Assembly (NCBI RefSeq): GCF_022919215.1
Contig: NZ_CP095046.1
Coordinates: 3,090,501-3,154,500, forward strand
Source: Hymenobacter cellulosilyticus
GTDB taxonomy: Bacteria; Bacteroidota; Bacteroidia; Cytophagales; Hymenobacteraceae
Direction of reading: 5' to 3'
Length of the DNA stretch: 64,000 nt
Below the pieces are notes generated by a model. It saw nothing but the letters and a program-made list of their open reading frames with translations, had not been told where the DNA came from and searched no databases. This document shows, one piece after another, positions 1 to 64,000 of this stretch (positions within the stretch are counted from its first letter, which is position 1; each line of letters begins with the position of its first letter). A program made the translations under genes and the position numbers.

Positions 1-1
1 G

Positions 2-523
2 CCGGGCCTGCTGGCGCTCAACCCCGATATCCGGGGCCACTACGGGCAGGTAGCCGTGCTCTACCTGGAAACCATGCTGACTACCTCAGCTATCTTCACC
101 TCCACGGTGGGAAATGTGTACCGCTACCGGCCCTTTTTGTACGGCACGCAAGGCACCGCCCGGGAGCGGAGCAGCAAGATTTCTACCAACTCCTTTTTTG
201 CCGGCCATACTGCCCACGCCGCCACGGCTACCTTCTTCGCGGCCAAGGTATTCCACGATTTCAACCCCGACTCGCCCGCTCAGCCCTACGTGTGGGGCGC
301 CGCCGCCGTAATTCCGGCCGTGGTGGGATATTATCGTCTGGAGGCGGGCAAGCACTTCCTCTCTGACAACCTGGTGGGGTATGCCGTGGGTGCCACGGTA
401 GGCGTGCTGGTGCCCCAGTTGCACAAGACCAGCCGGGCCAAGGGCTTGTCGGTGGCTCCGCTGCAGGGCGTGAACGTAAACGGGTATTCCTACGGCGGCC
501 TGCGCATCACCAAGCAGCTGTAG
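2..523 (+). CDS. PAP2-family phosphatase (5' truncated by window edge)
   Basis: The frame is open from base 2, so the start lies upstream of the window; about 173 residues are visible. The PAP2/haloperoxidase acid phosphatase signature is present in order: an arginine-proline pair in VYRYRPF, a histidine in FFAGHTAHAA (position of the usual PSGH motif, here with Ala for Ser), and the third motif RLEAGKHFLSDNLVG with the Arg-x5-His-x3-Asp spacing that supplies the nucleophilic His. Hydrophobic stretches flank the motifs, as expected for a membrane phosphatase acting on a lipid phosphate or pyrophosphate, probably in the periplasm. The substrate cannot be read from sequence. Family call is firm; specific role is open. 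Confidence 0.85.
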   Translation, partial: PGLLALNPDIRGHYGQVAVLYLETMLTTSAIFTSTVGNVYRYRPFLYGTQGTARERSSKISTNSFFAGHTAHAATATFFAAKVFHDFNPDSPAQPYVWGAAAVIPAVVGYYRLEAGKHFLSDNLVGYAVGATVGVLVPQLHKTSRAKGLSVAPLQGVNVNGYSYGGLRITKQL

Positions 524-609
524 CGCGGCTGCCGAAGGCGAAGCAGGAGGGAAGTGCCAATTTATCGGGCTCTTTTCGACACCTTAAGCGTCCCTTTACC
601 GCTTGCGCC

Positions 610-1801
610 ATGTCCGAGGTTTCTGCCCTGCCCCCCGTTTCTGCCACCGTGGCCCGCCCGGCCCGGGTTCAGTCCATCGACCTGGTACGCGGGCTGGTCA
701 TGGTTATCATGGCCCTGGACCACGTGCGCGAGTTCTGGAGCCCGACGCCGGTGCGGCCCGAAGACGTTAGCCAGGCTTCGGCGCTGTTGTTCCTTACCCG
801 CTGGGTTACCCATTTCTGCGCCCCACGTTTGTGTTCTTGGCCGGGGTCAGCATCTTTCTCGCCCAGCAAAAAAAGCCCAGCCGCCCGGCCGTCAGCCGGT
901 TTCTGCTAACCCGGGCCTGTGGCTGGTGGCGCTGGAAATCCTGGTCATCAACTTCCTGCTGCAGTGGAGCTTCCAGATGGTTCTGCTGCAGGTAATCTGG
1001 GCTACGGGCTGGGGCATGGTGCTGCTGGCCGGGCTGCTGTGGCTGCCGCGCTGGGTGCTGGGCGCCGGGTCCCTGGGCTTTCTGGTCCTGCATAATCTGC
1101 TGCCCACTATTGCCCCGGTCACGGCCGAGAACCTGGTAGCGGCCCTGCTGCACAACGGCCCGTTTCTGCTTCCATCCGTCGGTGGGGCTCCCGCGTTTCT
1201 GGTGGCGTACTCCATTGGGCCCTGGGCGGCCGTGCTGGTGGCGGGCTACTGGATGGGGCCGTGGTTTGGGCTGCCGCTGCCGGAGCGCAACCGGCGCCTG
1301 CGCCTGGCAGGCGGGGCACTGCTGTTGCTCTTTGTCGGGCTGCGCTTCACTAACTGGTACGGGGAGCCCAACCTCTGGAGCGTGCAAACCCGAGGCGGTT
1401 TTTACACGGTGCTGTCCTTTCTGAATATAACCAAGTACCCGCCGTCCCTGCTGTTTTTGTGCCTTACCCTGGGCGTGGCGCTGCTGCTGCTGAGCGGGGC
1501 CGAAACGGTGGCGGGCCGCTGGGCCGAAATACTGCGCATCTACGGGCGGGTGCCGTTTTTCTACTACCTGCTGCACTTGCTGCTCATCAGTGCCGGGGCT
1601 CTGGTCTGGACGATGCTGGCCTTCGGGCAGCCCTTCAATTTCGGGTTCATGGACCGCAAAGACTGGCCCGCCGCCTACCAGCCCAGCCTGCTGCGGGCCT
1701 ATGTAGTGTGGCTGAGCGTGGTAGTGCTGCTCTACGTGCCCTGCCGCTGGTATCAGGGCTACAAGCAGCGCCATTCCTACTGGTGGCTTTCGTATTTGTA
1801 G
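610..1801 (+). CDS. DUF1624 / HGSNAT-like membrane acyltransferase, two -1 frameshifts
   Basis: The N-terminus carries the family motif SIDLVRGLVMVIMALDHVRE, in which the Asp, Arg-Gly and His are the conserved positions of the DUF1624/heparan-alpha-glucosaminide N-acetyltransferase catalytic domain. About ten hydrophobic helices follow, ending in a basic tail. Reading is frame 1 to the C run at 821-824, frame 3 to the G run at 913-915, then frame 2 to the stop. Adding one C and one G restores a continuous protein of about 397 residues, the usual family length. Members move acyl groups across or at the inner membrane; the substrate is unknown here. The two breaks fit the window-wide pattern of lost bases in G/C runs. 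Confidence 0.8.
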
Positions 1802-1897
1802 AAAACCCTGTTTTGGCCATTTACCACCTGGGCAGAAGTACCGCCCAGCCCGCTTACCTTAGCTGCCCGACCTCACCCTCCCACGTTCCTGCCTCCT

Positions 1898-2829
1898 ATG
1901 CAATCCGCTTCTACTGTTCTGCTCGTGCGGCCCGCCAGCTTTGCTTTCAACGCCGAAACGGCCCAGTCCAACCACTTTCAGCACGCCCTAACAGGCCTTA
2001 GCGCCAAGCAGGTGCAGCAGCAGGCCTACGCCGAGTTCGACAACGCCGTAGCCACGCTGCGGGAGCGGGGCGTGCGGGTGCTGGTAGAAGAAGATACGCC
2101 CGCGCCGGCCAAGCCCGATGCCGTGTTTCCCAACAACTGGGGCACTTTCCACCCCGACGGCCGCGTGCTACTCTACCCCATGTGCGCCCCCAACCGCCGC
2201 TCTGAGCGGCGGCCCGACATTCTGGAGCGCCTGGGCCAGCAGTTTGTGCTCACCGAAGTCGTGGATTTGTCGGCCCACGAGCAGCGGGGACGGTTTCTGG
2301 AAGGCACCGGCAGCATTATCTTCGACCATGTGCACCGCCGGGCTTACGCCTGCTTGTCGGCCCGCACCGATGCGGCGCTTTTTGAGGAAGTGGCCGCCCG
2401 CCTAAGCTATAAGCCCGTGCCCTTTCACGCCTACGATGCTCAGGACCAGTCTATTTACCATACCAACGTGATGCTGTGCGTGGGCGCCGGGTTTGCCGTA
2501 ATCTGCCTGGAAAGCATCACCGACGCCGCAGATCAAACCCGGGTAGTCGAGTCCTTGACGAGTACGGGACACGAGATAGTAGCTATTTCGCTCGGGCAGG
2601 TGACCCAGTTTGCCGGCAACATGCTCACAGTACAACCCGCCACGGGCCCGGAGCTGCTGGTGATGTCGCAGAGTGCCTACGACGCGCTGACGGTGGAGCA
2701 GCGTGGCCGGCTCAGCCAGTATTGCGAGCTGCTGCCTTTGCCTATTCCCACCATCGAAACCATTGGGGCGGCAGCGCCCGCTGCATGTTGGCCGAAATCT
2801 TTCTGCCGCCGCTTCCCCAGCCCGCTTAG
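1898..2829 (+). CDS. ctlX: CtlX-type citrulline/arginine hydrolase (amidinotransferase fold), one -1 frameshift
   Basis: The protein matches the arginine-deiminase-related branch named CtlX: an N-terminal LLVRPASFAFN strand, the block DAVFPNNWGTFHPDGR with substrate-binding Asp/Asn, FLEGTGSIIFD (conserved Glu-Gly-Thr-Gly), SIYHTNVMLCVG with the catalytic-type His, and a C-terminal GSARCMLAEIF holding the nucleophilic Cys. The Cys block lies in another frame from 2770 on: the G run 2765-2768 lacks one G, and restoring it gives 310 residues, the normal family length. Expected role is hydrolysis of citrulline or a related guanidino/ureido compound in the cytoplasm. Its stop overlaps the stop of the convergent gene at 2826. 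Symbol is by family resemblance. Confidence 0.8.
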
Positions 2830-3227
2830 TGCGAAGCCAGCCAGTCCTGGGCTGCTTGCTCATCCACGAAAACCTGGGCCCGATACACCTGCCCGTCGTA
2901 GAAGTCGGCGGTTGGAATGGCGCCTTGCTCCTCCATGTCGTGGAGCAGGGTGGGGGCTACCAAATAGGCCAAGTACGTTAAAGCGCCCGTCCGGTCGCCG
3001 GGCCGGGGAAAAAACGTGGTCAGCAGTTCGGGGCGGTAGGTCGCGTCGCGGCGCAGGTCAATAAGCCAATGCTGGCAGCCGTACTGGTTGGCGGCCTCCA
3101 GCATCAGGGAGTAGGCCTCCTGAATTTCTGTTGGTTCGAGGGGCCGCAAAATCCGGTTAATAATAAAGCAGACGTCGTCCCGGTAGCTCAGGCTCTGATA
3201 CTCGCGGGCTGGTAAAGTATGATACAT
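2826..3227 (-). CDS. hypothetical protein, STAS/SpoIIAA-like size
   Basis: A 133-residue soluble protein with no signal peptide or membrane segment. I do not recognise it with certainty. The alternation of strands and helices, the central HWLIDLRRDATYRPEL segment and the C-terminal VFVDEQAAQDWL resemble the small Bacteroidota proteins of SpoIIAA/STAS type, but no diagnostic motif is visible. It runs convergently with the CtlX gene; the two stop codons overlap by four bases, leaving no room for a terminator between them. Confidence 0.6.
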   Translation of the reverse strand: MYHTLPAREYQSLSYRDDVCFIINRILRPLEPTEIQEAYSLMLEAANQYGCQHWLIDLRRDATYRPELLTTFFPRPGDRTGALTYLAYLVAPTLLHDMEEQGAIPTADFYDGQVYRAQVFVDEQAAQDWLASH

Positions 3228-3349
3228 ACAAAGGATATAGGCTAGGGCCTACTTACGGCTAAGGAGGAGCTTGGTTCCTGCCCTGGCGTTTCTCCCGGAT
3301 TGATATATTCGCCGGTCGGCTCACCTTCCCGGCTTTCTTTAGCCCTTTT

Positions 3350-4159
3350 ATGACTACGCCCGCCGCCTACCTCGACCTGAACCGGGCCCTGTGGAATGCC
3401 CGCACCGGTCCGCACCTGGAGTCCGACTTTTACAACGTGGAAGCCTTTAAAGCTGGTAAAACCTCGCTCAACCGTATCGAGCTGGACTTGCTGGGCGACG
3501 TGGCCGGATTGCGCGTGCTGCACCTGCAGTGCCATTTCGGACAAGACAGCCTCTCACTGGCCCGGCTCGGGGCCCAGGTTACCGGCGTCGACTTATCCGA
3601 CGAGGCCATTGCCGCGGCCCGCCGGCTGAGCACTGACATTGGAGTGGCAGCCGAATTTATCTGCTGCGACATCTACGACTTGCCCCAGCACCTGCCCGAA
3701 AAGCAGTTTGATGTGGTCTTTACCACGTACGGCGTGCTGGGCTGGCTGCCCGACCTCACACGCTGGGCCGCGCTGGTCAGCCGCTACCTGCGGCCCGGCG
3801 GGCGGCTGGTGCTGGTCGAGTTTCACCCCGTGGTCTGGATGTTCGACAACGACTTTACCCGTCTGCAGTACAGCTATTTCAATACCGGCCCCATCGAGGA
3901 AACCGAAGTAGGTACCTATGCCGACCGCGCCGCGGGCATCGAGCACCAGTCTGTGACCTGGAACCACAGCCTGAGTGAGGTCGTCGGCAGTTTGCTCGGG
4001 CAGGGCCTGGCGTTGAGCAGCTTTCAAGAGTACGACTACTCGCCCTACAACTGCTTTGCCCATACCGTGGCCCAGCCCGACGGCACGTTCCGCATCGGCC
4101 CGCTCAGTGACCACGCCCCGCTGGTGTATTCGGTAGTGGCAACCAAGCCGCTGGCCTGA
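3350..4159 (+). CDS. class I SAM-dependent methyltransferase
   Basis: A 269-residue cytoplasmic enzyme. The SAM-binding motif I is VLHLQCHFGQDSLSLARLG (about residues 56-74), followed by an acidic residue ending strand 2 in VTGVDLSDEAI and a motif IV-like FDVVFTTYGVLGWLPD; LRPGGRLVLVEFHPV is the post-motif. The variant HLQCHFGQD in place of GxGxG is common in a Bacteroidota/Gram-positive methyltransferase subfamily of unknown substrate. ATG at 3350 follows a non-coding gap from the divergent gene start at 3227. A strong hairpin at 4172 ends the unit. Confidence 0.85.
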   Translation: MTTPAAYLDLNRALWNARTGPHLESDFYNVEAFKAGKTSLNRIELDLLGDVAGLRVLHLQCHFGQDSLSLARLGAQVTGVDLSDEAIAAARRLSTDIGVAAEFICCDIYDLPQHLPEKQFDVVFTTYGVLGWLPDLTRWAALVSRYLRPGGRLVLVEFHPVVWMFDNDFTRLQYSYFNTGPIEETEVGTYADRAAGIEHQSVTWNHSLSEVVGSLLGQGLALSSFQEYDYSPYNCFAHTVAQPDGTFRIGPLSDHAPLVYSVVATKPLA

Positions 4160-4171
4160 GGTACAGATCAT

Positions 4172-4209
4172 AAAAAAGGCCACCTGACGCAAATCAGGCG
4201 GCCTTTTTT
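4172..4209. terminator. bidirectional intrinsic terminator
   Basis: An A-run, a GC-rich stem (AAAAGGCC-ACCTGA pairing with TCAGGC-GGCCTTTT, one imperfect position), a six-base loop and a T-run. It sits between the convergent methyltransferase and mqo stops and can serve both strands. Confidence 0.85.
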
Positions 4210-4223
4210 GAGTTAAAGCGGCG

Positions 4224-5746
4224 TTACTTACCAACTATGTCGGCTGGGGCAATCAAGCCCAGCACCGAGCTGGTGTGGTTGCGGATTTGCTCCAGCAGCT
4301 CGGGGTTGTCGTTGAGCTTCTGGCCGAAAGAGGGAATCATTTCCTTGAACTTGCCCTGCCACTCCGGCGAAGCGCCCTGCTCTTTAAAGCACTTCTGAAT
4401 CAGGCTGACCATAATGCTGACGGCCGTGGACGCGCCCGGTGAAGCACCCAGCAGGGCCGCAATGGAGCCGTCGGCGGCGCTAACCACCTCGGTGCCGAAT
4501 TCCAGCACACCGCCTTCCTTGGCGTCTTTCTTAATCACCTGCACGCGCTGACCGGCAATTTCGAGCTGCCAGTCCTCGGCCCGGGCGTTGGGCAGATACT
4601 CCTTCAGGGCCGCCAGGCGGTCTTCTGGCGACTGCCGCACCTGGTTGATGAGGTAGCGGGTAAGGGGAATGTTCTTAAGGCCCGCAATAATCATGGGGCG
4701 CAGGTTGCCGGCCCGGATGGAGGCGGGCAAGTCCAGGAAGGAGCCCTTCTTAAGGAACTTGGTGCTGAAGCCCGCGTAGGGGCCAAACAGCAACTCCCGC
4801 TTGCCGTTAATCATGCGCGAGTCGAGGTGGGGCACCGACATGGGCGGGGAGCCTACGGCGGCCTTACCGTACACCTTGGCCTCGTGCCGCTCAATAACTT
4901 CGGGGTTAACGCACTTCAGCCACTGCCCGCTTACGGGGAAGCCGCCGAAGCCGTGGCCCTCGGGAATATCGGATTTCTCCAACAGGGTCAAAGAGCCGCC
5001 ACCGGCCCCGATAAACACGAATTTGGCCCGCACTTTCCGGATTTGGCCCGTGAGGCGGTCGGTGGCCTTCACGCTCCAGCTGCCGTCGTCGCGGCGCTTG
5101 AGCTTACTTACTTCGTGGTTGAAGTGGAACGTAACGCCGGGCTTTTCCTGCAAGAGGTAAAACATGCCGCGGGTCAGGGAGCCGAAGTTCACATCGGTGC
5201 CCAACTCCATGTTGGTGGCGGCCACGGGCTGGCTGTCGTCGCGGCCTTCCATTACCAAGGGAATCCACTGCTCGATTTGCTGGCGGTCCTGGGAGAACTC
5301 CATGCCCTTAAACAAGGGCGACTGGGTGAGGGCCGCGTGGCGCTTGCGCAGGTATTCCACGTTGTCGTTGCCCCACACGAAGCTCATGTGCGGAATGTGG
5401 TTGATAAAGCGCTGCAGTTCCTTGACGGCATATTTCTCGGCCAGAAACGACCAGAACTGCTTGGAGACTTCAAACGACTCGGCAATGCCGATAGCCTTGC
5501 TGATGTCGATGGAGCCGTCGGCCCGCTCGGGGTGTAGTTTAGCTCGCAAAAGGCCGAGTGGCCGGTGCCAGCGTTGTTCCAGGCGTCGGAGCTTTCGGCC
5601 GCGGCCACATCCAGGCGCTCGAGCACCGTGATGGTCAGATCTGGTTGCAACTCCTTGAGCATCATGCCCAGCGTGGCACTCATAATGCCGGCGCCAATGA
5701 GCACGACATCAACCGCGCTTTCCAGAGAGTTATCGGTAGTATTCAT
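4224..5746 (-). CDS. mqo: malate:quinone oxidoreductase, one -1 frameshift
   Basis: Membrane-associated FAD enzyme that oxidises malate to oxaloacetate and reduces quinone. The FAD-binding fingerprint [16 protein letters not shown] lies at about residues 15-30, followed by [20 protein letters not shown] typical of Mqo; [10 protein letters not shown], the [13 protein letters not shown] block and the C-terminal [16 protein letters not shown] are all family signatures. The frame changes at the run of four bases 5529-5532 (CCCC on the coding strand); one more C restores CELNYTPERADG and a protein of 507 residues, the usual Mqo length. A canonical Bacteroidota promoter lies just upstream at 5772-5800. 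This is probably the cell's membrane malate dehydrogenase. Confidence 0.95.
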
Positions 5747-5771
5747 AGGGGTGACGTAGCGAAGAAGTCGG

Positions 5772-5800
5772 CAAAGGTATTGCCTACGTCGAAAAGCAAA
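5772..5800 (-). promoter_or_regulatory. promoter of mqo (Bacteroidota type)
   Basis: On the minus strand a -33 TTTG (5797-5800) is followed after 17 nt by TACCTTTG (5772-5779), a perfect TAnnTTTG -7 element. Transcription would start about 20 nt ahead of the mqo ATG at 5746. Confidence 0.7.
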
Positions 5801-5932
5801 AAAAGGCTCTTTTGTTGGGGACAGATCCGTAAAAAAGTGCGTTTGCTGGCCGCCACGGCCGATAAGGTCGAGCTTCCTAGCGGCTGGCCGGCCCGGGGGC
5901 GTAGGGGCTGCGTCCCGGGTTTTGGTTAAGCG

Positions 5933-6198
5933 CTAGGCTACCAGCACGTTGACAAACCAGCCCTTGGCCAGGTATTCATTGGGGGCTAGTTCGTAGACCC
6001 GGCCTTTGTTGTCGCGCCCCACCCGACCGACACTGCTGGGCTGGAAATCCCACGCTTCAACCGGCGAGTAGCTGGTAATAGCGGCGCTGGCCGAAGCTTG
6101 GGATTTATACCATTCAATTAGGCAAGAAAAAACGGCCCGGCGGCCAACAAATCGGCCTGGCGGTGGGTAGTATTCTTTCCATGCTTTTCTCCACGCAT
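5933..6198 (-). CDS. small hypothetical protein, start and frame uncertain
   Basis: The minus strand from about 6125 down to the stop at 5933 reads as convincing protein: IEWYKSQASASAAITSYSPV, then EAWDFQPSSVGRVGRDN, GRVYELAPNEYLAKGWF and a hydrophobic end VNVLVA. The same frame stays open upstream to about 6209 but offers no ATG, GTG or TTG. An ATG at 6198 lies in the neighbouring frame and would join by a -1 shift at the T6 run near 6130, giving about 88 residues. I do not recognise the family. It could instead be the C-terminal remnant of a larger gene whose 5' end was lost when the divergent SDR gene arrived. Product unknown. Confidence 0.4.
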
Positions 6199-6218
6199 AC
6201 CGACTTATCTAATTCGCA

Positions 6219-6956
6219 ATGAACTTAGCTAATAACACCGTTTTGATTACCGGCGGAGCTTCCGGCATTGGCCTGGCTCTGGCCCAGCGTTTTGTACAGG
6301 CCGGCAGTCAGGTTATTGCCGTAGGCCGCCGCGAGGACAAGCTCCGCGAAGCCCAGGCCCAGCTGCCCGGCCTGCACACGCGCGTCTGCGACGTGGCCTC
6401 GGCCACCGACCGGCAGGAACTGCTACGCTGGGTGCAGGCCGAGTTTGCCCAGGTCAACGTGCTGGTCAACAACGCCGGCATCCAGAACCGCCTGCAGCTG
6501 ACCACCGACAATCAGGACTGGGACACGCTGCGCCAGGAAATCGTCATCAACGTGGAGGCGCCCATTCACCTGGCTATGCTCTTTATTCCGCATCTGCAGC
6601 AGCAACCCAACCCGGTTATTATCAACGTGACGTCGGGGTTGTCGTTTGCACCGGCCGCGTTTGCGCCCATCTACAGCGCCACCAAGGCGGCACTACACTC
6701 CTTTACCTTGTCGTTGCGTCACCAGTTGGCCGCCACGCCCATCAAGGTGCTCGAAATTGTGCCGCCGGCCGTGAATACCGACCTAGGCGGAGCCGGTCTG
6801 CACACTTTTGGCGTACCCGTCGACGCCTTTGCCGACTCCATTATGGAACGCTTGGCCAACGGGGAAGAGGAAGTGGGCTACGGTACTTCCGAGGAAATCC
6901 GTCAGGCTTCCCGCCAGGAAATAGACGCCCGTTTCCAGCTGATTAACAACCGGTAA
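6219..6956 (+). CDS. SDR-family oxidoreductase (DltE-like)
   Basis: Classical short-chain dehydrogenase of 245 residues: cofactor motif TGGASGIG at 11-18, an Arg pair after strand 2 (GRRED) suggesting NADP(H), NNAG at 84-87, catalytic Ser139 in NVTSG, Tyr152 and Lys156 in YSATK. The C-terminal LEIVPPAVNTDL is typical of the DltE/YdfG-like branch. Cytoplasmic; substrate not predictable. It is a single gene closed by the hairpin at 7043-7080. Confidence 0.88.
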   Translation: MNLANNTVLITGGASGIGLALAQRFVQAGSQVIAVGRREDKLREAQAQLPGLHTRVCDVASATDRQELLRWVQAEFAQVNVLVNNAGIQNRLQLTTDNQDWDTLRQEIVINVEAPIHLAMLFIPHLQQQPNPVIINVTSGLSFAPAAFAPIYSATKAALHSFTLSLRHQLAATPIKVLEIVPPAVNTDLGGAGLHTFGVPVDAFADSIMERLANGEEEVGYGTSEEIRQASRQEIDARFQLINNR

Positions 6957-7042
6957 GCTTCTCATCGGGAGCTTCAGGATTTTCTTGCTCTGTCTGGTAT
7001 TCTGAACAAAAAAGCTGCGCCGAGCTAAGTCCCGGTACGTGC

Positions 7043-7080
7043 AAAAAGTCCTTTACCCTCAGGGAGGTAAAGGACTTTTT
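7043..7080. terminator. intrinsic terminator
   Basis: Near-perfect inverted repeat AAAAAGTCCTTTACC / GGTAAAGGACTTTTT with a short loop, between the convergent SDR and TonB-receptor genes. Symmetric A and T runs suit both strands. Confidence 0.85.
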
Positions 7081-7176
7081 GCGTTGGCGCCGAGTGGCAG
7101 TGAGGCAGAAGTAGACGAGCCAAGCACCGGCAATGCCTATCAACCGCGCGGTGCCCTACGTCAGTTTAGCAAGGCT

Positions 7177-9963
7177 CTACTTGACATTTACCAGCACGCC
7201 CAGGAAAGCCAGGCGCCCAATCTGCGGGCCGCCGATAATCTGGATGTTGTTGGTATTGAACAGGTTTGAGGCGCCGGCCTGGAAGGTAGCACCCAGCGTG
7301 GGCACGGTGTAGCCCAGGTAAATGTCGGTGGTGCGGTAGCTGCCAATGGTGCCCGAGACGAAGGGCATTTCCTGGCGGTGGCCCTGGGCCCAGCGGTAGT
7401 TCACCGAGTAGCTCAGGTTTTGCGCCACGGTCCCGTTGGCGCCCAGGTTAAACTTGTGTTTGGGCGTGTTGAAAAACGTTTGAAAATCGGCGGGCAGGTT
7501 GCGGCGGTCCAGCACGTTGAGCGAGTAATTGCCGGTCAGGCTCACGGCTTTGTGCAACTGGTAGGCCAGGCCTAGCGTGGTGCCTTGGGTGCGCACCTGT
7601 TGGTCGTGATTGTACCAGGTAAAGATGAAGCGCGTGGGCTTGGTCCGGTCGGAAAGAGTAGGCAGTCCTTCGTCGATTTGCTGCTGGGTGGGGCGGGAGC
7701 CGTCCACGTTGCCGGCAAAGGTGCGGGCCCCCACGAAGTCGTTGTAGATGCTGCGGAAGTAACTCACGTCGGCGTAGAGCTTGGGCAGAATCATGCCTTT
7801 GTAGCCTACCTCGGCGGTTTGGGCGTGTTCCAGCCGCAGCTTAGGGAGTGTGATGGCGAAGGCCGACAGCGGAATGCCGGGCGTACCGTAGGGGTTACCG
7901 GCCGCGTCGGTGAAGCCGTAGCCCTGGAAGCCCTGCCCAATGTTGCCCAGCACGATAAACGTCGTTACGTCGGACTGCCCGTACTGCTCCAGCTGCGAGG
8001 GGCTGCGGTAGGCGGCCGAGTAGCTGGCGCGGAAGTTATGGCGCTTGTCGGGCCCGAAGGAGTACACGGCCGAAGCCCGGGGCGACAAAGCCGGCGAGAA
8101 GTTCTTGAAGTAGTCGACGCGGCCGGCCAGGGCCAGCTTGAGCTGGTCGTGCATCAGGGTTTGGGTAAGCTGGGAGTAGGCCCCAAACTCGTAGTTGCGG
8201 ATGCGCTGCCCGTCGGTATCCGAAAACAGCTTGCTGCCCGAGCCCAAACGGTATTCCCGATACGCGCCGCCCACAATCAGGTCGGTGCCGAAATCCGACG
8301 CCCGGAAGCTGCGCTGGGTGCTGATGTCGTTCAGGAACGAGTTGAAGTTCTGCTGAGCGCCACGGCCGGGCACGTCGTCGGCAATAAGCTGGCTGCGCAG
8401 CTCACCAAAGCGCGGGTCGGTAGCCTTGAGCTGGGTGGCCGTAGCGGCCTGCAGCGCCAGGGACTGGGCCTGCGCCGGGGTGGTACCCGCCTGCTGGATA
8501 GCCTGCTTATAGGCCGTGTTATAGGTTGAAAAGTACACCTGGGCGTAGCTCAAGGGCCCATACGGCGAGTTTGGCTGGGCCGTAGAGTGCAGCAGCAGGG
8601 CGCTGAGCTGGGTCAGCTCGTAGCTGCTGCCGGTGAAGTCCTCGGTGGAGTAGGCGCGAATAAAGCCCTTGGAGCTCTTGAGCTCAGCCCGGTACTGCTT
8701 GGTGCCCAGGTCTTTGATACGGAAGCGGCTGATGTTCTGGTAGGTCGAGGTACCAGTGGCGTACTTGGCTTCCAGGGTGAGCTGCAGGTTGGCTTTGAGT
8801 AGGTACGACACGGCCCCTTGCAGGCGGTAGGACTTGGTTTTCTGGTCGGGGCCAATCAGCTCAGCCTCCGTGAAGCCAGGCATGTAGACCGTCTTGCCGT
8901 ACAAATCGGGGTGAGTACCGCCGGGCATCTGCCGCTGGGGGTTGTTGGTGTACTGAAAGCTGAGCTCCCCGTAGCTGCTCACCGCGTCGTAGCCCAACGG
9001 GGAGCCCGCCGGATTCAGCGAAAAGCTGGCCGCTTCGCGGTTGGTGGCAATCCAGTCGTTGGCCTGAAAGCCGCTGGCATTGAATTTCACCGCCAGCTTC
9101 TGACTCAGCTTTTTGGCGTAGCGCAGCTGTCCGTCGAGCATACTGCGCTGGCCCCCGCGCAAACGCACGCTCAAGCCCTCGTACACAAACGGGTCCTTGG
9201 AGTTGAACAAGATGACCCCGCTCAGGGCGTTGGCCCCGTACAAAGCCGAGGCCGGGCCGTGGATGAGCTCGATGCTTTCCATGTCCAGCTCGGGAATGCC
9301 CACCAGGTTGCCCGGACTCAGGTTCAAGCTCGGCAGGGCCGTGTCCATATAATCGACCAGCTGAATCACCCGCTCACTCTTGGCCGTGTTGAAGCCGCGC
9401 GTGCTCACGCTGGTAAACAGCATTGAGGCCGAATTCACGTCCACCCCCGGCAGCTGGCCCAGCGCCGATAACACCTCCGGCGTGCTGATTCGCTCAATTT
9501 GGGCGCTGCTGACCTTGTCAATGGTGACGGAGGTGCGCAGGATGTTTTCCTCTACCCGCGAGGCCGATACTACCGTGGCACTCACCGCTGCTGGACTTGG
9601 CACCAAATCAATGATAAGCTCGTGGTCGGCCTCAGTCAGGGTAATTTCCTTCGATTCATAGCCCACAAACGACACAACCAGCGTCACCGAGCCCTTATTG
9701 AGCTGGAGCAGCTGCATGTGAAACTGCCCGAGCTGGTTGGTGCTGGTGCCGATAAACGAGCCTTTGATGAAAATGGTAGCGCCGGGCAGCACTTCGCCTT
9801 CTTCTCCGCGCACGGTACCGCCTATGACGTCATCGGGCGCCGGGTTGGTAATTGGACTTCTTAAAGAGAGGCTTGTAGGAAAGGGCTCAGATAATGGCGC
9901 CGCTGCAGCCGGTGCCGCGCCGATAAGCAGCGCCGCAGTAAAAAGGCAATAAAACTGTTGCAT
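7177..9963 (-). CDS. TonB-dependent outer-membrane receptor
   Basis: A 928-residue receptor with no SusD partner next to it. A signal peptide (about 1-22, ending AAAA) is followed by a carboxypeptidase-like regulatory domain (about 47-130, IGGTVRGEEGEVLPGATIFI to SFVGYESKEI), a plug domain (about 140-265; VLSALGQLPGVDV, STRGFNT, IELIHGPASALYGANALSG) and a long beta-barrel ending in FLGVLVNVK. The plug motifs are those of ferric-siderophore/vitamin-type receptors rather than SusC. The frame is unbroken over 2.8 kb, unlike many neighbours. A perfect promoter lies upstream. Ligand unknown. Confidence 0.9.
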   Translation of the reverse strand: MQQFYCLFTAALLIGAAPAAAAPLSEPFPTSLSLRSPITNPAPDDVIGGTVRGEEGEVLPGATIFIKGSFIGTSTNQLGQFHMQLLQLNKGSVTLVVSFVGYESKEITLTEADHELIIDLVPSPAAVSATVVSASRVEENILRTSVTIDKVSSAQIERISTPEVLSALGQLPGVDVNSASMLFTSVSTRGFNTAKSERVIQLVDYMDTALPSLNLSPGNLVGIPELDMESIELIHGPASALYGANALSGVILFNSKDPFVYEGLSVRLRGGQRSMLDGQLRYAKKLSQKLAVKFNASGFQANDWIATNREAASFSLNPAGSPLGYDAVSSYGELSFQYTNNPQRQMPGGTHPDLYGKTVYMPGFTEAELIGPDQKTKSYRLQGAVSYLLKANLQLTLEAKYATGTSTYQNISRFRIKDLGTKQYRAELKSSKGFIRAYSTEDFTGSSYELTQLSALLLHSTAQPNSPYGPLSYAQVYFSTYNTAYKQAIQQAGTTPAQAQSLALQAATATQLKATDPRFGELRSQLIADDVPGRGAQQNFNSFLNDISTQRSFRASDFGTDLIVGGAYREYRLGSGSKLFSDTDGQRIRNYEFGAYSQLTQTLMHDQLKLALAGRVDYFKNFSPALSPRASAVYSFGPDKRHNFRASYSAAYRSPSQLEQYGQSDVTTFIVLGNIGQGFQGYGFTDAAGNPYGTPGIPLSAFAITLPKLRLEHAQTAEVGYKGMILPKLYADVSYFRSIYNDFVGARTFAGNVDGSRPTQQQIDEGLPTLSDRTKPTRFIFTWYNHDQQVRTQGTTLGLAYQLHKAVSLTGNYSLNVLDRRNLPADFQTFFNTPKHKFNLGANGTVAQNLSYSVNYRWAQGHRQEMPFVSGTIGSYRTTDIYLGYTVPTLGATFQAGASNLFNTNNIQIIGGPQIGRLAFLGVLVNVK

Positions 9964-9997
9964 GCACAGGGCGTGGTCGTTCGGGGGCGGGAAATAT

Positions 9998-10028
9998 CAA
10001 ATCTACTAGAGATTTTCAGATTGCCAAA
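9998..10028 (-). promoter_or_regulatory. promoter of TonB-receptor gene
   Basis: Minus strand: TTTG (10025-10028), 19 nt, TAGATTTG (9998-10005), an ideal match to the Bacteroidota -33/-7 pattern. The -33 element is itself part of a second TAGATTTG, so a tandem upstream start is possible. The predicted 5' leader is about 30 nt. Confidence 0.75.
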
Positions 10029-10176
10029 TCTACGCAGCACAGCATTGCGGCCGGGTAATATTCGGCGAAACCCGGACGCCGGGCAATGAACGGGGTTTTC
10101 ACCCTGCCGGTGAGGTGGGCAGCCGTGACAAATCTTTAAATAGAATAAAATGAATATTTGACCGGTTAGCTTTGGC

Positions 10177-10695
10177 CTACGCCCCGAACGGGAAATACTG
10201 CAGCGCTTCCCAGGGTCCGTTGCGGTAAATCCACAGCTGCAGCCCGATGCCCGTAGCCGAGAAAGGCTGGAACGAGCTGCTCAGCTGCTGGTGCAGGCTG
10301 CGAGCTACCTCGGGCCGCACCTTGTTTTGAATGGTAACGTGGGGCCGGCGCTTCTGCTGGTCCTGGGGCGTCAGCCAGGGCCACCACGCCTGCTGCAACT
10401 CGCGGTGCAGTTCCTGCAGCGCCGCACTTCCGACCCGGTAGGCCACGCCCTGGCCCAGAAACTGCAGGCCCGACACCTCCAACGGCAGGGGAGCCAGGCG
10501 CCGGGCGTAGTCGCTGAGCAGCCTGGTAAGGGCCGCCTGCTCCGTGCCCGGCAGGTGGTGAAACAGGGTCAGGTGGGCGTCGAGGTAGTTGCGCTCGGGC
10601 GGGAAGTGCTGGCGGCGCAGCGCGTTGAAAAACTCAGCTGATTCCTCGTCCAGGGCCAGGGTCAGAATCAGGGGCGGCAAAGTGGGGGAGTCCAT
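10177..10695 (-). CDS. 2'-5' RNA ligase / 2H phosphoesterase family protein
   Basis: A 172-residue cytoplasmic protein with the two H-x-T/S-x motifs that define 2H phosphoesterases: HLTLF at about 41 and HVTIQ at about 119. Family members open cyclic phosphates on RNA or ADP-ribose derivatives, or ligate 2'-5' ends in vitro. It lies four bases downstream of pncA on the same strand and is probably co-transcribed with it, which hints at a role in nucleotide or NAD-derived product turnover (inference). Confidence 0.85.
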   Translation of the reverse strand: MDSPTLPPLILTLALDEESAEFFNALRRQHFPPERNYLDAHLTLFHHLPGTEQAALTRLLSDYARRLAPLPLEVSGLQFLGQGVAYRVGSAALQELHRELQQAWWPWLTPQDQQKRRPHVTIQNKVRPEVARSLHQQLSSSFQPFSATGIGLQLWIYRNGPWEALQYFPFGA

Positions 10696-10699
10696 ACAG

Positions 10700-11317
10700 T
10701 TAGCGGGAGCCGAGCACGTCCTGGCTCTGAATGATGTGGCCGCCTAGCTGCAGCAGTTCGGCCTTGGCCCGGGCAAAGCCCTCGGCGGAAATCGGACGGG
10801 TAGCATCCTCAATGAGAAAGGTTTCGAAGCCCTCCTGCAGCGCGTCCTTGGCGGTGAAATACACGCAGTAGTCGGCGGCCAGGCCGGCCACGTACACCTG
10901 CCGGATGCCTTTGCCGCGCAGGTAGTCAGCCAAGCCGGTAGCCTTGCGGTGGCCGTTGTCGAAGAAGCCGCTGTAGCTGTCAATTTCCGGGTCGGTGCCC
11001 TTGCGGAAGATGGCCTCCACCTGGTTCGTGTCCACGGCCGGAGCCAGGGCCGCGCCGGCCGTGCCCTGCACGCAGTGCACCGGCCAGAGCACCTGGGGCA
11101 GGCCGTGCAGGTCAATCTGTTCGAAAGGCTGCCGGCCGGCGTGGTTGGCGGCAAAGCTTTTGTGGGAGGCCGGGTGCCAGTCCTGGGTGGCTACTACCAG
11201 CTCAAAATGGGGCTGCAGGGCATTGGCCAGAGGAATTACCGCGTCGCCCTCGGGTACGGCCAGGGAGCCACCGGGCAAAAAATCGGGTTGAATATCAATC
11301 AGCAGCAGTGCTTTCAT
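10700..11317 (-). CDS. pncA: nicotinamidase / pyrazinamidase
   Basis: Converts nicotinamide to nicotinate in NAD salvage. The 205-residue sequence has the catalytic triad Asp8 (LLIDIQPDF), Lys106 (FRKGTD) and Cys151 (GLAADYCV), and metal ligands in TQDWHPASH (Asp46, His48, His52), with WPVHCVQGT before the lysine as in bacterial PncA. Cytoplasmic. First gene of a likely two-gene unit with the 2H phosphoesterase. Confidence 0.93.
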   Translation of the reverse strand: MKALLLIDIQPDFLPGGSLAVPEGDAVIPLANALQPHFELVVATQDWHPASHKSFAANHAGRQPFEQIDLHGLPQVLWPVHCVQGTAGAALAPAVDTNQVEAIFRKGTDPEIDSYSGFFDNGHRKATGLADYLRGKGIRQVYVAGLAADYCVYFTAKDALQEGFETFLIEDATRPISAEGFARAKAELLQLGGHIIQSQDVLGSR

Positions 11318-11785
11318 ACGAAGGGTGGTCGAGAGGACCGCGGCTCAGCAGGTGCGGGCAGCGGGATAATGGGGCTGAGTTCTTCCGGCCCTAAACGCTG
11401 GCAGCCCGCTTCCTGTTACCAAACTGCCCGGAGTAGTTCTGGTCCGGCGGGTTTTGGGTGGCAAGGTACGTACGGTAGCTGTAACGTGCCCCTTAGGGCG
11501 GCGCGGGTTAAAATCAGCGTTAAATAGGCTTCAGGAAAGCGGGCAGCAAAGAGGCTGGCGTTGAGGGTGCTGCGGCAGATAAACCGAAGCAAGCGCGGCT
11601 AACTAACGCGTGTCCTGCTATGGTAAGAACAAGCGGGTGGGGGCTGGACCCGACTTTCTTCTGAAAAGTTGAATTATGTTATAAGCTACTGAAAGTCAAT
11701 AGGTAAATATTGATTTTGAAGCTACCGAAATGGACTTAAAATGCTCTGGCTGCTGTTTTACCTGCACCACCAGCTACCTGATTTG
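11318..11785. other. intergenic region upstream of pncA and the SPL-like gene
   Basis: About 470 bases with no convincing gene; base composition drops to AT-rich in the last 140 bases. A small inverted repeat TCAATA-ggtaaa-TATTGA lies at 11696-11713, just ahead of the SPL-like gene, and could be an operator. No canonical -33/-7 pair was found. Confidence 0.4.
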
Positions 11786-12906
11786 ATGCTCGAAACCGGC
11801 TCCATTATCCAGCTCTCCGATACCCTGCTTACCGACCAGCCCGCCCCGGTGCTGCAGCCCCGCACGCACTCGGCCCGCCTGTGGCTGCCCAAGCGCGTGC
11901 TCTTCACGCCCGATGCCCTGCAGGAGCCTTTTGGCCAGCAGATGTACGAGCGGGCCCAGGCCCACAACCTGGAAATCGAGTTGCTCAAAAGCAACCGGCT
12001 TACTGGCCTGCCCGGGGCCGACGTGCGCGAAACCTACCGCAACGCCAAGAACACCCTGGCCGTGGTGTGCGCCCCGCCCAGCGCCCTGAAGCTGCAGCCC
12101 ACCCCGCCTTCGGCCGACTGGCAGATGAACCTGGCCGAAGGCTGCCCCGCCCACTGCCAGTACTGCTACCTGGCCGGCAGTTTGCAGGGTCCGCCGGTGG
12201 TGCGGGCCTATGCCAATCTGCCCAAGCTGCTCGAAGCTACGGCCGCCTACGAACAGGCCGGCCGGCGCACCAGCTTCGAAGTGAGCTGCTACACCGATGT
12301 GTTGGGCATTGAGCACCTTACCGGCAGTCTGGCCGAGTGCATCCGCTACTACGGCACCCGTGAAGGTGCCCAGCTGCGATTCGTGAGCAAGTACGACCAG
12401 GTTGATTCTCTGCTGGACTTGCCCCACAACGGCCACACCCGGGCCCGCTTCAGCCTGAATGCCGAGCCGATTGCGCGGCGGCTCGAAGGCGGCACGGCTT
12501 CGGTGGAAGCGCGTTTGCAGGCGTTGCGCAAATTGGCCTTGCCCCGGGAACTGGGCGGTGGCGGCTACCCCGTAGGCGTCGTACTGGCGCCCATTATGCC
12601 CATTCCGGAGTGGCGGGAGCATTACACGGCCCTGCTCGACCGGCTGGCCGGTACCCTCGATTTCGACTGCGACCTGACGGTGGAGATGATCAGCCACCGC
12701 TTTACGCCCGGCTCCAAGGACGTGCTGCTGCAGTGGTATCCCAACACCAGTCTGGACCTGGAAGAGGAGGGGCGGGCCGTGAAGCGCAACAAGTTTGGGG
12801 CACCAAGTACGTGTACCAGCCCGACGACATGCGCACGCTCAAGCAGTTCTTCTTCACCGAGTGGCAGCGTCGTTTTCCCTCGGCCCCAATTCAGTACTGG
12901 ACGTAA
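11786..12906 (+). CDS. spore photoproduct lyase-family radical SAM protein, one -1 frameshift
   Basis: Radical SAM protein of the SPL family. The Fe-S cluster motif is CPAHCQYC (Cys120, 124, 127; the C-x3-C-x2-C spacing), preceded by the family's WLPKRVLFTP and SADWQMNLAEG. HRFTPGSKDVLLQWYP and the terminal TKYVYQPDDM are also SPL-like. The frame breaks at the G run 12797-12800; one more G joins KRNKFGG to TKYVYQP and gives about 373 residues. An earlier ATG at 11741 would add 15 hydrophobic residues; 11786 fits the family better. In a non-sporulating bacterium the substrate is probably not the spore photoproduct, though repair of thymine lesions is possible. Confidence 0.85.
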
Positions 12907-12942
12907 GAAATTGACCAACAGCCTGCTTGGCGGTGCTATAGT

Positions 12943-12976
12943 AAAAGGATATACCAGCGCTGGTATATCCTTTTTT
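12943..12976. terminator. intrinsic terminator
   Basis: Perfect 16-base-arm palindrome AAAAGGATATACCAGC / GCTGGTATATCCTTTT followed by T's, 36 bases after the SPL-like stop. Confidence 0.88.
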
Positions 12977-13032
12977 AATGTCCTTAGCTTAGGGCCGCGG
13001 CTCGTGGGCATACCGGGCCGCTGCCCACCCTC

Positions 13033-14295
<1,263 letters not shown>

Positions 14296-14300
14296 AACAC

Positions 14301-14330
14301 AAAAAGGGCGGCCAAAAGCCGCCCTTTTTG
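14301..14330. terminator. intrinsic terminator
   Basis: AAAAAGGGCGGC-caaaa-GCCGCCCTTTTT hairpin, perfect 12-base arms, five bases after the hutI stop. Confidence 0.9.
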
Positions 14331-14406
14331 TTGTCGCCGGTAAGCAGGAAAATCAGGAAATAATGAATGGATACGAATAGAATAGTAGCAGAATGCGGGA
14401 TAATGA

Positions 14407-15384
14407 TTAAAGCTGGTTTAGTGCATCGACCAAAGCGGCGGGCGTAGTTTCCTGCAGAGTGGGCGTCACGGCCACGCCGGCCTGGGCAGTGGTATTCTGC
14501 CGGCCGTAGTAGAGCTTGCTCTCAACCGTGCGGATAACCACCACGCTCAGAGGCGTTTCGGTCGGGATGCCGGGCATCTCGAAGATGTTGGGTGCCTTGA
14601 AGTTGCAGATGCGGATAGCCCCGTTGAAGGTGCGGAACACGGCAAACACCATCGTGTTGCTGGTTGGATCTATGTTAGAGCCGGGCACCGTCACCTGGAT
14701 GGTGGTGCGCGGGTTGGGGCTGCTGTAGAATTTGTCACAGTTAAGCCAGTTGAGGCCGGAGTTATACAGGGAGCTGCTCACCGTGATGGTATTGGAAGCG
14801 CCGCCGGCACTGGGCTGCAGCGCCGAGGTAGGGTCCCGGTTCAGGCTCCATTCGAAGCAGGCAGAGCCGGCGCCCCCGCCCCAGCCGCCCACAAACAGGC
14901 GCATAGAGTCGCGGGAGGCCACGTTGGGCGGCGTCTGGGTTTGTACTGTCAGCTTCGTGCCCGGGGCCATGGTGATGGTCGAGTCCTTATCGGCCCGCAG
15001 GTACACTTCTCCCGCCGATTCGAGCAGCCGCCCACCCGAAATAGTCGGCATGTTGCTGAGCACCATATCGGCCCGGCTGAACACCTCCCGGAAGCTTAGC
15101 TCGACCGGTCCGGTCCCCGTTTGCCCTCTGCGCAGGAAGGCGTTGGGCGGAATGGTAACGACGGTGCCATTGGGACTGGTAAAGACGTTGGTGCGGGTCG
15201 GGTCGTAGGTTATTTTCTGGACCGGAGCCCCGAGCTGGGCCGTCAGGGCATTCAGCGTGGGCGGAACCGTGACGGGTCCGGGCGTAGTGCCGTCCTCACA
15301 GATAACCATGCCGGAGTCGAGCTGGCAGGAGGGAAGCAGCAGGGAAAAAGCCGCGAGGGCAGAAAGCAAAAGTCGTTTCATCAT
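14407..15384 (-). CDS. hypothetical surface/periplasmic lipoprotein
   Basis: Starts MMKRLLLSALAAFSLLLPSC, a signal peptide with lipobox LPSC (Cys at about residue 20), then a 305-residue mature part with no family I recognise. TVVTIPPNAFLRRGQTGTGP and PVELSFREVFSRADM are reminiscent of the ZU5-like 'PPNAF' beta domain found in Bacteroidota surface proteins. Third gene downstream of the ECF sigma factor, separated by 40 bases from the beta-barrel gene, so probably part of the same unit and possibly its partner. Confidence 0.75.
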   Translation of the reverse strand: MMKRLLLSALAAFSLLLPSCQLDSGMVICEDGTTPGPVTVPPTLNALTAQLGAPVQKITYDPTRTNVFTSPNGTVVTIPPNAFLRRGQTGTGPVELSFREVFSRADMVLSNMPTISGGRLLESAGEVYLRADKDSTITMAPGTKLTVQTQTPPNVASRDSMRLFVGGWGGGAGSACFEWSLNRDPTSALQPSAGGASNTITVSSSLYNSGLNWLNCDKFYSSPNPRTTIQVTVPGSNIDPTSNTMVFAVFRTFNGAIRICNFKAPNIFEMPGIPTETPLSVVVIRTVESKLYYGRQNTTAQAGVAVTPTLQETTPAALVDALNQL

Positions 15385-15424
15385 TGACAGAATCAAGAGA
15401 GTAGAAGAGAAGAGGGGCGCAGGC

Positions 15425-17135
15425 TTAGTGCTTGCGAGGGTCCAGGTCCCAGCTGTAGCCGGCCTGCAGACCCAGGTTCCAGGGCGGCGCGGGGCCCGGC
15501 CGCTGGCGCCGGTTGACAGGGAGTTCAGGAAAATCTGGCCCTGGGGCCGGATAGTAAGCCATTGGCCCAGGGCAAACTGGTAGCTGGCAAAAGCGCCGCC
15601 GGTGAGCAGCAGGTTGGTACGGGTGAAGGGCATTGCCTGCTGGGAGCCGTTCCACTGCACCTGTTGGCATTTGCAGGCCGAGCCTTCCGTAGTTTTGGCG
15701 CCGGTCAGGAAGGCTCCCGTGCCCCCGGCCTGCACCCCGTAGCGCCAGCGGGCATTGCCGGCAAGAGTCAGCTGGGCCTGCACCGGAATGGTCAGAAAGC
15801 CGTAGGTATCCCGGAATTTCTTGCGGGTCAGCGTGTTCTGCTGGCCCAGGGAGTCGGAAGCCGATTTGCGGAGCTGATAGTTCAGGGAAGTGGCGTATTC
15901 GGAGTAGCCCAGGCCCGCACTCACGGCCAGCTGCCGCGACAAAGCGTAGGTAGCCGACACCTGCCCGCTGTAGCCCAGGGTGGGGCGCTCCAGGCGTTCC
16001 ACTTGGGTGGGCGAGCCGCCCAGAAACCGGTAGCTCAGGCCCGAGCCCAGCAGCACCTGGGCGCTCCAGTTGCGCAGCCGGATTTCCTGGCGCGTGGGCC
16101 GGCGCCGGGGGCGCGCCGCACGGCCTCTACCTCCGGCTCGGGCGTTTTGGCTACTTCCGTCCGCACCACCAGCAGGTTCAGCGGCTCATTGCTGATTTTG
16201 GCTTGCCGAGCCCGGTTACGCCGGATGCTGGCCACACTCTCCCGGGTAGCCAGGCTGCGGCTGCCCGCTGATTCTGCATCCAGCAAAGAGGCATTGCTTG
16301 AAGCTGAGCGGCTCACTCCCGAGCGGCGGCTGGCCGTGCGAGAAGCCACCGTGCGGCTTGGGTCGGAAACTGCCGTGCGGGCCAGCTCTGCAGCAGCGCG
16401 GCGGCTGGCCGACAGAGCAGCCTTACGGGCAGCCCCAGTGCTGGCTCCAGCGGCTGCCAGCATTGGGGCCGAGCGCCGGGTGCTGCGCCGGAAGCGGCGG
16501 TTGCGTGCGGCCGAAGCTGCTTTTGAGCCAGAAGTTGCAGCGGCTACCGTAGCAGAAGCCTCTTCGCCGGGCTGGGATGTGGCCGTGGCTTCTTCCGCGC
16601 TGCCTGAGCCGCCACGGCGAGCTGCCCGCTTGCCACGGGTGTCGACGCTGGCCAACAGCAACTGCTGCCGGGTAGACGAAGCCGAGCCGTTTCTTGGGCT
16701 ATTAATAGCGCCAGCAGCTGCGGCGGCTGGGTTCCCAGTCTCTGAAGCCCTAGTGGTGCTGCCTTCGCCAGTACCGGCTTGGGCCGTGGCATCGGCCAGC
16801 GGTTCAGTCGTTACTGATACGTCGTTGGGCTGCTCGGTGGCAAGGCCCCTGGATGTTCGGGCTCCGCTGCCGGGTTGCTCACCGCGACTGGCCACGGCGG
16901 GCGGGCCAGAGCTGCCAGGACCGAAAACGGCGGGGCCCCATTGCTGAGTGCCCACCGTAACGCCCACCAGGAGCGCCCCGACCAGCAGCAGCCACAGCAC
17001 CGGCCGGAACCGGCGCTTGCGGGCTGGTACCTGCTCCCGGATGCCACGCCACACCGTTTCGGGCGGGGCGCTGCCGTAGCCCTGCAGCTTCTGGCGCAGG
17101 TCGTTATAAAATTGTTCCGAGTCGTGTTCAGTCAT
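15425..17135 (-). CDS. anti-sigma-like trans-envelope protein with C-terminal beta-barrel, two -1 frameshifts
   Basis: Reading from ATG 17135: an acidic N-terminal cytoplasmic region (EHDSEQFYNDLRQKLQ, APPETVWRGI), a membrane helix at about 46-63, an Ala/Arg/Ser-rich low-complexity stretch of about 250 residues, then a PorT-like outer-membrane beta-barrel (LGYSGQVSATYALSRQLAVS, FLTIPVQAQLTLAG, end LGLQAGYSWDLDPRKH). Frames break at 16107-16111 and near 15482-15484; adding one C on the coding strand at each gives about 570 residues. The start overlaps the sigma-factor stop by eight bases, implying coupled translation. The layout suggests a one-piece signal carrier from outer membrane to an ECF sigma factor; that role is inferred. 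Confidence 0.75.
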
Positions 17136-17682
17136 GATGCGAGGGAGTCTGGGCCTGCTGGTGCAGGCGTTCTTCCAGCAGGCGGCGGGCCCGGGAGAGC
17201 TGCGACTTGCTGGTGCCTTCCGAAATGCCGAGCAGCTCACCGATTTCGGCGTGCGTGTAGCCTTCGATGGCATAGAGGTTTAAAACCGTGCGGTACCCCG
17301 GCGGCAGAGTATTCATCTGGCGCACCAGATCATCGGCCGAGAGCTGGTCGAAGGGGGTGCCGTCGGGATGGTGCACGTTGGTGGCTTCCTCGGGGTCGAG
17401 GGGCAGGCCACGCTGCTGCTGTTGCTGCCACAGGTTCAGCGAGGTGGTCACGGCAATGCGCCGGGCCCAGGCCTCGAACGGACCCTGGTTGCGAAACTGG
17501 TCGAGCCGGGTGAAGATCTTGACGAAGGTGAGCTGCAGCGCATCTTCGGCATCGGCCCGGGAAGGGCAGTAACGCAGGCACACGCCCATGAGCTGATAGC
17601 CCAGCCGCTCGTAGAGGCGTCGTTGGGCTGCGGGCCGGCCCCGGCGGCAGCCATCTACGAGGGCATCAATTGATTCAGCCAT
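17128..17682 (-). CDS. RNA polymerase ECF sigma-70 factor
   Basis: A 184-residue sigma factor. Region 2 holds LRYCPSRADAEDALQLTFVKI (the D-A-E-D-A-L-Q core) and FEAWARRIAVT; region 4 holds PPGYRTVLNLYAIEGYTHAE and the helix-turn-helix IGELLGISEGTSKSQLSRAR. ATG at 17682 gives the normal N-terminus MAESIDALVDGCRRG; upstream in-frame codons are not family-like. It leads a three-gene minus-strand unit and overlaps the next gene, the presumed anti-sigma protein, by eight bases. Confidence 0.93.
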   Translation of the reverse strand: MAESIDALVDGCRRGRPAAQRRLYERLGYQLMGVCLRYCPSRADAEDALQLTFVKIFTRLDQFRNQGPFEAWARRIAVTTSLNLWQQQQQRGLPLDPEEATNVHHPDGTPFDQLSADDLVRQMNTLPPGYRTVLNLYAIEGYTHAEIGELLGISEGTSKSQLSRARRLLEERLHQQAQTPSHHD

Positions 17683-17897
17683 AGGCAGGGCAGAAAATAA
17701 GCGGGTAGGTATAGAATCAGCTAGCGTTCTGCCCCATGACCGGGCCCCTGCGGGAAGGGTTGCGCAGGCAATGAATTTATTTTGTCCGGGTTTGGACCTG
17801 GCCATATAACCCAAAAAACCACAATTTCCGCCGTACTTCCGCTACCGCGCCTTCGGGTTCTTCCTGTACCTTTAGCCCCTATCCACACTTCCTTCCC

Positions 17898-18694
17898 ATG
17901 CTGCTTCCGCTCTACCAGATCGACGCCTTTACCGACCAAGTCTTTGCCGGCAACCCCGCCGCCGTGTGCCCGCTCACCGAGTGGCTGCCCGCCGAAACCA
18001 TGCAGGCCATTGCCGCCGAAAACAACCTGGCCGAAACCGCCTATTTCGTGCCCCTGCAGGGTTCCGACTACGAAATTCGCTGGTTTACGCCCACGGCCGA
18101 AATTGACCTCTGCGGCCACGCCACGCTGGCTTCGGCCCACGTGCTGTTTCGCCACCTCAACTTCCAGGGCGAGGAAATAACCTTCCACTCCAAGAGCGGC
18201 CCGCTGCGGGTGCGCCACGCCGCCGATGGCCGCTTCACCCTCGACTTTCCTTCCCGGCCCCCACAGGTGCTCGAAGCCCACCCCACCGGCCTGCTCGACG
18301 CCTTGCGGGCCACGCCCTGGAAGTGCTGGCCTCCCGCGACCTGGTAGCCCTGTTTAACTCCGAGGCTGAAGTGCTGGCCCTGCACCCGGATATGGCCAAA
18401 ATAGCTGCTTTGGAGTACGTGGGCGTCATTGCCACCGCGCCCGGCACCAACGGCATCGACTTCGTCTCGCGCTTCTTTGCGCCCCGCGTGGGTGTGCCCG
18501 AAGACCCGGTGACCGGCTCGGCCCACGCTTCCCTGATTCCGTTCTGGGCCCAGCGCCTGGGCAAAACCGAGCTGCGTGCCCGGCAGGTGTCGGCCCGGGG
18601 CGGCGACCTGTGGTGCGAGCTGCGCGGCGACCGGGCCCTGATGAGCGGCTACGCGGTGACGTATCTGAAAGGCGAAATCGAGTTGGGCGTGTAA
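17898..18694 (+). CDS. PhzF-family isomerase/epimerase, one -1 frameshift
   Basis: N-terminal LYQIDAFTDQVFAGNPAAVC, the catalytic-type Glu46 in NNLAETAYFV, RWFTPTAEIDLCGHATLASA and C-terminal EDPVTGSAHASLIPFWA define the PhzF family (diaminopimelate-epimerase fold). The frame breaks at the G run 18307-18309; one G added gives LLDALRGHALEVLASRDL and 265 residues. Substrates of most family members are unknown. First of five same-strand genes that overlap or abut; its stop TAA shares bases with the next ATG. Confidence 0.88.
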
Positions 18695-19086
18695 TGCCGG
18701 GCGGGGAGGTGATTCGGACGGGGCTGCGCTATGGCATTGCGGCCGTATGGCTGGCTAACGGCCTGCTGTGCAAAGTGCTGCACCTGGTGCCCCGGCACGA
18801 AGCCATTGTGGCCCGCATCCTCGGGCCGCGGTTTGCCGCGCCCCTCACAGTACTTATCGGTGTGGCCGAAATCGGTATGGCCATTTGGGTGCTGAGCCGG
18901 TACCGGGAGCGGCTCAGTGTGGGTCTGCAGATTGCGCTGGTGCTGGGTATGAACGTGCTAGAGTTCCTGCTCGCCCGGGACTTGCTGCTCTGGCAGCAGC
19001 TCAATATCATCTTTGCCGGCCTATTTGCGCTGCTGCTGTACTACTATGGTTTCCGACTGCCGGCAGCTTCTGTCCAAACCCGCTGA
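18694..19086 (+). CDS. DoxX-like membrane protein
   Basis: A 130-residue protein with four hydrophobic helices and the DoxX-like pattern: RYGIAAVWLANGLLCKVLHL, a GPRFAAPLTVLIGVAEIGMA block, a third helix, and a C-terminal NIIFAGLFALLLYYY. The ATG overlaps the upstream stop (TAATG), so translation is coupled to the PhzF gene. Inner membrane; function unknown. Confidence 0.78.
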   Translation: MPGGEVIRTGLRYGIAAVWLANGLLCKVLHLVPRHEAIVARILGPRFAAPLTVLIGVAEIGMAIWVLSRYRERLSVGLQIALVLGMNVLEFLLARDLLLWQQLNIIFAGLFALLLYYYGFRLPAASVQTR

Positions 19087-19087
19087 T

Positions 19088-19828
19088 ATGGCCTGGCTTG
19101 CGCATCATCCCTTCGGCGTGGAAGCCCGCCTGACCCGCACCACGGTGCTTACCTACGCCGTGCCTGCCGCCGAGCTGCAGCGCCTGATTCCCGAATGCCT
19201 CACCCTGGACACGCTCGACGGCACTTGGGGCTTTGTGGCCGTGGCCCTGGTTCAGACCCGGGAGCTGCGGCCCGCGGGCCTGCCGGCTTGGCTCGGGCAC
19301 AGCTTCTTTCTAATCGGCTACCGGGTATTCGTGCGCTATACCACCCGGACCGGCAAGCGCCTGCGTGGGTTGTACATCCTCAAGTCCCAAACCGACAAGG
19401 TGAAGATGCAGTGGCTGGGCAACCTGTTTACCGGCTACGGCTATAGTACTATCGATATCCAGCAGACGGCCGCCGAAGGTCAGTTACGCTTTAACTCCAC
19501 CAAGGCGGACCTGTCCATTGCTGTCGAGGTGTTGGCCGATGACGAGCCCGCTCTGCCCGCCGACTCCCCGTTCCCAAGCTGGCAGCAGGCGCGGCGCTTT
19601 GCGGGGCCGCTCCCCTTCACGTTCTCCTATGACCAGACCCAGCGGCAGGTTGTCATTGTGGAAGGCGTGCGCGAAGCCTGGCACCCGCAGCCCGTGCGGG
19701 TGCTGGCCGCCGAGGTTGGCTTTATCCAAGAGCTGGGCTTGAGCGGCTGCCAGCTGGCCAGTGCCTTTACCATGACCGACATTCCCTATCACTGGAAAAA
19801 GGGGCGGACCGAGCCTTGGCCCGCATGA
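19088..19828 (+). CDS. DUF2071-family protein
   Basis: A 246-residue protein with the DUF2071 (YqjF-like) layout: MAWLAHHPFGVEARLTRTTV, GTWGFVAVALVQTRELRPAG, LIGYRVFVRYTTRTGKRLRG and a late SAFTMTDIPYHWKKGR. The family has an acetoacetate-decarboxylase-like beta fold but no established reaction. ATG 19088 follows the previous TGA by one base; its own end overlaps the next gene by four bases (ATGA). Confidence 0.8.
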   Translation: MAWLAHHPFGVEARLTRTTVLTYAVPAAELQRLIPECLTLDTLDGTWGFVAVALVQTRELRPAGLPAWLGHSFFLIGYRVFVRYTTRTGKRLRGLYILKSQTDKVKMQWLGNLFTGYGYSTIDIQQTAAEGQLRFNSTKADLSIAVEVLADDEPALPADSPFPSWQQARRFAGPLPFTFSYDQTQRQVVIVEGVREAWHPQPVRVLAAEVGFIQELGLSGCQLASAFTMTDIPYHWKKGRTEPWPA

Positions 19829-20577
19829 GAAGGCCGCTGGAAGGAGTCTGGAACGTGGTACGCTTCAACTGGCACTTCTACGTGGGTGCTGGTAGCGGCT
19901 TGCTGGCTCTGGCTGCCGCTACGTATTTCAGCCCCGCGACTTGGCAGCTCTACTTGCTGGCACTGCTGGTGCCGGGCATCTTACCGGTAATAGTGTCGCT
20001 GCTGGTGTCGTACTACGTGTACGACGTGTCGGACCTCTACCGGTTTGGCTGGCTGACCATTGACCCAGGCACCCAGGGGCGAATGGCGAATATCCACGCT
20101 GGTTTTGACGAGACGAGCACGCTGCTGCGGCAGCGGTTTGCTCAAGCTGAGCTGCATGTGTTCGACTTTTACGACCCGGACTTGCACCGGGAAGTCTCCA
20201 TCAAACGGGCCCGGGCGGCGTATCCGCCGTTTCCGGGCACCATTACCGTGCAGCCCCAGGCTCTGCCGCTGCCCGGTGCCAGCACCGACTACGCCCTGGT
20301 ATTGCTCTCGGCTCACGAAATCAGGCAGCAGCGGGAGCGGGTCGCTTTCTTTAAGGAAATACGCCGCACGCTGCTGCCCCAGGGCCGCATTATAGTCGTC
20401 GAGCACCTGCGCGACCCGGCCAATTTTCTGGCCTACACCATTGGGTTTTTCCATTTCTATTCGCGCGCTACCTGGCTGCAGGTATTTCGGGCAGCGGGCC
20501 TGGAAGTGGTGCAGGAACAAAAAATAACTCCTTTTGTCTCGGCGTTTACGCTTCAGGTTCATGGAAACTCATCTTAG
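19825..20577 (+). CDS. membrane-anchored SAM-methyltransferase-like protein
   Basis: A 250-residue protein starting at ATG 19825 (overlapping the upstream TGA). Two N-terminal helices (GSGLLALAAATYF and LYLLALLVPGILPVIVSLLV) precede a domain with methyltransferase character: ELHVFDFYDPDLH in the motif-I region, an ALVLLSAHEIRQQRERVAFF segment (motif IV-like) and LLPQGRIIVVEHLRDPANFL (post-motif). The usual glycine-rich loop is poorly kept, so SAM binding needs testing. Possibly methylates a lipid or quinone at the membrane (inference). Confidence 0.7.
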   Translation: MRRPLEGVWNVVRFNWHFYVGAGSGLLALAAATYFSPATWQLYLLALLVPGILPVIVSLLVSYYVYDVSDLYRFGWLTIDPGTQGRMANIHAGFDETSTLLRQRFAQAELHVFDFYDPDLHREVSIKRARAAYPPFPGTITVQPQALPLPGASTDYALVLLSAHEIRQQRERVAFFKEIRRTLLPQGRIIVVEHLRDPANFLAYTIGFFHFYSRATWLQVFRAAGLEVVQEQKITPFVSAFTLQVHGNSS

Positions 20578-20950
20578 GATTGTTGGATGCCTATTGGTAG
20601 GGTTGGCGTTGCTGCACGCCGGCTTTCCGCGCTACTTCAACTGGGCCGGCGAATTGCAACCCCTGAGCCTGATCAACCGGCAGATGGTGTATGTGCATAC
20701 CCTGTTCATTGCCCTGACCGTGCTGTTGATGGGCCTGCTATGCCTGAGCAGCGCCGCTGAGCTGGTACACACCCATTTGGGTAGGGTGGTGTGCCTTGGG
20801 CTGGGCCTGTTCTGGCTGGTGCGCCTGTTGGTGCAACTGGTGGGTTACTCGGCTGAGCTGTGGCGGGGCAAACGGTTTGAGACGACGGTGCACGCAGCTT
20901 TTATCGTGCTCTGGAGTTACCTGACGGGTGTTTTTTTACTAGTGTTCTGA
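20561..20950 (+). CDS. small four-helix membrane protein, hypothetical
   Basis: A 129-residue protein with about four membrane helices (CLLVGLALLHAGFP, VHTLFIALTVLLMGLLCL, VVCLGLGLFWLVRLLVQLVG, LWSYLTGVFLLVF). It begins inside the last 17 bases of the methyltransferase gene. Not recognised; its constant overlap with the upstream genes suggests a shared membrane role. Confidence 0.7.
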   Translation: METHLRIVGCLLVGLALLHAGFPRYFNWAGELQPLSLINRQMVYVHTLFIALTVLLMGLLCLSSAAELVHTHLGRVVCLGLGLFWLVRLLVQLVGYSAELWRGKRFETTVHAAFIVLWSYLTGVFLLVF

Positions 20951-21008
20951 CGGTAATTTTTAGCTTTAAGCTACCTGTTGCTTTTTTACTCTAATCCATT
21001 GCTGCGCT

Positions 21009-22079
21009 ATGCGTTACTTCAGTTGTAAGCTTGCTTTTACCGTTCTTTTCGCCGGCCTTGTTGCCACGGCCCAGGCCCAGGCGCCCGATGAGGTCAAGGC
21101 GCTGATTAAGCAGGGTGTAGCCCTCTACGACGAAGGCAAGTACGACGAGGCGGTACTGCGCTACAAGCAGGCCCTGAAGCTGGCCCCAGACAACTTCACG
21201 GCCCAGTATGAGCTGGCCATGACCTACGGCCACTTGGACCGCCACGAGGAAGTGGTAGAAATCTGCAAAAAGCTGCTGCAGGACAATGCCAATGCCGATG
21301 CCAACGTGTACGTCATCTACGGCACGGCCCTCGACGACCTCAAACAGCCCCAGGAAGCCATTCGAATCTATCAGCGGGGCATCAAGAAGTTTCCCGACAA
21401 CGGCCTGCTTTACTTCAACCTGGGCGTAACCCAGGCCAGTACCCAGCGCTACGAGGAGGCCACCGAAAGCATGCAGATGGCCGTGCGCAAGAACCCCCGG
21501 CACGCCAGTGCCCACCGCATTCTGGCCTTGCTCACGGCCCAGAGCAACCGGGTGCCGGCCATCTTTGCCTCCGTGCGCTTTCTGCAGCTAGAACCGCACA
21601 GCAAGCGGGCCATCGGCGGCCTGGAGGTGCTCGATAAGCTTATGGGCAAGGGCGTGCACAAAACCGGGGAAAACGCCGTAACCCTGAACGTGACTCCGAA
21701 CATGCTCAAGCAAATGAACGGCAAGAAAAACCAGCCTGACAACTTCGGGCAGGCCGATTTGCTGCTGACCATGGCCTCCGCCCTCGACTACGACGAGAAG
21801 AACAAGGACAAATCTGCCACGGTGCGGCTGGCCGAGAAGCTGACTTCGCTGTGCCAGAGCCTGGAGGAGCAGAAGCCCGAAAACCACCCGGGCTTTGCCT
21901 GGAGCTACTACGTTCCCTACTTTATTACCCTGAAAAAAGCCGGCTACCTGCCCACGCTGGCCTACCTGATTCAGGCCGCCCGCCCCGGACAGCCCGAGGC
22001 CCAGCAGTGGCTGGAGCAGCACCCGAGCGAAGTAAAAGAGCTGCAGGAATGGTCGGAAGCCTACAAGTGGCCGGAGTAA
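21009..22079 (+). CDS. exported TPR-repeat protein
   Basis: A 356-residue protein with a signal peptide (cleavage after AQAQ near residue 24), then five or so TPR units (KQGVALYDEGKYDEAVLRYK, AQYELAMTYGHLDRHEEVVE, GTALDDLKQPQEAIRIYQRG, LYFNLGVTQASTQRYEEATE) and a helical C-terminal half rich in charged residues. Likely a periplasmic scaffold; no catalytic motif. Followed by a composite repeat element that can terminate transcription. Confidence 0.85.
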   Translation: MRYFSCKLAFTVLFAGLVATAQAQAPDEVKALIKQGVALYDEGKYDEAVLRYKQALKLAPDNFTAQYELAMTYGHLDRHEEVVEICKKLLQDNANADANVYVIYGTALDDLKQPQEAIRIYQRGIKKFPDNGLLYFNLGVTQASTQRYEEATESMQMAVRKNPRHASAHRILALLTAQSNRVPAIFASVRFLQLEPHSKRAIGGLEVLDKLMGKGVHKTGENAVTLNVTPNMLKQMNGKKNQPDNFGQADLLLTMASALDYDEKNKDKSATVRLAEKLTSLCQSLEEQKPENHPGFAWSYYVPYFITLKKAGYLPTLAYLIQAARPGQPEAQQWLEQHPSEVKELQEWSEAYKWPE

Positions 22080-22121
22080 GGAGTGAGATGGTGAACTTGT
22101 GAAATGGTGAGCTAAGTTTTC

Positions 22122-22303
22122 TGTCATTGCGAGGACGCAGGACATTCCGCGCATCAAGCGGCGTCAATCCGTCCTCTACTAGTGACCAAGTATTCTTTTA
22201 CCAGAAAGCCCTTTATCGGTGGTTCGATAAAGGGCTTTTTACTTTAGAACACTCCCTACATTTCAGCGGACGCGTTGCCACGGCCTTCGGCCTCGCAATG
22301 ACA
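22122..22303. repeat. dispersed composite inverted-repeat element, copy 1
   Basis: Begins TGTCATTGCGAGGACG and ends CTCGCAATGACA, so its outer ends are inverted repeats. Inside is a perfect 14-base-arm hairpin with T-run (22205-22240, AAAGCCCTTTATCG / CGATAAAGGGCTTT) that works as a terminator between the convergent TPR gene and ruvC. The flanks add a second, looser pair (GGTGAACTTGTGAAATGG upstream, TTCACAATTTCACC downstream at 22316-22329). A second copy lies at 33016-33179. Confidence 0.8.
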
Positions 22304-22329
22304 AGGGGTTTACCACTTCACAATTTCAC

Positions 22330-22962
22330 CTACTTCGCCTTGGCCTTGGCCGGGGCTTTCTTGGTGCTGGAGGCGCTGGCCATTCGCTCGGGGTTGTCGG
22401 TCAGGAACTTGTCCCAGCTCTTGGTGCCGGCCTTCACGTTGTTGCCTTTCTGGTAGTGGTGGCACAGGGCCACGGCTAGCGCGTCGGTGGCGTCCAGAAA
22501 CTTCGGCGCTTCCTCGATGGGGGGTAACTTCAGGGTCTGGCGCAGCATCTTGGCTACCTGTTCCTTGCTAGCCGAGCCCGAGCCCGTTACGGCCTGCTTG
22601 ACCTTGGTGGGAGCGTACTCCACGTAGGGAATCTGGCGGGAGAGGCAGGCGGCAATGGCCACGCCCTGGGCCCGCCCGAGCTTGAGCATACTCTGCACGT
22701 TGACACCAAAGAAGGGCGCTTCAATGGCCAGCTCGTCGGGCAAAAACTCGTCAATCAGCTCCAGCATCCGCTCGAAGATCTTCTTGAGCTTGAGGGCGTG
22801 GTTGTTGCCGATTTTCTTCATGTCAATCACGTCGTAGCGCAGCACCGTAACGCGGGAACCCTGCACCTCAATCACGGCGTAGCCCATAATCTGGGTGCCG
22901 GGGTCGACGCCCATGATGATTTTGGGAAGCAGTTCCTGGGAAGCGGCGGAGGACAGTAACAT
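22330..22962 (-). CDS. ruvC: crossover junction endodeoxyribonuclease RuvC
   Basis: Resolves Holliday junctions with RuvAB. The acidic active site is visible: Asp20 in IIMGVDPGTQIMGYAV, Glu81 in LAIEAPFFGVNVQS, and the Asp pair in KFLDATDALAVALCHHY. GRAQGVAIAACLSRQIPYVE is the DNA-contact helix region. At 210 residues it is longer than the usual 170-190 because of a Lys/Ala-rich C-terminal tail. Monocistronic in this view. Confidence 0.95.
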   Translation of the reverse strand: MLLSSAASQELLPKIIMGVDPGTQIMGYAVIEVQGSRVTVLRYDVIDMKKIGNNHALKLKKIFERMLELIDEFLPDELAIEAPFFGVNVQSMLKLGRAQGVAIAACLSRQIPYVEYAPTKVKQAVTGSGSASKEQVAKMLRQTLKLPPIEEAPKFLDATDALAVALCHHYQKGNNVKAGTKSWDKFLTDNPERMASASSTKKAPAKAKAK

Positions 22963-23053
22963 AGGCTGGCGTGGGACGAAGGCGGAAAGACCGGAGGAGT
23001 ACCGTTGATTTTTTCGTCGGTAACTTGCCGAAGCTAATCACCACCCCGCCGTT

Positions 23054-24100
23054 TTGCCCCCGCCCAACTTACAAAACTACGTCCAAAACCCGGAACCACC
23101 GGCACCTTCCCGGCGCCGGCTGCTGGTTATTGGGGGCAAGGTGCTCGTTACGGTCCTCACCCTGGGTTTGCTGTACCACTCGGTAAAGGGCGACGGGGCG
23201 ACGGCCGAGGCCTGGCAGCGTCTGCTCGACTCTACCCTCAGCGGCTCGGGCCGAGGGCCGGTGCTGGCAGCCCTGGCTCTGGTGCCCGTCAACTGGGGCC
23301 TGGAAGCCTGGAAATGGTGGCGCTTGGCCCGGCACCTGGAGCCTGTCTCGTTCGGGCGCTGCTTTCGGGCGGTGCTGGTGGGTCTTACCCTGGGCTTCGT
23401 GACGCCCAACCGCGTAGGCGACTACGCCGGCCGCATTATCGAGCTGAAAAGTCGCCGGCTGGATGCGTTGGGGGCGGTTTTTCTGGGGCGCTACTGCCAG
23501 CTGGTAGCCACGGTGGTGGCCGGCACGGCGGGCTTGCTCTACTTTTTGCTCACGTTTTACCTGAAGGGCTACCCCTCGGCCGGCCTGGGGCTGGTAGTGG
23601 CGACCATCCTGCTAAACGCCGGCGTCATTCTGCCCCTGTACCGTTCCCGCCTGCTGCTCACGGCCCTAACAGTTGTGAAGCCCTTGCGGCGGTTTCGGCG
23701 GTTTCTGGCCGTAATGCCCACGTATCCGGCCCACGCCCTGCACGTTATTCTGGGTTTGTCGATGCTGCGTTACGCCGTGTTTTGTTTGCAGTTCGGGCTC
23801 TTGCTCTGGGCCTACGGGGCTTCGCCGCCGGTGGGGCCGGGGCTGGCTGCCATTGCCGGCACGTTTCTGCTCAAGTCCTTGGTGCCCTCGCTCAATGCCC
23901 TGGCCGACGTGGGCGTGCGAGAATTGTCGGCTACGCACTTGTTTGGTATGCTGCACGAGCCGGCCCTGCCCGTGCTTAGTGCCAGTCTGAGTTTGTGGGT
24001 GATCAACATTGCCCTGCCCAGTGCGGCCGGCCTACTGTTTGTGCTGCGCCTGAAGGTGTTTCGCCGGAAAGACCTGGCTTCTCAAAAACCGCAGCCATGA
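23054..24100 (+). CDS. lysylphosphatidylglycerol-synthase-TM / UPF0104-type membrane protein
   Basis: A 348-residue protein with about eight helices. NWGLEAWKWWRLARHLEPVS, GLTLGFVTPNRVGDYAGRII and the late FLLKSLVPSLNALADVGVRE, including the conserved Arg-Glu, are typical of the AglD/LPG_synthase_TM family, often proposed as lipid flippases or transporters. No ATG is available; TTG at 23054 is the best start. Its stop overlaps the ATG of the glycosyltransferase (ATGA), so the two probably act together on a lipid-linked sugar. Confidence 0.8.
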   Translation: MPPPNLQNYVQNPEPPAPSRRRLLVIGGKVLVTVLTLGLLYHSVKGDGATAEAWQRLLDSTLSGSGRGPVLAALALVPVNWGLEAWKWWRLARHLEPVSFGRCFRAVLVGLTLGFVTPNRVGDYAGRIIELKSRRLDALGAVFLGRYCQLVATVVAGTAGLLYFLLTFYLKGYPSAGLGLVVATILLNAGVILPLYRSRLLLTALTVVKPLRRFRRFLAVMPTYPAHALHVILGLSMLRYAVFCLQFGLLLWAYGASPPVGPGLAAIAGTFLLKSLVPSLNALADVGVRELSATHLFGMLHEPALPVLSASLSLWVINIALPSAAGLLFVLRLKVFRRKDLASQKPQP

Positions 24101-25255
24101 GCAGCGCCGCTTGGGTCGGCGGGGCTTTGCTGGTGCTGCCCGCCGTGTACACGGCCCTGATGCTGCGCCTACGCCGGGCCTGGGAGGCGCTGCCTGTCGT
24201 AGAGCCAACTGAACCACAGGCCCTGGCGGCCGAGCCGCTGTTTTCTGTCCTGGTTGCCGCCCGCAACGAGGCCGAAAACCTGCCCAATCTGCTGCGCGAC
24301 TTAGCCCAGCAGCGCCTAGCCCCGGCCGCTTCGAGGTACTCATTGCCGACGACCATTCCACCGATGCCACTGCTCAAGTGGTAGCCGAAGCGGCCCGGCA
24401 CAGCCCATTCCTGCTGCGCCTGGTGCAGCTCCGCGAATTGCCCACGGCCGGCACCGGCAAAAAAGCTGCCCTGCAAGCCGCCCTGCACCACGCCCGTGCC
24501 CCCTGGATAGTCTGCACCGATGCCGACTGCCGCTTCGGCCCCGACTGGCTGAGCAGCTACGCCGCCGTGGTTACCACCGATGCGGAAGCCCGCTTCATCA
24601 GCGGCCCGGTGCTGCTCACGGGGCCTGCCACCGCCTGGCAGCAGCTTATGGGCCTCGAATTCGCGGGGCTGGTAGGCGTGGGGGCTGCCGGCATCGGGAG
24701 CCAAAACCCGACGATGTGCAATGGAGCCAATCTGGCTTACCGCCGCGAGGCCTTTGCTGCCGTGCAGGGCTTTGCCGGCAACGAGCACCTGGCCAGCGGC
24801 GACGACGAATTCCTGCTGCACAAGCTCCACGCGGCCTTTCCCGGCAGCATCCGCTTCCTGAAGCACCCCGCCGCTTTGGTTTCCACGGCTGCTCCGGCCA
24901 CGCTGGCTGCTTTGCTCCGGCAGCGGGTGCGCTGGGCCAGCAAGTGGCGGCACTACCAGCACCCGGCCTCCCAGCAGCTGGCTTTGCTGGTACTGGGGCC
25001 AACGTGGCGTTATTCGCGGATTTGATTTTGACCATAATTCAGCCCGTTCTCTGGCCCTGGACGCTGGCTGCCTGGGTTCTGAAGCTGGGCGCTGACTGCT
25101 GGTTTTTGTCCCCTGTGCTGCGGTTTCTGGGCCGGCTCCGGTGGCGGCGGTGGCTGCTGGTCCTGCAGCTACTCTATGCGCCCTACGCCCTGGCTACCGG
25201 GCTGCTTGGCCTGCGCGGGAGCTATGTGTGGAAGGAGCGCGCGGTTACGACCTGA
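24097..25255 (+). CDS. membrane glycosyltransferase family 2, two -1 frameshifts
   Basis: An N-terminal helix, then a GT2 domain: FSVLVAARNEAENLPNLLRD, VLIADDHSTD, the metal-binding CTDADCRFGPDWL (DxD) and GNEHLASGDDEFLLHKL, and the Q-R-x-R-W motif RQRVRWASKW before C-terminal helices. Frames break at the C run 24320-24323 and G run 24995-24998; one base at each gives 386 residues. Transfers a sugar at the inner membrane, probably processively judging from the QxxRW motif. Translationally coupled to the upstream flippase-like gene. Confidence 0.85.
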
Positions 25256-25359
25256 GATTTTCGTATTTTCAGTAGTAGTCCCGGCGGGGCAGCGGTAGGG
25301 CAGAGGGCCCCCGGCCGCGCCGGGCGGATGATCTTTTCACCGTTTACTGGGTTCCGATC

Positions 25360-27068
25360 ATGAAACTACTGATATTCCGCCCCGTGCTGTACTTGCTCGT
25401 GCTAGGGCTGAATTGGGCCTGCACCGAGAAAAAAGCTACCCCTTCCCGCAAGGAGCTCATCGAGCTGAACCTGAAGGCGGGGCGCCGCCTGAGCTGCGGG
25501 CCGGCCAATCCGCAACTGGGTGCGGTGCAGTTTCCGGTGGCCTGCAGCGCGGCCAATCAGGCCGATTTTGACCTGGGCCTGAAGCTGCTCCACTCCTTTG
25601 AGTACGACGAGGCCGAGAAGGTTTTTGCCGGCATCCTATACCGGCAGCCCGACTGCCGCATGGCCTATTGGGGCGTGGCCATGAGCAACTTTCACCCCCT
25701 CTGGACGCCTCCTTCCGAACCCGAGCTGCGCAAGGGAGCCGCGGCTCTGCACCTGGCCCGGGCCCTACCGGCTGGCCCCGCGCGCGAGGCCGCCTACCTG
25801 GCTGCCGTAGGGGCTTACTACCAGGATTGGGTTACCGTCGACCATCCGACCCGCTGCCGCCGCTTCGAGCAGGCCATGGAAAAGCTGGCGGCGGCTTACC
25901 CCGCCGACCGGGAAGCCACCGTCTTTTATGCCCTGGCCCTGACGGCCGCGGCTTCCCCGGCCGACACCACCTACGCCCGGCAGAAAAAGGCCGGCGCCAT
26001 TCTCTCCACGCTCTACGCCGCCGACCCTACCCATCCCGGGGTGGTGCACTACCTTATTCACGCCTACGACACGCCCACGTTGGCGGCCCGGGCCCTGCCG
26101 GCCGCCCGGCGCTACGCGGCCCTGGCGCCTTCCTCGGCCCATGCCCTGCACATGCCTTCCCACATCTTTACTCGTCTGGGACTGTGGCAGGAAGGCATCA
26201 GCGCCAATCTGACGTCGGTGGCGGCGGCCCAGTGCTACGCTGAGCAGGCCGGCCTCAAGGGGCACTGGGACGAGGAGCTGCACGGGCTGGATTACCTGAC
26301 CTACGCCTACCTGCAAACCGGCGACAACGCCCGGGCCCGGCAGCAGTGGGAGTACGTGAAGGGCATTCGGGAGGTGTCGCCGGTTAATTTCAAGGTGGCC
26401 TACGCCTATGCCGCCGTGCCGGCGCGCTATGTACTCGAAAACAAGCAGTGGCCCGCCGCCGCCCGGCTCGAAAGCCACGAGGGCAGGTTTCCCTGGGCGC
26501 AGTATCCCTGGCAGCGGGCCATGCTGCATTTCACCCGGTTGCTGGGCGCAATTCACACCCAGGCCCGGCCGGCGGCCCACACCGAGCTCCAGGCCCTGAC
26601 CCGCCTGCACGAGCAGCTTCTGGCGGAAAAAGACGAGTACAAGGCCCGGCAGGTAGCCAACCAACTAACGATGGGCACGGCTTGGCTGCGCCTCCTGGAG
26701 GGCCGGCAGCAGGAGGCTCTGGTACTGATGACCCGGGCCGCCGACGAGGAAGACCACACCGAGAAGCACCCCGTAACGCCCGGCGAAATCCTGCCGGCCC
26801 GGGAGCTGCTGGCCGATATGCTGCTAGCTGTGCACCAGCCGGCCGCGGCCCTGACGGCCTACGAAGCCAGCCTGCGCAAGCACCCCAACCGGCTCAACAG
26901 CGTGTATGGCGCGGGCCTAGCCGCCGAGCAGAGCGGGGACCTGCGCAAAGCCGGGCACTACTACCGGCACCTGCTCACGTTTGCCCGGCCCACCGGCTCC
27001 ACCCGCCCGAGGTGCAAGCCGCTCAGGCTTTCCTGGCCAGGCAGCAGGCCGTTGCGCGGGTGCGGTAG
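25360..27068 (+). CDS. TPR-repeat lipoprotein-like protein, one late -1 frameshift
   Basis: The N-terminus LLVLGLNWACTEKKA looks like a lipoprotein signal (Cys21), though the lipobox is weak. The body consists of TPR units (LKLLHSFEYDEAEKVFAGIL, FYALALTAAASPADTTYARQ, LLADMLLAVHQPAAALTAYE) with conserved family segments CRMAYWGVAMSNFHPLW and HALHMPSHIFTRLGLW. The family is widespread but without known function. Near 26999 one C seems missing; restoring it gives an end HPPEVQAAQAFLARQQAVAR and stop at 27068 (about 569 residues). Without it the frame runs on into unrelated sequence to 27138 and crosses the convergent gene. Confidence 0.78.
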
Positions 27069-27122
27069 GAGAGGAGTGGGGCTGCCGATACCGGGCAGCA
27101 ATGCCCACGATAGGCCAGGCCG

Positions 27123-28148
27123 CTACCGCTGCTTCTGATACACCGGACCCGTTTGCTCCAACGAGTAGCCCGTGACTTTACGGCCTGTGCCGCGCTGGAA
27201 AACTACCGGCTTGCCAGCCACGTTGGAAAACTCGTTTTCCCGCTCGTAGTACAGCGGGTAGCTGTTTTGGCCGACCACTGCCAGCAACTCGCCCGGGTGG
27301 GGGCTGGGCTTGATGACCAATTGCTGCCCATCCGGATACTGGTAGGTACCGGTATAAGGCGCCAGGTCCTTGGCGGCGGGCAGTTTGGTGTAAGGATTAT
27401 CGGGAGCCAGCAGCAGCCCGTCGCCGGGCTTCCAGTTGTCGTATTCCATGTAGTAGGCCGTGCGCTTGGCCGCGTTTAGCCCCTGCAGCTTGGCCACTAG
27501 GTGCAAGGCCCCGTCGATGCCTGCCGATATACCGGCGGTAGTGATGACCCGACCATTATCGACGAAGCGCACCTGCCGGCGTACGTCCACGGCCGGGTAG
27601 TCGCGCTGCAGCTTGTCGAGGGTGCTGTGAAAGGTGGTAGCCACTTGGTTATCCAGAATCCCGGCTTCGGCCAGCATCAGGGCGCCGGTGCAGACCGAGA
27701 AATAGTAGGCCACGTCTTGCTGGGCCCGCAGCCAGGCCTGCACCTCCGGGTCCTTGAAAACGGCGTTGGAGTTGCCGCCAAAGAAGGCCACGATATCAGC
27801 CTTCGGGGCATTCTGCAGGGTGTAGTCGGGCTGAATGCGCAGCACACCCTGGGAGGTAATGGGCCCGGCCGCCTTGGTCACGGTAAATACCTGGTAGCCG
27901 GCCGAGGTGAAGACTTCCAGCGGCCCGGCAAAGTCGAGCACTTCTACCCCGTCCTGCAGGTAAAAGGCAATGGTTTTAACTTCTCTTCCAGCCGCCAGCG
28001 GCCGGTGGCCGACCGCACAAGAGCCGTCTGGGCTCGGAAAGTCTGGGTCATCGGCTGAGTAACCATGCTGCGGCCGGGCCTGGCAAACGACTTGGCTAAC
28101 CAGCAGAAGCGCGGTGAGAAAAAACGGGAGGCGGAAGGGCTTTTTCAT
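27123..28148 (-). CDS. exported DJ-1/PfpI-family protein
   Basis: Signal peptide (about 1-24), then a DJ-1/PfpI domain at about 55-255: VKTIAFYLQDGVEVLDFAGP, DIVAFFGGNSNAV, the nucleophile-elbow Cys in YFSVCTGALMLAEAG, and VITTAGISAGIDGALHLV. A C-terminal beta domain (about 265-341, PYTGTYQYPDGQQLVIKP) resembles DUF3471. Secreted DJ-1 homologues with such tails are unusual and uncharacterised. It lies 109 bases behind a GlxA-type regulator carrying the same fold; a promoter of its own is visible at 28189-28220. Confidence 0.82.
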   Translation of the reverse strand: MKKPFRLPFFLTALLLVSQVVCQARPQHGYSADDPDFPSPDGSCAVGHRPLAAGREVKTIAFYLQDGVEVLDFAGPLEVFTSAGYQVFTVTKAAGPITSQGVLRIQPDYTLQNAPKADIVAFFGGNSNAVFKDPEVQAWLRAQQDVAYYFSVCTGALMLAEAGILDNQVATTFHSTLDKLQRDYPAVDVRRQVRFVDNGRVITTAGISAGIDGALHLVAKLQGLNAAKRTAYYMEYDNWKPGDGLLLAPDNPYTKLPAAKDLAPYTGTYQYPDGQQLVIKPSPHPGELLAVVGQNSYPLYYERENEFSNVAGKPVVFQRGTGRKVTGYSLEQTGPVYQKQR

Positions 28149-28188
28149 GGTTTCCGGGAGTAAGCAGGGAGCAGAAGGAACCGAGCTG

Positions 28189-28220
28189 CAAACCTAGTCC
28201 CGGACCCCGGGGCAGGGCAA
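28189..28220 (-). promoter_or_regulatory. promoter of the DJ-1/PfpI gene
   Basis: Minus strand: TTG (28218-28220), 21 nt, TAGGTTTG (28189-28196), a perfect TAnnTTTG -7 box about 40 nt ahead of the ATG at 28148. Confidence 0.6.
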
Positions 28221-28257
28221 GGACAACTACCCCCGGAAAAAGGACAACTTCCGGCGC

Positions 28258-29220
28258 CTAGCCGCCGCTACCGACCTGGCTGGGTAGCACGCCCGCCTGC
28301 TTTTTGAGCAGCTCCCGGAACTGATTGGCCCCGGCAAACCCGCAGCTCTGGGCCACAGCCTCTACCTTGAGTCCCTCCCGCAGTAGGGCCACGGCCCGCT
28401 CCAGGCGCAGCTTGTCCTGGTAATGGCCGATGGTCAGGCCCGTGGTTTTCTTGAATAAGCGGGTCAGGTTGCGCGGACTCATGCTCACGGCGGCCGCCAG
28501 CTTTTCCAGGTTCCTGCCCTGGCTCAGGTCCCGGGCCAGGTGGTCCTGCACCCGGTGAATCCGGTCGTCGAGGTGGTTGCGGTGCTGCAAAAACACGCTC
28601 AGCTGCGGGTCCTTTTCGGTGCGCCGCATGTACACCACTACCTCCTTGGCCACCTGGGCTGTCAGTAGCGGGCCGTACGCTTCTTCCAAGATATAGAGGG
28701 CCAGGTCGATACCCGACGACACCCCGGCTGTGGAGTACACGTTTTGGTCTTTTACAAACAGCCGGTCCTGGAGCAATAGTGCGGCCGGAAACCGGTGGCG
28801 GAAGTCGGCTAGGTATTTCCAGTGGGTAGTGCATTGCCGGCCGTTCAAGAGGCCCGCTCCGGCCAGCAGGTAGGCCCCCGTGCACACGGCACAGAGCTGG
28901 GCCCCGCGCCCGTGCTGCACGCGCAGCCACGCGTGAAAGGGCGCTAAGGATTGGTTGAAGGCCGCATCAAAGAGCAGCTGCCGGTCGAGCCCGGGCAGAA
29001 ACACGTAGTCCTGGGGGCCCAGCGTAAAGTTGCCGAACGACTCCAGCCGGGTAAAAGCCAGCCCGGCGCTGGAAGTGGCCTGCGGGGCTCCGTCCAGACT
29101 CAGGAAGTGCAGCTCCAGGTCGGCCCCCAGCTCCCGGGCCTCGTAGAAAATATGGGCCGGCCCGTTGATGTCGAGCAGGTGGACCTGGGCCGGAAAGCAG
29201 AAAAAGATGCGCGTCATCAT
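28258..29220 (-). CDS. GlxA-family transcriptional regulator (DJ-1 domain + AraC HTH)
   Basis: About 320 residues from the MM start at 29220. The N-terminal DJ-1/PfpI-type sensor (FFCFPAQVHLLDINGPAHIF, QLCAVCTGAYLLAGAGLLNG, YSTAGVSSGIDLALYILEE) is followed by an AraC-type DNA-binding domain with two helix-turn-helix units (LEKLAAAVSMSPRNLTRLFK and VEAVAQSCGFAGANQFRELL). It probably senses a small ligand and controls neighbouring genes, the exported DJ-1 gene downstream being the obvious candidate. An upstream ATG at 29286 is possible but adds non-family residues. Confidence 0.9.
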   Translation of the reverse strand: MMTRIFFCFPAQVHLLDINGPAHIFYEARELGADLELHFLSLDGAPQATSSAGLAFTRLESFGNFTLGPQDYVFLPGLDRQLLFDAAFNQSLAPFHAWLRVQHGRGAQLCAVCTGAYLLAGAGLLNGRQCTTHWKYLADFRHRFPAALLLQDRLFVKDQNVYSTAGVSSGIDLALYILEEAYGPLLTAQVAKEVVVYMRRTEKDPQLSVFLQHRNHLDDRIHRVQDHLARDLSQGRNLEKLAAAVSMSPRNLTRLFKKTTGLTIGHYQDKLRLERAVALLREGLKVEAVAQSCGFAGANQFRELLKKQAGVLPSQVGSGG

Positions 29221-29578
29221 GAACAGGAGAAAAGAAGCTCCTGCTAAAGGTATCTGAAGCGCCGGCAAAATCCCGCCGTCCGGCAAGTGCCAAGTGGCGG
29301 AATGGCCTTTTGCACCACGCCAGCCTGTGTAGTAGCGGGCCGCCTGGGTGCCCTCCGTTGGCAGCAGGGTTTGGGTTTTGCGCTAGCTGTGTCATGTCTG
29401 TATGCCTCACCGCCGCCGGCCCGCCCAGGCCGGAGAGAAACCCGTTTGGGGCCGAGCTAAAACCGGCCAAGCTACGACAGAAATAGTCCCCAAAACAGGG
29501 TATAATCGGTTGTTTCTGCGCTATTCCTGAGCGTACTTAATCTACTGAATCAACGGGCTGTTAAAGGCCTTTACCCCA
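29221..29578. other. divergent intergenic region
   Basis: About 360 bases between the GlxA regulator (minus) and the cytochrome c gene (plus). It should hold promoters for both. One imperfect -7 box (TACCTTTA on the minus strand, 29245-29252) lies ahead of the regulator. No gene, repeat or strong hairpin is visible apart from a small TAAAGGCCTTTA palindrome at 29562-29573. Confidence 0.4.
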
Positions 29579-30121
29579 ATGCGGAAGTACGATTTTGCCT
29601 GGATGTTGCCGGCTTGTATGCTGGCTATTGTAGTAGCTATGGGCAGTATGCTGCTAAGTGCGGCAGGCCTTATTTCCATTTTGCCGCCGAGTGCGCCACA
29701 GCTGGCCGCCTTGGCCCCTGACAGCACCCAGGCCCAGCCCCTGGATTCGGCGCAGCTGGCCGCCGCCCCCGCAGCCATTGATTCGGTGACAATGGTAGCC
29801 AGTATTCAGGGCAAAGCCATTTTTGAGAACAACTGCGCCCAGTGCCACGCCATCAACGAGGTGGTGGTAGGGCCCGCGCTGAAAGATGTGCACACGCGCC
29901 GCTCCATTGCCTGGCTGGTACCTTGGGTGCGGAATTCGAGCAAGATGGTAGCCAGCGGCGATGAGTACGCAGTGAAGATTTTCAACCAGTACCAGAAGCA
30001 GCAGATGCCCAGCTTTCAGCTTTCCGAAGCCGAAATCAAGAGTATCATGGCCTATATTGAGGTAGAGTCGACCCTCACTGCATACAACAACACGACGGGC
30101 CCGCTTCCATACCCGCGCTAA
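29579..30121 (+). CDS. membrane-anchored c-type cytochrome
   Basis: A 180-residue protein with an N-terminal helix (about 8-37, no clear cleavage site) as anchor, an Ala/Pro-rich linker, and a class I cytochrome c domain: heme motif CAQCH at 86-90, VVGPALKDVHTRRS, and axial Met143 in KQQMPSFQLSEAEIKSI. Acts on the periplasmic side in electron transfer. Stands alone. Confidence 0.9.
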   Translation: MRKYDFAWMLPACMLAIVVAMGSMLLSAAGLISILPPSAPQLAALAPDSTQAQPLDSAQLAAAPAAIDSVTMVASIQGKAIFENNCAQCHAINEVVVGPALKDVHTRRSIAWLVPWVRNSSKMVASGDEYAVKIFNQYQKQQMPSFQLSEAEIKSIMAYIEVESTLTAYNNTTGPLPYPR

Positions 30122-30238
30122 GTCTAAATAGATAGCGGTAGAGCAGCAAACAGGGGAGAAGCCCGTCCAAAACCACCCCGTATTTCCCTTTCCCGTCGCC
30201 CGGAGCTACATTTGCTTACTTCACCTGCCCGAGCCCCC

Positions 30239-30495
30239 GTGACCGACCCTGAATACGACATCATCGACGAGCTGTACTTCGTCACCCCTTTCCGGACCCT
30301 GAGCGAGAAAACCCAGTTGCCCGCCCCGAGTTGGAGCGCCACCTGCGCGGCCTGCTGGAGCAGGACTACATCAAGTGCTTCTACCCCGACCCGGACACTG
30401 AGCTGGCCTACGAAGTCACCTCCTTCGGGGCCCTGGTGCGCGACTGTTACTTCCTGGCGACCAAGCCTGGCCTGCTGGCCCACAACACCCGCTAG
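30239..30495 (+). CDS. small winged-helix-like protein, one -1 frameshift
   Basis: With one C restored at 30324-30327 the gene reads DPEYDIIDELYFVTPFRTLS, EKTQLPAPELERHLRGLLEQ, DYIKCFYPDPDTELAYEV, TSFGALVRDCYFLATKPG and ends LLAHNTR, about 85 residues. The helix-turn-helix spacing (structure of a small winged-helix domain, 'LYFV..FRTLSEKTQLPAPELERHL') suggests DNA binding, but I cannot place the family. Start could also be TTG 30212. The stop TAG touches the GTG of the permease gene, so both are translated together. Confidence 0.6.
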
Positions 30496-31680
30496 GTGGC
30501 CACGCCTACCGCGCCTTTTGCGCCCACTACCGCGCCGCCGGCCCGCCCGCCCAGCTACTACGTGCGGCAGCGGCTGCTCCAGAACCGGCCCGCCATGCTG
30601 GGTCTGGGCTTTATCGTGCTCTGTACCCTGGTGGCCTTGCTGGGCTACTGGGTATTGCCCGACAACTCGCCCGACGCCAACAACGGCCTGGTGCAGCTGC
30701 AAAAAGAGCCCCCGGGCTTCACGGCTACCATTTTGCGTCTGCCTCTAGCGGAGGCCGCCAACACGCCCGACAACATCGGGCGCACCTGGTGGCAGGGCCG
30801 CGACGTGCGCTTCCGGGAGTCGCCCATCGGCGGCTACCGGATCCAGGGCGACTCGGTGCTGATCCAACCCTACCAGAACCACAGTTCCCTGGCCGACGCG
30901 CCCCAGCGCTACTCTCTGGCCCAGGTGGCTGGCCAGGCCGGCTCAGCCCAGGAGCTGCGCCGCATCGTGGAGCAGGAGCGCATTATCCGGCGCACTTACT
31001 GGCTGGGCACCGACAAGGCTGGCCGCGACGAGCTGAGCCGCCTGCTGCTGGGTACCCGCATTTCGCTGGGCATTGGCCTGGTGGCGGTGCTCATTTCCCT
31101 GGCTTTGGGCATGCTCATCGGGGCGGTGGGCGGCTACGTGGGCGGCTGGGTCGATAGTCTGCTCATGGGCGTGATGACGGTGGTGTGGAGCATTCCAGGC
31201 ATCATGCTGGTCATTGCCATTTCCCTGGCCCTCGACAGCAAGGGCGTCTGGACTTCCTTCGTGGCCGTGGGCCTGACCATGTGGGTGGATGTAGCCCGGG
31301 TGGTACGGGGCCAGATGCTGAGCTTGCGGGAGAAGACATTTGTGGAGGCCGGGCGGGTGTTGGGCCTGCCCCAGGGCCGGCTCATCGCCCGCCACCTGCT
31401 GCCCAACATGACTGGACCTCTTATTGTAATTGCAACCAGTAACTTTGCGGCAGCAATATTGCTGGAAGCCGGCCTGAGCTTTCTGGGCCTGGGCGTGCAG
31501 CCGCCAGCTCCCTCCTGGGGCCTGATGGTCAATGAAGGCTTCCAGCTGCTCGGTACCCAGGCCGGCTTGTGGCTGACGCTGCTGCCGGGCCTGGCCATCA
31601 GCTTGCTGGTGCTGAGCTTCAACCTGCTGGGCAACGGCCTGCGAGATGCCTACGACCCCAAAACTCCCATTGGTGCCTAG
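30496..31680 (+). CDS. ABC transporter permease, OppC/DppC type
   Basis: A 394-residue inner-membrane subunit. The N-terminus has the OppC_N helix (RPAMLGLGFIVLCTLVALLG), then a periplasmic stretch of about 110 residues longer than in enteric OppC, then WLGTDKAGRDELSRLLLGTR and five helices with the EAA loop EAGRVLGLPQGRLIARHLLP contacting the ATPase. FLGLGVQPPAPSWGLMV is typical. Imports peptides or nickel-type solutes as a heteromer; its partner permease, ATPase and binding protein are not in this window. GTG start, abutting the upstream TAG. Confidence 0.9.
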   Translation: MATPTAPFAPTTAPPARPPSYYVRQRLLQNRPAMLGLGFIVLCTLVALLGYWVLPDNSPDANNGLVQLQKEPPGFTATILRLPLAEAANTPDNIGRTWWQGRDVRFRESPIGGYRIQGDSVLIQPYQNHSSLADAPQRYSLAQVAGQAGSAQELRRIVEQERIIRRTYWLGTDKAGRDELSRLLLGTRISLGIGLVAVLISLALGMLIGAVGGYVGGWVDSLLMGVMTVVWSIPGIMLVIAISLALDSKGVWTSFVAVGLTMWVDVARVVRGQMLSLREKTFVEAGRVLGLPQGRLIARHLLPNMTGPLIVIATSNFAAAILLEAGLSFLGLGVQPPAPSWGLMVNEGFQLLGTQAGLWLTLLPGLAISLLVLSFNLLGNGLRDAYDPKTPIGA

Positions 31681-31745
31681 TGCCTGAGGCTCAGATTCGG
31701 ATCTGGTAACGCCCGGGCCCTAAGCTCCAATTAACGAACAATCAA

Positions 31746-32999
31746 ATGCCTGATACGAGCCACGTTCACCCCGATGTCCTGAGTCTGCGCAAGGTGCTGC
31801 TGCTGAAAAAGCAGGAGCTCAGTGCGCTGCTGGAAATCACCCAGGCCATCAACCAGGATACGAGCGAGGAAACGCTCTACAAAATATTCCAGTTTACCCT
31901 GCTCGGGCAATTGAATATCCGGCGTATCGTGCTCTACGTGAAGGAAGAAGGCCGCTGGCAGTGCACCGTGTCGTTTGGCTTTCAGCTGGCTGATTTCCGC
32001 AAGATCGAGCTGCCCAACGAAATCATTGACAGCTGCGTGGCGGGCGCCTGCTCTATCTCGTCGCTGAAGCTGGACGCCGAGTGGCAGAAGCTCGAAACCG
32101 TGATTCCCGTAACCCAGCAGGACGCGGTGCTGGCCTACGTGATGATTGGCAACGTGCAGGAAGACTACACCGACGAGGAGGCCATCAAGTTTCTGGAAAC
32201 CCTGAGCAACATCCTAATCGGGGCCATCGAAAACCGCCGCCTCAACCGCCAGCGGATTTCGGCTGCGGCCATGCGCAAGGAAATCGAAATTGCCCAGGAA
32301 GTGCAGAACCTGCTGTTTCCCAGCAAGCTGCCCAACGATGCCCAGGTGGCCGTGCACGCCAGCTACGTGCCCCACACCGCCATCGGCGGCGACTACTACG
32401 ACGTGGTCAGCATCGACAAGGACCGGTTTCTGTTCTGCGTGGCCGACGTATCGGGTAAGGGCGTACCGGCCTCCCTGCTGATGTCGAACTTCCAGGCCGG
32501 CCTGCGCACCCTGCTGCGGCAGAACGTGGACCTGGCCACCATCGTGCACGAGCTCAATCACCTGCTGTTTCGCAATTCGGGCGGGGAGAAGTTCATTACC
32601 GTGTTCTTCGGCATCTACAACCGTGCTACCCGCCACCTGCAGTACGTCAACGCGGGCCACAACGACCCGATTCTGCTGCCCGATGTCGGGCCGGTTCAGT
32701 ACCTGAAGACGGGCACCGTAATGCTGGGCATCATGGAAAAGCTACCCATGCTTACGGTGGGCGAAACCGAGATTCCGCCGCATTCCCTGCTGCTCAGCTA
32801 CACCGACGGCCTCACCGAGGTATTCGACGAAAGCGGAGCCGAGTACGGCGAAGAAGGCCTGATCAAGCTTATTCAGCGCAACCGCTACCTGCCCCTCACG
32901 GCCCTGCACAAGGAGATGCTGCGCGAAATCGAAGAGTTCAGCACCACCAAAAGCCACTTCGCCGACGACGTCACCATCCTCAGCTGCCGGTTTAAGTAG
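31746..32999 (+). CDS. GAF-containing SpoIIE/PP2C-type serine phosphatase
   Basis: A 417-residue cytoplasmic signalling protein: N-terminal helix, a GAF domain (about 25-165, ALLEITQAINQDTSEETLYK onward), a coiled linker, and a PP2C/SpoIIE domain with metal-site motifs IGGDYYDVVSIDKDRFLFCV, ADVSGKGVPASLLMSNFQAG, LQYVNAGHNDPILL and SYTDGLTEVFDESGAEYGEE. Such RsbU-like enzymes dephosphorylate anti-sigma-antagonists; no partner is adjacent. The frame is clean. Followed by repeat copy 2. Confidence 0.9.
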   Translation: MPDTSHVHPDVLSLRKVLLLKKQELSALLEITQAINQDTSEETLYKIFQFTLLGQLNIRRIVLYVKEEGRWQCTVSFGFQLADFRKIELPNEIIDSCVAGACSISSLKLDAEWQKLETVIPVTQQDAVLAYVMIGNVQEDYTDEEAIKFLETLSNILIGAIENRRLNRQRISAAAMRKEIEIAQEVQNLLFPSKLPNDAQVAVHASYVPHTAIGGDYYDVVSIDKDRFLFCVADVSGKGVPASLLMSNFQAGLRTLLRQNVDLATIVHELNHLLFRNSGGEKFITVFFGIYNRATRHLQYVNAGHNDPILLPDVGPVQYLKTGTVMLGIMEKLPMLTVGETEIPPHSLLLSYTDGLTEVFDESGAEYGEEGLIKLIQRNRYLPLTALHKEMLREIEEFSTTKSHFADDVTILSCRFK

Positions 33000-33015
33000 T
33001 GAGATGGTGAAATGG

Positions 33016-33179
33016 TGTCATTGCGAGGACGAAGGACGAAGCAATCCGTCCTCTGCTAGTGACAAATGCCCCTTTAGCAGAAAGCCCTGACGTTAGCATA
33101 ACGTCAGGGCTTTTCACTTCAGAACAGAACACTCAGCACATTTGAGAGGACGGATTGCTTCGCTCTGCTCGCAATGACA
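33016..33179. repeat. dispersed composite inverted-repeat element, copy 2
   Basis: Same element as at 22122. Outer arms TGTCATTGCGAG / CTCGCAATGACA and a second perfect 17-base arm pair (CGAAGCAATCCGTCCTC and its complement) enclose a terminator hairpin with 15-base arms (33081-33114, AAAGCCCTGACGTTA / TAACGTCAGGGCTTT). The inner stem differs from copy 1 on both arms together, so pairing, not sequence, is kept. Lies between two convergent genes, as does copy 1. Confidence 0.85.
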
Positions 33180-33202
33180 TAAGTCTTGGTACATCAGCAC
33201 AT

Positions 33203-34667
33203 TCACTCATTGACCGCCACCGCTTCCTCGGCAATCCAGCCTTCGGCGCGCATAAGCAGGGCCATGGCAATGTAGAAGAAGGAGCCTACTTTGTCGACCT
33301 CCACCAACTCATTGAGCAGCAGGTGGAAGATGATGACCACCAACGACAGGCCGGCGGCCAGCACCACGCGCCGGTTCTGGGCCGAGTGGCTGCGGTGGTA
33401 AAGGTTTTCGACCATGACCAGGGCCGTACCGAAGAGGATGACAAACAGCAGGAAGCCCGGAAAGCCCTGTTCGGCCAGCTGCAGCAGAAAGTAGTTGTGG
33501 GTGGTCGACTTCTCCGGGTTGTCGCTCACGTAGGTACGGAAGCTCTTGACCGTGAAGCGCTTGTACTCGGGGTAAAAGGTGCTGGGGCCGCTGCCGGTAA
33601 TGGGCTTCTCGCTGATCATGCGGGCCGCTGCCACCCAGCGGTACACCCGCTCCATGCCCGAAACGTCCTCCAGCTTGTAGGTTGCCTCTAGGTGCTTCTC
33701 GAAGTTGTGGCCGTTGAAGACCGTCTTCTCAAAGTCCGGGGCGTACAGCATGTAGTTGTTCTGGTGCATGAAATATACGGCCCCAAACGTGGCGGCAATA
33801 GCCCCGGCCCCAGAATCAGGCGGGTCAGCCGCAGGCGCAGGGCCAGGTAGAACAACCCGGCAATGGGCAAAGAAATGATGGAGGCCCGGGTGTAGGAAAA
33901 CAGCACCCCGAACACGAGCACCACCAGGGCAATGCGCCACAGCAGCCGCTTGAGGCCCTGGCTGTCTTTGGCCGCATAAAAGGCGTAGGGCACCAGCAGG
34001 GCCTGCACTACGGCGTAGATAACGTGGTTGATGTAGAAGGGCTGAATGGCCCAGTTGATGGAGTCGAAGCTCAGGCCCTTGGTGGAGTGGCGCAGCGTGG
34101 TGTAGACCACCGTAATGGTAGCACCCACCACGTAAAATGCGGCCAGCCGCCACACGTCGGCGGGGCGCTGCACGATAGAGGCCGTCACGAACACGAAGGG
34201 CACGATGTACCAGGTCTTGGCCAGCAGGTACTTCACCGACTTCATGGTGTCCACCGAAAACAGCATCGACACCGTGGACCAAAGCAGGGCCAGGCCCATG
34301 ATGATTACCAGCGGGTGAGTCCAGATGCGGGCCGATAGGCGGGTGTGGCCCAGCAGCACGCTCACCCCGAAGCAGCCCAGCAAAACCAGCATGAGCGGTT
34401 CGGAAGGCACGTCCATGCTCAGGCCCCGGGCAGCGGAATTTCCCGCGAAAAGGCCAGCGTGAGCAGCAGCAGGTAGTACACCCAGCGCCAGTCCACGAGC
34501 AGTACTGCTACGCCCACCCCGGCAAAGGGCAGGGCCAGCCACAGCGGCGTCTGGCTTAGCAAGGCCGCTGCCCCACTAAGCAGCAGCACCAGAATAAAGC
34601 CGATGAAGAGGCGTTGGGCCGGATCTTGGGGACGCAGGCGCGCCAGAAGGGAAGCAGCAGCGGCCAT
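33203..34667 (-). CDS. O-antigen ligase / polymerase family protein (Wzy-like), two -1 frameshifts
   Basis: Multi-helix membrane protein of about 488 residues after restoring one G at each of the runs 34424-34427 and 33808-33811 (C runs on the plus strand). The N-terminal part has ALPFAGVGVAVLLVDWRWVY, the centre has THPLVIIMGLALLWSTVSM and VFGVLFSYTRASIISLPIAG, and a large periplasmic loop holds ERVYRWVAAARMISEKPITG, SGPSTFYPEYKRF and THNYFLLQLAEQGFPGFLLF, the Wzy_C signature with Arg and His. Polymerises or ligates undecaprenyl-linked polysaccharide at the periplasmic face. Twelve bases after the wzz-like gene. Confidence 0.86.
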
Positions 34668-34679
34668 TAGCAGAAACGG

Positions 34680-35767
34680 TTAATACTGCGGCTCCGTACC
34701 GGGGCGGCCCACGCTCAGGTTGCCGCGGTAGAGCTCAAGCAGGGTAATGAAAATAATGGACAGCGCCAGGGTCACGACCACCGACGAAACCACAATCATC
34801 CAGCGCACGGGCTTGGTTTTCTTGGTAGCGGGGAATGCCTTCTGCACCACGTAAATCGACGAAATCTTGCCGCTGATAGCCAGCTTGGCGGTTTCGTAAG
34901 CGTTGCGGGCCCCAATCAGGCGGCTCTGGATGTCGGAGAAGCGGGCGTATACGGTAGCCATCCGGTCGGTACCTTTCACGTAGTTTTCCAGGTTCAGGTA
35001 GTTGCCACCATCGGCCTGGGTGAGGCCCCGCAAGGCTTTGCGGTAGCCGGCCGCCTTGCTGCTGTTGCCTTCCCCTTCGGCCTGGCGCAGCTTGGTTTCG
35101 GTTTCAATGATGGCCCGGCCCAGGTAGCGTGACTCGTTTTCCATGCCATAGATGCCGTAACGGCGGCGACCGGCCAACAGCGAGTCGTGGGCGGCAATGT
35201 ATTCGCGCTCCAGAAACTCCTTGCGGCCCTTGTAGAGGTCAATAATTTTGCCGCGGTTTTCGAAGGTCAGCTGCTGGTTAATCGAGTCAATGGCCTGCAC
35301 AATGGCATTAGTCACCTTGGCGGCCAGCACCTTGTCGCGGTCCAGGAAATTTACCTCAATAGCGTCTCGGTCGTTGTGCACGATGGTAAAGTTGCTATTG
35401 AACTCATCCAGAGCCGACTGATCGGCCAGATCGTCGCCGGCGGCCCCTACTTTGTAGTGCTCGTGTAGCTTGAATTTCTTGATAATGAGCTCGGCCAGGG
35501 TCTGCGACTCGCCAATGGTGATGACGCGGTCCAGGTCTTCGGCCCGGCCCCGAGCTCCAGCTTACCGCCGTCCGACACAATCCGGTCGGGGTCGGTGGTG
35601 TTGGGGTTGGTCGGGTAGAACACCGCCGTGGACTTGTAGATATTCGGCAGCGAGATGCTGACCACGATGCTGATAATAAGCGCCAGCGCCACGGCGGCAG
35701 CTACTAAAAACTTCCACCGGTTGATAACGGGCCACAAGCCCAGTAACGAATAAGAGCGGGATGACAT
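34680..35767 (-). CDS. Wzz/chain-length-determinant protein, one -1 frameshift
   Basis: About 362 residues: an N-terminal helix (KFLVAAAVALALIISIVVSI), a periplasmic part beginning SLPNIYKSTAVFYPTNPN, a long coiled region (YKGRKEFLEREYIAAHDSLL, RAIIETETKLRQAEGEG) and a C-terminal helix (WMIVVSSVVVTLALSIIFIT). This is the Wzz/PCP architecture that sets polysaccharide length; no tyrosine-kinase domain is attached. The frame breaks at the run 35548-35551; one G on the coding strand gives KLELGGRAEDLDRVITIG. It heads the minus-strand pair with the polymerase and is divergent from the flippase. Confidence 0.85.
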
Positions 35768-35981
35768 GCAAAAGGTAAAAGGACGATTGACGCGGTAACC
35801 GCCGGTTTTCGGCAGACTGCATTGCGGCAAAGCTACTCCAAATTCTGCGTATTGAGTAGGCCCGGCCGCAGTTGAGCCAACGAAAACTAGCCCAGCGCTA
35901 TTGCCCATTCGGCGGGCGGGGCCTTGGGCCGGTCGAATCCGCAAAACCCCGGCGCTGGATGCTCCTGACCGGGCTGCATGG

Positions 35982-36010
35982 TTGCGGGCTACGGTTTTTA
36001 CTTAATTTTG
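35982..36010 (+). promoter_or_regulatory. promoter of the polysaccharide flippase operon
   Basis: TTG (35982-35984), 18 nt, TAATTTTG (36003-36010), a perfect TAnnTTTG -7 element. Transcription would begin near 36016, only about a dozen bases before the first family-like codons, implying a very short or absent leader. Confidence 0.65.
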
Positions 36011-36026
36011 GCCTTCATCTAGGCCC

Positions 36027-37447
36027 GTCGGTATCAAAAAGTTTTTCGGAAATATCAGTTTCGTTGTCCTGCTGAACCTGCTGGTCAAGCCCGGCTGGGT
36101 AGTTGTTGAAAACTTGGTGCAGGACCGGCTGGGTCACGCCGCTTTCGGCACGTTCACGGCCCTGTTCAACTGGACGCTGATTGTGGCCTCGGTATCAGAT
36201 TTGGGTACTACCCAGCTCACTACCAAGCGGGTAGCAGCCGCCCCGGAGTTTCTGACCGAGTATTTTCCCACCCTGCTGCCCCTGAAAGGCTGGCTGTCGG
36301 TGCTGTTTCTGCTGCTGATGGTGGGCAGCGGCTGGCTGCTGGGCTACCACGGCCACACGCTCACGCTGCTGGCCCTTACGGGCGCCTCGTTATTAGTAAC
36401 GCAGTACACGCAGTTTTTGCGCGGCACCCTGCAGGCCCACCAGCGCTTTAATACCGATGCGGTACTCTCGGTGCTGGAAAAAGCCCTGCTGCTGGTTTTC
36501 GTGCTGGCTCTGATTCCGGTGGGCATCTCGCTGGACCGCTACGTGGGCGCCCGGGCCGTGGCGGTGCTTTTCACGTTTGTGGTGCTCTACGGCCTGGTTA
36601 CCCGCCTCTACGGGAAGGTGCGCTTTAAGCTCAAGTGGGACCATGCCCGTAGTTTGCTGCGGGCCAGCCTGCCCTTGGCCCTGATTACGCTGGTGTACGG
36701 CCTCAACGAGCGGGTCGATATGCTGATGCTGGAGCGCCTGGCGTCCCCGGCCGAGGCGGGCTACTACGCGGCGGCCTACCGCTGGGTTGATGCCATTATG
36801 ATGTACCTCTGGACGGTGCTGCCCCTGTTTTTTGCCAAGTTTGCCTACGCCACCGGCAAGCCCAAGGAACAGCAGGAGTTGCTGTGGTTTGGGCAGCGCG
36901 TGGTCACGGTGCCGCTGCTGTTTGTGTGCGCCTTCGTGCTGTTTCGCGGGGAGGTGCTGTTCTGGCAGTTTACCCACAGTACGGCCCCGAGCTGGGGCAG
37001 ATGACGCTCAGTCTTAAAATACTGTTTGTCAACGTGTTGGTGCACGCCTTCTTTGCCATTTATAGCACGTTGCTTACCAGCACCAACCACGAAAAGCCGG
37101 TGAGCTGGCTTGTGGCCGGCAGCATTGGGCTCAACGTGCTGCTGAACGTATTTCTGCTGCCGCGCTACGGGGCCGCCGCCGCTGCCCTGAACACCTTGCT
37201 GTGTGTCGTGTTCGTCTCGGGCGGCTACCTGTGGCTGGTAAGCCGGCGGGCGGGCGTAGCTATTCCCTGGGGCACCATCGGCCGGCTGCTGCTGGCGTTT
37301 GGGCTGCTCTGCGCCGTGTTCTGGGGCTTGCAGCAGCTGCTGAACCAGTGGCTGCTGGAAGCGGTAGGAGCGGGGCTGGCCTTCGTGGCTATTCTGTTTG
37401 CTACGGGCGTGGTGCGCGTGGCCGAGCTCAAAGCCCTGCGCCGCTAA
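36027..37447 (+). CDS. polysaccharide flippase (Wzx/MATE-like), one -1 frameshift, start unclear
   Basis: Inner-membrane flippase of about 473 residues with some 14 helices. The N-terminal family sequence GIKKFFGNISFVVLLNLLVK begins about 36030, but no ATG, GTG or TTG lies in frame before TTG 36114, which would cut off the first helix. I therefore mark the start at 36027 (GTC) as provisional. LITLVYGLNERVDMLMLERL and GYYAAAYRWVDAIMMY are typical of oligosaccharide flippases. The frame breaks at the C run 36985-36988; one C gives HSTAPELGQMTLSLKILF. Moves lipid-linked repeat units to the periplasm for the polymerase at 33203. Confidence 0.85.
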
Positions 37448-37514
37448 AGCCCGGTCTGGCCGGGTATCTTTGGCAAAAAACGGGCATCTTAGCGCCTCTG
37501 AACCTTCCTTCTCG

Positions 37515-38657
37515 TTGAATATTGCCGTTAACGTCCGCTTCCTGCTGCCCGGCGACAAGCTCGAAGGCATAGGCCGTTTCACCTTCGAAACGCTTAGTCG
37601 CCTGGTGCGGCAGCACCCCGAGCATACCTTCCATTTCCTCTTCGATAGGGCTTACGACGCGCGCTACCTGTTTGCCGACAACGTGGTGCCCCACGTGCTA
37701 CTGCCCCCGGCCCGTCACCCGTTTTTGTTCGTGGCCTGGTTTGAGGGCGCCGTGGCAGCCTGGCTGCGCAAGCACCGGCCGGCCGTGTTTCTGAGCCCCG
37801 ACGGCTTCACCACGCTGCGCACCCGAGTGCCCCGCCTGACGGTGATTCACGATCTGGCCTTCGAGCATTTTCCCCAGGATGTGGACTGGCTGCAGCGCAA
37901 GTACTACCACTATTTCATCCCGAAATTCGTGCGGGCCTCGGCGCGCATCGTGGCCGTGTCGGAGGCTACCCGCCAGGATCTGGTCCAAACCTACGGCACC
38001 AGCGCCGACAAAATCCGGGTGGTGTACAATGCCGCCGACGCCCACTTCCGGCCCCTGCCGGCCGAGGAGCAGCAGGACGTCCGGGACCGGTTCAGCGCCG
38101 GCAAGCCCTACTTTCTGTTTGTGGGCGCCCTGCAGCCGCGCAAAAACCTGGTCAATCTGCTCCGCGCCTTCGACGAGTTCAAAACCCGAACCGGCTCGGC
38201 GGCCAAGCTGCTCATTGTGGGCCGCACGGCCTGGAAAGCCGGGCCCATGTTCGACGTGTACCAGCAGATGAAGCACCGCGGGGCCGTGCACCTCACTGGC
38301 CGCGTGACGGATGTAGAGCTGGTGCAGCTTTATGCAGCGGCCCTGGCCACGGTGTACGTGCCATATTTCGAGGGCTTCGGGATTCCCATCATTGAAGCCC
38401 AGGCTTGCGCCTCGCCCGTGCTGACCTCCAACTGCAGCTCGATGCCCGAAGTGGCCGGCGACGCCGCCTTGCTTATTGACCCGTTCTCGGTGCCTTCCAT
38501 TGCCGAGGGCCTGACCCGCCTGGATGCCGATGCCGGCCTGCGCGCCGAGCTGGTGCAGAAGGGCCTGGCCAACGTGCACCGTTTTTCCTGGGTGCGCAGC
38601 GCAGAGCAATTATGGCAAAATATTGTTGAGGTAGCCGCCGGTTCTCTGCACCGGTAG
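37515..38657 (+). CDS. glycosyltransferase family 4 (GT-B)
   Basis: A 380-residue cytoplasmic enzyme starting at TTG 37515 (NIAVNVRFLLPGDKLEGIGR, the normal family start; an upstream extension reads into the flippase gene). The C-terminal GT1/GT4 domain has YFLFVGALQPRKNLVNLLRA, LLIVGRTAWKAGP, and the nucleotide-sugar motif YFEGFGIPIIEAQACASPVL with the E-x7-E pattern. MPEVAGDAALLIDPFS completes it. Adds a sugar during polysaccharide assembly. Same direction and 67 bases after the flippase. Confidence 0.9.
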   Translation: MNIAVNVRFLLPGDKLEGIGRFTFETLSRLVRQHPEHTFHFLFDRAYDARYLFADNVVPHVLLPPARHPFLFVAWFEGAVAAWLRKHRPAVFLSPDGFTTLRTRVPRLTVIHDLAFEHFPQDVDWLQRKYYHYFIPKFVRASARIVAVSEATRQDLVQTYGTSADKIRVVYNAADAHFRPLPAEEQQDVRDRFSAGKPYFLFVGALQPRKNLVNLLRAFDEFKTRTGSAAKLLIVGRTAWKAGPMFDVYQQMKHRGAVHLTGRVTDVELVQLYAAALATVYVPYFEGFGIPIIEAQACASPVLTSNCSSMPEVAGDAALLIDPFSVPSIAEGLTRLDADAGLRAELVQKGLANVHRFSWVRSAEQLWQNIVEVAAGSLHR

Positions 38658-38692
38658 CGGCCGGCTCAACTCCACCTTTCCACCCTTACAGC

Positions 38693-39331
38693 ATGCATCT
38701 TCACCGTCTGCCCGAAGTAATGCACCGCTGGCTGCCCAACACCATCTGGCGCGGCCCGCACGCCGAGCCGGAGCATCCCACACTCTACCTGACCTTCGAC
38801 GACGGTCCCATTCCGGAGGAAACGCCCTGGGTGCTGGAGCAGCTGGCCCAGTTCAACGCCAAAGCCCTGTTTTTCTGCGTGGGCGACAACCTGCAGCGTC
38901 ACCCGGATATTGCCCTGGCCGCCCTGGCCGCCGGGCACCGACTCGGCAACCATACCTTCCACCACCTCAGCGGCTGGAGTACGCCGGCGGCCACATATTA
39001 CGACGACATTGCCCGCTGCCAACACGCCCTCGACGCGGTGCAGCCCGCCGATGTAGTTCAGTATTTTCGCCCGCCCTACGGCCGTATTACGCCCGCCCTG
39101 AACCGCCACCTGGAGCCCCGGTACCGCATCGTTATGTGGGACTTGCTCACCTGCGACTACGACAAAAACTACGCCTCCGAAAAGTGCCTGCGCGACGCCC
39201 TGCGCCTGACGCGGCCGGGCTCGGTGGTAGTATTTCACGACAGTATCAAGGCCAGCCGCAACCTGCGCTACGTGCTGCCGCGCTACCTAGCCCACTTTGC
39301 CGAGCAGGGCTACCGCTTCGAGCTGCTTTAG
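38693..39331 (+). CDS. polysaccharide deacetylase (NodB homology)
   Basis: A 212-residue carbohydrate esterase family 4 domain. TLYLTFDDGPIPEE carries the catalytic Asp and metal Asp, HRLGNHTFHHLSG the H-x3-H metal site, YFRPPYGRIT the arginine-binding motif, and SVVVFHDSIKASRN the last His. No signal peptide is evident, so it may act in the cytoplasm or be exported by an unusual route. Likely removes N-acetyl groups from the polysaccharide made by this cluster, or from peptidoglycan. Confidence 0.9.
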   Translation: MHLHRLPEVMHRWLPNTIWRGPHAEPEHPTLYLTFDDGPIPEETPWVLEQLAQFNAKALFFCVGDNLQRHPDIALAALAAGHRLGNHTFHHLSGWSTPAATYYDDIARCQHALDAVQPADVVQYFRPPYGRITPALNRHLEPRYRIVMWDLLTCDYDKNYASEKCLRDALRLTRPGSVVVFHDSIKASRNLRYVLPRYLAHFAEQGYRFELL

Positions 39332-39342
39332 GCTTCGTTTCA

Positions 39343-40442
39343 ATGGTTTTTCTCACGGCTTACTTTGCGCTCTGGTTTCTAGTTCTGGCCGCTTCGGCGC
39401 TGCTGTTCTGGGTGCGGCCCCGGCCGGCTCCGGCTCCGCTGCCCCAGCCCTGGCCCCGGGTCAGTATCCTCATTGCGGCCCGCAACGAGGAAGCTGCTAT
39501 TGGCCGCTGCCTGCGCGCTATTCGCAGCCTGAGCTACCCGGCGGAGCTTGTGGAAGTGCTGCTCGGCGACGATGCCTCCACCGACCAGACCCGGGCCGTA
39601 GCCGAAGCCGCCATGCAGGGCTACGGCGGCCAGTTCCGTTGCACTACCATCACCGAGCCGCTGGGCCTGGCCCGGGCAAGGCCAACGTGCTGGCCCACCT
39701 GGCCCGGGCTGCCACCTCCAAGTTTTTCTTTATCACCGACGCCGATATTGCCGTGCCTACCGGCTGGATTCAGGGTTTGCTGCCGTTTGCCACGCCTGAA
39801 GTCGGCACAGTCACGGGCCTGACCGTGGTGCAGGGCCCGCGCCTGTTCGACCGGCTCCAGGGCCTCGACTGGCTGCAGTCCTTGGGCCTGGTGCAAGTGG
39901 TGTCCGACTTCGGGCGGCCCGTCACGGCCATGGGCAATAACATGCTGGTGACGCGGGCCGCCTATGAGGCCACCGGGGGCTACGAGCAGTTGCCATTTTC
40001 CGTGACGGAAGACTACGCCTTGTTTCAAGCGGTGCTAAAGCAGGGATTCACGTTTCGCAACGTGTTCCGGCCCGAAGTGCTGGCCGTTTCGTTGCCCATC
40101 AGCACGCCCGGGCGGCTGCTGCACCAGCGGCGGCGCTGGATGCGGGGCGTAGAAGCCCTGCCGTGGTGGCTACAGGGCGGGCTGCTGTTCTACGCCGGCT
40201 TTTACCCGTTGCTGCTGGTGCTGGCCTGGGTGGCCGGACCGGTTGCGGCCCTGGGTGTGCTGGGAGCCAAAGTACTGCTGCAAGGACTGCTAGCGGCTGC
40301 CTGCTACCACCGCGCCGGCTTGCGCATGCCCTGGCACCTGCTGCCCGCCTTCGAGGTCTATACCCTTGCCCTAACCGTAAGCCTGAGCGTATTTCGCCTG
40401 TTGCCGCTGTCCTTCGATTGGAAAGGGCGGGTGTATAAGTAA
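39343..40442 (+). CDS. membrane glycosyltransferase family 2, one -1 frameshift
   Basis: An N-terminal helix (FLTAYFALWFLVLAASALLF), then GT2 motifs: PRVSILIAARNEEAAIGRCL, VLLGDDASTDQTRAVAEA, KFFFITDADIAVPTGWI (DxD), PFSVTEDYALFQAVLKQGF (TED) and HQRRRWMRGVEALPWW (QxxRW), with C-terminal helices. One G missing at 39674-39676 splits the frame; restoring it gives LARGKANVLAHLARA and 366 residues. Processive-type sugar transferase, last gene of the plus-strand polysaccharide block. Confidence 0.88.
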
Positions 40443-40520
40443 GAATAATAGCTCCGAAAGTCCTGGGCAATCCAACGTCGTCCTGGGACCAACAACTGAC
40501 AACCAGCAACTAACAACTAC

Positions 40521-41288
40521 ATGCAGCTCACCGATTCGCACGCCCATATTTACTCCGAGCAGTTCAAAACCGACCGCGACGAGGCCCTGCACCGTGCCTA
40601 CGAGGCCGGCGTCACGACCATCGTCATGCCCAACATCGACCACACCAGCATCGACGGCATGCTCGAAACCGAAGTCCGCTTCCCGCAGCAGTGCTTCTCG
40701 ATGATGGGCCTGCATCCGTGCTCGGTAGGTAAAGACTTCGAGCGGGAACTGTACTTGGTGGAGGAATGGCTGGACAAGCGCCCGTTTGCGGCCGTAGGGG
40801 AGTGTGGCATTGATTTGTACTGGGACAAAACCACCCTGGCTCAGCAGCAGGAGGCCTTGCGCGTGCAGGTAGCCCTGGCCAAAAAGCACAGTTTGCCTCT
40901 GGTGCTTCACACCCGCGACGCCTTTCAGGAAACGGCCGACATTATCGAAGCTGCCCAGGACGGGACGCTTACGGGCGTGTTTCACTGCTTCTCGGGCACC
41001 CCGGAAGAGGCCGCACGGGTGCTCCGCCTGGGCTTTAAGCTCGGCATCGGTGGCGTAGCTACCTTCAAGAACGGCGGAGCCGACAAGTTCCTGCCAGACA
41101 TTGCCCTGGAACACCTGCTGCTCGAAACCGACTGCCCCTACCTGGCCCCGGTGCCCCACCGCGGCAAGCGCAATGAGCCCTCTTACCTGCCCCTGATTGC
41201 CCGCCGCGTGGCCGAGCTTCTGCGTAAAGACCCCGAGGAAATTGCCGAAGCTACCACCCGCAATGCCCGAGAGCTTTTCAAGCTGTAA
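40521..41288 (+). CDS. TatD-family metal-dependent hydrolase/DNase
   Basis: A 255-residue TIM-barrel enzyme with all metal-site motifs in place: DSHAHIYSEQF (His7, His9), AVGECGIDLYWDK (Glu), PLVLHTRDAFQET (His), GVFHCFSGTPEEA (His) and LLLETDCPYLAPVPHRGKRN (Asp). Family members are 3'-5' exonucleases or broader phosphoesterases in the cytoplasm. Clean frame; not obviously linked to neighbours. Confidence 0.93.
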   Translation: MQLTDSHAHIYSEQFKTDRDEALHRAYEAGVTTIVMPNIDHTSIDGMLETEVRFPQQCFSMMGLHPCSVGKDFERELYLVEEWLDKRPFAAVGECGIDLYWDKTTLAQQQEALRVQVALAKKHSLPLVLHTRDAFQETADIIEAAQDGTLTGVFHCFSGTPEEAARVLRLGFKLGIGGVATFKNGGADKFLPDIALEHLLLETDCPYLAPVPHRGKRNEPSYLPLIARRVAELLRKDPEEIAEATTRNARELFKL

Positions 41289-41363
41289 TCAAATCGTCCG
41301 TCCTTGCTTTGTGCTGCTCACGGGACGGATAAGCAGTGCCTTTAACCCCTTCACCACTCACCC

Positions 41364-42451
41364 ATGACCCTGCCCATCACGCTTCCGCTTGTTGACATTA
41401 CGCCCGTCGGCCACGGCACCCGGCCCGCCACGTCCGTGCTGGTTATTTACACCGGCGGCACGGTGGGCATGGAGTATAATAAGCGGGGGAACTGGTGCCG
41501 ATGAAGTTTGAGCAGATTCGCAAGAAGATGCCTGAGCTCCGGCAGCTCAACATGCACCTCTCGGTACTTAGTCTGCCCCAGCCCATTGACTCTTCCAACG
41601 TAACGACTGCCGACTGGCTGGGGCTGGCCGCCATTATCCAGGACAACTACGCGCAGTACGACGGCTTCGTAGTCTTGCACGGCACCGATACCATGGCTTA
41701 CTCGGCAGCGGCCCAGAGCTATTTGCTGGAAAACCTGGGCAAAACCGTGGTATTTACCGGCTCCCAGGTGCCCGTGGGCCGCATCCGCACCGATGCCCGC
41801 CGCAACCTGATTACGGCCCTCGATATTGCCGTAGCCCGGCATCCCACGGCCGGCACCGTGCGCGTGCCCGAAGTCTGCGTGTTCTTCAACGACCTGCTGA
41901 TTCGGGGCAACCGGGCCAAAAAGGTGGAAAGCGAGCAGTTCAACGCCTTCCGCAGCGAAAACTACCCGCCCCTGGCCCGGGCTGGTATCGAGGTCGAGTT
42001 CGACGACAAGCAGGTGCGCCAACTGCCCTCGGCACCCCTGCGTGTGCACCAGCACCTCGACGAGCGGGTCGGGATTCTGAAGCTGTTTCCGGGCATTACC
42101 GAGCGGGTGGTGCGTGCCATGCTGGAGGTGGATGACCTGCGCGGCTGCGTGCTCGAAACCTATGGCTCGGGCAATGCACCCACGGCTCCCTGGTTTTTAC
42201 GGTGCCTCGGCGACGCCCACGAGCGGGGCGTACAAATTCTGAACGTAAGCCAGTGCGAGGAGGGCCGCGTGATTCAAGGGCAGTACGAAACCAGCTCCCA
42301 ACTAACTGAGCTGGGCGTCATTGGCGGCGAGGATATCACGTCCGAGGCGGCCATTACCAAGCTCATGTTTGTGCTCGGCCTGGGCCACGGCCCCCGCGAA
42401 ACGGCCCATTTATTGGCCCAGAACCTGCGCGGTGAAATATCTTTAGGCTAA
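41364..42451 (+). CDS. ansA: type I L-asparaginase, one -1 frameshift
   Basis: Hydrolyses asparagine to aspartate and ammonia in the cytoplasm (no signal peptide). The first nucleophile motif VLVIYTGGTVGMEYNKRG lies at about 26-43 and the second, FVVLHGTDTMAYSAAA, further on; FTGSQVPVGRIRTDARRNL and the late ETYGSGNAP fit. One G missing in the run 41485-41489 separates the first motif from the rest; restoring it gives RGELVPMKFEQIRKKMPEL and 362 residues, the usual type I length. Start ATG 41364. Confidence 0.92.
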
Positions 42452-42516
42452 CTCCCGAGTCTCAGGGCTTGTGTATCCGGAAAAAGGACCGTTACTTTGC
42501 ACCCGATTACTGACCC

Positions 42517-42604
42517 AGAGAGGTGTCCGAGTGGTCGAAGGAGCACGCCTGGAAAGTGTGTATGGCTCAAAAGGTCATCGTGGGTTCGAATCCCATCCTC
42601 TCTG
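42517..42604 (+). tRNA. tRNA-Ser (anticodon GGA)
   Basis: Acceptor stem AGAGAGG (42517-42523) pairs with CCTCTCT (42597-42603); the D-arm reads GTCCGAGTGGTCGAAGGAGC, the anticodon loop CTGGAAA carries GGA, a long variable arm (TGGCTCAAAAGGTCA) marks a class II tRNA, and the T-arm is GTGGG-TTCGAAT-CCCAT. The 3' CCA is not encoded. Sequence is typical of bacterial tRNA-Ser for UCC/UCU codons. Confidence 0.95.
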
Positions 42605-42607
42605 CAT

Positions 42608-42642
42608 AAAACCCTGTTTGCAAGTTGCAGACGGGGTTTTTG
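42608..42642 (+). terminator. tRNA-Ser terminator
   Basis: AAACCC-TGTTTGCA / TGCAGAC-GGGGTTT hairpin with T-run, four bases after the tRNA. Just beyond it the octamer GGGTACAC occurs twice within 42650-42672. Confidence 0.75.
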
Positions 42643-43217
42643 CTTTTCAAGGGTACACGTAGGGGTACACACCTAAACATGGGTATAGCACCGTATGTAC
42701 TAATCGGCTCAATTTTGAGCCAATAGATTATCTTTGCCTTGCCCGTTGGTAAGTAGTTGCCAGCTCCTATCCGTGGGCAAGGCCGTTGCGTCGAAAGATG
42801 TGGCGGCCTTTCTTTTTGTAAATAATAGGCCGCAAAACCGGCAAAAGGGGAGGGGCTTAGCTAGGATGATTATGTACCCTAAATTCCAGGCTCCTTACCA
42901 GAGCATTGATATCGTTGATATCTTCAATGGGTATTAGCCACAGCTGCAGAACTTATATTGCCGGGCCCTGATGAAATGCCCCGGGCTCCGGCCGGGCCTT
43001 GACTTTTGGGGTTGAATTATGCACGTGTGTACGTTCAGCTCTGATCTGCGGTGTAGCTGGCAACCGGCAAGAAAAAATTGCACCCCCTACCGGGTAACGC
43101 ACCGTGCGAGCCCGTAACGCCCGTAATTTACGGTCGATACGGTGTGATGAACGGCTAGTAACCTAAACGACCGTTTAACTTTACATCAATAATTCTCTTT
43201 CAATCCCACCTGTTGCC
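42643..43217. other. gene-free region after tRNA-Ser
   Basis: Apart from the candidate small RNA, this 575-base stretch holds a perfect palindrome GGCTCAATTTTGAGCC (42706-42721), a GGGTACAC direct repeat next to the tRNA, and an imperfect -7 box TAACTTTA (about 43175) ahead of the gene at 43218. AT content rises clearly here. No integrase or convincing coding sequence is present. Confidence 0.5.
42729..42817 (+). ncRNA. candidate small RNA with own -7 box and terminator
   Basis: A perfect -7 element TATCTTTG (42729-42736) points at a start near 42742. The predicted RNA of about 75 nt has a stem closing GCCC/GGGC (42741-42744 with 42775-42778), an internal hairpin TGGTAA-gtag-TTGCCA, and ends in a strong terminator: AAGGCCG and CGGCCTT arms (42779-42785, 42804-42810) extended by G-U pairs to a GAAA tetraloop, then a T-run. 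The stem CCTTGCCC/GGGCAAGG (42737-42744 with 42775-42782) competes with the terminator for four bases. No -33 TTG at proper distance is seen. No known RNA family is recognised. Confidence 0.45.
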
Positions 43218-43493
43218 ATGGCTCTCGATGTTTACTGGAAAAACTATCAGACCGCCAGCAAGCTCGGCAGTATAGAAATTGATACTCCCTTAGAAAACTT
43301 GCTCTATGATTTTGGCCAACAGGTTGGGTTCCCTGTGGACCCGTACGGGAGCACCCGACTCTATCCCACCCAATGGGAACGGCTTATTGTCATGGCAGAC
43401 AGTAGCGGATTTCCTACCCAGCAACTGCGACACATCCAAGCGGCTATTCCCGCCGATCAGCCACAGGGTATTTTAATCCTGGAGGGTGATTAG
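43218..43493 (+). CDS. hypothetical protein, 91 residues
   Basis: ATG start; a soluble acidic protein (MALDVYWKNYQTASKLGS to QGILILEGD) with no motif I recognise. Codon use is less GC-biased than in the flanking core genes, consistent with acquired DNA. It is followed 38 bases later by a small membrane protein on the same strand. Confidence 0.6.
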   Translation: MALDVYWKNYQTASKLGSIEIDTPLENLLYDFGQQVGFPVDPYGSTRLYPTQWERLIVMADSSGFPTQQLRHIQAAIPADQPQGILILEGD

Positions 43494-43531
43494 CTTGTTT
43501 ACCTTTCGGACCCTTTTAGTGAACTAGCAGT

Positions 43532-43918
43532 ATGACTCTTTTGCTCACCTTGTCTGGGGTTATCCTGCTTCAGTCGTCCCACGAACAAGCGTGGACCTGG
43601 CTCATTCATATCTTGGTCTGGACGCCGCAAATTATCTGGGGCTTGGGTGCTATTAAGCTCTTTTTGAGCATATCACGCGACGTGCGGCAAGGGCAATCCA
43701 GCTGGTGGGTCCTATTGATACCCTACGCTATGGTAATGGTTCCAATTGGTTTACAAATGAAAGTATTCGGTATTCCGCCCTTTCCAAACACATTCAGTTC
43801 CTTTGGGCCAGGCTACTCCATGTTTTGGAATGAGACGAGCCCAAGCTTCTGTACGCTCGGGGTCTTAGTGGTATTACACGCCATCGCCTTACTACAGGCT
43901 GCAGAAAGCAAACCTTGA
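43532..43918 (+). CDS. hypothetical membrane protein, 128 residues
   Basis: Four hydrophobic helices (MTLLLTLSGVILLQ, WLIHILVWTPQIIWGLGAIK, WWVLLIPYAMVMVPIGLQM, FCTLGVLVVLHAIALLQAA). Orphan; probably inner membrane. Same composition as the preceding gene and likely co-transcribed with it. Confidence 0.6.
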   Translation: MTLLLTLSGVILLQSSHEQAWTWLIHILVWTPQIIWGLGAIKLFLSISRDVRQGQSSWWVLLIPYAMVMVPIGLQMKVFGIPPFPNTFSSFGPGYSMFWNETSPSFCTLGVLVVLHAIALLQAAESKP

Positions 43919-44851
43919 AAGGGAAGGCCGTAACAGCGATAAATAGTCACCTTTACGTTTTAACGCTCCTTTTCCTGAACTGCTGCCCATACACGTCTAC
44001 TGGCAAGGCAAAGTGGCCCTACGGATCGGTTTGAGTTCAAAAAACTAGTTCACCTTTCAAAGTTCAGGAAACTCAAAATGGAGATGAGTTTCTTGAACTG
44101 CTTTTAAGCTGCTTTTGGAGTGGAAACAAGGGTACCCAAAACTGTGGACGCCCTTTACCCCCTTTTCCCTGAATTTTGCCCGCGTGAAAAAAAGAGTAGG
44201 GCTATCGGTTACAATTGAGCCACCTAATAAGAACTACACTACCCTCCCTACGGCTAGGGAGGTCTTTTACTGAAGTTCCAGTAAATAGCGGCCGGCGGTT
44301 GGCGGTAGGCTTTCCGGGCCGGGTAAACGTGAGGTGGTATTCCTATTTCATTCCTGTAGATTCTACAGGTTTACCATATCGGCCGGTAGCTTGCCCAAAA
44401 TTGGTCTTTGATTATCAGGGCTTTTGCCGGCGGAGTAAGGAAAGTGGTGTTGACATCTAGACTGCTTTTATAAAAGTCACAGGGTGCTTCAGATCAATTG
44501 GAATAGAAACGGGTCTAGCTCCGTAAATTTTACGGAGTTAGTCCGTCGGGGCGAACAGCCTTTTTAGGTTCTAAGACCTGACTGATAAAACCCGGCAAAT
44601 CCGTTTTCATGGTAAGGCGCGTGCATTTCGGTAGTGGCTGGCAGCAAGTTTCCCTTAGATGCAAAGCAAGCGCTACCGGTACCGACTGGCCTAAAAACCA
44701 CCAAGGGTATACCGTTCAGATATACCCTTGGTGGTTGAGTAAGCGACAGGTGGCCGGGATTAAGCAATACTTATCGCCACTTCTGACGAAAAGTACTGTC
44801 ATAAAACAATCGACCAGACATAGTACTGATACGGTGCAGTGAAGGCCTGTA
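43919..44851. other. gene-poor tract with five hairpins
   Basis: No convincing gene in about 930 bases. Inverted repeats: GTTCAGGAAACTCA / TGAGTTTCTTGAAC (44061-44098, one mismatch); CTCCCTA-cgg-cTAGGGAG (44244-44262); CCTGTAGA-t-TCTACAGG (44355-44371, perfect); CTCCGTAAA-t-TTTACGGAG (44518-44536, perfect); and the long repeat listed separately at 44696. They share no sequence, so this is not one repeat family. Confidence 0.55.
44696..44736 (-). terminator. terminator of the T9SS cargo gene
   Basis: Perfect 16-base-arm hairpin AACCACCAAGGGTATA / TATACCCTTGGTGGTT; on the minus strand it is followed by TTTTTAG, so it suits the minus-strand gene ending at 44852. Confidence 0.75.
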
Positions 44852-46536
44852 TTATTGAACGACAAGCTTACCAGTAAAGATCTGTCCTTGTGCATCAGTG
44901 CTGCGTAGCGAATACAAGCCGGGTGCTATGCCCCGCACCGATACTTGTGCGGCAGGTGTAACTACTGTCTCATGCATCAGGCGACCCATTGTATCAATGA
45001 TCTGCACGCGGGTGCCTACAGGCAGGCCGATAGCTGCACCCAATCAGTAGCTGGGTTTGGGTACATGCTTAATGCTGAAGGGCGGGGCGTTTGGGTTGCC
45101 AGTACTGAGGTGTTTAAGTGTGCCAAAAAGGTGTTCTCTGTTGTACCCGCACTGAGCGAAAGCGGACCAAAGGTGCTGTTTCCGCCAACATTGCCGAGAA
45201 CAGATAGGTCGTATTGCGAGGTGAAGGCTAGAAATTGAGCATAGTCAAAAGCAAAGCCTGTGCTGCCCGCCTGTTTTACCCATTTGATCTGTCCCTGAGG
45301 AGTATAGGCAGCTACCACTATGTCATGGAAGCCAGAGCCGAAGGCGGTGAGAGACAAAGAACCAAAAGCTGTTGTTAATTGAAATGAACCCGAAACGTAA
45401 GGAGATCCGGAGGCATCAAGCTTTACATCATTCCAGTGCTCATCTCCGTCCCCTACACTCCGCTGAATCCACTGCATTACCCCTTGAGATGAGATCTTGG
45501 TCAAGTAGGTGTCATAGCTGTTGATATAGCCGCTGGTAGTTAAGATGGATGACCCAAATGCGGTAGTGCCGTAGAAATCACCTACCACAAAGAGGTTACC
45601 AGCTGCATCAGCTACGCCAGCATCAATGCGGTTATCTCCTCCTTTAAAATGTTGTACCCATTCAAGCGTGCCCTGTGCGTCATATTTAGCGGCTATGCCA
45701 TTCAATTTGGAGTCTGGGTTTGGGTGGGTAACGGTTGTCGAGCTTCCAAATGTGGCATTACTCAAAATACTAGTTAAGATGTATGTGCTTCCCGTAGGTA
45801 GTACTATCAATTTCGGCCCATTGAATACAGCGCGAGTGGCATCAGAATGGAATACTGTTTTTAAAGACTGCAGGCTGCCTGTAGCCGCTGCAAACCGACT
45901 CAAATAACCGGTTCTGGTAGTACGGAGGCTGTTGGAAGATGTAATGGTTGTGGAGCCGATGGTAAGTGCGCGCTCATATAAACCAGTCAGGTACAGATTG
46001 CCCGCCGCATCAAAGCCCATGCTAGTGCCTGTGGAAAAGGCAATGGTATTACTCTGCTGTACCCATTCTGCAATGCCTTGAGGCGAGTAGCGAATTAGAA
46101 ACATTGTCCCCTCTGTACCCGCTGGGCCTGTAAACGTCAAGTTATTGCCTAGTGCCAAAGTGCCGGTAGCACTGCCCGTAACGTAAACGTTTCCGACTTT
46201 ATCAACAGCTACACTATGCACGTGATCATGGTCGGTGGAACCCAACTGGTGCAGCCAAAGCAACGTGCCGGATGGGGAGAGCTTAGCTACGTATCCGTCG
46301 AACCCTCCTGCAGTGGTGAGCTGTCTGCCTGCGATAGTGACGGGACGCGAAAAATAACCGGTTAAATAGTAGTTACCAGCACCATCTATGGTAAAACCGG
46401 ATATGCTATGTTGCCCACCTAATGAGATGACACTTTGCCACACAGGCGCGGTCTGGGCCACGGCGCTAAGGCCAGTTAAGAAGCTGAGTAGCACCACGAC
46501 GGCATAACGCACGGCGCAGAGAGTAGAAATACGCAT
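44852..46536 (-). CDS. T9SS-exported beta-propeller-like (SBBP repeat) protein, one -1 frameshift
   Basis: Signal peptide (about 1-28), then about eight repeats of the pattern 'D-A-x-G-N-x-Y-x-T-G' (FTIDGAGNYYLTGYFS, VAVDKVGNVYVTGSATG, MGFDAAGNLYLTGLYER, VADAAGNLFVVGDFYG), each near 55-60 residues, as in SBBP/beta-propeller surface proteins. The end is a type A sorting domain: SMYPNPATDWVQLSG, VQIIDTMGRLMHETV, RGIAPGLYSLRSTDAQG. One G missing at 45027-45028 separates the last 60 residues. Secreted through the type IX system and attached to the cell surface. Lower GC than the core genes. Confidence 0.82.
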
Positions 46537-46557
46537 GAGTGAATGGAATTGAAGAAG

Positions 46558-46899
46558 TTATGAAGCATAAGCGCCTTCCGGCGTCTTGCGCACTAAAGAT
46601 AGAGCAGCCAGGGTTGCCAGAAGAGGTTCCAATCTGTCGGCTTTCACTCGTTTGAAGCGGGTAGCTAATTGAATCGCTGTTAGCGGTTGGCCGGCTTGCT
46701 GTACGGCATCCCGTACGGCCTGCATCTGTTGGGCCAGCTCCGTAGGCCACGGCTGGGGGCCGGTGGCTTCTGTAGCAACTGCAGTGGCGGCCGTGGCTTC
46801 TGCAGGCAAGGCCAGCGCGGCCTGCTGTTGCTCCGGGGCTTGGTAGGAGGGGCGCAGGTACCGAACGTGCCCCGCCCACAGGCTAAGCAGAATAAAAAC
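46558..46899 (-). pseudogene. C-terminal remnant of a larger protein
   Basis: The minus-strand frame opens right after a stop at 46900-46902 with no usable start codon and reads SLWAGHVRYLRPSYQAPEQQ, an Ala-rich linker, then a compact winged-helix-like end (TAIQLATRFKRVKADRLEPL, LATLAALSLVRKTPEGAYAS). The abrupt beginning in mid-domain suggests that the 5' part was deleted. I cannot identify the parent; the layout (conserved segment, linker, small C-terminal helix-turn-helix) is seen in large DNA-acting proteins, which is only a hint. Confidence 0.45.
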
Positions 46900-47005
46900 T
46901 TAAGATGAAGGGGATTGACTCGCTTCTAAAACCAGAGCAGCCGTCCTAATACACCGTCGCGAGCTCGGGCAGCAAGCGGTTAATCACGCCGTAATTGAGA
47001 CCAGT

Positions 47006-47242
47006 CTAGTATTCGGAGCGGCCGATGTCGATGGACGCGGCTTCGTCGGCTGCGATAGTTCGGTAGTTCTCGCTGACGAGGAAGTCCTCCACGTCATTCA
47101 TACTAGCTAAGGAAAGCACCGAAATGGCATCGATCAGCTCGCCTTCGGGGTCGGGCTGTTGCCAGGAGCCGATGTGGTGCAACTGGGCGTACGGGCAGCT
47201 AAGGCCAGAGAACGTATACCGCAGGGGGAACTGCGTTGCCAC
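47006..47242 (-). CDS. hypothetical protein, 78 residues or longer
   Basis: From GTG 47242 it reads ATQFPLRYTFSGLSCPYAQL to IDIGRSEY, soluble and acidic, no known motif. An ATG at about 47301 opens MASQLATEHLILLL in the adjacent frame and would join by a one-base loss near 47267, giving about 98 residues. Orphan in the low-GC tract. Confidence 0.4.
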   Translation of the reverse strand: MATQFPLRYTFSGLSCPYAQLHHIGSWQQPDPEGELIDAISVLSLASMNDVEDFLVSENYRTIAADEAASIDIGRSEY

Positions 47243-47502
47243 TACGAGTACGCACGGTTCAGTAAGAGAATCAGGTGCTCTGTTGCAAGTTGGCTAGCCA
47301 TGTAGACCGTTGCTGGTTCTTGCTACATGAGCCAGCCACTGGATAAGGCAACTGACGGCATAGAGACATACCACTATCTCTATGCTCATTTTCGCATCAT
47401 CCAGGCTCCTTATATAGTCCTGGATCTGCTCTGGCAGTTTTTTTCAGTGGCCTCCTTCGGTGGGCTGCGGTTTTATCAGTTTCCCTGCATATTCCTTGCC
47501 TT

Positions 47503-47754
47503 ATGCCTCTTTACGAGTGCGTCTTCAGCACCCTATCCATCGACGAACAGCTGCAGGCCCTTTGGGCAGAGGGCACCTACTTAGCAGCACGCTGGGTCGA
47601 GCAAGACCGGATCTACCTCTACCATATGGGTGCCTTCTTCGCCGAGGTGTACTGTGACTTCGACCAGAAGAAACTGAGCACCCGCGCCTTTACGAGTCCA
47701 CAGAACCTGGAGGCCTACGTCGCTTATATCGGGCTCGAGGATTTGAAGCATTAA
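47503..47754 (+). CDS. hypothetical protein, 83 residues
   Basis: ATG start, MPLYECVFSTLSIDEQLQAL to YVAYIGLEDLKH. Soluble, with an aromatic-rich centre (RIYLYHMGAFFAEVYCDFDQ). Codon use looks coding. No family recognised and no clear partner. Confidence 0.5.
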   Translation: MPLYECVFSTLSIDEQLQALWAEGTYLAARWVEQDRIYLYHMGAFFAEVYCDFDQKKLSTRAFTSPQNLEAYVAYIGLEDLKH

Positions 47755-48377
47755 CAAACTCATTTACGATCGAGAGCAAGCCAATTCAAACCGTCCTAGG
47801 AGTCCTGCACCAAAGCATAACAGCCGGGTCAACTACTGAACATACTAACAGCAGACCTTTGCTTGCGGAACGAAAGCCTGCGGAAGGTGAGCCGCTGGGC
47901 GTTCCGCTACCCAACCCTGGTGCTGCAACGCCAGGGTTGTTGCGTTTACTCCTTCCTTATGGCTGGTAATGGCGGCTAACGCGGCCTTGTTGGCCCCCAC
48001 ACCTACAGAGTAGGGGCATGGCACATTCCGCTACTACAAGCAGGAGGTCTGCGGCTAGAGCAACAGCTGCATACGCGGTGCAGGGGCTGAAGCGCATCGT
48101 GTAATAATTACATAATTTATAGAAAACACTGGCTCAACACGTAGTGTATTCCTTTGTGCTGCGCCAAAGTACTTTTTCTCGGAAACCATCAGCAGCCCTT
48201 TTGCCTGGGTCATAAGGCCCTGATACGCCTACGGATTTTCTGAGAAGAGTACGCTATTCCCACCCACTGTCTTCCTGTATTCCGCACTAATCTGTCCTGC
48301 CCAAGGCCTGGTCTGGGCCTTGCCATGCCGCTAGAATCCGGTTGGGAAGTTGCCTTTTTCTGCTCACTCTACTCTCT
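47755..48377. other. intergenic region before the phosphoesterase locus
   Basis: About 620 bases without a gene. A hairpin AACCCTGG / CCAGGGTT (47913-47938) may terminate the upstream gene. A leader hairpin CAAGGCC / GGCCTTG (48302-48321) lies 56 bases before the SusC start. No perfect -33/-7 pair was found; the SusC promoter should lie in the AT-rich part 48100-48200. Confidence 0.45.
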
Positions 48378-51300
48378 ATGCCTGCCCCCGTATTGAAAAC
48401 TCATTACACCCACGCAGCAGTACTGGCCGTAACCTTATCCGCGCTGAGCGCGGAGGCCCTGGCCCAACCAGCCGAAGCTTTGACCCCAACGGGGTAGCCC
48501 AGCTAGCCGGCGCCGCCGAGCAGGTTATAAGCGGCCGCGTAGCCGACAAGAATGGCCAACCCCTGCCGGGAGTAACTGTGCTGGTAAAAGGCACTTCTAC
48601 CGGCACGGCCACGGATAACGAAGGCCGCTTCCAACTGACCCTGGCCGACCCGGCGCAGGCAGTGCTGGTAATATCTTTTATTGGCTACCAGACGCAGGAA
48701 CTGCGAGTAGCCGATCAGACCAGCTTTGAGCTAACGCTCCTGGAGTCGGCTACTGGCCTGGAGGAAGTGGTCGTCATTGGCTACGGTACCGCTAAGCGCG
48801 AAAATATTACGACGGCGGTGGCCTCCCTGCCCAACCCGAGAAAATTGCCAATCGGCCCCTAACCACCGTGCAGGATATGCTGCAGGGTAATCTGGCCGGG
48901 GTAACGGTGGTGCAGAACGGGGGCGACCCATCGGCTTCGGCCCGGGTCATTATCCGCGGGGCCGGCACGCTCAACAGCGAAGCCCCCCTGTACGTGGTCG
49001 ACGGCATGCCTTATTATGGCGGACCGCTCAACCCCAACGACATTGCCAGCATTACGGTGCTCAAGGATGCCGCCTCAGCCGCCATCTACGGGGCTCAGGC
49101 TTCCTCGGGTGTCATCGTGGTGACCACGAAAAGCGGCAAGAATGGGGCTCCCCGCGTAACCATCGACACCTACCATGGCTGGCAAACCGCCTACCGCACG
49201 CCCCAGGCTTTGAACGCAGCCGAGCAGGCCGCCGCTTACAACCAAGCCGCCGACAACGCCGGCGTGGGCCGTCCGGCTGCCCATGACCCGGTGCAAAACC
49301 CCTGGGGCCAGGTAACGCGTACCAACTGGATAAACGAGATATTCCGTACGGGCAGCATATACAACCTGAATGCCACCGTGAGCGGGGCAACGACCGGGGC
49401 CGGTTCCTGACCTCCTTTGGCTACCATGATCGGGAAGGGCTGCTCATCAGTACCAACCTCAAGCGCTACTCTCTGCGCCTGAAGTCGGACTACGGCCTGG
49501 GCGACAAGGTGAGCATTGGGCAGAACGTGTACGTGAACCAGACCAAAGCCCGGGGCACGAACACCAGCAACGCCTACTCCGGCAGCATCCTCAACGCCAT
49601 CTTCATGCCCGCTGCCGCCGCGGCCCGCTACGCCGACGGCTCCTACGGCGGCGTAACCCCGCTGGCGCCCGCGCCCGAGTTCAAGTACGCCGGGGCCTAC
49701 GGCGACGTATATAACCCGGTGGCCTTGCTGGAGCGGCCCACGATCAACAACCCCGTATTCAACCTAAACGGCATCGGGTACGTGGAGTACCGCCCACTCA
49801 CCGACCTGAAGCTGCGCAGCAGCTTCAGCCTGGATGTGCTGCGGGAGTCCAATAAGCGCTTTGACCCGCGCATACCCGAGCCCGGCCGCAGCAACACGAT
49901 GAACTACCTGACCCAGAGCGAGTCGCGGCGCGACAAGTGGATCTGGGACAATCAGGCTAGCTACCAGAAAGCCCTGGGCAAGCACCTTTTCGATTTGACA
50001 GCCGTGTACTCGGCCCAGCGCACCAACTACGAATACTACTGGCTCAAGGGCCAGAACTTCGACCGCGAAGACCGCTGGTATCAGTATATCGGCAACGCCA
50101 AGGAAGTGGTGGAGCGGCCCACCAGCGACGTGTATGAGGAAGCCCTGACCTCTGCCATTGGCCGCCTGACCTACAGCTTCGACGACCGGTACTTTCTGAC
50201 CGGTAGTTTGCGCCGCGACCAGTCCTCGCGCCTGCTGAAATATAATTCCGACTACTTCCCGGCTGTGTCGGGGGCCTGGAAAATCTCCTCCGAGCCCTTC
50301 TTCCGACTACCCGCCGTGCAGACGCTGAAGCTGCGGGCCTCCTGGGGACAAATCGGCAACATCCAGTCGGTGAACTACTACGCCTACAACGTGCCGCTGG
50401 TGACCAGCCAGGCCTACCTGGGCAGCACCCCGGGCTACAGCAACGGCTATTTCGTCAACAAGCAGTCGAACCCCGACCTGCAGTGGGAACGGTCCGAAAC
50501 CTATGATGCCGGTTTGGACGTGGGCCTGCTGGATAACCGCCTGACGCTGACGGCCGACTACTTCCAGAAGTTTACCCGCGGGCTGATTCTGCCTATCGCG
50601 CCGAATCCGAGCAGCGGGGTAGCCGAAGGTCCCACGGCCAACGTGGGCACCGTACTCAACAAGGGCTTCGAGCTGAGCGTGGGCTACGCCGGCCAGGCCG
50701 GCCCCGTAGCGTTCCAGGTGAATGGCAACGTGGCCACGCTGAAAAACCGCGTGGAAGACCTCAACGGCTACGGCAGCGACTTTATCCAGCACACCGACAA
50801 CGTGCGCACCCAGATGTACCCCTTCCGCTCGGCCGTCGGCCAGCCCTTGTACGCCTACTACCTCGTGCCAACCGACGGCCTGTTTCGCTCCGAGCAGGAG
50901 GTTAGCGCCTACACCAACGGCGAGGGCAAGCTGATTCAGCCCAGCGCCAAACCCGGCGACCTGAAGTTCCGGGACTCCAACAATGACGGCCGCATCGACG
51001 ACAAGGACCGTGTTTTCATGGGCAACGCTATGCCTAAGCAAACCTACGGGCTTACCCTCGGCGGGCAGTGGAAAGGCTTTGACCTGAGTGTATTCTGGCA
51101 AGGGGTGAGCGGGGTCAAGCTCTTTAACGGCTACAAGTTCGCTACTTACAACGCCGGCCTGCAGGGCTACAACCTCGACCGCCACGTGCTCGACGCCTGG
51201 ACGCCCCAGAACCCCGACGCCAGCATCCCGCGCCTTTCGCTCAACGACGCCAACAAGAACTTCAGCCTGCCCTCCGACTGGTACCTGGAGAACGGCTCCT

Positions 51301-51520
51301 ACCTGCGCCTGAAAAATTTGACCGTGGGCTACACCCTGCCCGCAGCCTGGAGCAGCCGCGTGCGGACCGGCGCCAGCCTGCGCCTCTACGGCACGGTGGA
51401 GAACCTGGTCACCTTCACCAAGTACTCGGGCATGGACCCCGAAATCGGGGCGTAGGCCTGGATTTGGGTACCTACCCGGTGGCCCGCACCTTCACGGTCG
51501 GCCTGAACCTGGGCATTTAA
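48378..51520 (+). CDS. SusC/RagA-family TonB-linked outer-membrane transporter, four -1 frameshifts
   Basis: About 1048 residues. ATG 48378 opens a signal peptide (VLKTHYTHAAVLAVTLSALS), then a carboxypeptidase-like domain (VISGRVADKNGQPLPGVTVL), the SusC hallmark ATGLEEVVVIGYGTAKRE, a plug (MLQGNLAGVTVVQNGGDPSA, LYVVDGMPYY, SITVLKDAASAAIYGAQASS) and the barrel, ending TFTVGLNLGI. Frames break at G/C runs 48491-48494, 48835-48837, 49384-49387 and 51447-51450; one base at each restores the whole. Imports a ligand delivered by the SusD protein encoded 24 bases downstream. Head of a six-gene plus-strand series with phosphoesterases. Confidence 0.93.
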
Positions 51521-51544
51521 GTAACTGACGGACCCTCTTTTCTT

Positions 51545-53101
51545 ATGAAATACCCCGCGCTTCTTTTCACGGCCCTGCTTTTGGGCGCTGCCACCAGCTG
51601 CCAGGACGACTTCACCGACCTCACGCCCCAGGGCACCATCACCTACGCCAACTTCTGGAAAACCGACGCCGATGCCCTGGCCGCTGCCAATGCCCTGTAC
51701 GGCTACATGAACAACGACGACATGTTCGGGCGGGGCTTCTTCTGGCTGATCAACGCCTCCGACGACATGGTGACGGGGCGGGTACGGGCCACGGCGGCCA
51801 ACGTGCGCAACTTCACGGCCACCGGCGACGAGGGCGACACCAACAAGATGTACGGCTACTCGTACCGGGTTATCCGCCGGGCCAACGAGGTGCTGAAGAA
51901 CGTGCCGGCCATGAGCATCGACGAGAAGCTCAAAAACCGGGTGCTGGGCGAGGCCTACTTTATGCGGGCCTTCTCCTACTTCCACATTGCCACCCGCTAC
52001 GGCGACCAGCGCGCCGGTGTGCCCCTGGTAACCGTGGAAAACATGGACCAAAACACGTTTCCCCGCCCCGCAAGCGTAGTGGCCAACTACGAGCTCATGG
52101 AGCAGGACCTGAAAAAGGCCGCCGAGCTGCTTCCCCTGGTTACGGCCTACTCGGGCGCCGACCTGGGGCATGCCCACAAGGATGCGGCCCTAGCATATTT
52201 GGCTAAAACCTACGTGTTCTGGGCCCAGTACGACAAAAGCAAGTGGGTTCTGGCCGAGCAGGCCGCCGAGGCCGTGACGCAATCCGGTTCGGGGCGGGCC
52301 CTGCTCAACACCGGCAAGCCCAAGGAGGACTTCCACTCGGTGTTTACGATTCAAAACAACTGGTCGAAGGAGTACATCTGGTCGGTGGTGTCGGGCAAGC
52401 AGGACGGGAGCATTCTGCCCGGCGTGCTGCTGGAAAACAAGGGCTGGGGCAAGTACAACGGCTGGGGCTACTTCCAGCCTACGCTGGACCTGTACGAGTC
52501 GTTCGAAGCTGGTGACCCGCGCCGGGAAGCCACCATCCTTTCCTTCGGCGACGAGTTCACCTACCTGGGGCAGAAGCAGAAATACTCCTCCACCAACTCG
52601 CTGACCGGCTTTCAGTTCAGCAAGTACATGGAGCCCTACACCTACCCGGCCACCGAGCACCTGAACGCCAACGGCGACAAGCCCACCACCGACCTGAATG
52701 TGCCGCTGATGCGCTACGCCGAGGTGCTGCTGCTGCAGGCGGAGGCTCAGATCATGCAGGGCAAGAGCGGCGACCAGGCCCTGAACGCCGTGCGCCGCCG
52801 GGCCGGTTTGCCGCTGCTGACGGGCGCTACCCTGGCCGACCTGAAGCGGGAGCGGCGCTCGGAGCTGGCCGGCGAGTTTGCCGACCGCCACGCCGACCTC
52901 GTGCGCTGGGGCGATGCCCAGGCCGCCTACGCCAAACCCCAGCGCGGGCGCGAGTATGCCGACAAGGCCAACCCGGCCTCGACTTACAAGGTGGTAGAAG
53001 TATGGCCGGCCCGCACCTTCAACCCCGCCGTGCACCACGTGTGGCCCATCCCGCCCATCGACCTGAACAATTCGAAAATCGCCCAAAACCAGGGCTGGTA
53101 A
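51545..53101 (+). CDS. SusD/RagB-family nutrient-binding lipoprotein
   Basis: A 518-residue surface lipoprotein with lipobox around Cys19 (LLLGAATSCQDD). SusD features: NFWKTDADALAAANALYGYM, the TPR-like helices EAYFMRAFSYFHIATRYGD, and C-terminal MRYAEVLLLQAEAQIMQG, LNAVRRRAGLP, KRERRSELAGEFADRHADLV and VWPIPPIDLNNSKIAQNQGW. Works as the lid of the SusC transporter upstream. Unlike most neighbours its frame is intact. Confidence 0.95.
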   Translation: MKYPALLFTALLLGAATSCQDDFTDLTPQGTITYANFWKTDADALAAANALYGYMNNDDMFGRGFFWLINASDDMVTGRVRATAANVRNFTATGDEGDTNKMYGYSYRVIRRANEVLKNVPAMSIDEKLKNRVLGEAYFMRAFSYFHIATRYGDQRAGVPLVTVENMDQNTFPRPASVVANYELMEQDLKKAAELLPLVTAYSGADLGHAHKDAALAYLAKTYVFWAQYDKSKWVLAEQAAEAVTQSGSGRALLNTGKPKEDFHSVFTIQNNWSKEYIWSVVSGKQDGSILPGVLLENKGWGKYNGWGYFQPTLDLYESFEAGDPRREATILSFGDEFTYLGQKQKYSSTNSLTGFQFSKYMEPYTYPATEHLNANGDKPTTDLNVPLMRYAEVLLLQAEAQIMQGKSGDQALNAVRRRAGLPLLTGATLADLKRERRSELAGEFADRHADLVRWGDAQAAYAKPQRGREYADKANPASTYKVVEVWPARTFNPAVHHVWPIPPIDLNNSKIAQNQGW

Positions 53102-53167
53102 TTTCCCGCGCCCGCCTTTTCCCGTACGACTCGTTGGTCGGAGGGAAGGGGGGCCTTACTGTTTTTC

Positions 53168-53976
53168 ATGCGCAATTCGCTTCGCTACGCGGCCGTAGTT
53201 CTGCTGCTGGCTACTACTGCCCAGGCCCAAACGCCCCGCTTCCAACCGGCTCCCCCCTGGAACAAGGACACTCCCACAACGACTACTGGCGCCCTCATCC
53301 GCTGGTGGATGCCCTGCAACTGGGCTTTAAAAGCGTGGAGGCCGACATTTTTCTGATTGATTCAACCCTGCAAGTGGGACACGAGCGAACCGCCCTAAAC
53401 CCGACCCGTACCCTGCAAAGCCTCTACCTGGACCCGCTGCAACAGCAGTTGCGCAATGGCGGCCAACTCTACACCCGGCCCGCGGAGCTGTGGCTGTTCG
53501 TGGATTTCAAAACGGCCGGCCCGGCTACCTACGCCCAGCTGCGGCGCGTGCTCAGCCGGTACCGCGACTTGCTCGTCACGCCCCGGCAGGCCCGGCCTGG
53601 CGGGGTGCGCGTTATCCTGACCGGCAGTTACACCCGGCCCGAGGTGCTGGCTGATGCCGACCGGCTGGTATTTCTGGATGGGCTGCTCTCCGACTTGCAG
53701 CCGCAATTGGCCACCACCATTCCTGCTGTCAATGGGGACTGGCGGCAGAGTTTTCGCTGGGATGGAACCGGCAAGATGCCGGCCGCGGAGTCGGCCCGCC
53801 TACAGAAGCTGAGCGCGCAGGCGGTCAAGTATGGGCAGAAAGTGCGGTTCTGGAACCTGCCAGCCGCCACCGCGGCCCAGCGGCGGGCCGTCTGGCAGGA
53901 ACTGTTGCTGTATCCAGGGCTGCTGGTCGGGGCCGATGAGCTGGGCGAGCTGAAGCAAGTAATTGATGGGAAATAG
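53168..53976 (+). CDS. exported GDPD/PI-PLC-like phosphodiesterase, one -1 frameshift
   Basis: Signal peptide MRNSLRYAAVVLLLATTAQA, then a TIM-barrel phosphodiesterase of the glycerophosphodiester/PI-PLC group: PLEQGHSHNDYWRPHPLVDA (catalytic-type His), KSVEADIFLIDSTLQVGHE (acidic metal ligands and second His), LWLFVDFKTAGPATY and VRFWNLPAATAAQRRAVWQE near the end. One C is missing in the run 53252-53257; with it the protein has 269 residues. Acts in the periplasm or on the surface on phosphodiester head groups. Its last 11 bases overlap the metallophosphoesterase gene. Confidence 0.85.
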
Positions 53977-55500
53977 CTTCGTGCGCTACGCCTGGCCATG
54001 GCTGTTTGGGCTGCTGGCTGCTCAGGCTCCCGCGCAAAGCCAGCATTTCACGCCGCGCACCGTGGCTGGCACCGTCTTCGTCGACCAGAATGGCAACGGC
54101 CGGCGCGAGGCCGCCGAAGCCGGGGTAGCCGGCGTGCTGGTGTCCAATGGCGTTGAGATAGTGCCGACTGACACCCAGGGCAGATACCGCCTGAGCACCC
54201 GGCCCGGCCGGCTGGTTTTTGTAGTGAAGCCCCGCGGCTATGCCCCCGTCCGGCCCGAAGGCTGGTATTATCAGCCGACTACGGCTAGCCGCCAAACGGC
54301 GGATTTTGCACTCCGCCTGGCTGTGGAGAAAAACGCCCACCAGGTGGTGCTGCTCGGCGACATTCAGGCCGGCAGCCAGGACGACCTCTACCACTTCAAC
54401 CATCTGGTAACCGAGGAGCTCTACGACGACCCTTACGCCTTTGCCCTCACCCTGGGCGACATCACCTTTGATGAGCTGGGCGTATACCCCAAAACCAAGG
54501 CCAGCCTGGCAGCCCTGGGCAAGCCGGTGTACGCCGTGTTCGGCAACCACGACCAGAACTACGAAGTCCGGGAGGCTGCCTACGCCGACTCTACTTACCA
54601 GCGCTACTTCGGCCCTTCATATTATGCCCTGCAATACGGGCGCACCCACTTCATCGTGCTCAATGATGTGGCCTGCCTGGGGCAGAAGAAGTACGAAGGC
54701 CGGGTATCGAGCGAGCAGCTAACCTTCCTGACCAACTACCTGCAACACTCCGACCCCAGCAGCTGCACGTGCTGGCCATGCACATTCCCCTGGCCGAAGT
54801 AGTAAATAAAGCCGACCTGCTGGGCGTGCTGGCCCAGCACCCGAACGTGGCCTTTATTTCGGCCCACGAGCACCGCAACCGGCGGGAGTTCCACGCCCAG
54901 GCGCATGGGGCAACCTGGCAGGAAGTGGTGGTCGGCGCTACCTGCGGGAGTTGGTGGCAGGGGGAGCACGACATCTTCGGCATCCCCTCGGCCCTGATGA
55001 ACTGCGGCGCGCCCAAGGGCTACTGGAAGCTGCAGGTGGGCGAGCAGGGTGACTATCTGCTGGCCTACAAGGCCTCCCAGTACCCGGCCACCTTCCAGCT
55101 GAGCGTCTGGACCCCGGAAGACTCGGAGTGGGACCCGGCCCAGAATTTGCCCGCCGACTCGACCCGAAATGTGGCCCTGATCAACGTGTTTGCCGGCTCG
55201 AGCAAAACCCGCGTCGAGTTTCGCCTCAGCGACGGGGCCTGGCAGCCCGCTTACCCCGTAGCGGTTCCTGACCCGTACGTAGCCCGAATTTACCAGCTCC
55301 AGCAGCGCCGGATTTACCCCACGGCCAAAGCCTCCGCCTTGGCGGGGCAGGCCGAACCCAGTCCCCACCTGTGGCGCGCCCGCCTGCCCGACAGCCTACC
55401 GGTGGGCACCCACAAAATTGAAGTGCGCGCCACCGACCCCTATGGCCTCCAGGCCCGGGCCTACCGCGTGCTAACCGTCAACCCTCCTTCCCGGCCCTAA
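53966..55500 (+). CDS. exported three-domain metallophosphoesterase, one -1 frameshift
   Basis: About 511 residues after adding one C at 54754-54757. Signal peptide (about 1-22), an N-terminal beta domain (VAGTVFVDQNGNGRREAAEA, GVAGVLVSNGVEIVPTDTQG), a calcineurin-like catalytic domain with metal motifs VVLLGDIQAG, TLGDITFDELG, VFGNHDQNYEV, HVLAMHIPLAE and FISAHEHRNR, and a C-terminal beta domain (AFAGSS-like VFAGSSKTRVEFRLSDGAWQ). This is the MetallophosN/Metallophos/MetallophosC architecture. A paralogue lies at 58974 on the other strand. Overlaps the GDPD-like gene and ends two bases before the alkaline phosphatase gene. Confidence 0.88.
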
Positions 55501-55502
55501 GT

Positions 55503-56727
55503 ATGCTCTCCTCCTGTTCGTTTGCCTGGTTGCTGCTCGGAGGCTTAAGCCTGGTATCCTGCGCCCGTCCCCACCAGGCCACTGCCCCCTCGCGCAGCGT
55601 TGTAATCGAGGCCCTCAAGCAGCAGCCCGATGCCGCGGCCGCGCCGGAAATTCCCCTCGAAAAGCGCGAGTACGGGCCGGGCAAGACGTACGAGGTGCCG
55701 GTGCTTGCACCATACGCCGGGCCGCGCAAGCCCCTGAAAAACATTATTCTGCTGATTGGGGACGGAATGGGGCCGGCCCAGGTCACGGGTGGGCTGATAG
55801 CCAACCGGGGCAGCTGTATCTGCAGCAGGCCCAGGTCACGGGCCTTTCCATCACGGCCAACCAGTACGGCAAGATTACCGACTCGGCGGCCAGCGCCACG
55901 GCCATGGCCACCGGGCACAAAACCTACAACGGCGCCATCGGCATGGACTCCCTGGGGCATTCGTTTCGCTCCATTATGTGGGACGCGCGCGCCCAGGGCA
56001 AATCCACGGGCCTGGTGGTAGCCTGTGAGCTGCCCGATGCCACACCCGCCTGCTTTGCCGTGAACCACCCCAACCGCCAGGACCTGGAGGTTATTGCTCG
56101 CAAGTTTCTGGATGCACCTATTGACTTCATGTACGGGGGTGGGCTGAAGTTCTTTACCCAGCGTAAGGATCAGGTAGATTTGCTAGCCCAGTGGCGGGCC
56201 AAAGGCTACCAGGTAGCCACTACCCCCCAGCAGGCCCGCGCCCTGACCAGCCCCGGGCCGTGGCCCTGCTGGCCGACAATGGCCCGGCCCGGATGCCCGC
56301 CCGAACGGCAGCCTACATGGAGCTGGGTTTCGACAAAGCCCTGGAGCTGCTGGGTAAAAACGAGAAGGGCTTTTTTCTGATGGTAGAAGGCTCGCAGATT
56401 GACGATGCCGGCCACTTCAACGATACTTCCTACAATGTGCAGGAGGTCCTGGATTTCGATCAGCAGGTGGGCAAGGCCTTCCGCTTTGCGGCCCAGAACG
56501 GGGAGACTCTGGTAATCGTCACGGCCGACCACGAAACCGGCGGCTACAGTGTGACGGGAGGAAGCAGCCAGACCGGCAAGCTCACGGGCCGCTTCACCAC
56601 GACGCACCACTCGGCCGTGGTGGTGCCCGTGTTTGCCTATGGCAATGGCAGCGAGCTGTTCACCGGCCTGTATGAGAATACGGAAATCTACCACCGCATC
56701 AAGCGGGCTATGACCAAAGCTAATTAA
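55503..56727 (+). CDS. alkaline phosphatase (PhoA superfamily) lipoprotein, two -1 frameshifts
   Basis: Lipoprotein signal LLLGGLSLVSCARPH (Cys20), then NIILLIGDGMGPAQVTGGLI (metal Asp), the nucleophile region ITDSAASATAMATGHKTYNG, LVVACELPDATPA, LMVEGSQIDDAGHFND, VIVTADHETGGYSVTG and TTHHSAVVVPVFAYG, the complete metal-ligand set of alkaline phosphatases. Frames break at 55807-55810 (G) and 56251-56254 (C); one base at each gives 408 residues. Releases phosphate from monoesters on the cell surface or in the periplasm, the expected last step after the phosphodiesterases beside it. Confidence 0.9.
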
Positions 56728-56853
56728 AAGTCAATAAATTGATTAACAGTAAATTATGTAATAAATAATTAACCATTGCTTAACTGCTGGCAGGCCAAAA
56801 AGGAAGAGTTTTGGGCTCATCTCTCACAACCCAAACCCTCTTTCTAACCGCGT

Positions 56854-57807
56854 ATGAAATCAACGGTTAATCTTTTCGCTCTGGCGGCCAGCTTACTATT
56901 CACTTCCTGCGACCAGCAAGAAACGGTAAGCCCCGCCGGTGCTGCCGCAACTCAGTCGCAGGATGCCGTGGCCGCCTACACGCTAGCTAACTGGATGGGC
57001 TCGGTGGATGCTTCCCTGTCGCTGGCTCAACTCAGCATTCCCGGCACCCACGACTCCGGCGCCCGCTTCGAGTCCATTGCCGGTACGGCCAAGTGCCAGA
57101 CACTGACCATCGGCGAGCAACTCAATGCCGGGGTGCGCTTCCTGGACGTGCGCTGCCGCCACATTGATAACTCCTTTACCATTCACCACGGGGCCGTGTA
57201 CCAGAACCTGAACTTCGCGGACGTGCGGGCGGCCTGTCTGGAGTTTTTGCGCACGAATCCGACGGAGTGCATCATCATGTCCATCAAGGAAGAGCACACG
57301 CCCAGCAACAACTCCCGCACCTTTGAGCAGACACTCAATGCCTTCCTGCAGGAAAACCCCGATACGTGGTACGTGGGCGAATCGGTGCCGACGCTAGGGC
57401 AGGTGCGTGGCAAGATCGTGCTGCTGCGCCGCTACGCCGCCACAACTCCCAAGGGCATCGACGCCACCAACTGGGCCGATAACACTTCGTTTGACATCAC
57501 TACGCCCGCCGCTCAGCTCAAAGTGCAGGACCAGTATAAAGTGTCGGATAACAACGCAAAGTGGACGGCCATGAGCACGCTGCTCACCGAAACCAAGGCC
57601 AGCACGACCAACCGCCTGTACCTCAACTACGCCAGCGGCTACAAGCCCGGCTTGTTTGGTATTCCCAGCATCACGACGGTTTCCAACAATATCAATCCGC
57701 GCCTGACGACCTTCTTCACGGCCCAAGGCAAAGGCCGCTTCGGCATCATCCCGATGGATTTTGCCGAGTCGTCCCGCAACAGCCTGATTGTGAAAACAAA
57801 CTTCTGA
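56854..57807 (+). CDS. PI-PLC X-domain phospholipase C lipoprotein
   Basis: A 317-residue lipoprotein (LLFTSCDQQ, Cys19). The bacterial PI-PLC active site is clear: His66 and Asp67 in SIPGTHDSGARFESIA, Arg100 in VRFLDVRCRHID, His111/112 in FTIHHGAVYQNLNFADV, with KIVLLRRYAA and GIIPMDFAES as later barrel strands. Cleaves phosphatidylinositol or glycosyl-PI head groups by forming the cyclic phosphate. A 126-base AT-rich gap precedes it, so it may have its own promoter. Last gene of the plus-strand series; ends facing the minus-strand GDPD. Confidence 0.93.
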   Translation: MKSTVNLFALAASLLFTSCDQQETVSPAGAAATQSQDAVAAYTLANWMGSVDASLSLAQLSIPGTHDSGARFESIAGTAKCQTLTIGEQLNAGVRFLDVRCRHIDNSFTIHHGAVYQNLNFADVRAACLEFLRTNPTECIIMSIKEEHTPSNNSRTFEQTLNAFLQENPDTWYVGESVPTLGQVRGKIVLLRRYAATTPKGIDATNWADNTSFDITTPAAQLKVQDQYKVSDNNAKWTAMSTLLTETKASTTNRLYLNYASGYKPGLFGIPSITTVSNNINPRLTTFFTAQGKGRFGIIPMDFAESSRNSLIVKTNF

Positions 57808-57834
57808 TTCGTGGTCTAGCAGAAGTCAGTGTTA

Positions 57835-57892
57835 ACGCGTACCCGGAGAGTAAGAGGCGAGGGGATTCGCTTCCTGCTCTCCGGGTACGCGT
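57835..57892. terminator. long perfect hairpin between convergent operons
   Basis: Arms ACGCGTACCCGGAGAG (57835-57850) and CTCTCCGGGTACGCGT (57877-57892) are perfect complements of 16 bases around a 26-base loop that itself has a small GCGA/TCGC pair. There is no long T-run, so it may act as a bidirectional terminator or as an RNA end-protecting element. Confidence 0.55.
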
Positions 57893-57977
57893 ATTTGGGC
57901 TGAGTGCAGAGCGTGTAAAACCCGCTCTTGTGAGCGAACAGGAATATTCGGTAATAAAATGCGCCCCGCAGACCAGC

Positions 57978-58859
57978 TTAAAAGCCAGTAAACAAATCCG
58001 GATAGTCCGTAATAATACCATCTACCTGCAGCCGAATCAGCTGCTCGATGGCTGTAGCTGAGTTAACCGTCCAGGGAATAACTTGTACGTGTTGCTGGTG
58101 GCAGGCAGCTACCAGCTCGGCCGTCACCAACGCGTAAGCGGGGCTGTAAATGGTCGGGCGGAAGCTCAGGCGCTGCAAGTTCTTTTCCCAGCCTAGTTTG
58201 TTGTCCACTAACATGGCCGTCGCTATAGACGGGTAGCGACGGTGCACTAGCTCGAGCGTGCGCGGGTCGAAGGACTGAATGATAACCCGCTGCTGAATGC
58301 CTTTCTGCACCAGGATGGACAGAAGCAGCTGCACGAACTCAGCCGGCGCGGGGTGTAGCACGTCGTCGCCCGCCGGCGTCGATTTGGTTTCGATATTATA
58401 GCGGGGCAGGGGCAAGTGCCTGCTCCGCGCGTAGGCTTCCACCGAATCAATGACTTCAGCCAGCAAGGGCTTATACGTGCGCAGCTTTTGCTGCCGGGGA
58501 AACTTTGGATTACCCAAGCTACCGACGTCGTAGCGCCGGATTTCGGCGTAGGGCAGCCCATACAGACGGTGCTGCTGCTCCTCGTCTTTCCGCAAGGGCT
58601 GCCCCTGGGGAGTCAGCACAAAGGCGGCATTCATATATGGGTCGTGCGAGAGCAGCACCTGCTTGTCCTGACTTACCAGCACGTCCATTTCCAGCGTCGT
58701 TACCCCCAGATCCAAGGCCTTGCGCATGGCCGGAATGGTGTTTTCGGGCATCAGCCCCCGGCAGCCCCGGTGCCCCTGCCGGTCAAAGGACGGGGTTTGA
58801 GCCAGGGCCGGAAGCGTAGTAAGTAGCCCCAGCAGGAAAAGCACACACCTCAGCGTCAT
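57978..58859 (-). CDS. exported glycerophosphodiester phosphodiesterase
   Basis: A 293-residue GDPD starting at ATG 58857-58859 (MTLRCVLFLLGLLTTLPALA signal peptide). Catalytic residues are all present: His30-Arg31 in DRQGHRGCRG, Glu39-Asn40 in MPENTIPAMR, Glu57/Asp59 in TLEMDVLVSQD and His72 in VLLSHDPYMN; YNIETKSTP and TDYPDLF follow. Splits glycerophosphodiesters to glycerol-3-phosphate and an alcohol in the periplasm. Downstream end of the minus-strand SusCD unit. An earlier ATG (58907) is possible but would spoil the signal peptide. Confidence 0.93.
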   Translation of the reverse strand: MTLRCVLFLLGLLTTLPALAQTPSFDRQGHRGCRGLMPENTIPAMRKALDLGVTTLEMDVLVSQDKQVLLSHDPYMNAAFVLTPQGQPLRKDEEQQHRLYGLPYAEIRRYDVGSLGNPKFPRQQKLRTYKPLLAEVIDSVEAYARSRHLPLPRYNIETKSTPAGDDVLHPAPAEFVQLLLSILVQKGIQQRVIIQSFDPRTLELVHRRYPSIATAMLVDNKLGWEKNLQRLSFRPTIYSPAYALVTAELVAACHQQHVQVIPWTVNSATAIEQLIRLQVDGIITDYPDLFTGF

Positions 58860-58973
58860 CGGAATAAGTAAGTAGCAGAACTCCGTAGCCCAAGGCAGCA
58901 ACCTCAAGCTACGGAGTAAATAAACAAGCTTTGCCCCGGCTATCCGCAGACGAACCAGAGGCTACTAAGGACC

Positions 58974-60482
58974 TTAAGCTGTCAGCGTATCGGTATAGAC
59001 CTGCCCAAACCGGTCGGTGACTTCCACCCGGATCTGCTTGGCCTGGGCCGAGACATTGGCCACAAACAGGTGGTCGGTCAGGGTCGGGTCGACCCACTTA
59101 TGCTTGGCCGGCAGGGCCGAGCCGGCATGCAGCCGCACCGAGAGCGGGTCGAGGCCAGTATGCTGGCTCATGCTGCCTTTGCGCACGCCGTCTTCGAACC
59201 ACTCCACTTTCCACTGCGGGTCCCAGTTCCAGACGTTGACCACCAGGGCTTCCGGGCGCTCGGGCAAGCTGCCTTTGGGGTAGATCCGAAACTGGTGACT
59301 GCGCTCCTGCCCAATGGACTTGTAATACCATTTCAGCTCGGCGCCGTGCACCTCATACACCCCGTAGCCGCCGGGGGTACCGTCGGTGCAGATGGGGCCG
59401 GTCCACCACGCCCCGCACACGGTGCCGTGCACGTGCTCGGTCACATTGTCGGCCGTTTGCAGCACCTCGTTGAAGTGGGTATGACCCGACATAATATGCG
59501 CCTTATAAGGCTTGAGCAGGCGGTAGAGCTCTTGGCGGTTGGCTACCACGCCGCCCATGGGCTCGTCCTTTTCCTTGTTGCGCAGGTGCTGCCGGGTGTA
59601 GGGCGGAATGTGCAGGCTCACCACCACGGTGCTACCCGCTTTCACCTGGGCCAGATCCTGCTCCAGCCACGCCAGCTGCCGCTCGGTCAGGTAGCCGATG
59701 TATTTCTTCGGCGGGCCGATGAAGAACACGTCATCGAGCACCACGTAGTGAATTTGTCCCCGGTTGAAGGAGTAGTACGTGGGCCCGAACAGCTTCTTGA
59801 ACGTGTCCGACGAATGCTCGTCGGTGCGGGCCGTCAGGTCCATGTCGTGGTTGCCGATAACCTGGAAGAACGGAATACCGGTGCTGGCCACGCCCTGCTT
59901 GTAGTCTTCGAACAACTCAAAATGGTCCCAGACCAGGTCACCGCAACCGATGCCGTGAAACAGCGCCTTGGCCCCGTAGCTAGCAATGAGCTTTTGCGTG
60001 TCCGGCACGGCCGTGGCCTTGAATTCGGCGGCGTCGGCCTTGGATATCATCTGCGGATCGGCCCAGACCAGAAAGTTGTGGTTCGTGTCGTCCTGGGCGA
60101 GCTTGTGCAGCTCGAAATCGGCTTTAAAGCGGCCCCGTACCGGCTCTTTTCGGCGGTAGAAGTTTGCCACGCCCTGCTCGTGCTCAAAGGCATAGCCGCT
60201 AGGCACCGAGATGTACACAAATTCGGTGGTCCCGTTGCTGTCCAGCTCGTAGTTGCCCTTGGCATCGGTCAGCACAACGCTGAGGCCATCGGTAACGGCC
60301 ACGCCGGCCACGCCCTGCCCGCCCGCCTGCACTTTGCCGCTGAGCGTGACCACGGCCGTTTGCTCGCTGGCTCCCGAGAGCGTTGCCGCTTTCGGCCGGG
60401 CCAGTCCCAGGTTTACGTCGAGCGTCAGGCCCAGACCGGCCAGGCCAACGGATTTAAGGAACGTTCTTCTTTGCTGAGACAT
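58974..60482 (-). CDS. Tat-exported three-domain metallophosphoesterase
   Basis: A 502-residue protein from ATG 60482. The N-terminus MSQQRRTFLKSVGLAGLGL is a twin-arginine (Tat) signal. A beta domain (VTLSGKVQAGGQGVAGVAVT, TDAKGNYELDSNG) precedes the calcineurin-like domain: WADPQMISKADAAEF, GIGCGDLVWDHFEL, QVIGNHDMDLTART, VVVSLHIPPYTRQ, HIMSGHTHFNEVL. A C-terminal domain (WNWDPQWKVEWFEDGVRKGS) completes the same architecture as the protein at 53966, but that one uses a Sec signal. The intact frame and Tat route suggest folding with metal in the cytoplasm before export. Confidence 0.92.
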   Translation of the reverse strand: MSQQRRTFLKSVGLAGLGLTLDVNLGLARPKAATLSGASEQTAVVTLSGKVQAGGQGVAGVAVTDGLSVVLTDAKGNYELDSNGTTEFVYISVPSGYAFEHEQGVANFYRRKEPVRGRFKADFELHKLAQDDTNHNFLVWADPQMISKADAAEFKATAVPDTQKLIASYGAKALFHGIGCGDLVWDHFELFEDYKQGVASTGIPFFQVIGNHDMDLTARTDEHSSDTFKKLFGPTYYSFNRGQIHYVVLDDVFFIGPPKKYIGYLTERQLAWLEQDLAQVKAGSTVVVSLHIPPYTRQHLRNKEKDEPMGGVVANRQELYRLLKPYKAHIMSGHTHFNEVLQTADNVTEHVHGTVCGAWWTGPICTDGTPGGYGVYEVHGAELKWYYKSIGQERSHQFRIYPKGSLPERPEALVVNVWNWDPQWKVEWFEDGVRKGSMSQHTGLDPLSVRLHAGSALPAKHKWVDPTLTDHLFVANVSAQAKQIRVEVTDRFGQVYTDTLTA

Positions 60483-60572
60483 GCCTATCAAGGAAACTTA
60501 AAATACGCTTATTGAAAATCGGGTGCCCGGCGGCTTGAGGGCCGAAAGTCCAGCGGCCGGGTACCCCAGTAC

Positions 60573-62013
60573 TTATTTTTCCCACCACACCTTGGTGTTC
60601 ACGTCATCGGCGCCCATGGCCTGCACGGCAGCGCGGTAGTTGTTGCCGTTGTTGGTTTGCACGATTAAGGGGTACTTAAAGCGAGTGGGCATCACGCCGT
60701 TGTTTTGCAGGTCCTGGCCACGGGCAGTTTCGGCAGGCCCGTACGGCGGTACTCAAACCACTGCTGGTAGTCGTTGAAAAACAGCGCGTAGTACTTTTGC
60801 AGCATGATGCGCTCCAGCGTGCCATTATAGGCGGCCGCGGGGTTCTGGAAGTAGGTGGCAGGCATCGTCACGCCCCATTGCTCCATGGCAGCCTTCACGC
60901 CCCGCTCATAGTGGGTGCGTGCATCGGCCGTGGTGTAGCCGCGCTGGGCGGCCTCGGCCTTGATGAACTCGACTTCGGCGTAGCTCATCAGCACGGCGGG
61001 CATGGGAGCGGCCACCGTAGCCTGAACCAGGGCTATGTTGAAGTTGGATGGCTGGAACTGGAACTGCGCGTCGCTGCCGCCGTAGGCGCTCGGAATGCCT
61101 TTGTAGCCGATGTTGCTGCGCCCGTCCTTGGTCTTGGCCTGGGTGGTGAACTTAGCCAGGCGCGGGTCGTTCCACGTGTTAAGGTTGTCGATGAAGAACT
61201 CGGCGGCCGCCCGGCTCGTGGTGAAGTCGATGGCCCGGCCCCAGGGGAGATATTGGGCGTAACTCCAGTGATTTTCAGGATAGCCGACTCGCTGTTTTGC
61301 GTGAATACCGGGTACTTCACCGGGTCGTTGATCATGGCTGCCAGCCGGGACGCCGTATTCATTTCCGGGCGCTTGGAGAGGCGCAGCAACAGGCGCATGC
61401 GCAGCGAGTTGCAGAAGCGCCGCCAACTGGCGTCTTTGTTCTCGAAGAGAATATCGGTGCCGTAGGTCATCGGCTTGGCGGCGTCAAACAGGGAATTGGC
61501 CGTCTCCAGGTCGTTAAGAATCTGGGTGTAGATCTGCTGCTGGGAGTCGAAGGCCGGGTAGAGCAGTCCTTCTTCGGCCCGGCTGGCCTCAGTCATGGGC
61601 ACATCCCCGAAGCAGTCGGTCAGGTTGGCGTAGACCCAGGCGTTCAGGGTCAGGGCAATGGCTTCGTAGTTGGGAGCCTGGGCGGCCTGGGCGGCGGCGC
61701 GCATCTCCCGGATGTTGGCCAGCCAGCGGTAGTAGGTGGTCCAGGTGGTGTTGCCGGCGCTTTCGCTTACCACGTAGCGGTGCACCCCGCCCGAAACACT
61801 GGGAAAGGGGAGGGCCACCTGCATAATATCGAAGGTGAAGGCATCGGCCCGCAAGGCGTTGAAGGAAGCTACCTCGTACACAATGGGGTTGAGCAGGGTG
61901 CCGGGGCTGATTTTCTCGATGCGGGTCGGGTCGGTGTTCAACTCCTCAAACCCATCGGTGCAGGAAACCACGCTGCCGCTCAGGGCCAGCAACAGGAGCA
62001 GGTATTTTTTCAT
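60573..62013 (-). CDS. SusD/RagB-like lipoprotein (SusD_2 type), two -1 frameshifts
   Basis: Lipobox at Cys18 (LSGSVVSCTDGFEELNTDPT, the classical SusD_2 opening). YYRWLANIREMRAAAQAAQ, NAWVYANLTDCFGDVPMTEA, DASWRRFCNSLRMRLLLRLS and MSYAEVEFIKAEAAQRGYTT are family blocks; the end reads PLIVQTNNGNNYRAAVQAMG then VNTKVWWEK. Breaks at 61244-61247 and 60718-60719 each lack one base; restored length is 480 residues. It belongs to a different SusD subfamily from the one at 51545, so the two systems probably bind different ligands. Partner SusC is 33 bases upstream. Confidence 0.9.
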
Positions 62014-62046
62014 GGGAAGACGGCGGAAAGTAAGCGGCGGGTAGCG

Positions 62047-64000
62047 CTAGAATTGCAGGGTAAGGTTCACGCCCATCGTGCGGGTGGAGGGCAGCTGGCC
62101 GATTTCGACGCCAGGCAGGATGGTGCCGCCGTTGAGGGCCGCCGTTTCGGGGTCGAACATGGGAAACTTGGTCCACATGGCCAGGTCGCGGCCGTACAGG
62201 CCGATGGTGGCACCGGTCAGGGCCTTGGTGCGGGCCAGCAGGCCGGCGGGCAGGCTGAACTCCATGCGGGCTTCGCGCAGCTTCAGGTATGAGGCGTCAA
62301 ACGAATTGCTCTCGATGTTGGCGCGGCGGTAGAACTCGGCGTAATAAGCGGCCGGAATCACCTTGGTCGTGTTGGGCGAGTAGGTGCCGTCCCCGTTGGC
62401 CACTACCCCGTCGCCGATGATGAAGCCTTCCTCCCGGCCCGGCAGCGTCGATTTAAGCTTGCCCTGCTCGCTCATCTTGTGGTGGGTCTGGGAGTAGACG
62501 ATGCCGCCGTACTGCCCGTCTAAGAGCACGCTCACCCGGAAGTTCTTGTAGGAAAACTCGTTTAAAAAGCCGCCTTTCCAATCGGCGTAGGCCCGCCCGA
62601 TGTACTTGATGTTGGCCGGCTGCACCGGCAGCCCGTCCTTGTTATAGATGATTTTACCCTCGGGCGAGTAGTCGAAGCCGTAGCCGTAGATGTCGCCGGT
62701 GGTGCCGCCCACGGTGGCCAGCAGCGTGGCCGTGCCGCCCGCGCCAATCACCTGCTGGTCTTCCAGGCCGCCGGCCAGGCTCAGCACCTTATTGCGGTTG
62801 CGGGACCAGGTAAGGGTGTTTTTCCACTTAAAAGCGTTGTTGTCGATGGGGCGCGTGTTGAGCACCACTTCCACGCCCCGGTTGCGTACGGCTCCCGCGT
62901 TGAGCAGGGCCCTGGTATAGCCGGTGGTGGGGTCGATGGGCACTTCCAGAATCTGGTTGCGGGTCGTGTTCTGGTACACCGTCAGGTCGGCCCCAATGCG
63001 GCCCTGGAACATCAGATACTCCAGCCCGGCCTCGTAGCTGACGGTTTGCTCGGGCTTCAGGTTTTTGTTGTAGAGCGTGGTAGCCACCGAGCCCGCGCCC
63101 GGAAAGTCGCTGCGGCCATAGTACTTGTTGTTGCCGTAGGGGTCGGTGTCGTTGCCCACTTTGGCCGCCGAGAGCCGCAGCTTGGCCAGCGAAATAGAAG
63201 CCGGCAGGGGCAGCAGCTCGTTGAGAATAAAGCTGGTGCTGACGGAAGGGTAGGAGAAGGGCAGGTTTTCCACCGGCAGGGAGCTCGACCAGTCGTTGCG
63301 CCCGGTCAGGTCGATGAAGATCTTGTCGTCGTAGGACGCCGTGAGCAGGGCGTAGTTGCTGTTGATGTCCTTCTCGTACACGGTGGTACCCAGCAAGGCG
63401 GTGTTGGCTCCGTTGGCCAGCTTGTAGACGCCCGGAATGACCAAGTCGCGCACGGAGGCCTCGGAGCTGCGGTTGCGCCGCCGCATGGCGTTGCCGCCCA
63501 CCGAGGCGCGCAGGTCGAACCGGTCCTGGAATTCCTTGTGGTAGGTCAGCAGGAAGTCCGTGTTGATTTCGTAGTTGCTGATGTCCTGCTGCTTGAAGTA
63601 GCCCTTCTGGAAGTTGGCCGTGCTGTAGGGCCGGCGCATCTCACGCTGCTCCTGGGTCATGGCAATGCCCGAGCGCACCAGCAGGCTTAAGTCCTTGGTG
63701 AAATCGTAGGTGCCCGAAATGTTGCCGACCGTGGTGCGTGTCACGGCCGAGTTGGTCATTTCGTAGGCAATCAGGTAGGGGTTGTCGATAAAGGAGCTAA
63801 ATGGGTGGACCTGGTCCACCTGGTCGAGGCCGTATTTCCAGATCGTCCGGTACGCGTCGAGCGGCACGTTGGGGTTCTGAAAAATCATGAAGTACGACAG
63901 CGACTGGTTGTTGTAGCCGGTCGCGGGTAGGTTGTCGGCGGTGCGGTTGGTGAAGTTCACCTTGCCGGCCAGCTTGAGCTTGGGCGTGAGGCTGTGGTTC
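62047..64000 (-). CDS. SusC/RagA-family transporter, C-terminal part (runs off the window)
   Basis: The frame is open from the right edge to the stop at 62047; about 650 residues of a SusC barrel are visible, with TSFILNELLPLPASISLAKL, LRLSAAKVGNDTDPYGNNKY, EQTVSYEAGLEYLMFQGRIG, LNAGAVRNRGVEVVLNTRPI and the end STRTMGVNLTLQF. The N-terminal signal, carboxypeptidase-like domain and plug lie outside. No frame break in the visible part. Heads the minus-strand unit SusC-SusD-metallophosphoesterase-GDPD. Confidence 0.92.
   Translation of the reverse strand, partial: NHSLTPKLKLAGKVNFTNRTADNLPATGYNNQSLSYFMIFQNPNVPLDAYRTIWKYGLDQVDQVHPFSSFIDNPYLIAYEMTNSAVTRTTVGNISGTYDFTKDLSLLVRSGIAMTQEQREMRRPYSTANFQKGYFKQQDISNYEINTDFLLTYHKEFQDRFDLRASVGGNAMRRRNRSSEASVRDLVIPGVYKLANGANTALLGTTVYEKDINSNYALLTASYDDKIFIDLTGRNDWSSSLPVENLPFSYPSVSTSFILNELLPLPASISLAKLRLSAAKVGNDTDPYGNNKYYGRSDFPGAGSVATTLYNKNLKPEQTVSYEAGLEYLMFQGRIGADLTVYQNTTRNQILEVPIDPTTGYTRALLNAGAVRNRGVEVVLNTRPIDNNAFKWKNTLTWSRNRNKVLSLAGGLEDQQVIGAGGTATLLATVGGTTGDIYGYGFDYSPEGKIIYNKDGLPVQPANIKYIGRAYADWKGGFLNEFSYKNFRVSVLLDGQYGGIVYSQTHHKMSEQGKLKSTLPGREEGFIIGDGVVANGDGTYSPNTTKVIPAAYYAEFYRRANIESNSFDASYLKLREARMEFSLPAGLLARTKALTGATIGLYGRDLAMWTKFPMFDPETAALNGGTILPGVEIGQLPSTRTMGVNLTLQF

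Follow-up and report, generated by a model that had tools for sequence, protein, structure and literature searches.

SusCD pairs mostly import carbon sources, as stated in PMC8115612. The concept of a 'phosphate utilisation system', PusCD, was published in the same study in 2020, which describes PUSII of F. johnsoniae (PusCD2, PhoA1 and FecR) as a PusCD locus induced by low phosphate. PusCD2 rises with Pi depletion only, not with N or Fe limitation. Pi depletion also induces PhoA1 (Fjoh_3249), an enzyme of GDPD-like/alkaline phosphatase architecture, along with its PusCD and its FecR (PMC8115612).

Here we describe a window of 64,000 nucleotides from Hymenobacter cellulosilyticus (contig NZ_CP095046.1), in which we think it likely that two PusCD-type units for scavenging organophosphates, both controlled by phosphate starvation, lie side by side. 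The original prediction for this DNA, a SusCD locus for phosphate esters and not for glycans, was largely right and is strengthened by a match to PUSII and by a candidate Pho box that its promoters have in common with phoX and OlsF-like genes. The idea is not new, having in principle been in print since 2020. Among the open-literature matches listed, we found no report of a Hymenobacter SusCD locus with phosphodiesterases.

Gene content of the locus

The ten-gene order on both strands was re-read from open reading frames and Pfam/TIGRFAM profiles (48.3-64 kb; Table 1). The genes, order and strands are those originally described, two SusC/SusD pairs flanking six exported phosphoesterases, and the expected convergence at 57.8-58.0 kb is found where the tails of the two strands meet, within 57807-57978. 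Export signals of the Sec, lipoprotein or Tat kind had been proposed for all six enzymes. Inspection by eye agrees, with a lipobox in the alkaline phosphatase (ALP) and PI-PLC, an RRTFLK Tat-like motif in MPPb and Sec-like signals in the other enzymes, that of the GDPD-like protein being read in the sequences of relatives. Active-site-type motifs, which we take to be catalytic, are present in 6/6 phosphoesterases. The absence of glycoside hydrolases noted earlier was also borne out by the ORF and domain scan, which returned no carbohydrate-active enzyme among the scanned products of 48.3-64 kb. Nor do the ORFs of either unit, as defined below, include a gene for sugar or inositol catabolism.

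Table 1. Coordinates of genes and candidate regulatory sites (window numbering unless stated).
Feature	Position	Strand	Profiles and remarks
Candidate Pho box, susC1 upstream: GTAATAATTACATAAT	48101..48116	+	TTTG of -7-like element 36 bp downstream
susC1, TonB-dependent outer-membrane transporter	48378..51455	+	TIGR04056, PF13715, PF00593; three frame pieces
susD1, surface ligand-binding lipoprotein	51545..53101	+	PF07980, PF14322
GDPD-like exported phosphodiesterase	53138..53976	+	start approximate; N-terminus out of frame
MPPa, exported calcineurin-like metallophosphoesterase	53966..55500	+	PF16371, PF00149, PF16370; two frame pieces
Alkaline phosphatase (ALP) lipoprotein	55503..56727	+	PF00245; three frame pieces
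Triple tandem 11-bp box, PI-PLC upstream	56758..56784	+	one of 9 matches in own genome
PI-PLC lipoprotein	56854..57807	+	PF00388
GDPD, glycerophosphodiester phosphodiesterase	57978..58907	-	PF03009, PF13653
MPPb, exported metallophosphoesterase, Tat-like signal	58974..60491	-	PF16371, PF00149, PF16370
susD2, PF12771 type	60692..62013	-	two frame pieces
susC2	62047..64000, on to window-numbered 65235 past window edge	-	ORF list, profile search
Candidate Pho box directly upstream of susC2	genome 3155778-3155793, outside window		

The GDPD-like protein has no Pfam match, either in the window or in H. sediminis. Its homologues are named PI-PLC domain or AIM6-like, the more distant ones carry PF13653, and a pattern of H, E-x-D and H is conserved among them. 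The predicted structure of the H. sediminis protein (P0124) is a TIM-barrel (pLDDT 89.9) whose top PDB match is a phospholipase D (TM 0.55), and a PDB sequence search with another relative (P0123) gave a chance match alone (E 1.5). MPPb likewise has no PDB relative by sequence search at E 0.001. The PI-PLC aligns to a solved bacterial PI-PLC over about 260 residues, sharing PF00388 and catalytic-type motifs, but differs in being a lipoprotein within a SusCD cluster.

Five of the ten genes (SusC1, GDPD-like at its N-terminus, MPPa, ALP and SusD2) are split over at least two reading frames, a point absent from the original description, and a signal-peptide piece of SusC1 was spotted by eye in addition to its three frame pieces. 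Such breaks could mark a decaying locus, its split genes reduced to pseudogenes in this strain, which we consider rather improbable. The H. sediminis homologues of SusC1 (1061 aa, plug domain present) and ALP (406 aa) are intact, its MPPa counterpart is a single 511-codon frame, and its SusD1 is 97% identical. Against H. sediminis, dN/dS of the unit A genes, which this comparison covered, points to purifying selection: about 0.05-0.12 for SusC1, GDPD-like and the C parts of MPPa and ALP, 0.20 for the N part of MPPa, 0.29 for the N piece of ALP, which runs out of frame, and 0.04-0.06 for the intact PI-PLC and SusD1. Furthermore, split genes occur elsewhere in the window and genome, the pattern that assembly errors would give. 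The frame breaks are thus probably assembly errors.

Units A and B across genomes

Sequence comparison makes the plus-strand genes (unit A) and the minus-strand genes (unit B) two independent, separately inherited units and not the single locus first proposed. Both occur in 11 of 120 Hymenobacter genomes, of which 10 keep them apart; the tail-to-tail meeting is seen solely in this genome. The 'mirror image' consists of two different units. Duplication of one unit was rejected as the origin of this layout because SusD1 (PF07980/PF14322) and SusD2 (PF12771) differ in type. The unit A core is conserved in the genus, and the B1 form of unit B is complete in 10/10 relatives compared. The pattern that had been named as speaking against the prediction, SusCD pairs beside glycoside hydrolases with the phosphoesterases scattered, was not seen in the unit A and B loci read, whose flanks were searched for homologues of the window genes and a few Pfam domains.

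SusD1 is present in 13/120 Hymenobacter genomes, and unit A is thus rare in the genus. Of these 13 loci, 12 have the GDPD-like gene next after SusD1 and 12 have ALP; MPPa is found in 3 and PI-PLC in 6. All six PI-PLC genes detected among the 120 genomes lie inside unit A, so that PI-PLC occurs in 6/13 genomes with SusD1 versus 0/107 without (one-sided Fisher 4.7e-7, which ignores kinship). Outside Hymenobacter the gene order is the same, and GDPD-like and ALP form one frame in 9/10 loci. The F. johnsoniae protein P0273 (607 aa) is fused alike, with 26% identity to GDPD-like and 43% to ALP, and it matches PF00245 as well as PF13653 below cut-off; this is the architecture described for PhoA1 of PUSII. 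These fusions support an order of 'diesterase, then phosphatase'. In 8/10 of the non-Hymenobacter loci SusC has genes of ECF and FecR size upstream (assigned by size, with Pfam in L058 only), and a Saccharicrinis locus has in their place a hybrid two-component regulator, a type typical of polysaccharide utilisation loci. ECF and FecR matches also lie upstream of SusC1 in H. crusticola (L007), and none was found upstream of SusC1 within the window.

Unit B is a second family with two subtypes, B1 and B2. DUF5689 is found in B2, and ECF/FecR genes lie upstream in 4/4 B2 loci checked. A SusC2-like pair in H. crusticola (L131) is without MPPb beside it and has the box described below; the genes opposite it are a GH2 and one resembling pectate lyase.

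A candidate Pho box

The promoters of SusC1, PI-PLC and SusC2 contain GTAAY-N6-GTAAY, a tandem repeat with a period of 11 bp. It also lies upstream of phoX, of OlsF-like and choice-of-anchor I genes and, in relatives of unit B, of the sigma-factor gene. We read this repeat as a candidate Pho box. Vibrio cholerae OlsF (VC0489) is under PhoB control according to PMC12186959, and no Bacteroidota Pho box sequence was found among the open-literature matches listed. The block containing the susC1 box is conserved in H. sediminis and one further genome (G062), and four Chitinophaga unit A loci have a similar site at the equal distance of 36-37 bp. The triple box precedes the H. sediminis PI-PLC as well.

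A matrix trained on 11 B1 promoters, with thresholds set after seeing the data, reached at least 12 bits upstream of 8/12 unit A susC or ECF genes, 4/6 phoX and 5/10 choice-of-anchor I genes, versus 9/164 other genes; these counts are not independent because the genomes are related. The remaining 4/12 unit A, 2/6 phoX and 5/10 choice-of-anchor I promoters scored below 12 bits, and none of five B2 stretches upstream of SusC reached it. Four other B2 loci, checked on account of the triple repeat, carry it before the ECF gene.

Genome-wide, the repeat gave 111 matches versus 59 for a reversed control pattern. In that search the triple repeat preceded OlsF-like genes in three genomes, our own included, and stood directly before PI-PLC in just 2 of 5 PI-PLC genomes. 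A similar repeat also lies upstream of SulP and carbonic anhydrase genes. When placed at a fixed distance from TAnnTTTG, the repeat had 17 matches in 14 genomes versus 3 for the control: 4 SusC, 4 choice-of-anchor I, 6 before one LOG-like family and others unrelated, the gene types being partly assigned by eye. This spacing is too strict for phoX, and therefore the repeat alone was scored. The Pst operon was meant as a positive control for the box, but a search of 14 Hymenobacter genomes for PstC, a component of the phosphate ABC transporter, found it in none. Matches to TIGR02136 were not counted as phosphate genes, as in each of the 14 they scored under the curated cut-off.

Proposed function and comparison with known systems

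Gene content, conservation, fusion and the common promoter repeat were computed, and from here on we infer the import itself, its substrates, where in the cell the proteins lie, what regulates them and when they are induced. In each unit, a cell-surface SusD would capture a phosphodiester-bearing molecule, SusC would import it using TonB energy and the exported esterases would then strip its phosphate. Within unit A, the diester would first be cut to a monoester by the GDPD-like enzyme and ALP could then free phosphate from it, with MPPa perhaps contributing further diester or monoester activity. The PI-PLC lipoprotein, under its own promoter, may cleave phosphatidylinositol or related lipids and so supply the same ALP with inositol phosphate. 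Unit B would follow this scheme via its metallophosphoesterase and glycerophosphodiesterase, and a PhoB-type regulator acting on the GTAAY-N6-GTAAY repeat would switch on both units.

It is also conceivable that these are carbon or lipid-head-group loci, in which glycerol or inositol and fatty acids feed the cell and phosphate release merely clears the way. The ECF/FecR genes upstream of SusC outside Hymenobacter and in B2 resemble those of substrate-sensing TonB systems, the Saccharicrinis regulator is of a kind typical of polysaccharide loci, and carbon sources are the usual SusCD cargo (PMC8115612). However, neither unit encodes a glycoside hydrolase or a catabolic gene for sugar or inositol, phoX and OlsF-like genes have the promoter repeat too, and the FecR-bearing PusCD2 answers to Pi depletion only, not to N or Fe limitation (PMC8115612). 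We therefore regard a carbon role as unlikely. A role in breaking down polymers with phosphodiester links, for instance teichoic acid or a phosphorylated capsule, seems to us less probable still. SusCD transporters suit oligomers, and polyol-phosphate chains are conceivable substrates of GDPD-like enzymes and phosphatases, but the units have no glycosidase for decorated polymers, PI-PLC (6/13 unit A loci) is by family a membrane-lipid enzyme, and no result points to a polymer or favours the teichoic substrates suggested originally.

Returning to phosphate scavenging, we tentatively extend the proposal: Hymenobacter might lack a Pst transporter and obtain phosphorus mainly through Pho-controlled SusCD units, exchangeable modules importing whole organophosphates, two of which would here be joined into one phosphoinositide and glycerophosphodiester island, with GTAAY-N6-GTAAY as the Pho box of these Bacteroidota. 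On our main reading, the published phosphate version of SusCD loci is no longer confined to Flavobacterium but reaches Hymenobacter and further genera. The occurrence of one enzyme pair both fused and split points to a concrete route from diester to phosphate, and a candidate Pho box would let the phosphate regulon of a bacterial group be tested from sequence.

Unit A is a homologue of PUSII. They share a SusC with PF13715 and PF00593, an adjacent SusD with PF07980/PF14322, and a PF00245 alkaline phosphatase joined to a GDPD-like domain (PUSII) or beside such a gene (unit A). They differ in that diesterase and phosphatase are separate genes in Hymenobacter, where a metallophosphoesterase (3/13 loci) and PI-PLC (6/13) are added, and in that our genome has no FecR/ECF beside SusC1. 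For this last reason we claim that unit A works like PUSII, not full membership. Unit B resembles PUSI of F. johnsoniae (PusCD1), as described in PMC8115612, in having SusCD beside a PF00149 metallophosphoesterase and, in B2, an ECF sigma factor. PUSI has a PF07980 SusD and a PF16670 phosphodiesterase, whereas unit B has a PF12771-type SusD, a PF03009 GDPD and, in B2, DUF5689, but no PF16670 protein. Identity with PUSI was rejected on these domains. Both units share with polysaccharide utilisation loci the clustering of SusCD with exported hydrolases, but are without a carbohydrate-active enzyme. To the published PusCD systems they add the split or fused enzyme pair, the recruitment of PI-PLC, a second family in the form of unit B, and the candidate box.

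Two SusCD units and their frame breaks

Units A and B are best explained, judging from sequence, as phosphate-starvation-controlled units for importing and stripping organophosphates. The window is part of a 6.09 Mb genome in three contigs, whose closest named relative among the matches is Hymenobacter sediminis (PI-PLC 92%, SusD1 97%). Gene and domain reading bore out the predicted gene set, its order and strands, and the convergence of the two units at 57.8-58.0 kb; susC2 starts outside the window. No carbohydrate-active enzyme was found among the genes of both units, in agreement with the predicted absence of glycoside hydrolases. The claim of a single locus, however, did not hold. SusD1 was found in 13 of 120 Hymenobacter genomes (12 best candidates scored per genome) and MPPb, the metallophosphoesterase of unit B, in 29. 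Eleven genomes carry both, and the window's own is the only one in which the two are no more than a few kilobases apart. Three of the others have them on one contig, separated by 64 kb, about 177 kb and 1.65 Mb; in the remaining seven the contigs differ. As for the conservation raised by the original prediction, the unit A core and unit B are each kept in most of the Hymenobacter loci read, but the joint set is not.

Reading-frame splits affect SusC1, the GDPD-like N-terminus, MPPa (the unit A metallophosphoesterase), ALP and SusD2. In a comparison covering the unit A pieces, dN/dS against the intact H. sediminis genes was about 0.05 to 0.20 by simple count, versus 0.04-0.06 for intact neighbours; one ALP piece, which runs out of frame, gave 0.29. 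By these ratios, purifying selection acts on the pieces of unit A. Genes away from both units are split as well, two in the window and one outside, a pattern suggestive of small assembly indels, and we infer that most of the frame breaks are assembly errors.

Features of the window and of related loci
Feature	Location	Content
Unit A	window, plus strand	susC1, susD1, GDPD-like gene, MPPa, ALP (alkaline phosphatase), PI-PLC, in order
Unit B	window, minus strand	susC2, susD2, MPPb, GDPD
Two-frame gene	33203-34542	
Two-frame gene	39136-40442	
Two-frame gene outside window	G000:C1:4296946-4297991	choice-of-anchor I
Row past the window	L003:4268-17661	three very long proteins (1061, 2021, 828 aa; the only Pfam match is LysM, in the 2021-aa one) plus a metallo-beta-lactamase-fold protein
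Neighbour of a B2 unit, at about 3 kb	L096:4902-6173	zinc-dependent phospholipase C (PF00882); 12.3-bit box upstream
H. crusticola pair	L131:6831-11473	SusC2-like/SusD (PF12771), 16.9-bit box, opposite GH2 and pectate-lyase-like gene
Three-gene row	L129:2133-8588	choice-of-anchor I protein, 489-aa protein without Pfam match, MauG-like di-haem protein; repeat before first two
Gene by unit B2	L070:13205-15016	603-aa protein without Pfam match; high-scoring box upstream
Gene by unit B2	L069:14621-16033	470-aa protein without Pfam match; high-scoring box upstream

Conservation of the units and their enzymes

Across all 13 Hymenobacter unit A loci, SusD1 is followed by the GDPD-like gene in 12 (L090 showed none) and ALP is present in 12 (L095 stops short of its position), with MPPa in three and PI-PLC in six. 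A SusD1 relative at E 1e-60 or better occurs in 15 of 20 genomes searched, own counted. Ten non-Hymenobacter genomes (Chitinophaga, Niastella, Pedobacter, Chryseobacterium, Flavobacterium and Saccharicrinis) have unit A, and all ten loci show SusC-SusD followed by GDPD-like and ALP sequence. These form one reading frame of 604-628 codons in nine; in Saccharicrinis they are separate genes, and the regulator is of the hybrid two-component type. ECF- and FecR-sized genes stand upstream of SusC in eight of the ten (assigned by size; Pfam-confirmed in L058).

Unit B divides into B1 (MPPb at least 78% in the genus search; 12 genomes with own) and B2 (63-66%; 17 genomes). The B1 order SusC-SusD-MPPb-GDPD was seen in 10/10 fetched non-own loci (of 11), and the B2 order SusC-SusD-DUF5689-MPPb in 9/10 fetched loci (of 17 genomes); L068, which stops near MPPb, was left out of the DUF5689 search. 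GDPD lies within the stretch in eight of ten fetched B2 loci, the exceptions being L096 and L182. Four Chitinophaga loci and one Pedobacter locus share a B2-like order, SusC-SusD-gene-MPPb, with DUF5689 as the middle gene by Pfam in the one locus scanned (L071).

The GDPD-like family conserves the H, E-x-D and H positions. The H. sediminis model is a confident TIM barrel (pLDDT 89.9), with phospholipase D as its best, moderate PDB match (TM 0.55). The window PI-PLC aligns with solved bacterial PI-PLCs across about 260 residues. Within Hymenobacter, PI-PLC occurs in 6/120 genomes, always inside unit A (6/13 with the unit, 0/107 without). In a wider set of 26 PI-PLC loci it lies beside unit A in four Hymenobacter loci and Chryseobacterium, and within about 5 kb of it in Saccharicrinis; for the remaining 20, the flanks examined, some of them short, contain none of the unit A genes. 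Outside Hymenobacter, PI-PLC is usually apart from unit A.

A shared promoter repeat

All 11 B1 loci, own counted, carry upstream of susC2 a block with the consensus GTAACATnCnGGTAA and TAGTTTTG at fixed spacing. A different conserved block precedes susC1, and each holds a direct repeat with an 11-bp period. The 11 B1 sites served to train a matrix, which was then run on other promoters; a uniform rule (200-codon ORF, gap of 150 bp) gave 184 upstream stretches, namely 11 B1, 8 unit A susC, 1 internal susC1 piece and 164 others. Scores of 12 bits or more were reached by 6/8 unit A susC stretches versus 9/164 others (Fisher 1.1e-5, counting in the internal piece, itself below 12 bits). Among hand-placed stretches, own susC1 (16.0) and L095 (14.7) exceed this value and L090 and L007 fall below it, for a unit A total of 8/12. 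PhoX promoters reached it in 4/6 cases, choice-of-anchor I promoters in 5/10 (own broken gene left out) and B2 stretches before SusC in 0/5. The nine high-scoring others include the window PI-PLC, two more SusC genes, a choice-of-anchor I neighbour and a zinc-dependent phospholipase C gene. The L129 row may be a phosphate-starvation operon, and the L070 and L069 proteins are candidate phosphate-starvation genes.

A triple repeat, picked irrespective of place, gave 111 sites in 14 genomes versus 59 for the reversed control. Two are the PI-PLC promoters of the window and H. sediminis. Downstream genes were inspected for 30: three sites precede OlsF-like genes (178-351 bits, under the 620-bit cut-off, the sequences being clipped by locus ends), two choice-of-anchor I, one a B2-unit ECF gene and one SusC (L174); the rest include several before genes for SulP or carbonic anhydrase, as well as unrelated ones. 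Three more B2 units, fetched for sites near MPPb, carry the triple repeat upstream of the ECF gene. In four Chitinophaga unit A loci (11 upstream stretches inspected), TTAACAATTTCATAAT lies 53-70 bp upstream of the ECF gene, followed after 36-37 bp by TTTG; this distance is 36 in the window and L094. Because score thresholds were picked after viewing the data and the genomes are related, the shared repeat counts as support and stops short of proof.

Separately, several Hymenobacter (L157, L163, L169, L173 and L178) have a T-rich variant of this tandem 11-bp repeat in front of genes for SulP bicarbonate transporters or carbonic anhydrase (named by eye), perhaps marking another OmpR-type regulon.

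Comparison with published PusCD systems

PstC of the phosphate ABC transporter was not found in 14/14 Hymenobacter genomes, own included (E 1e-20), which fits a remark in PMC8115612 that the Pst transporter is missing from plant-associated Bacteroidetes. Passages of the same paper describe PUSII of Flavobacterium johnsoniae as FecR, PusC2, PusD2 and PhoA1, the last with PF00245 and PF13653, and PusCD complexes of this species as induced only under Pi depletion (Lidbury et al., PMC8115612). Because PUSII is reported there, the PusCD concept is prior art. The F. johnsoniae protein P0273 is a GDPD-like/ALP fusion and, judging by its species, length and domains, would be Fjoh_3249 (PhoA1). Unit A and its non-Hymenobacter relatives have in common the PUSII-type order, SusC-SusD and then GDPD-like and ALP, and unit A probably works like PUSII. 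Unit B may have a published counterpart among the six PusCD forms that the paper reports in Flavobacterium.
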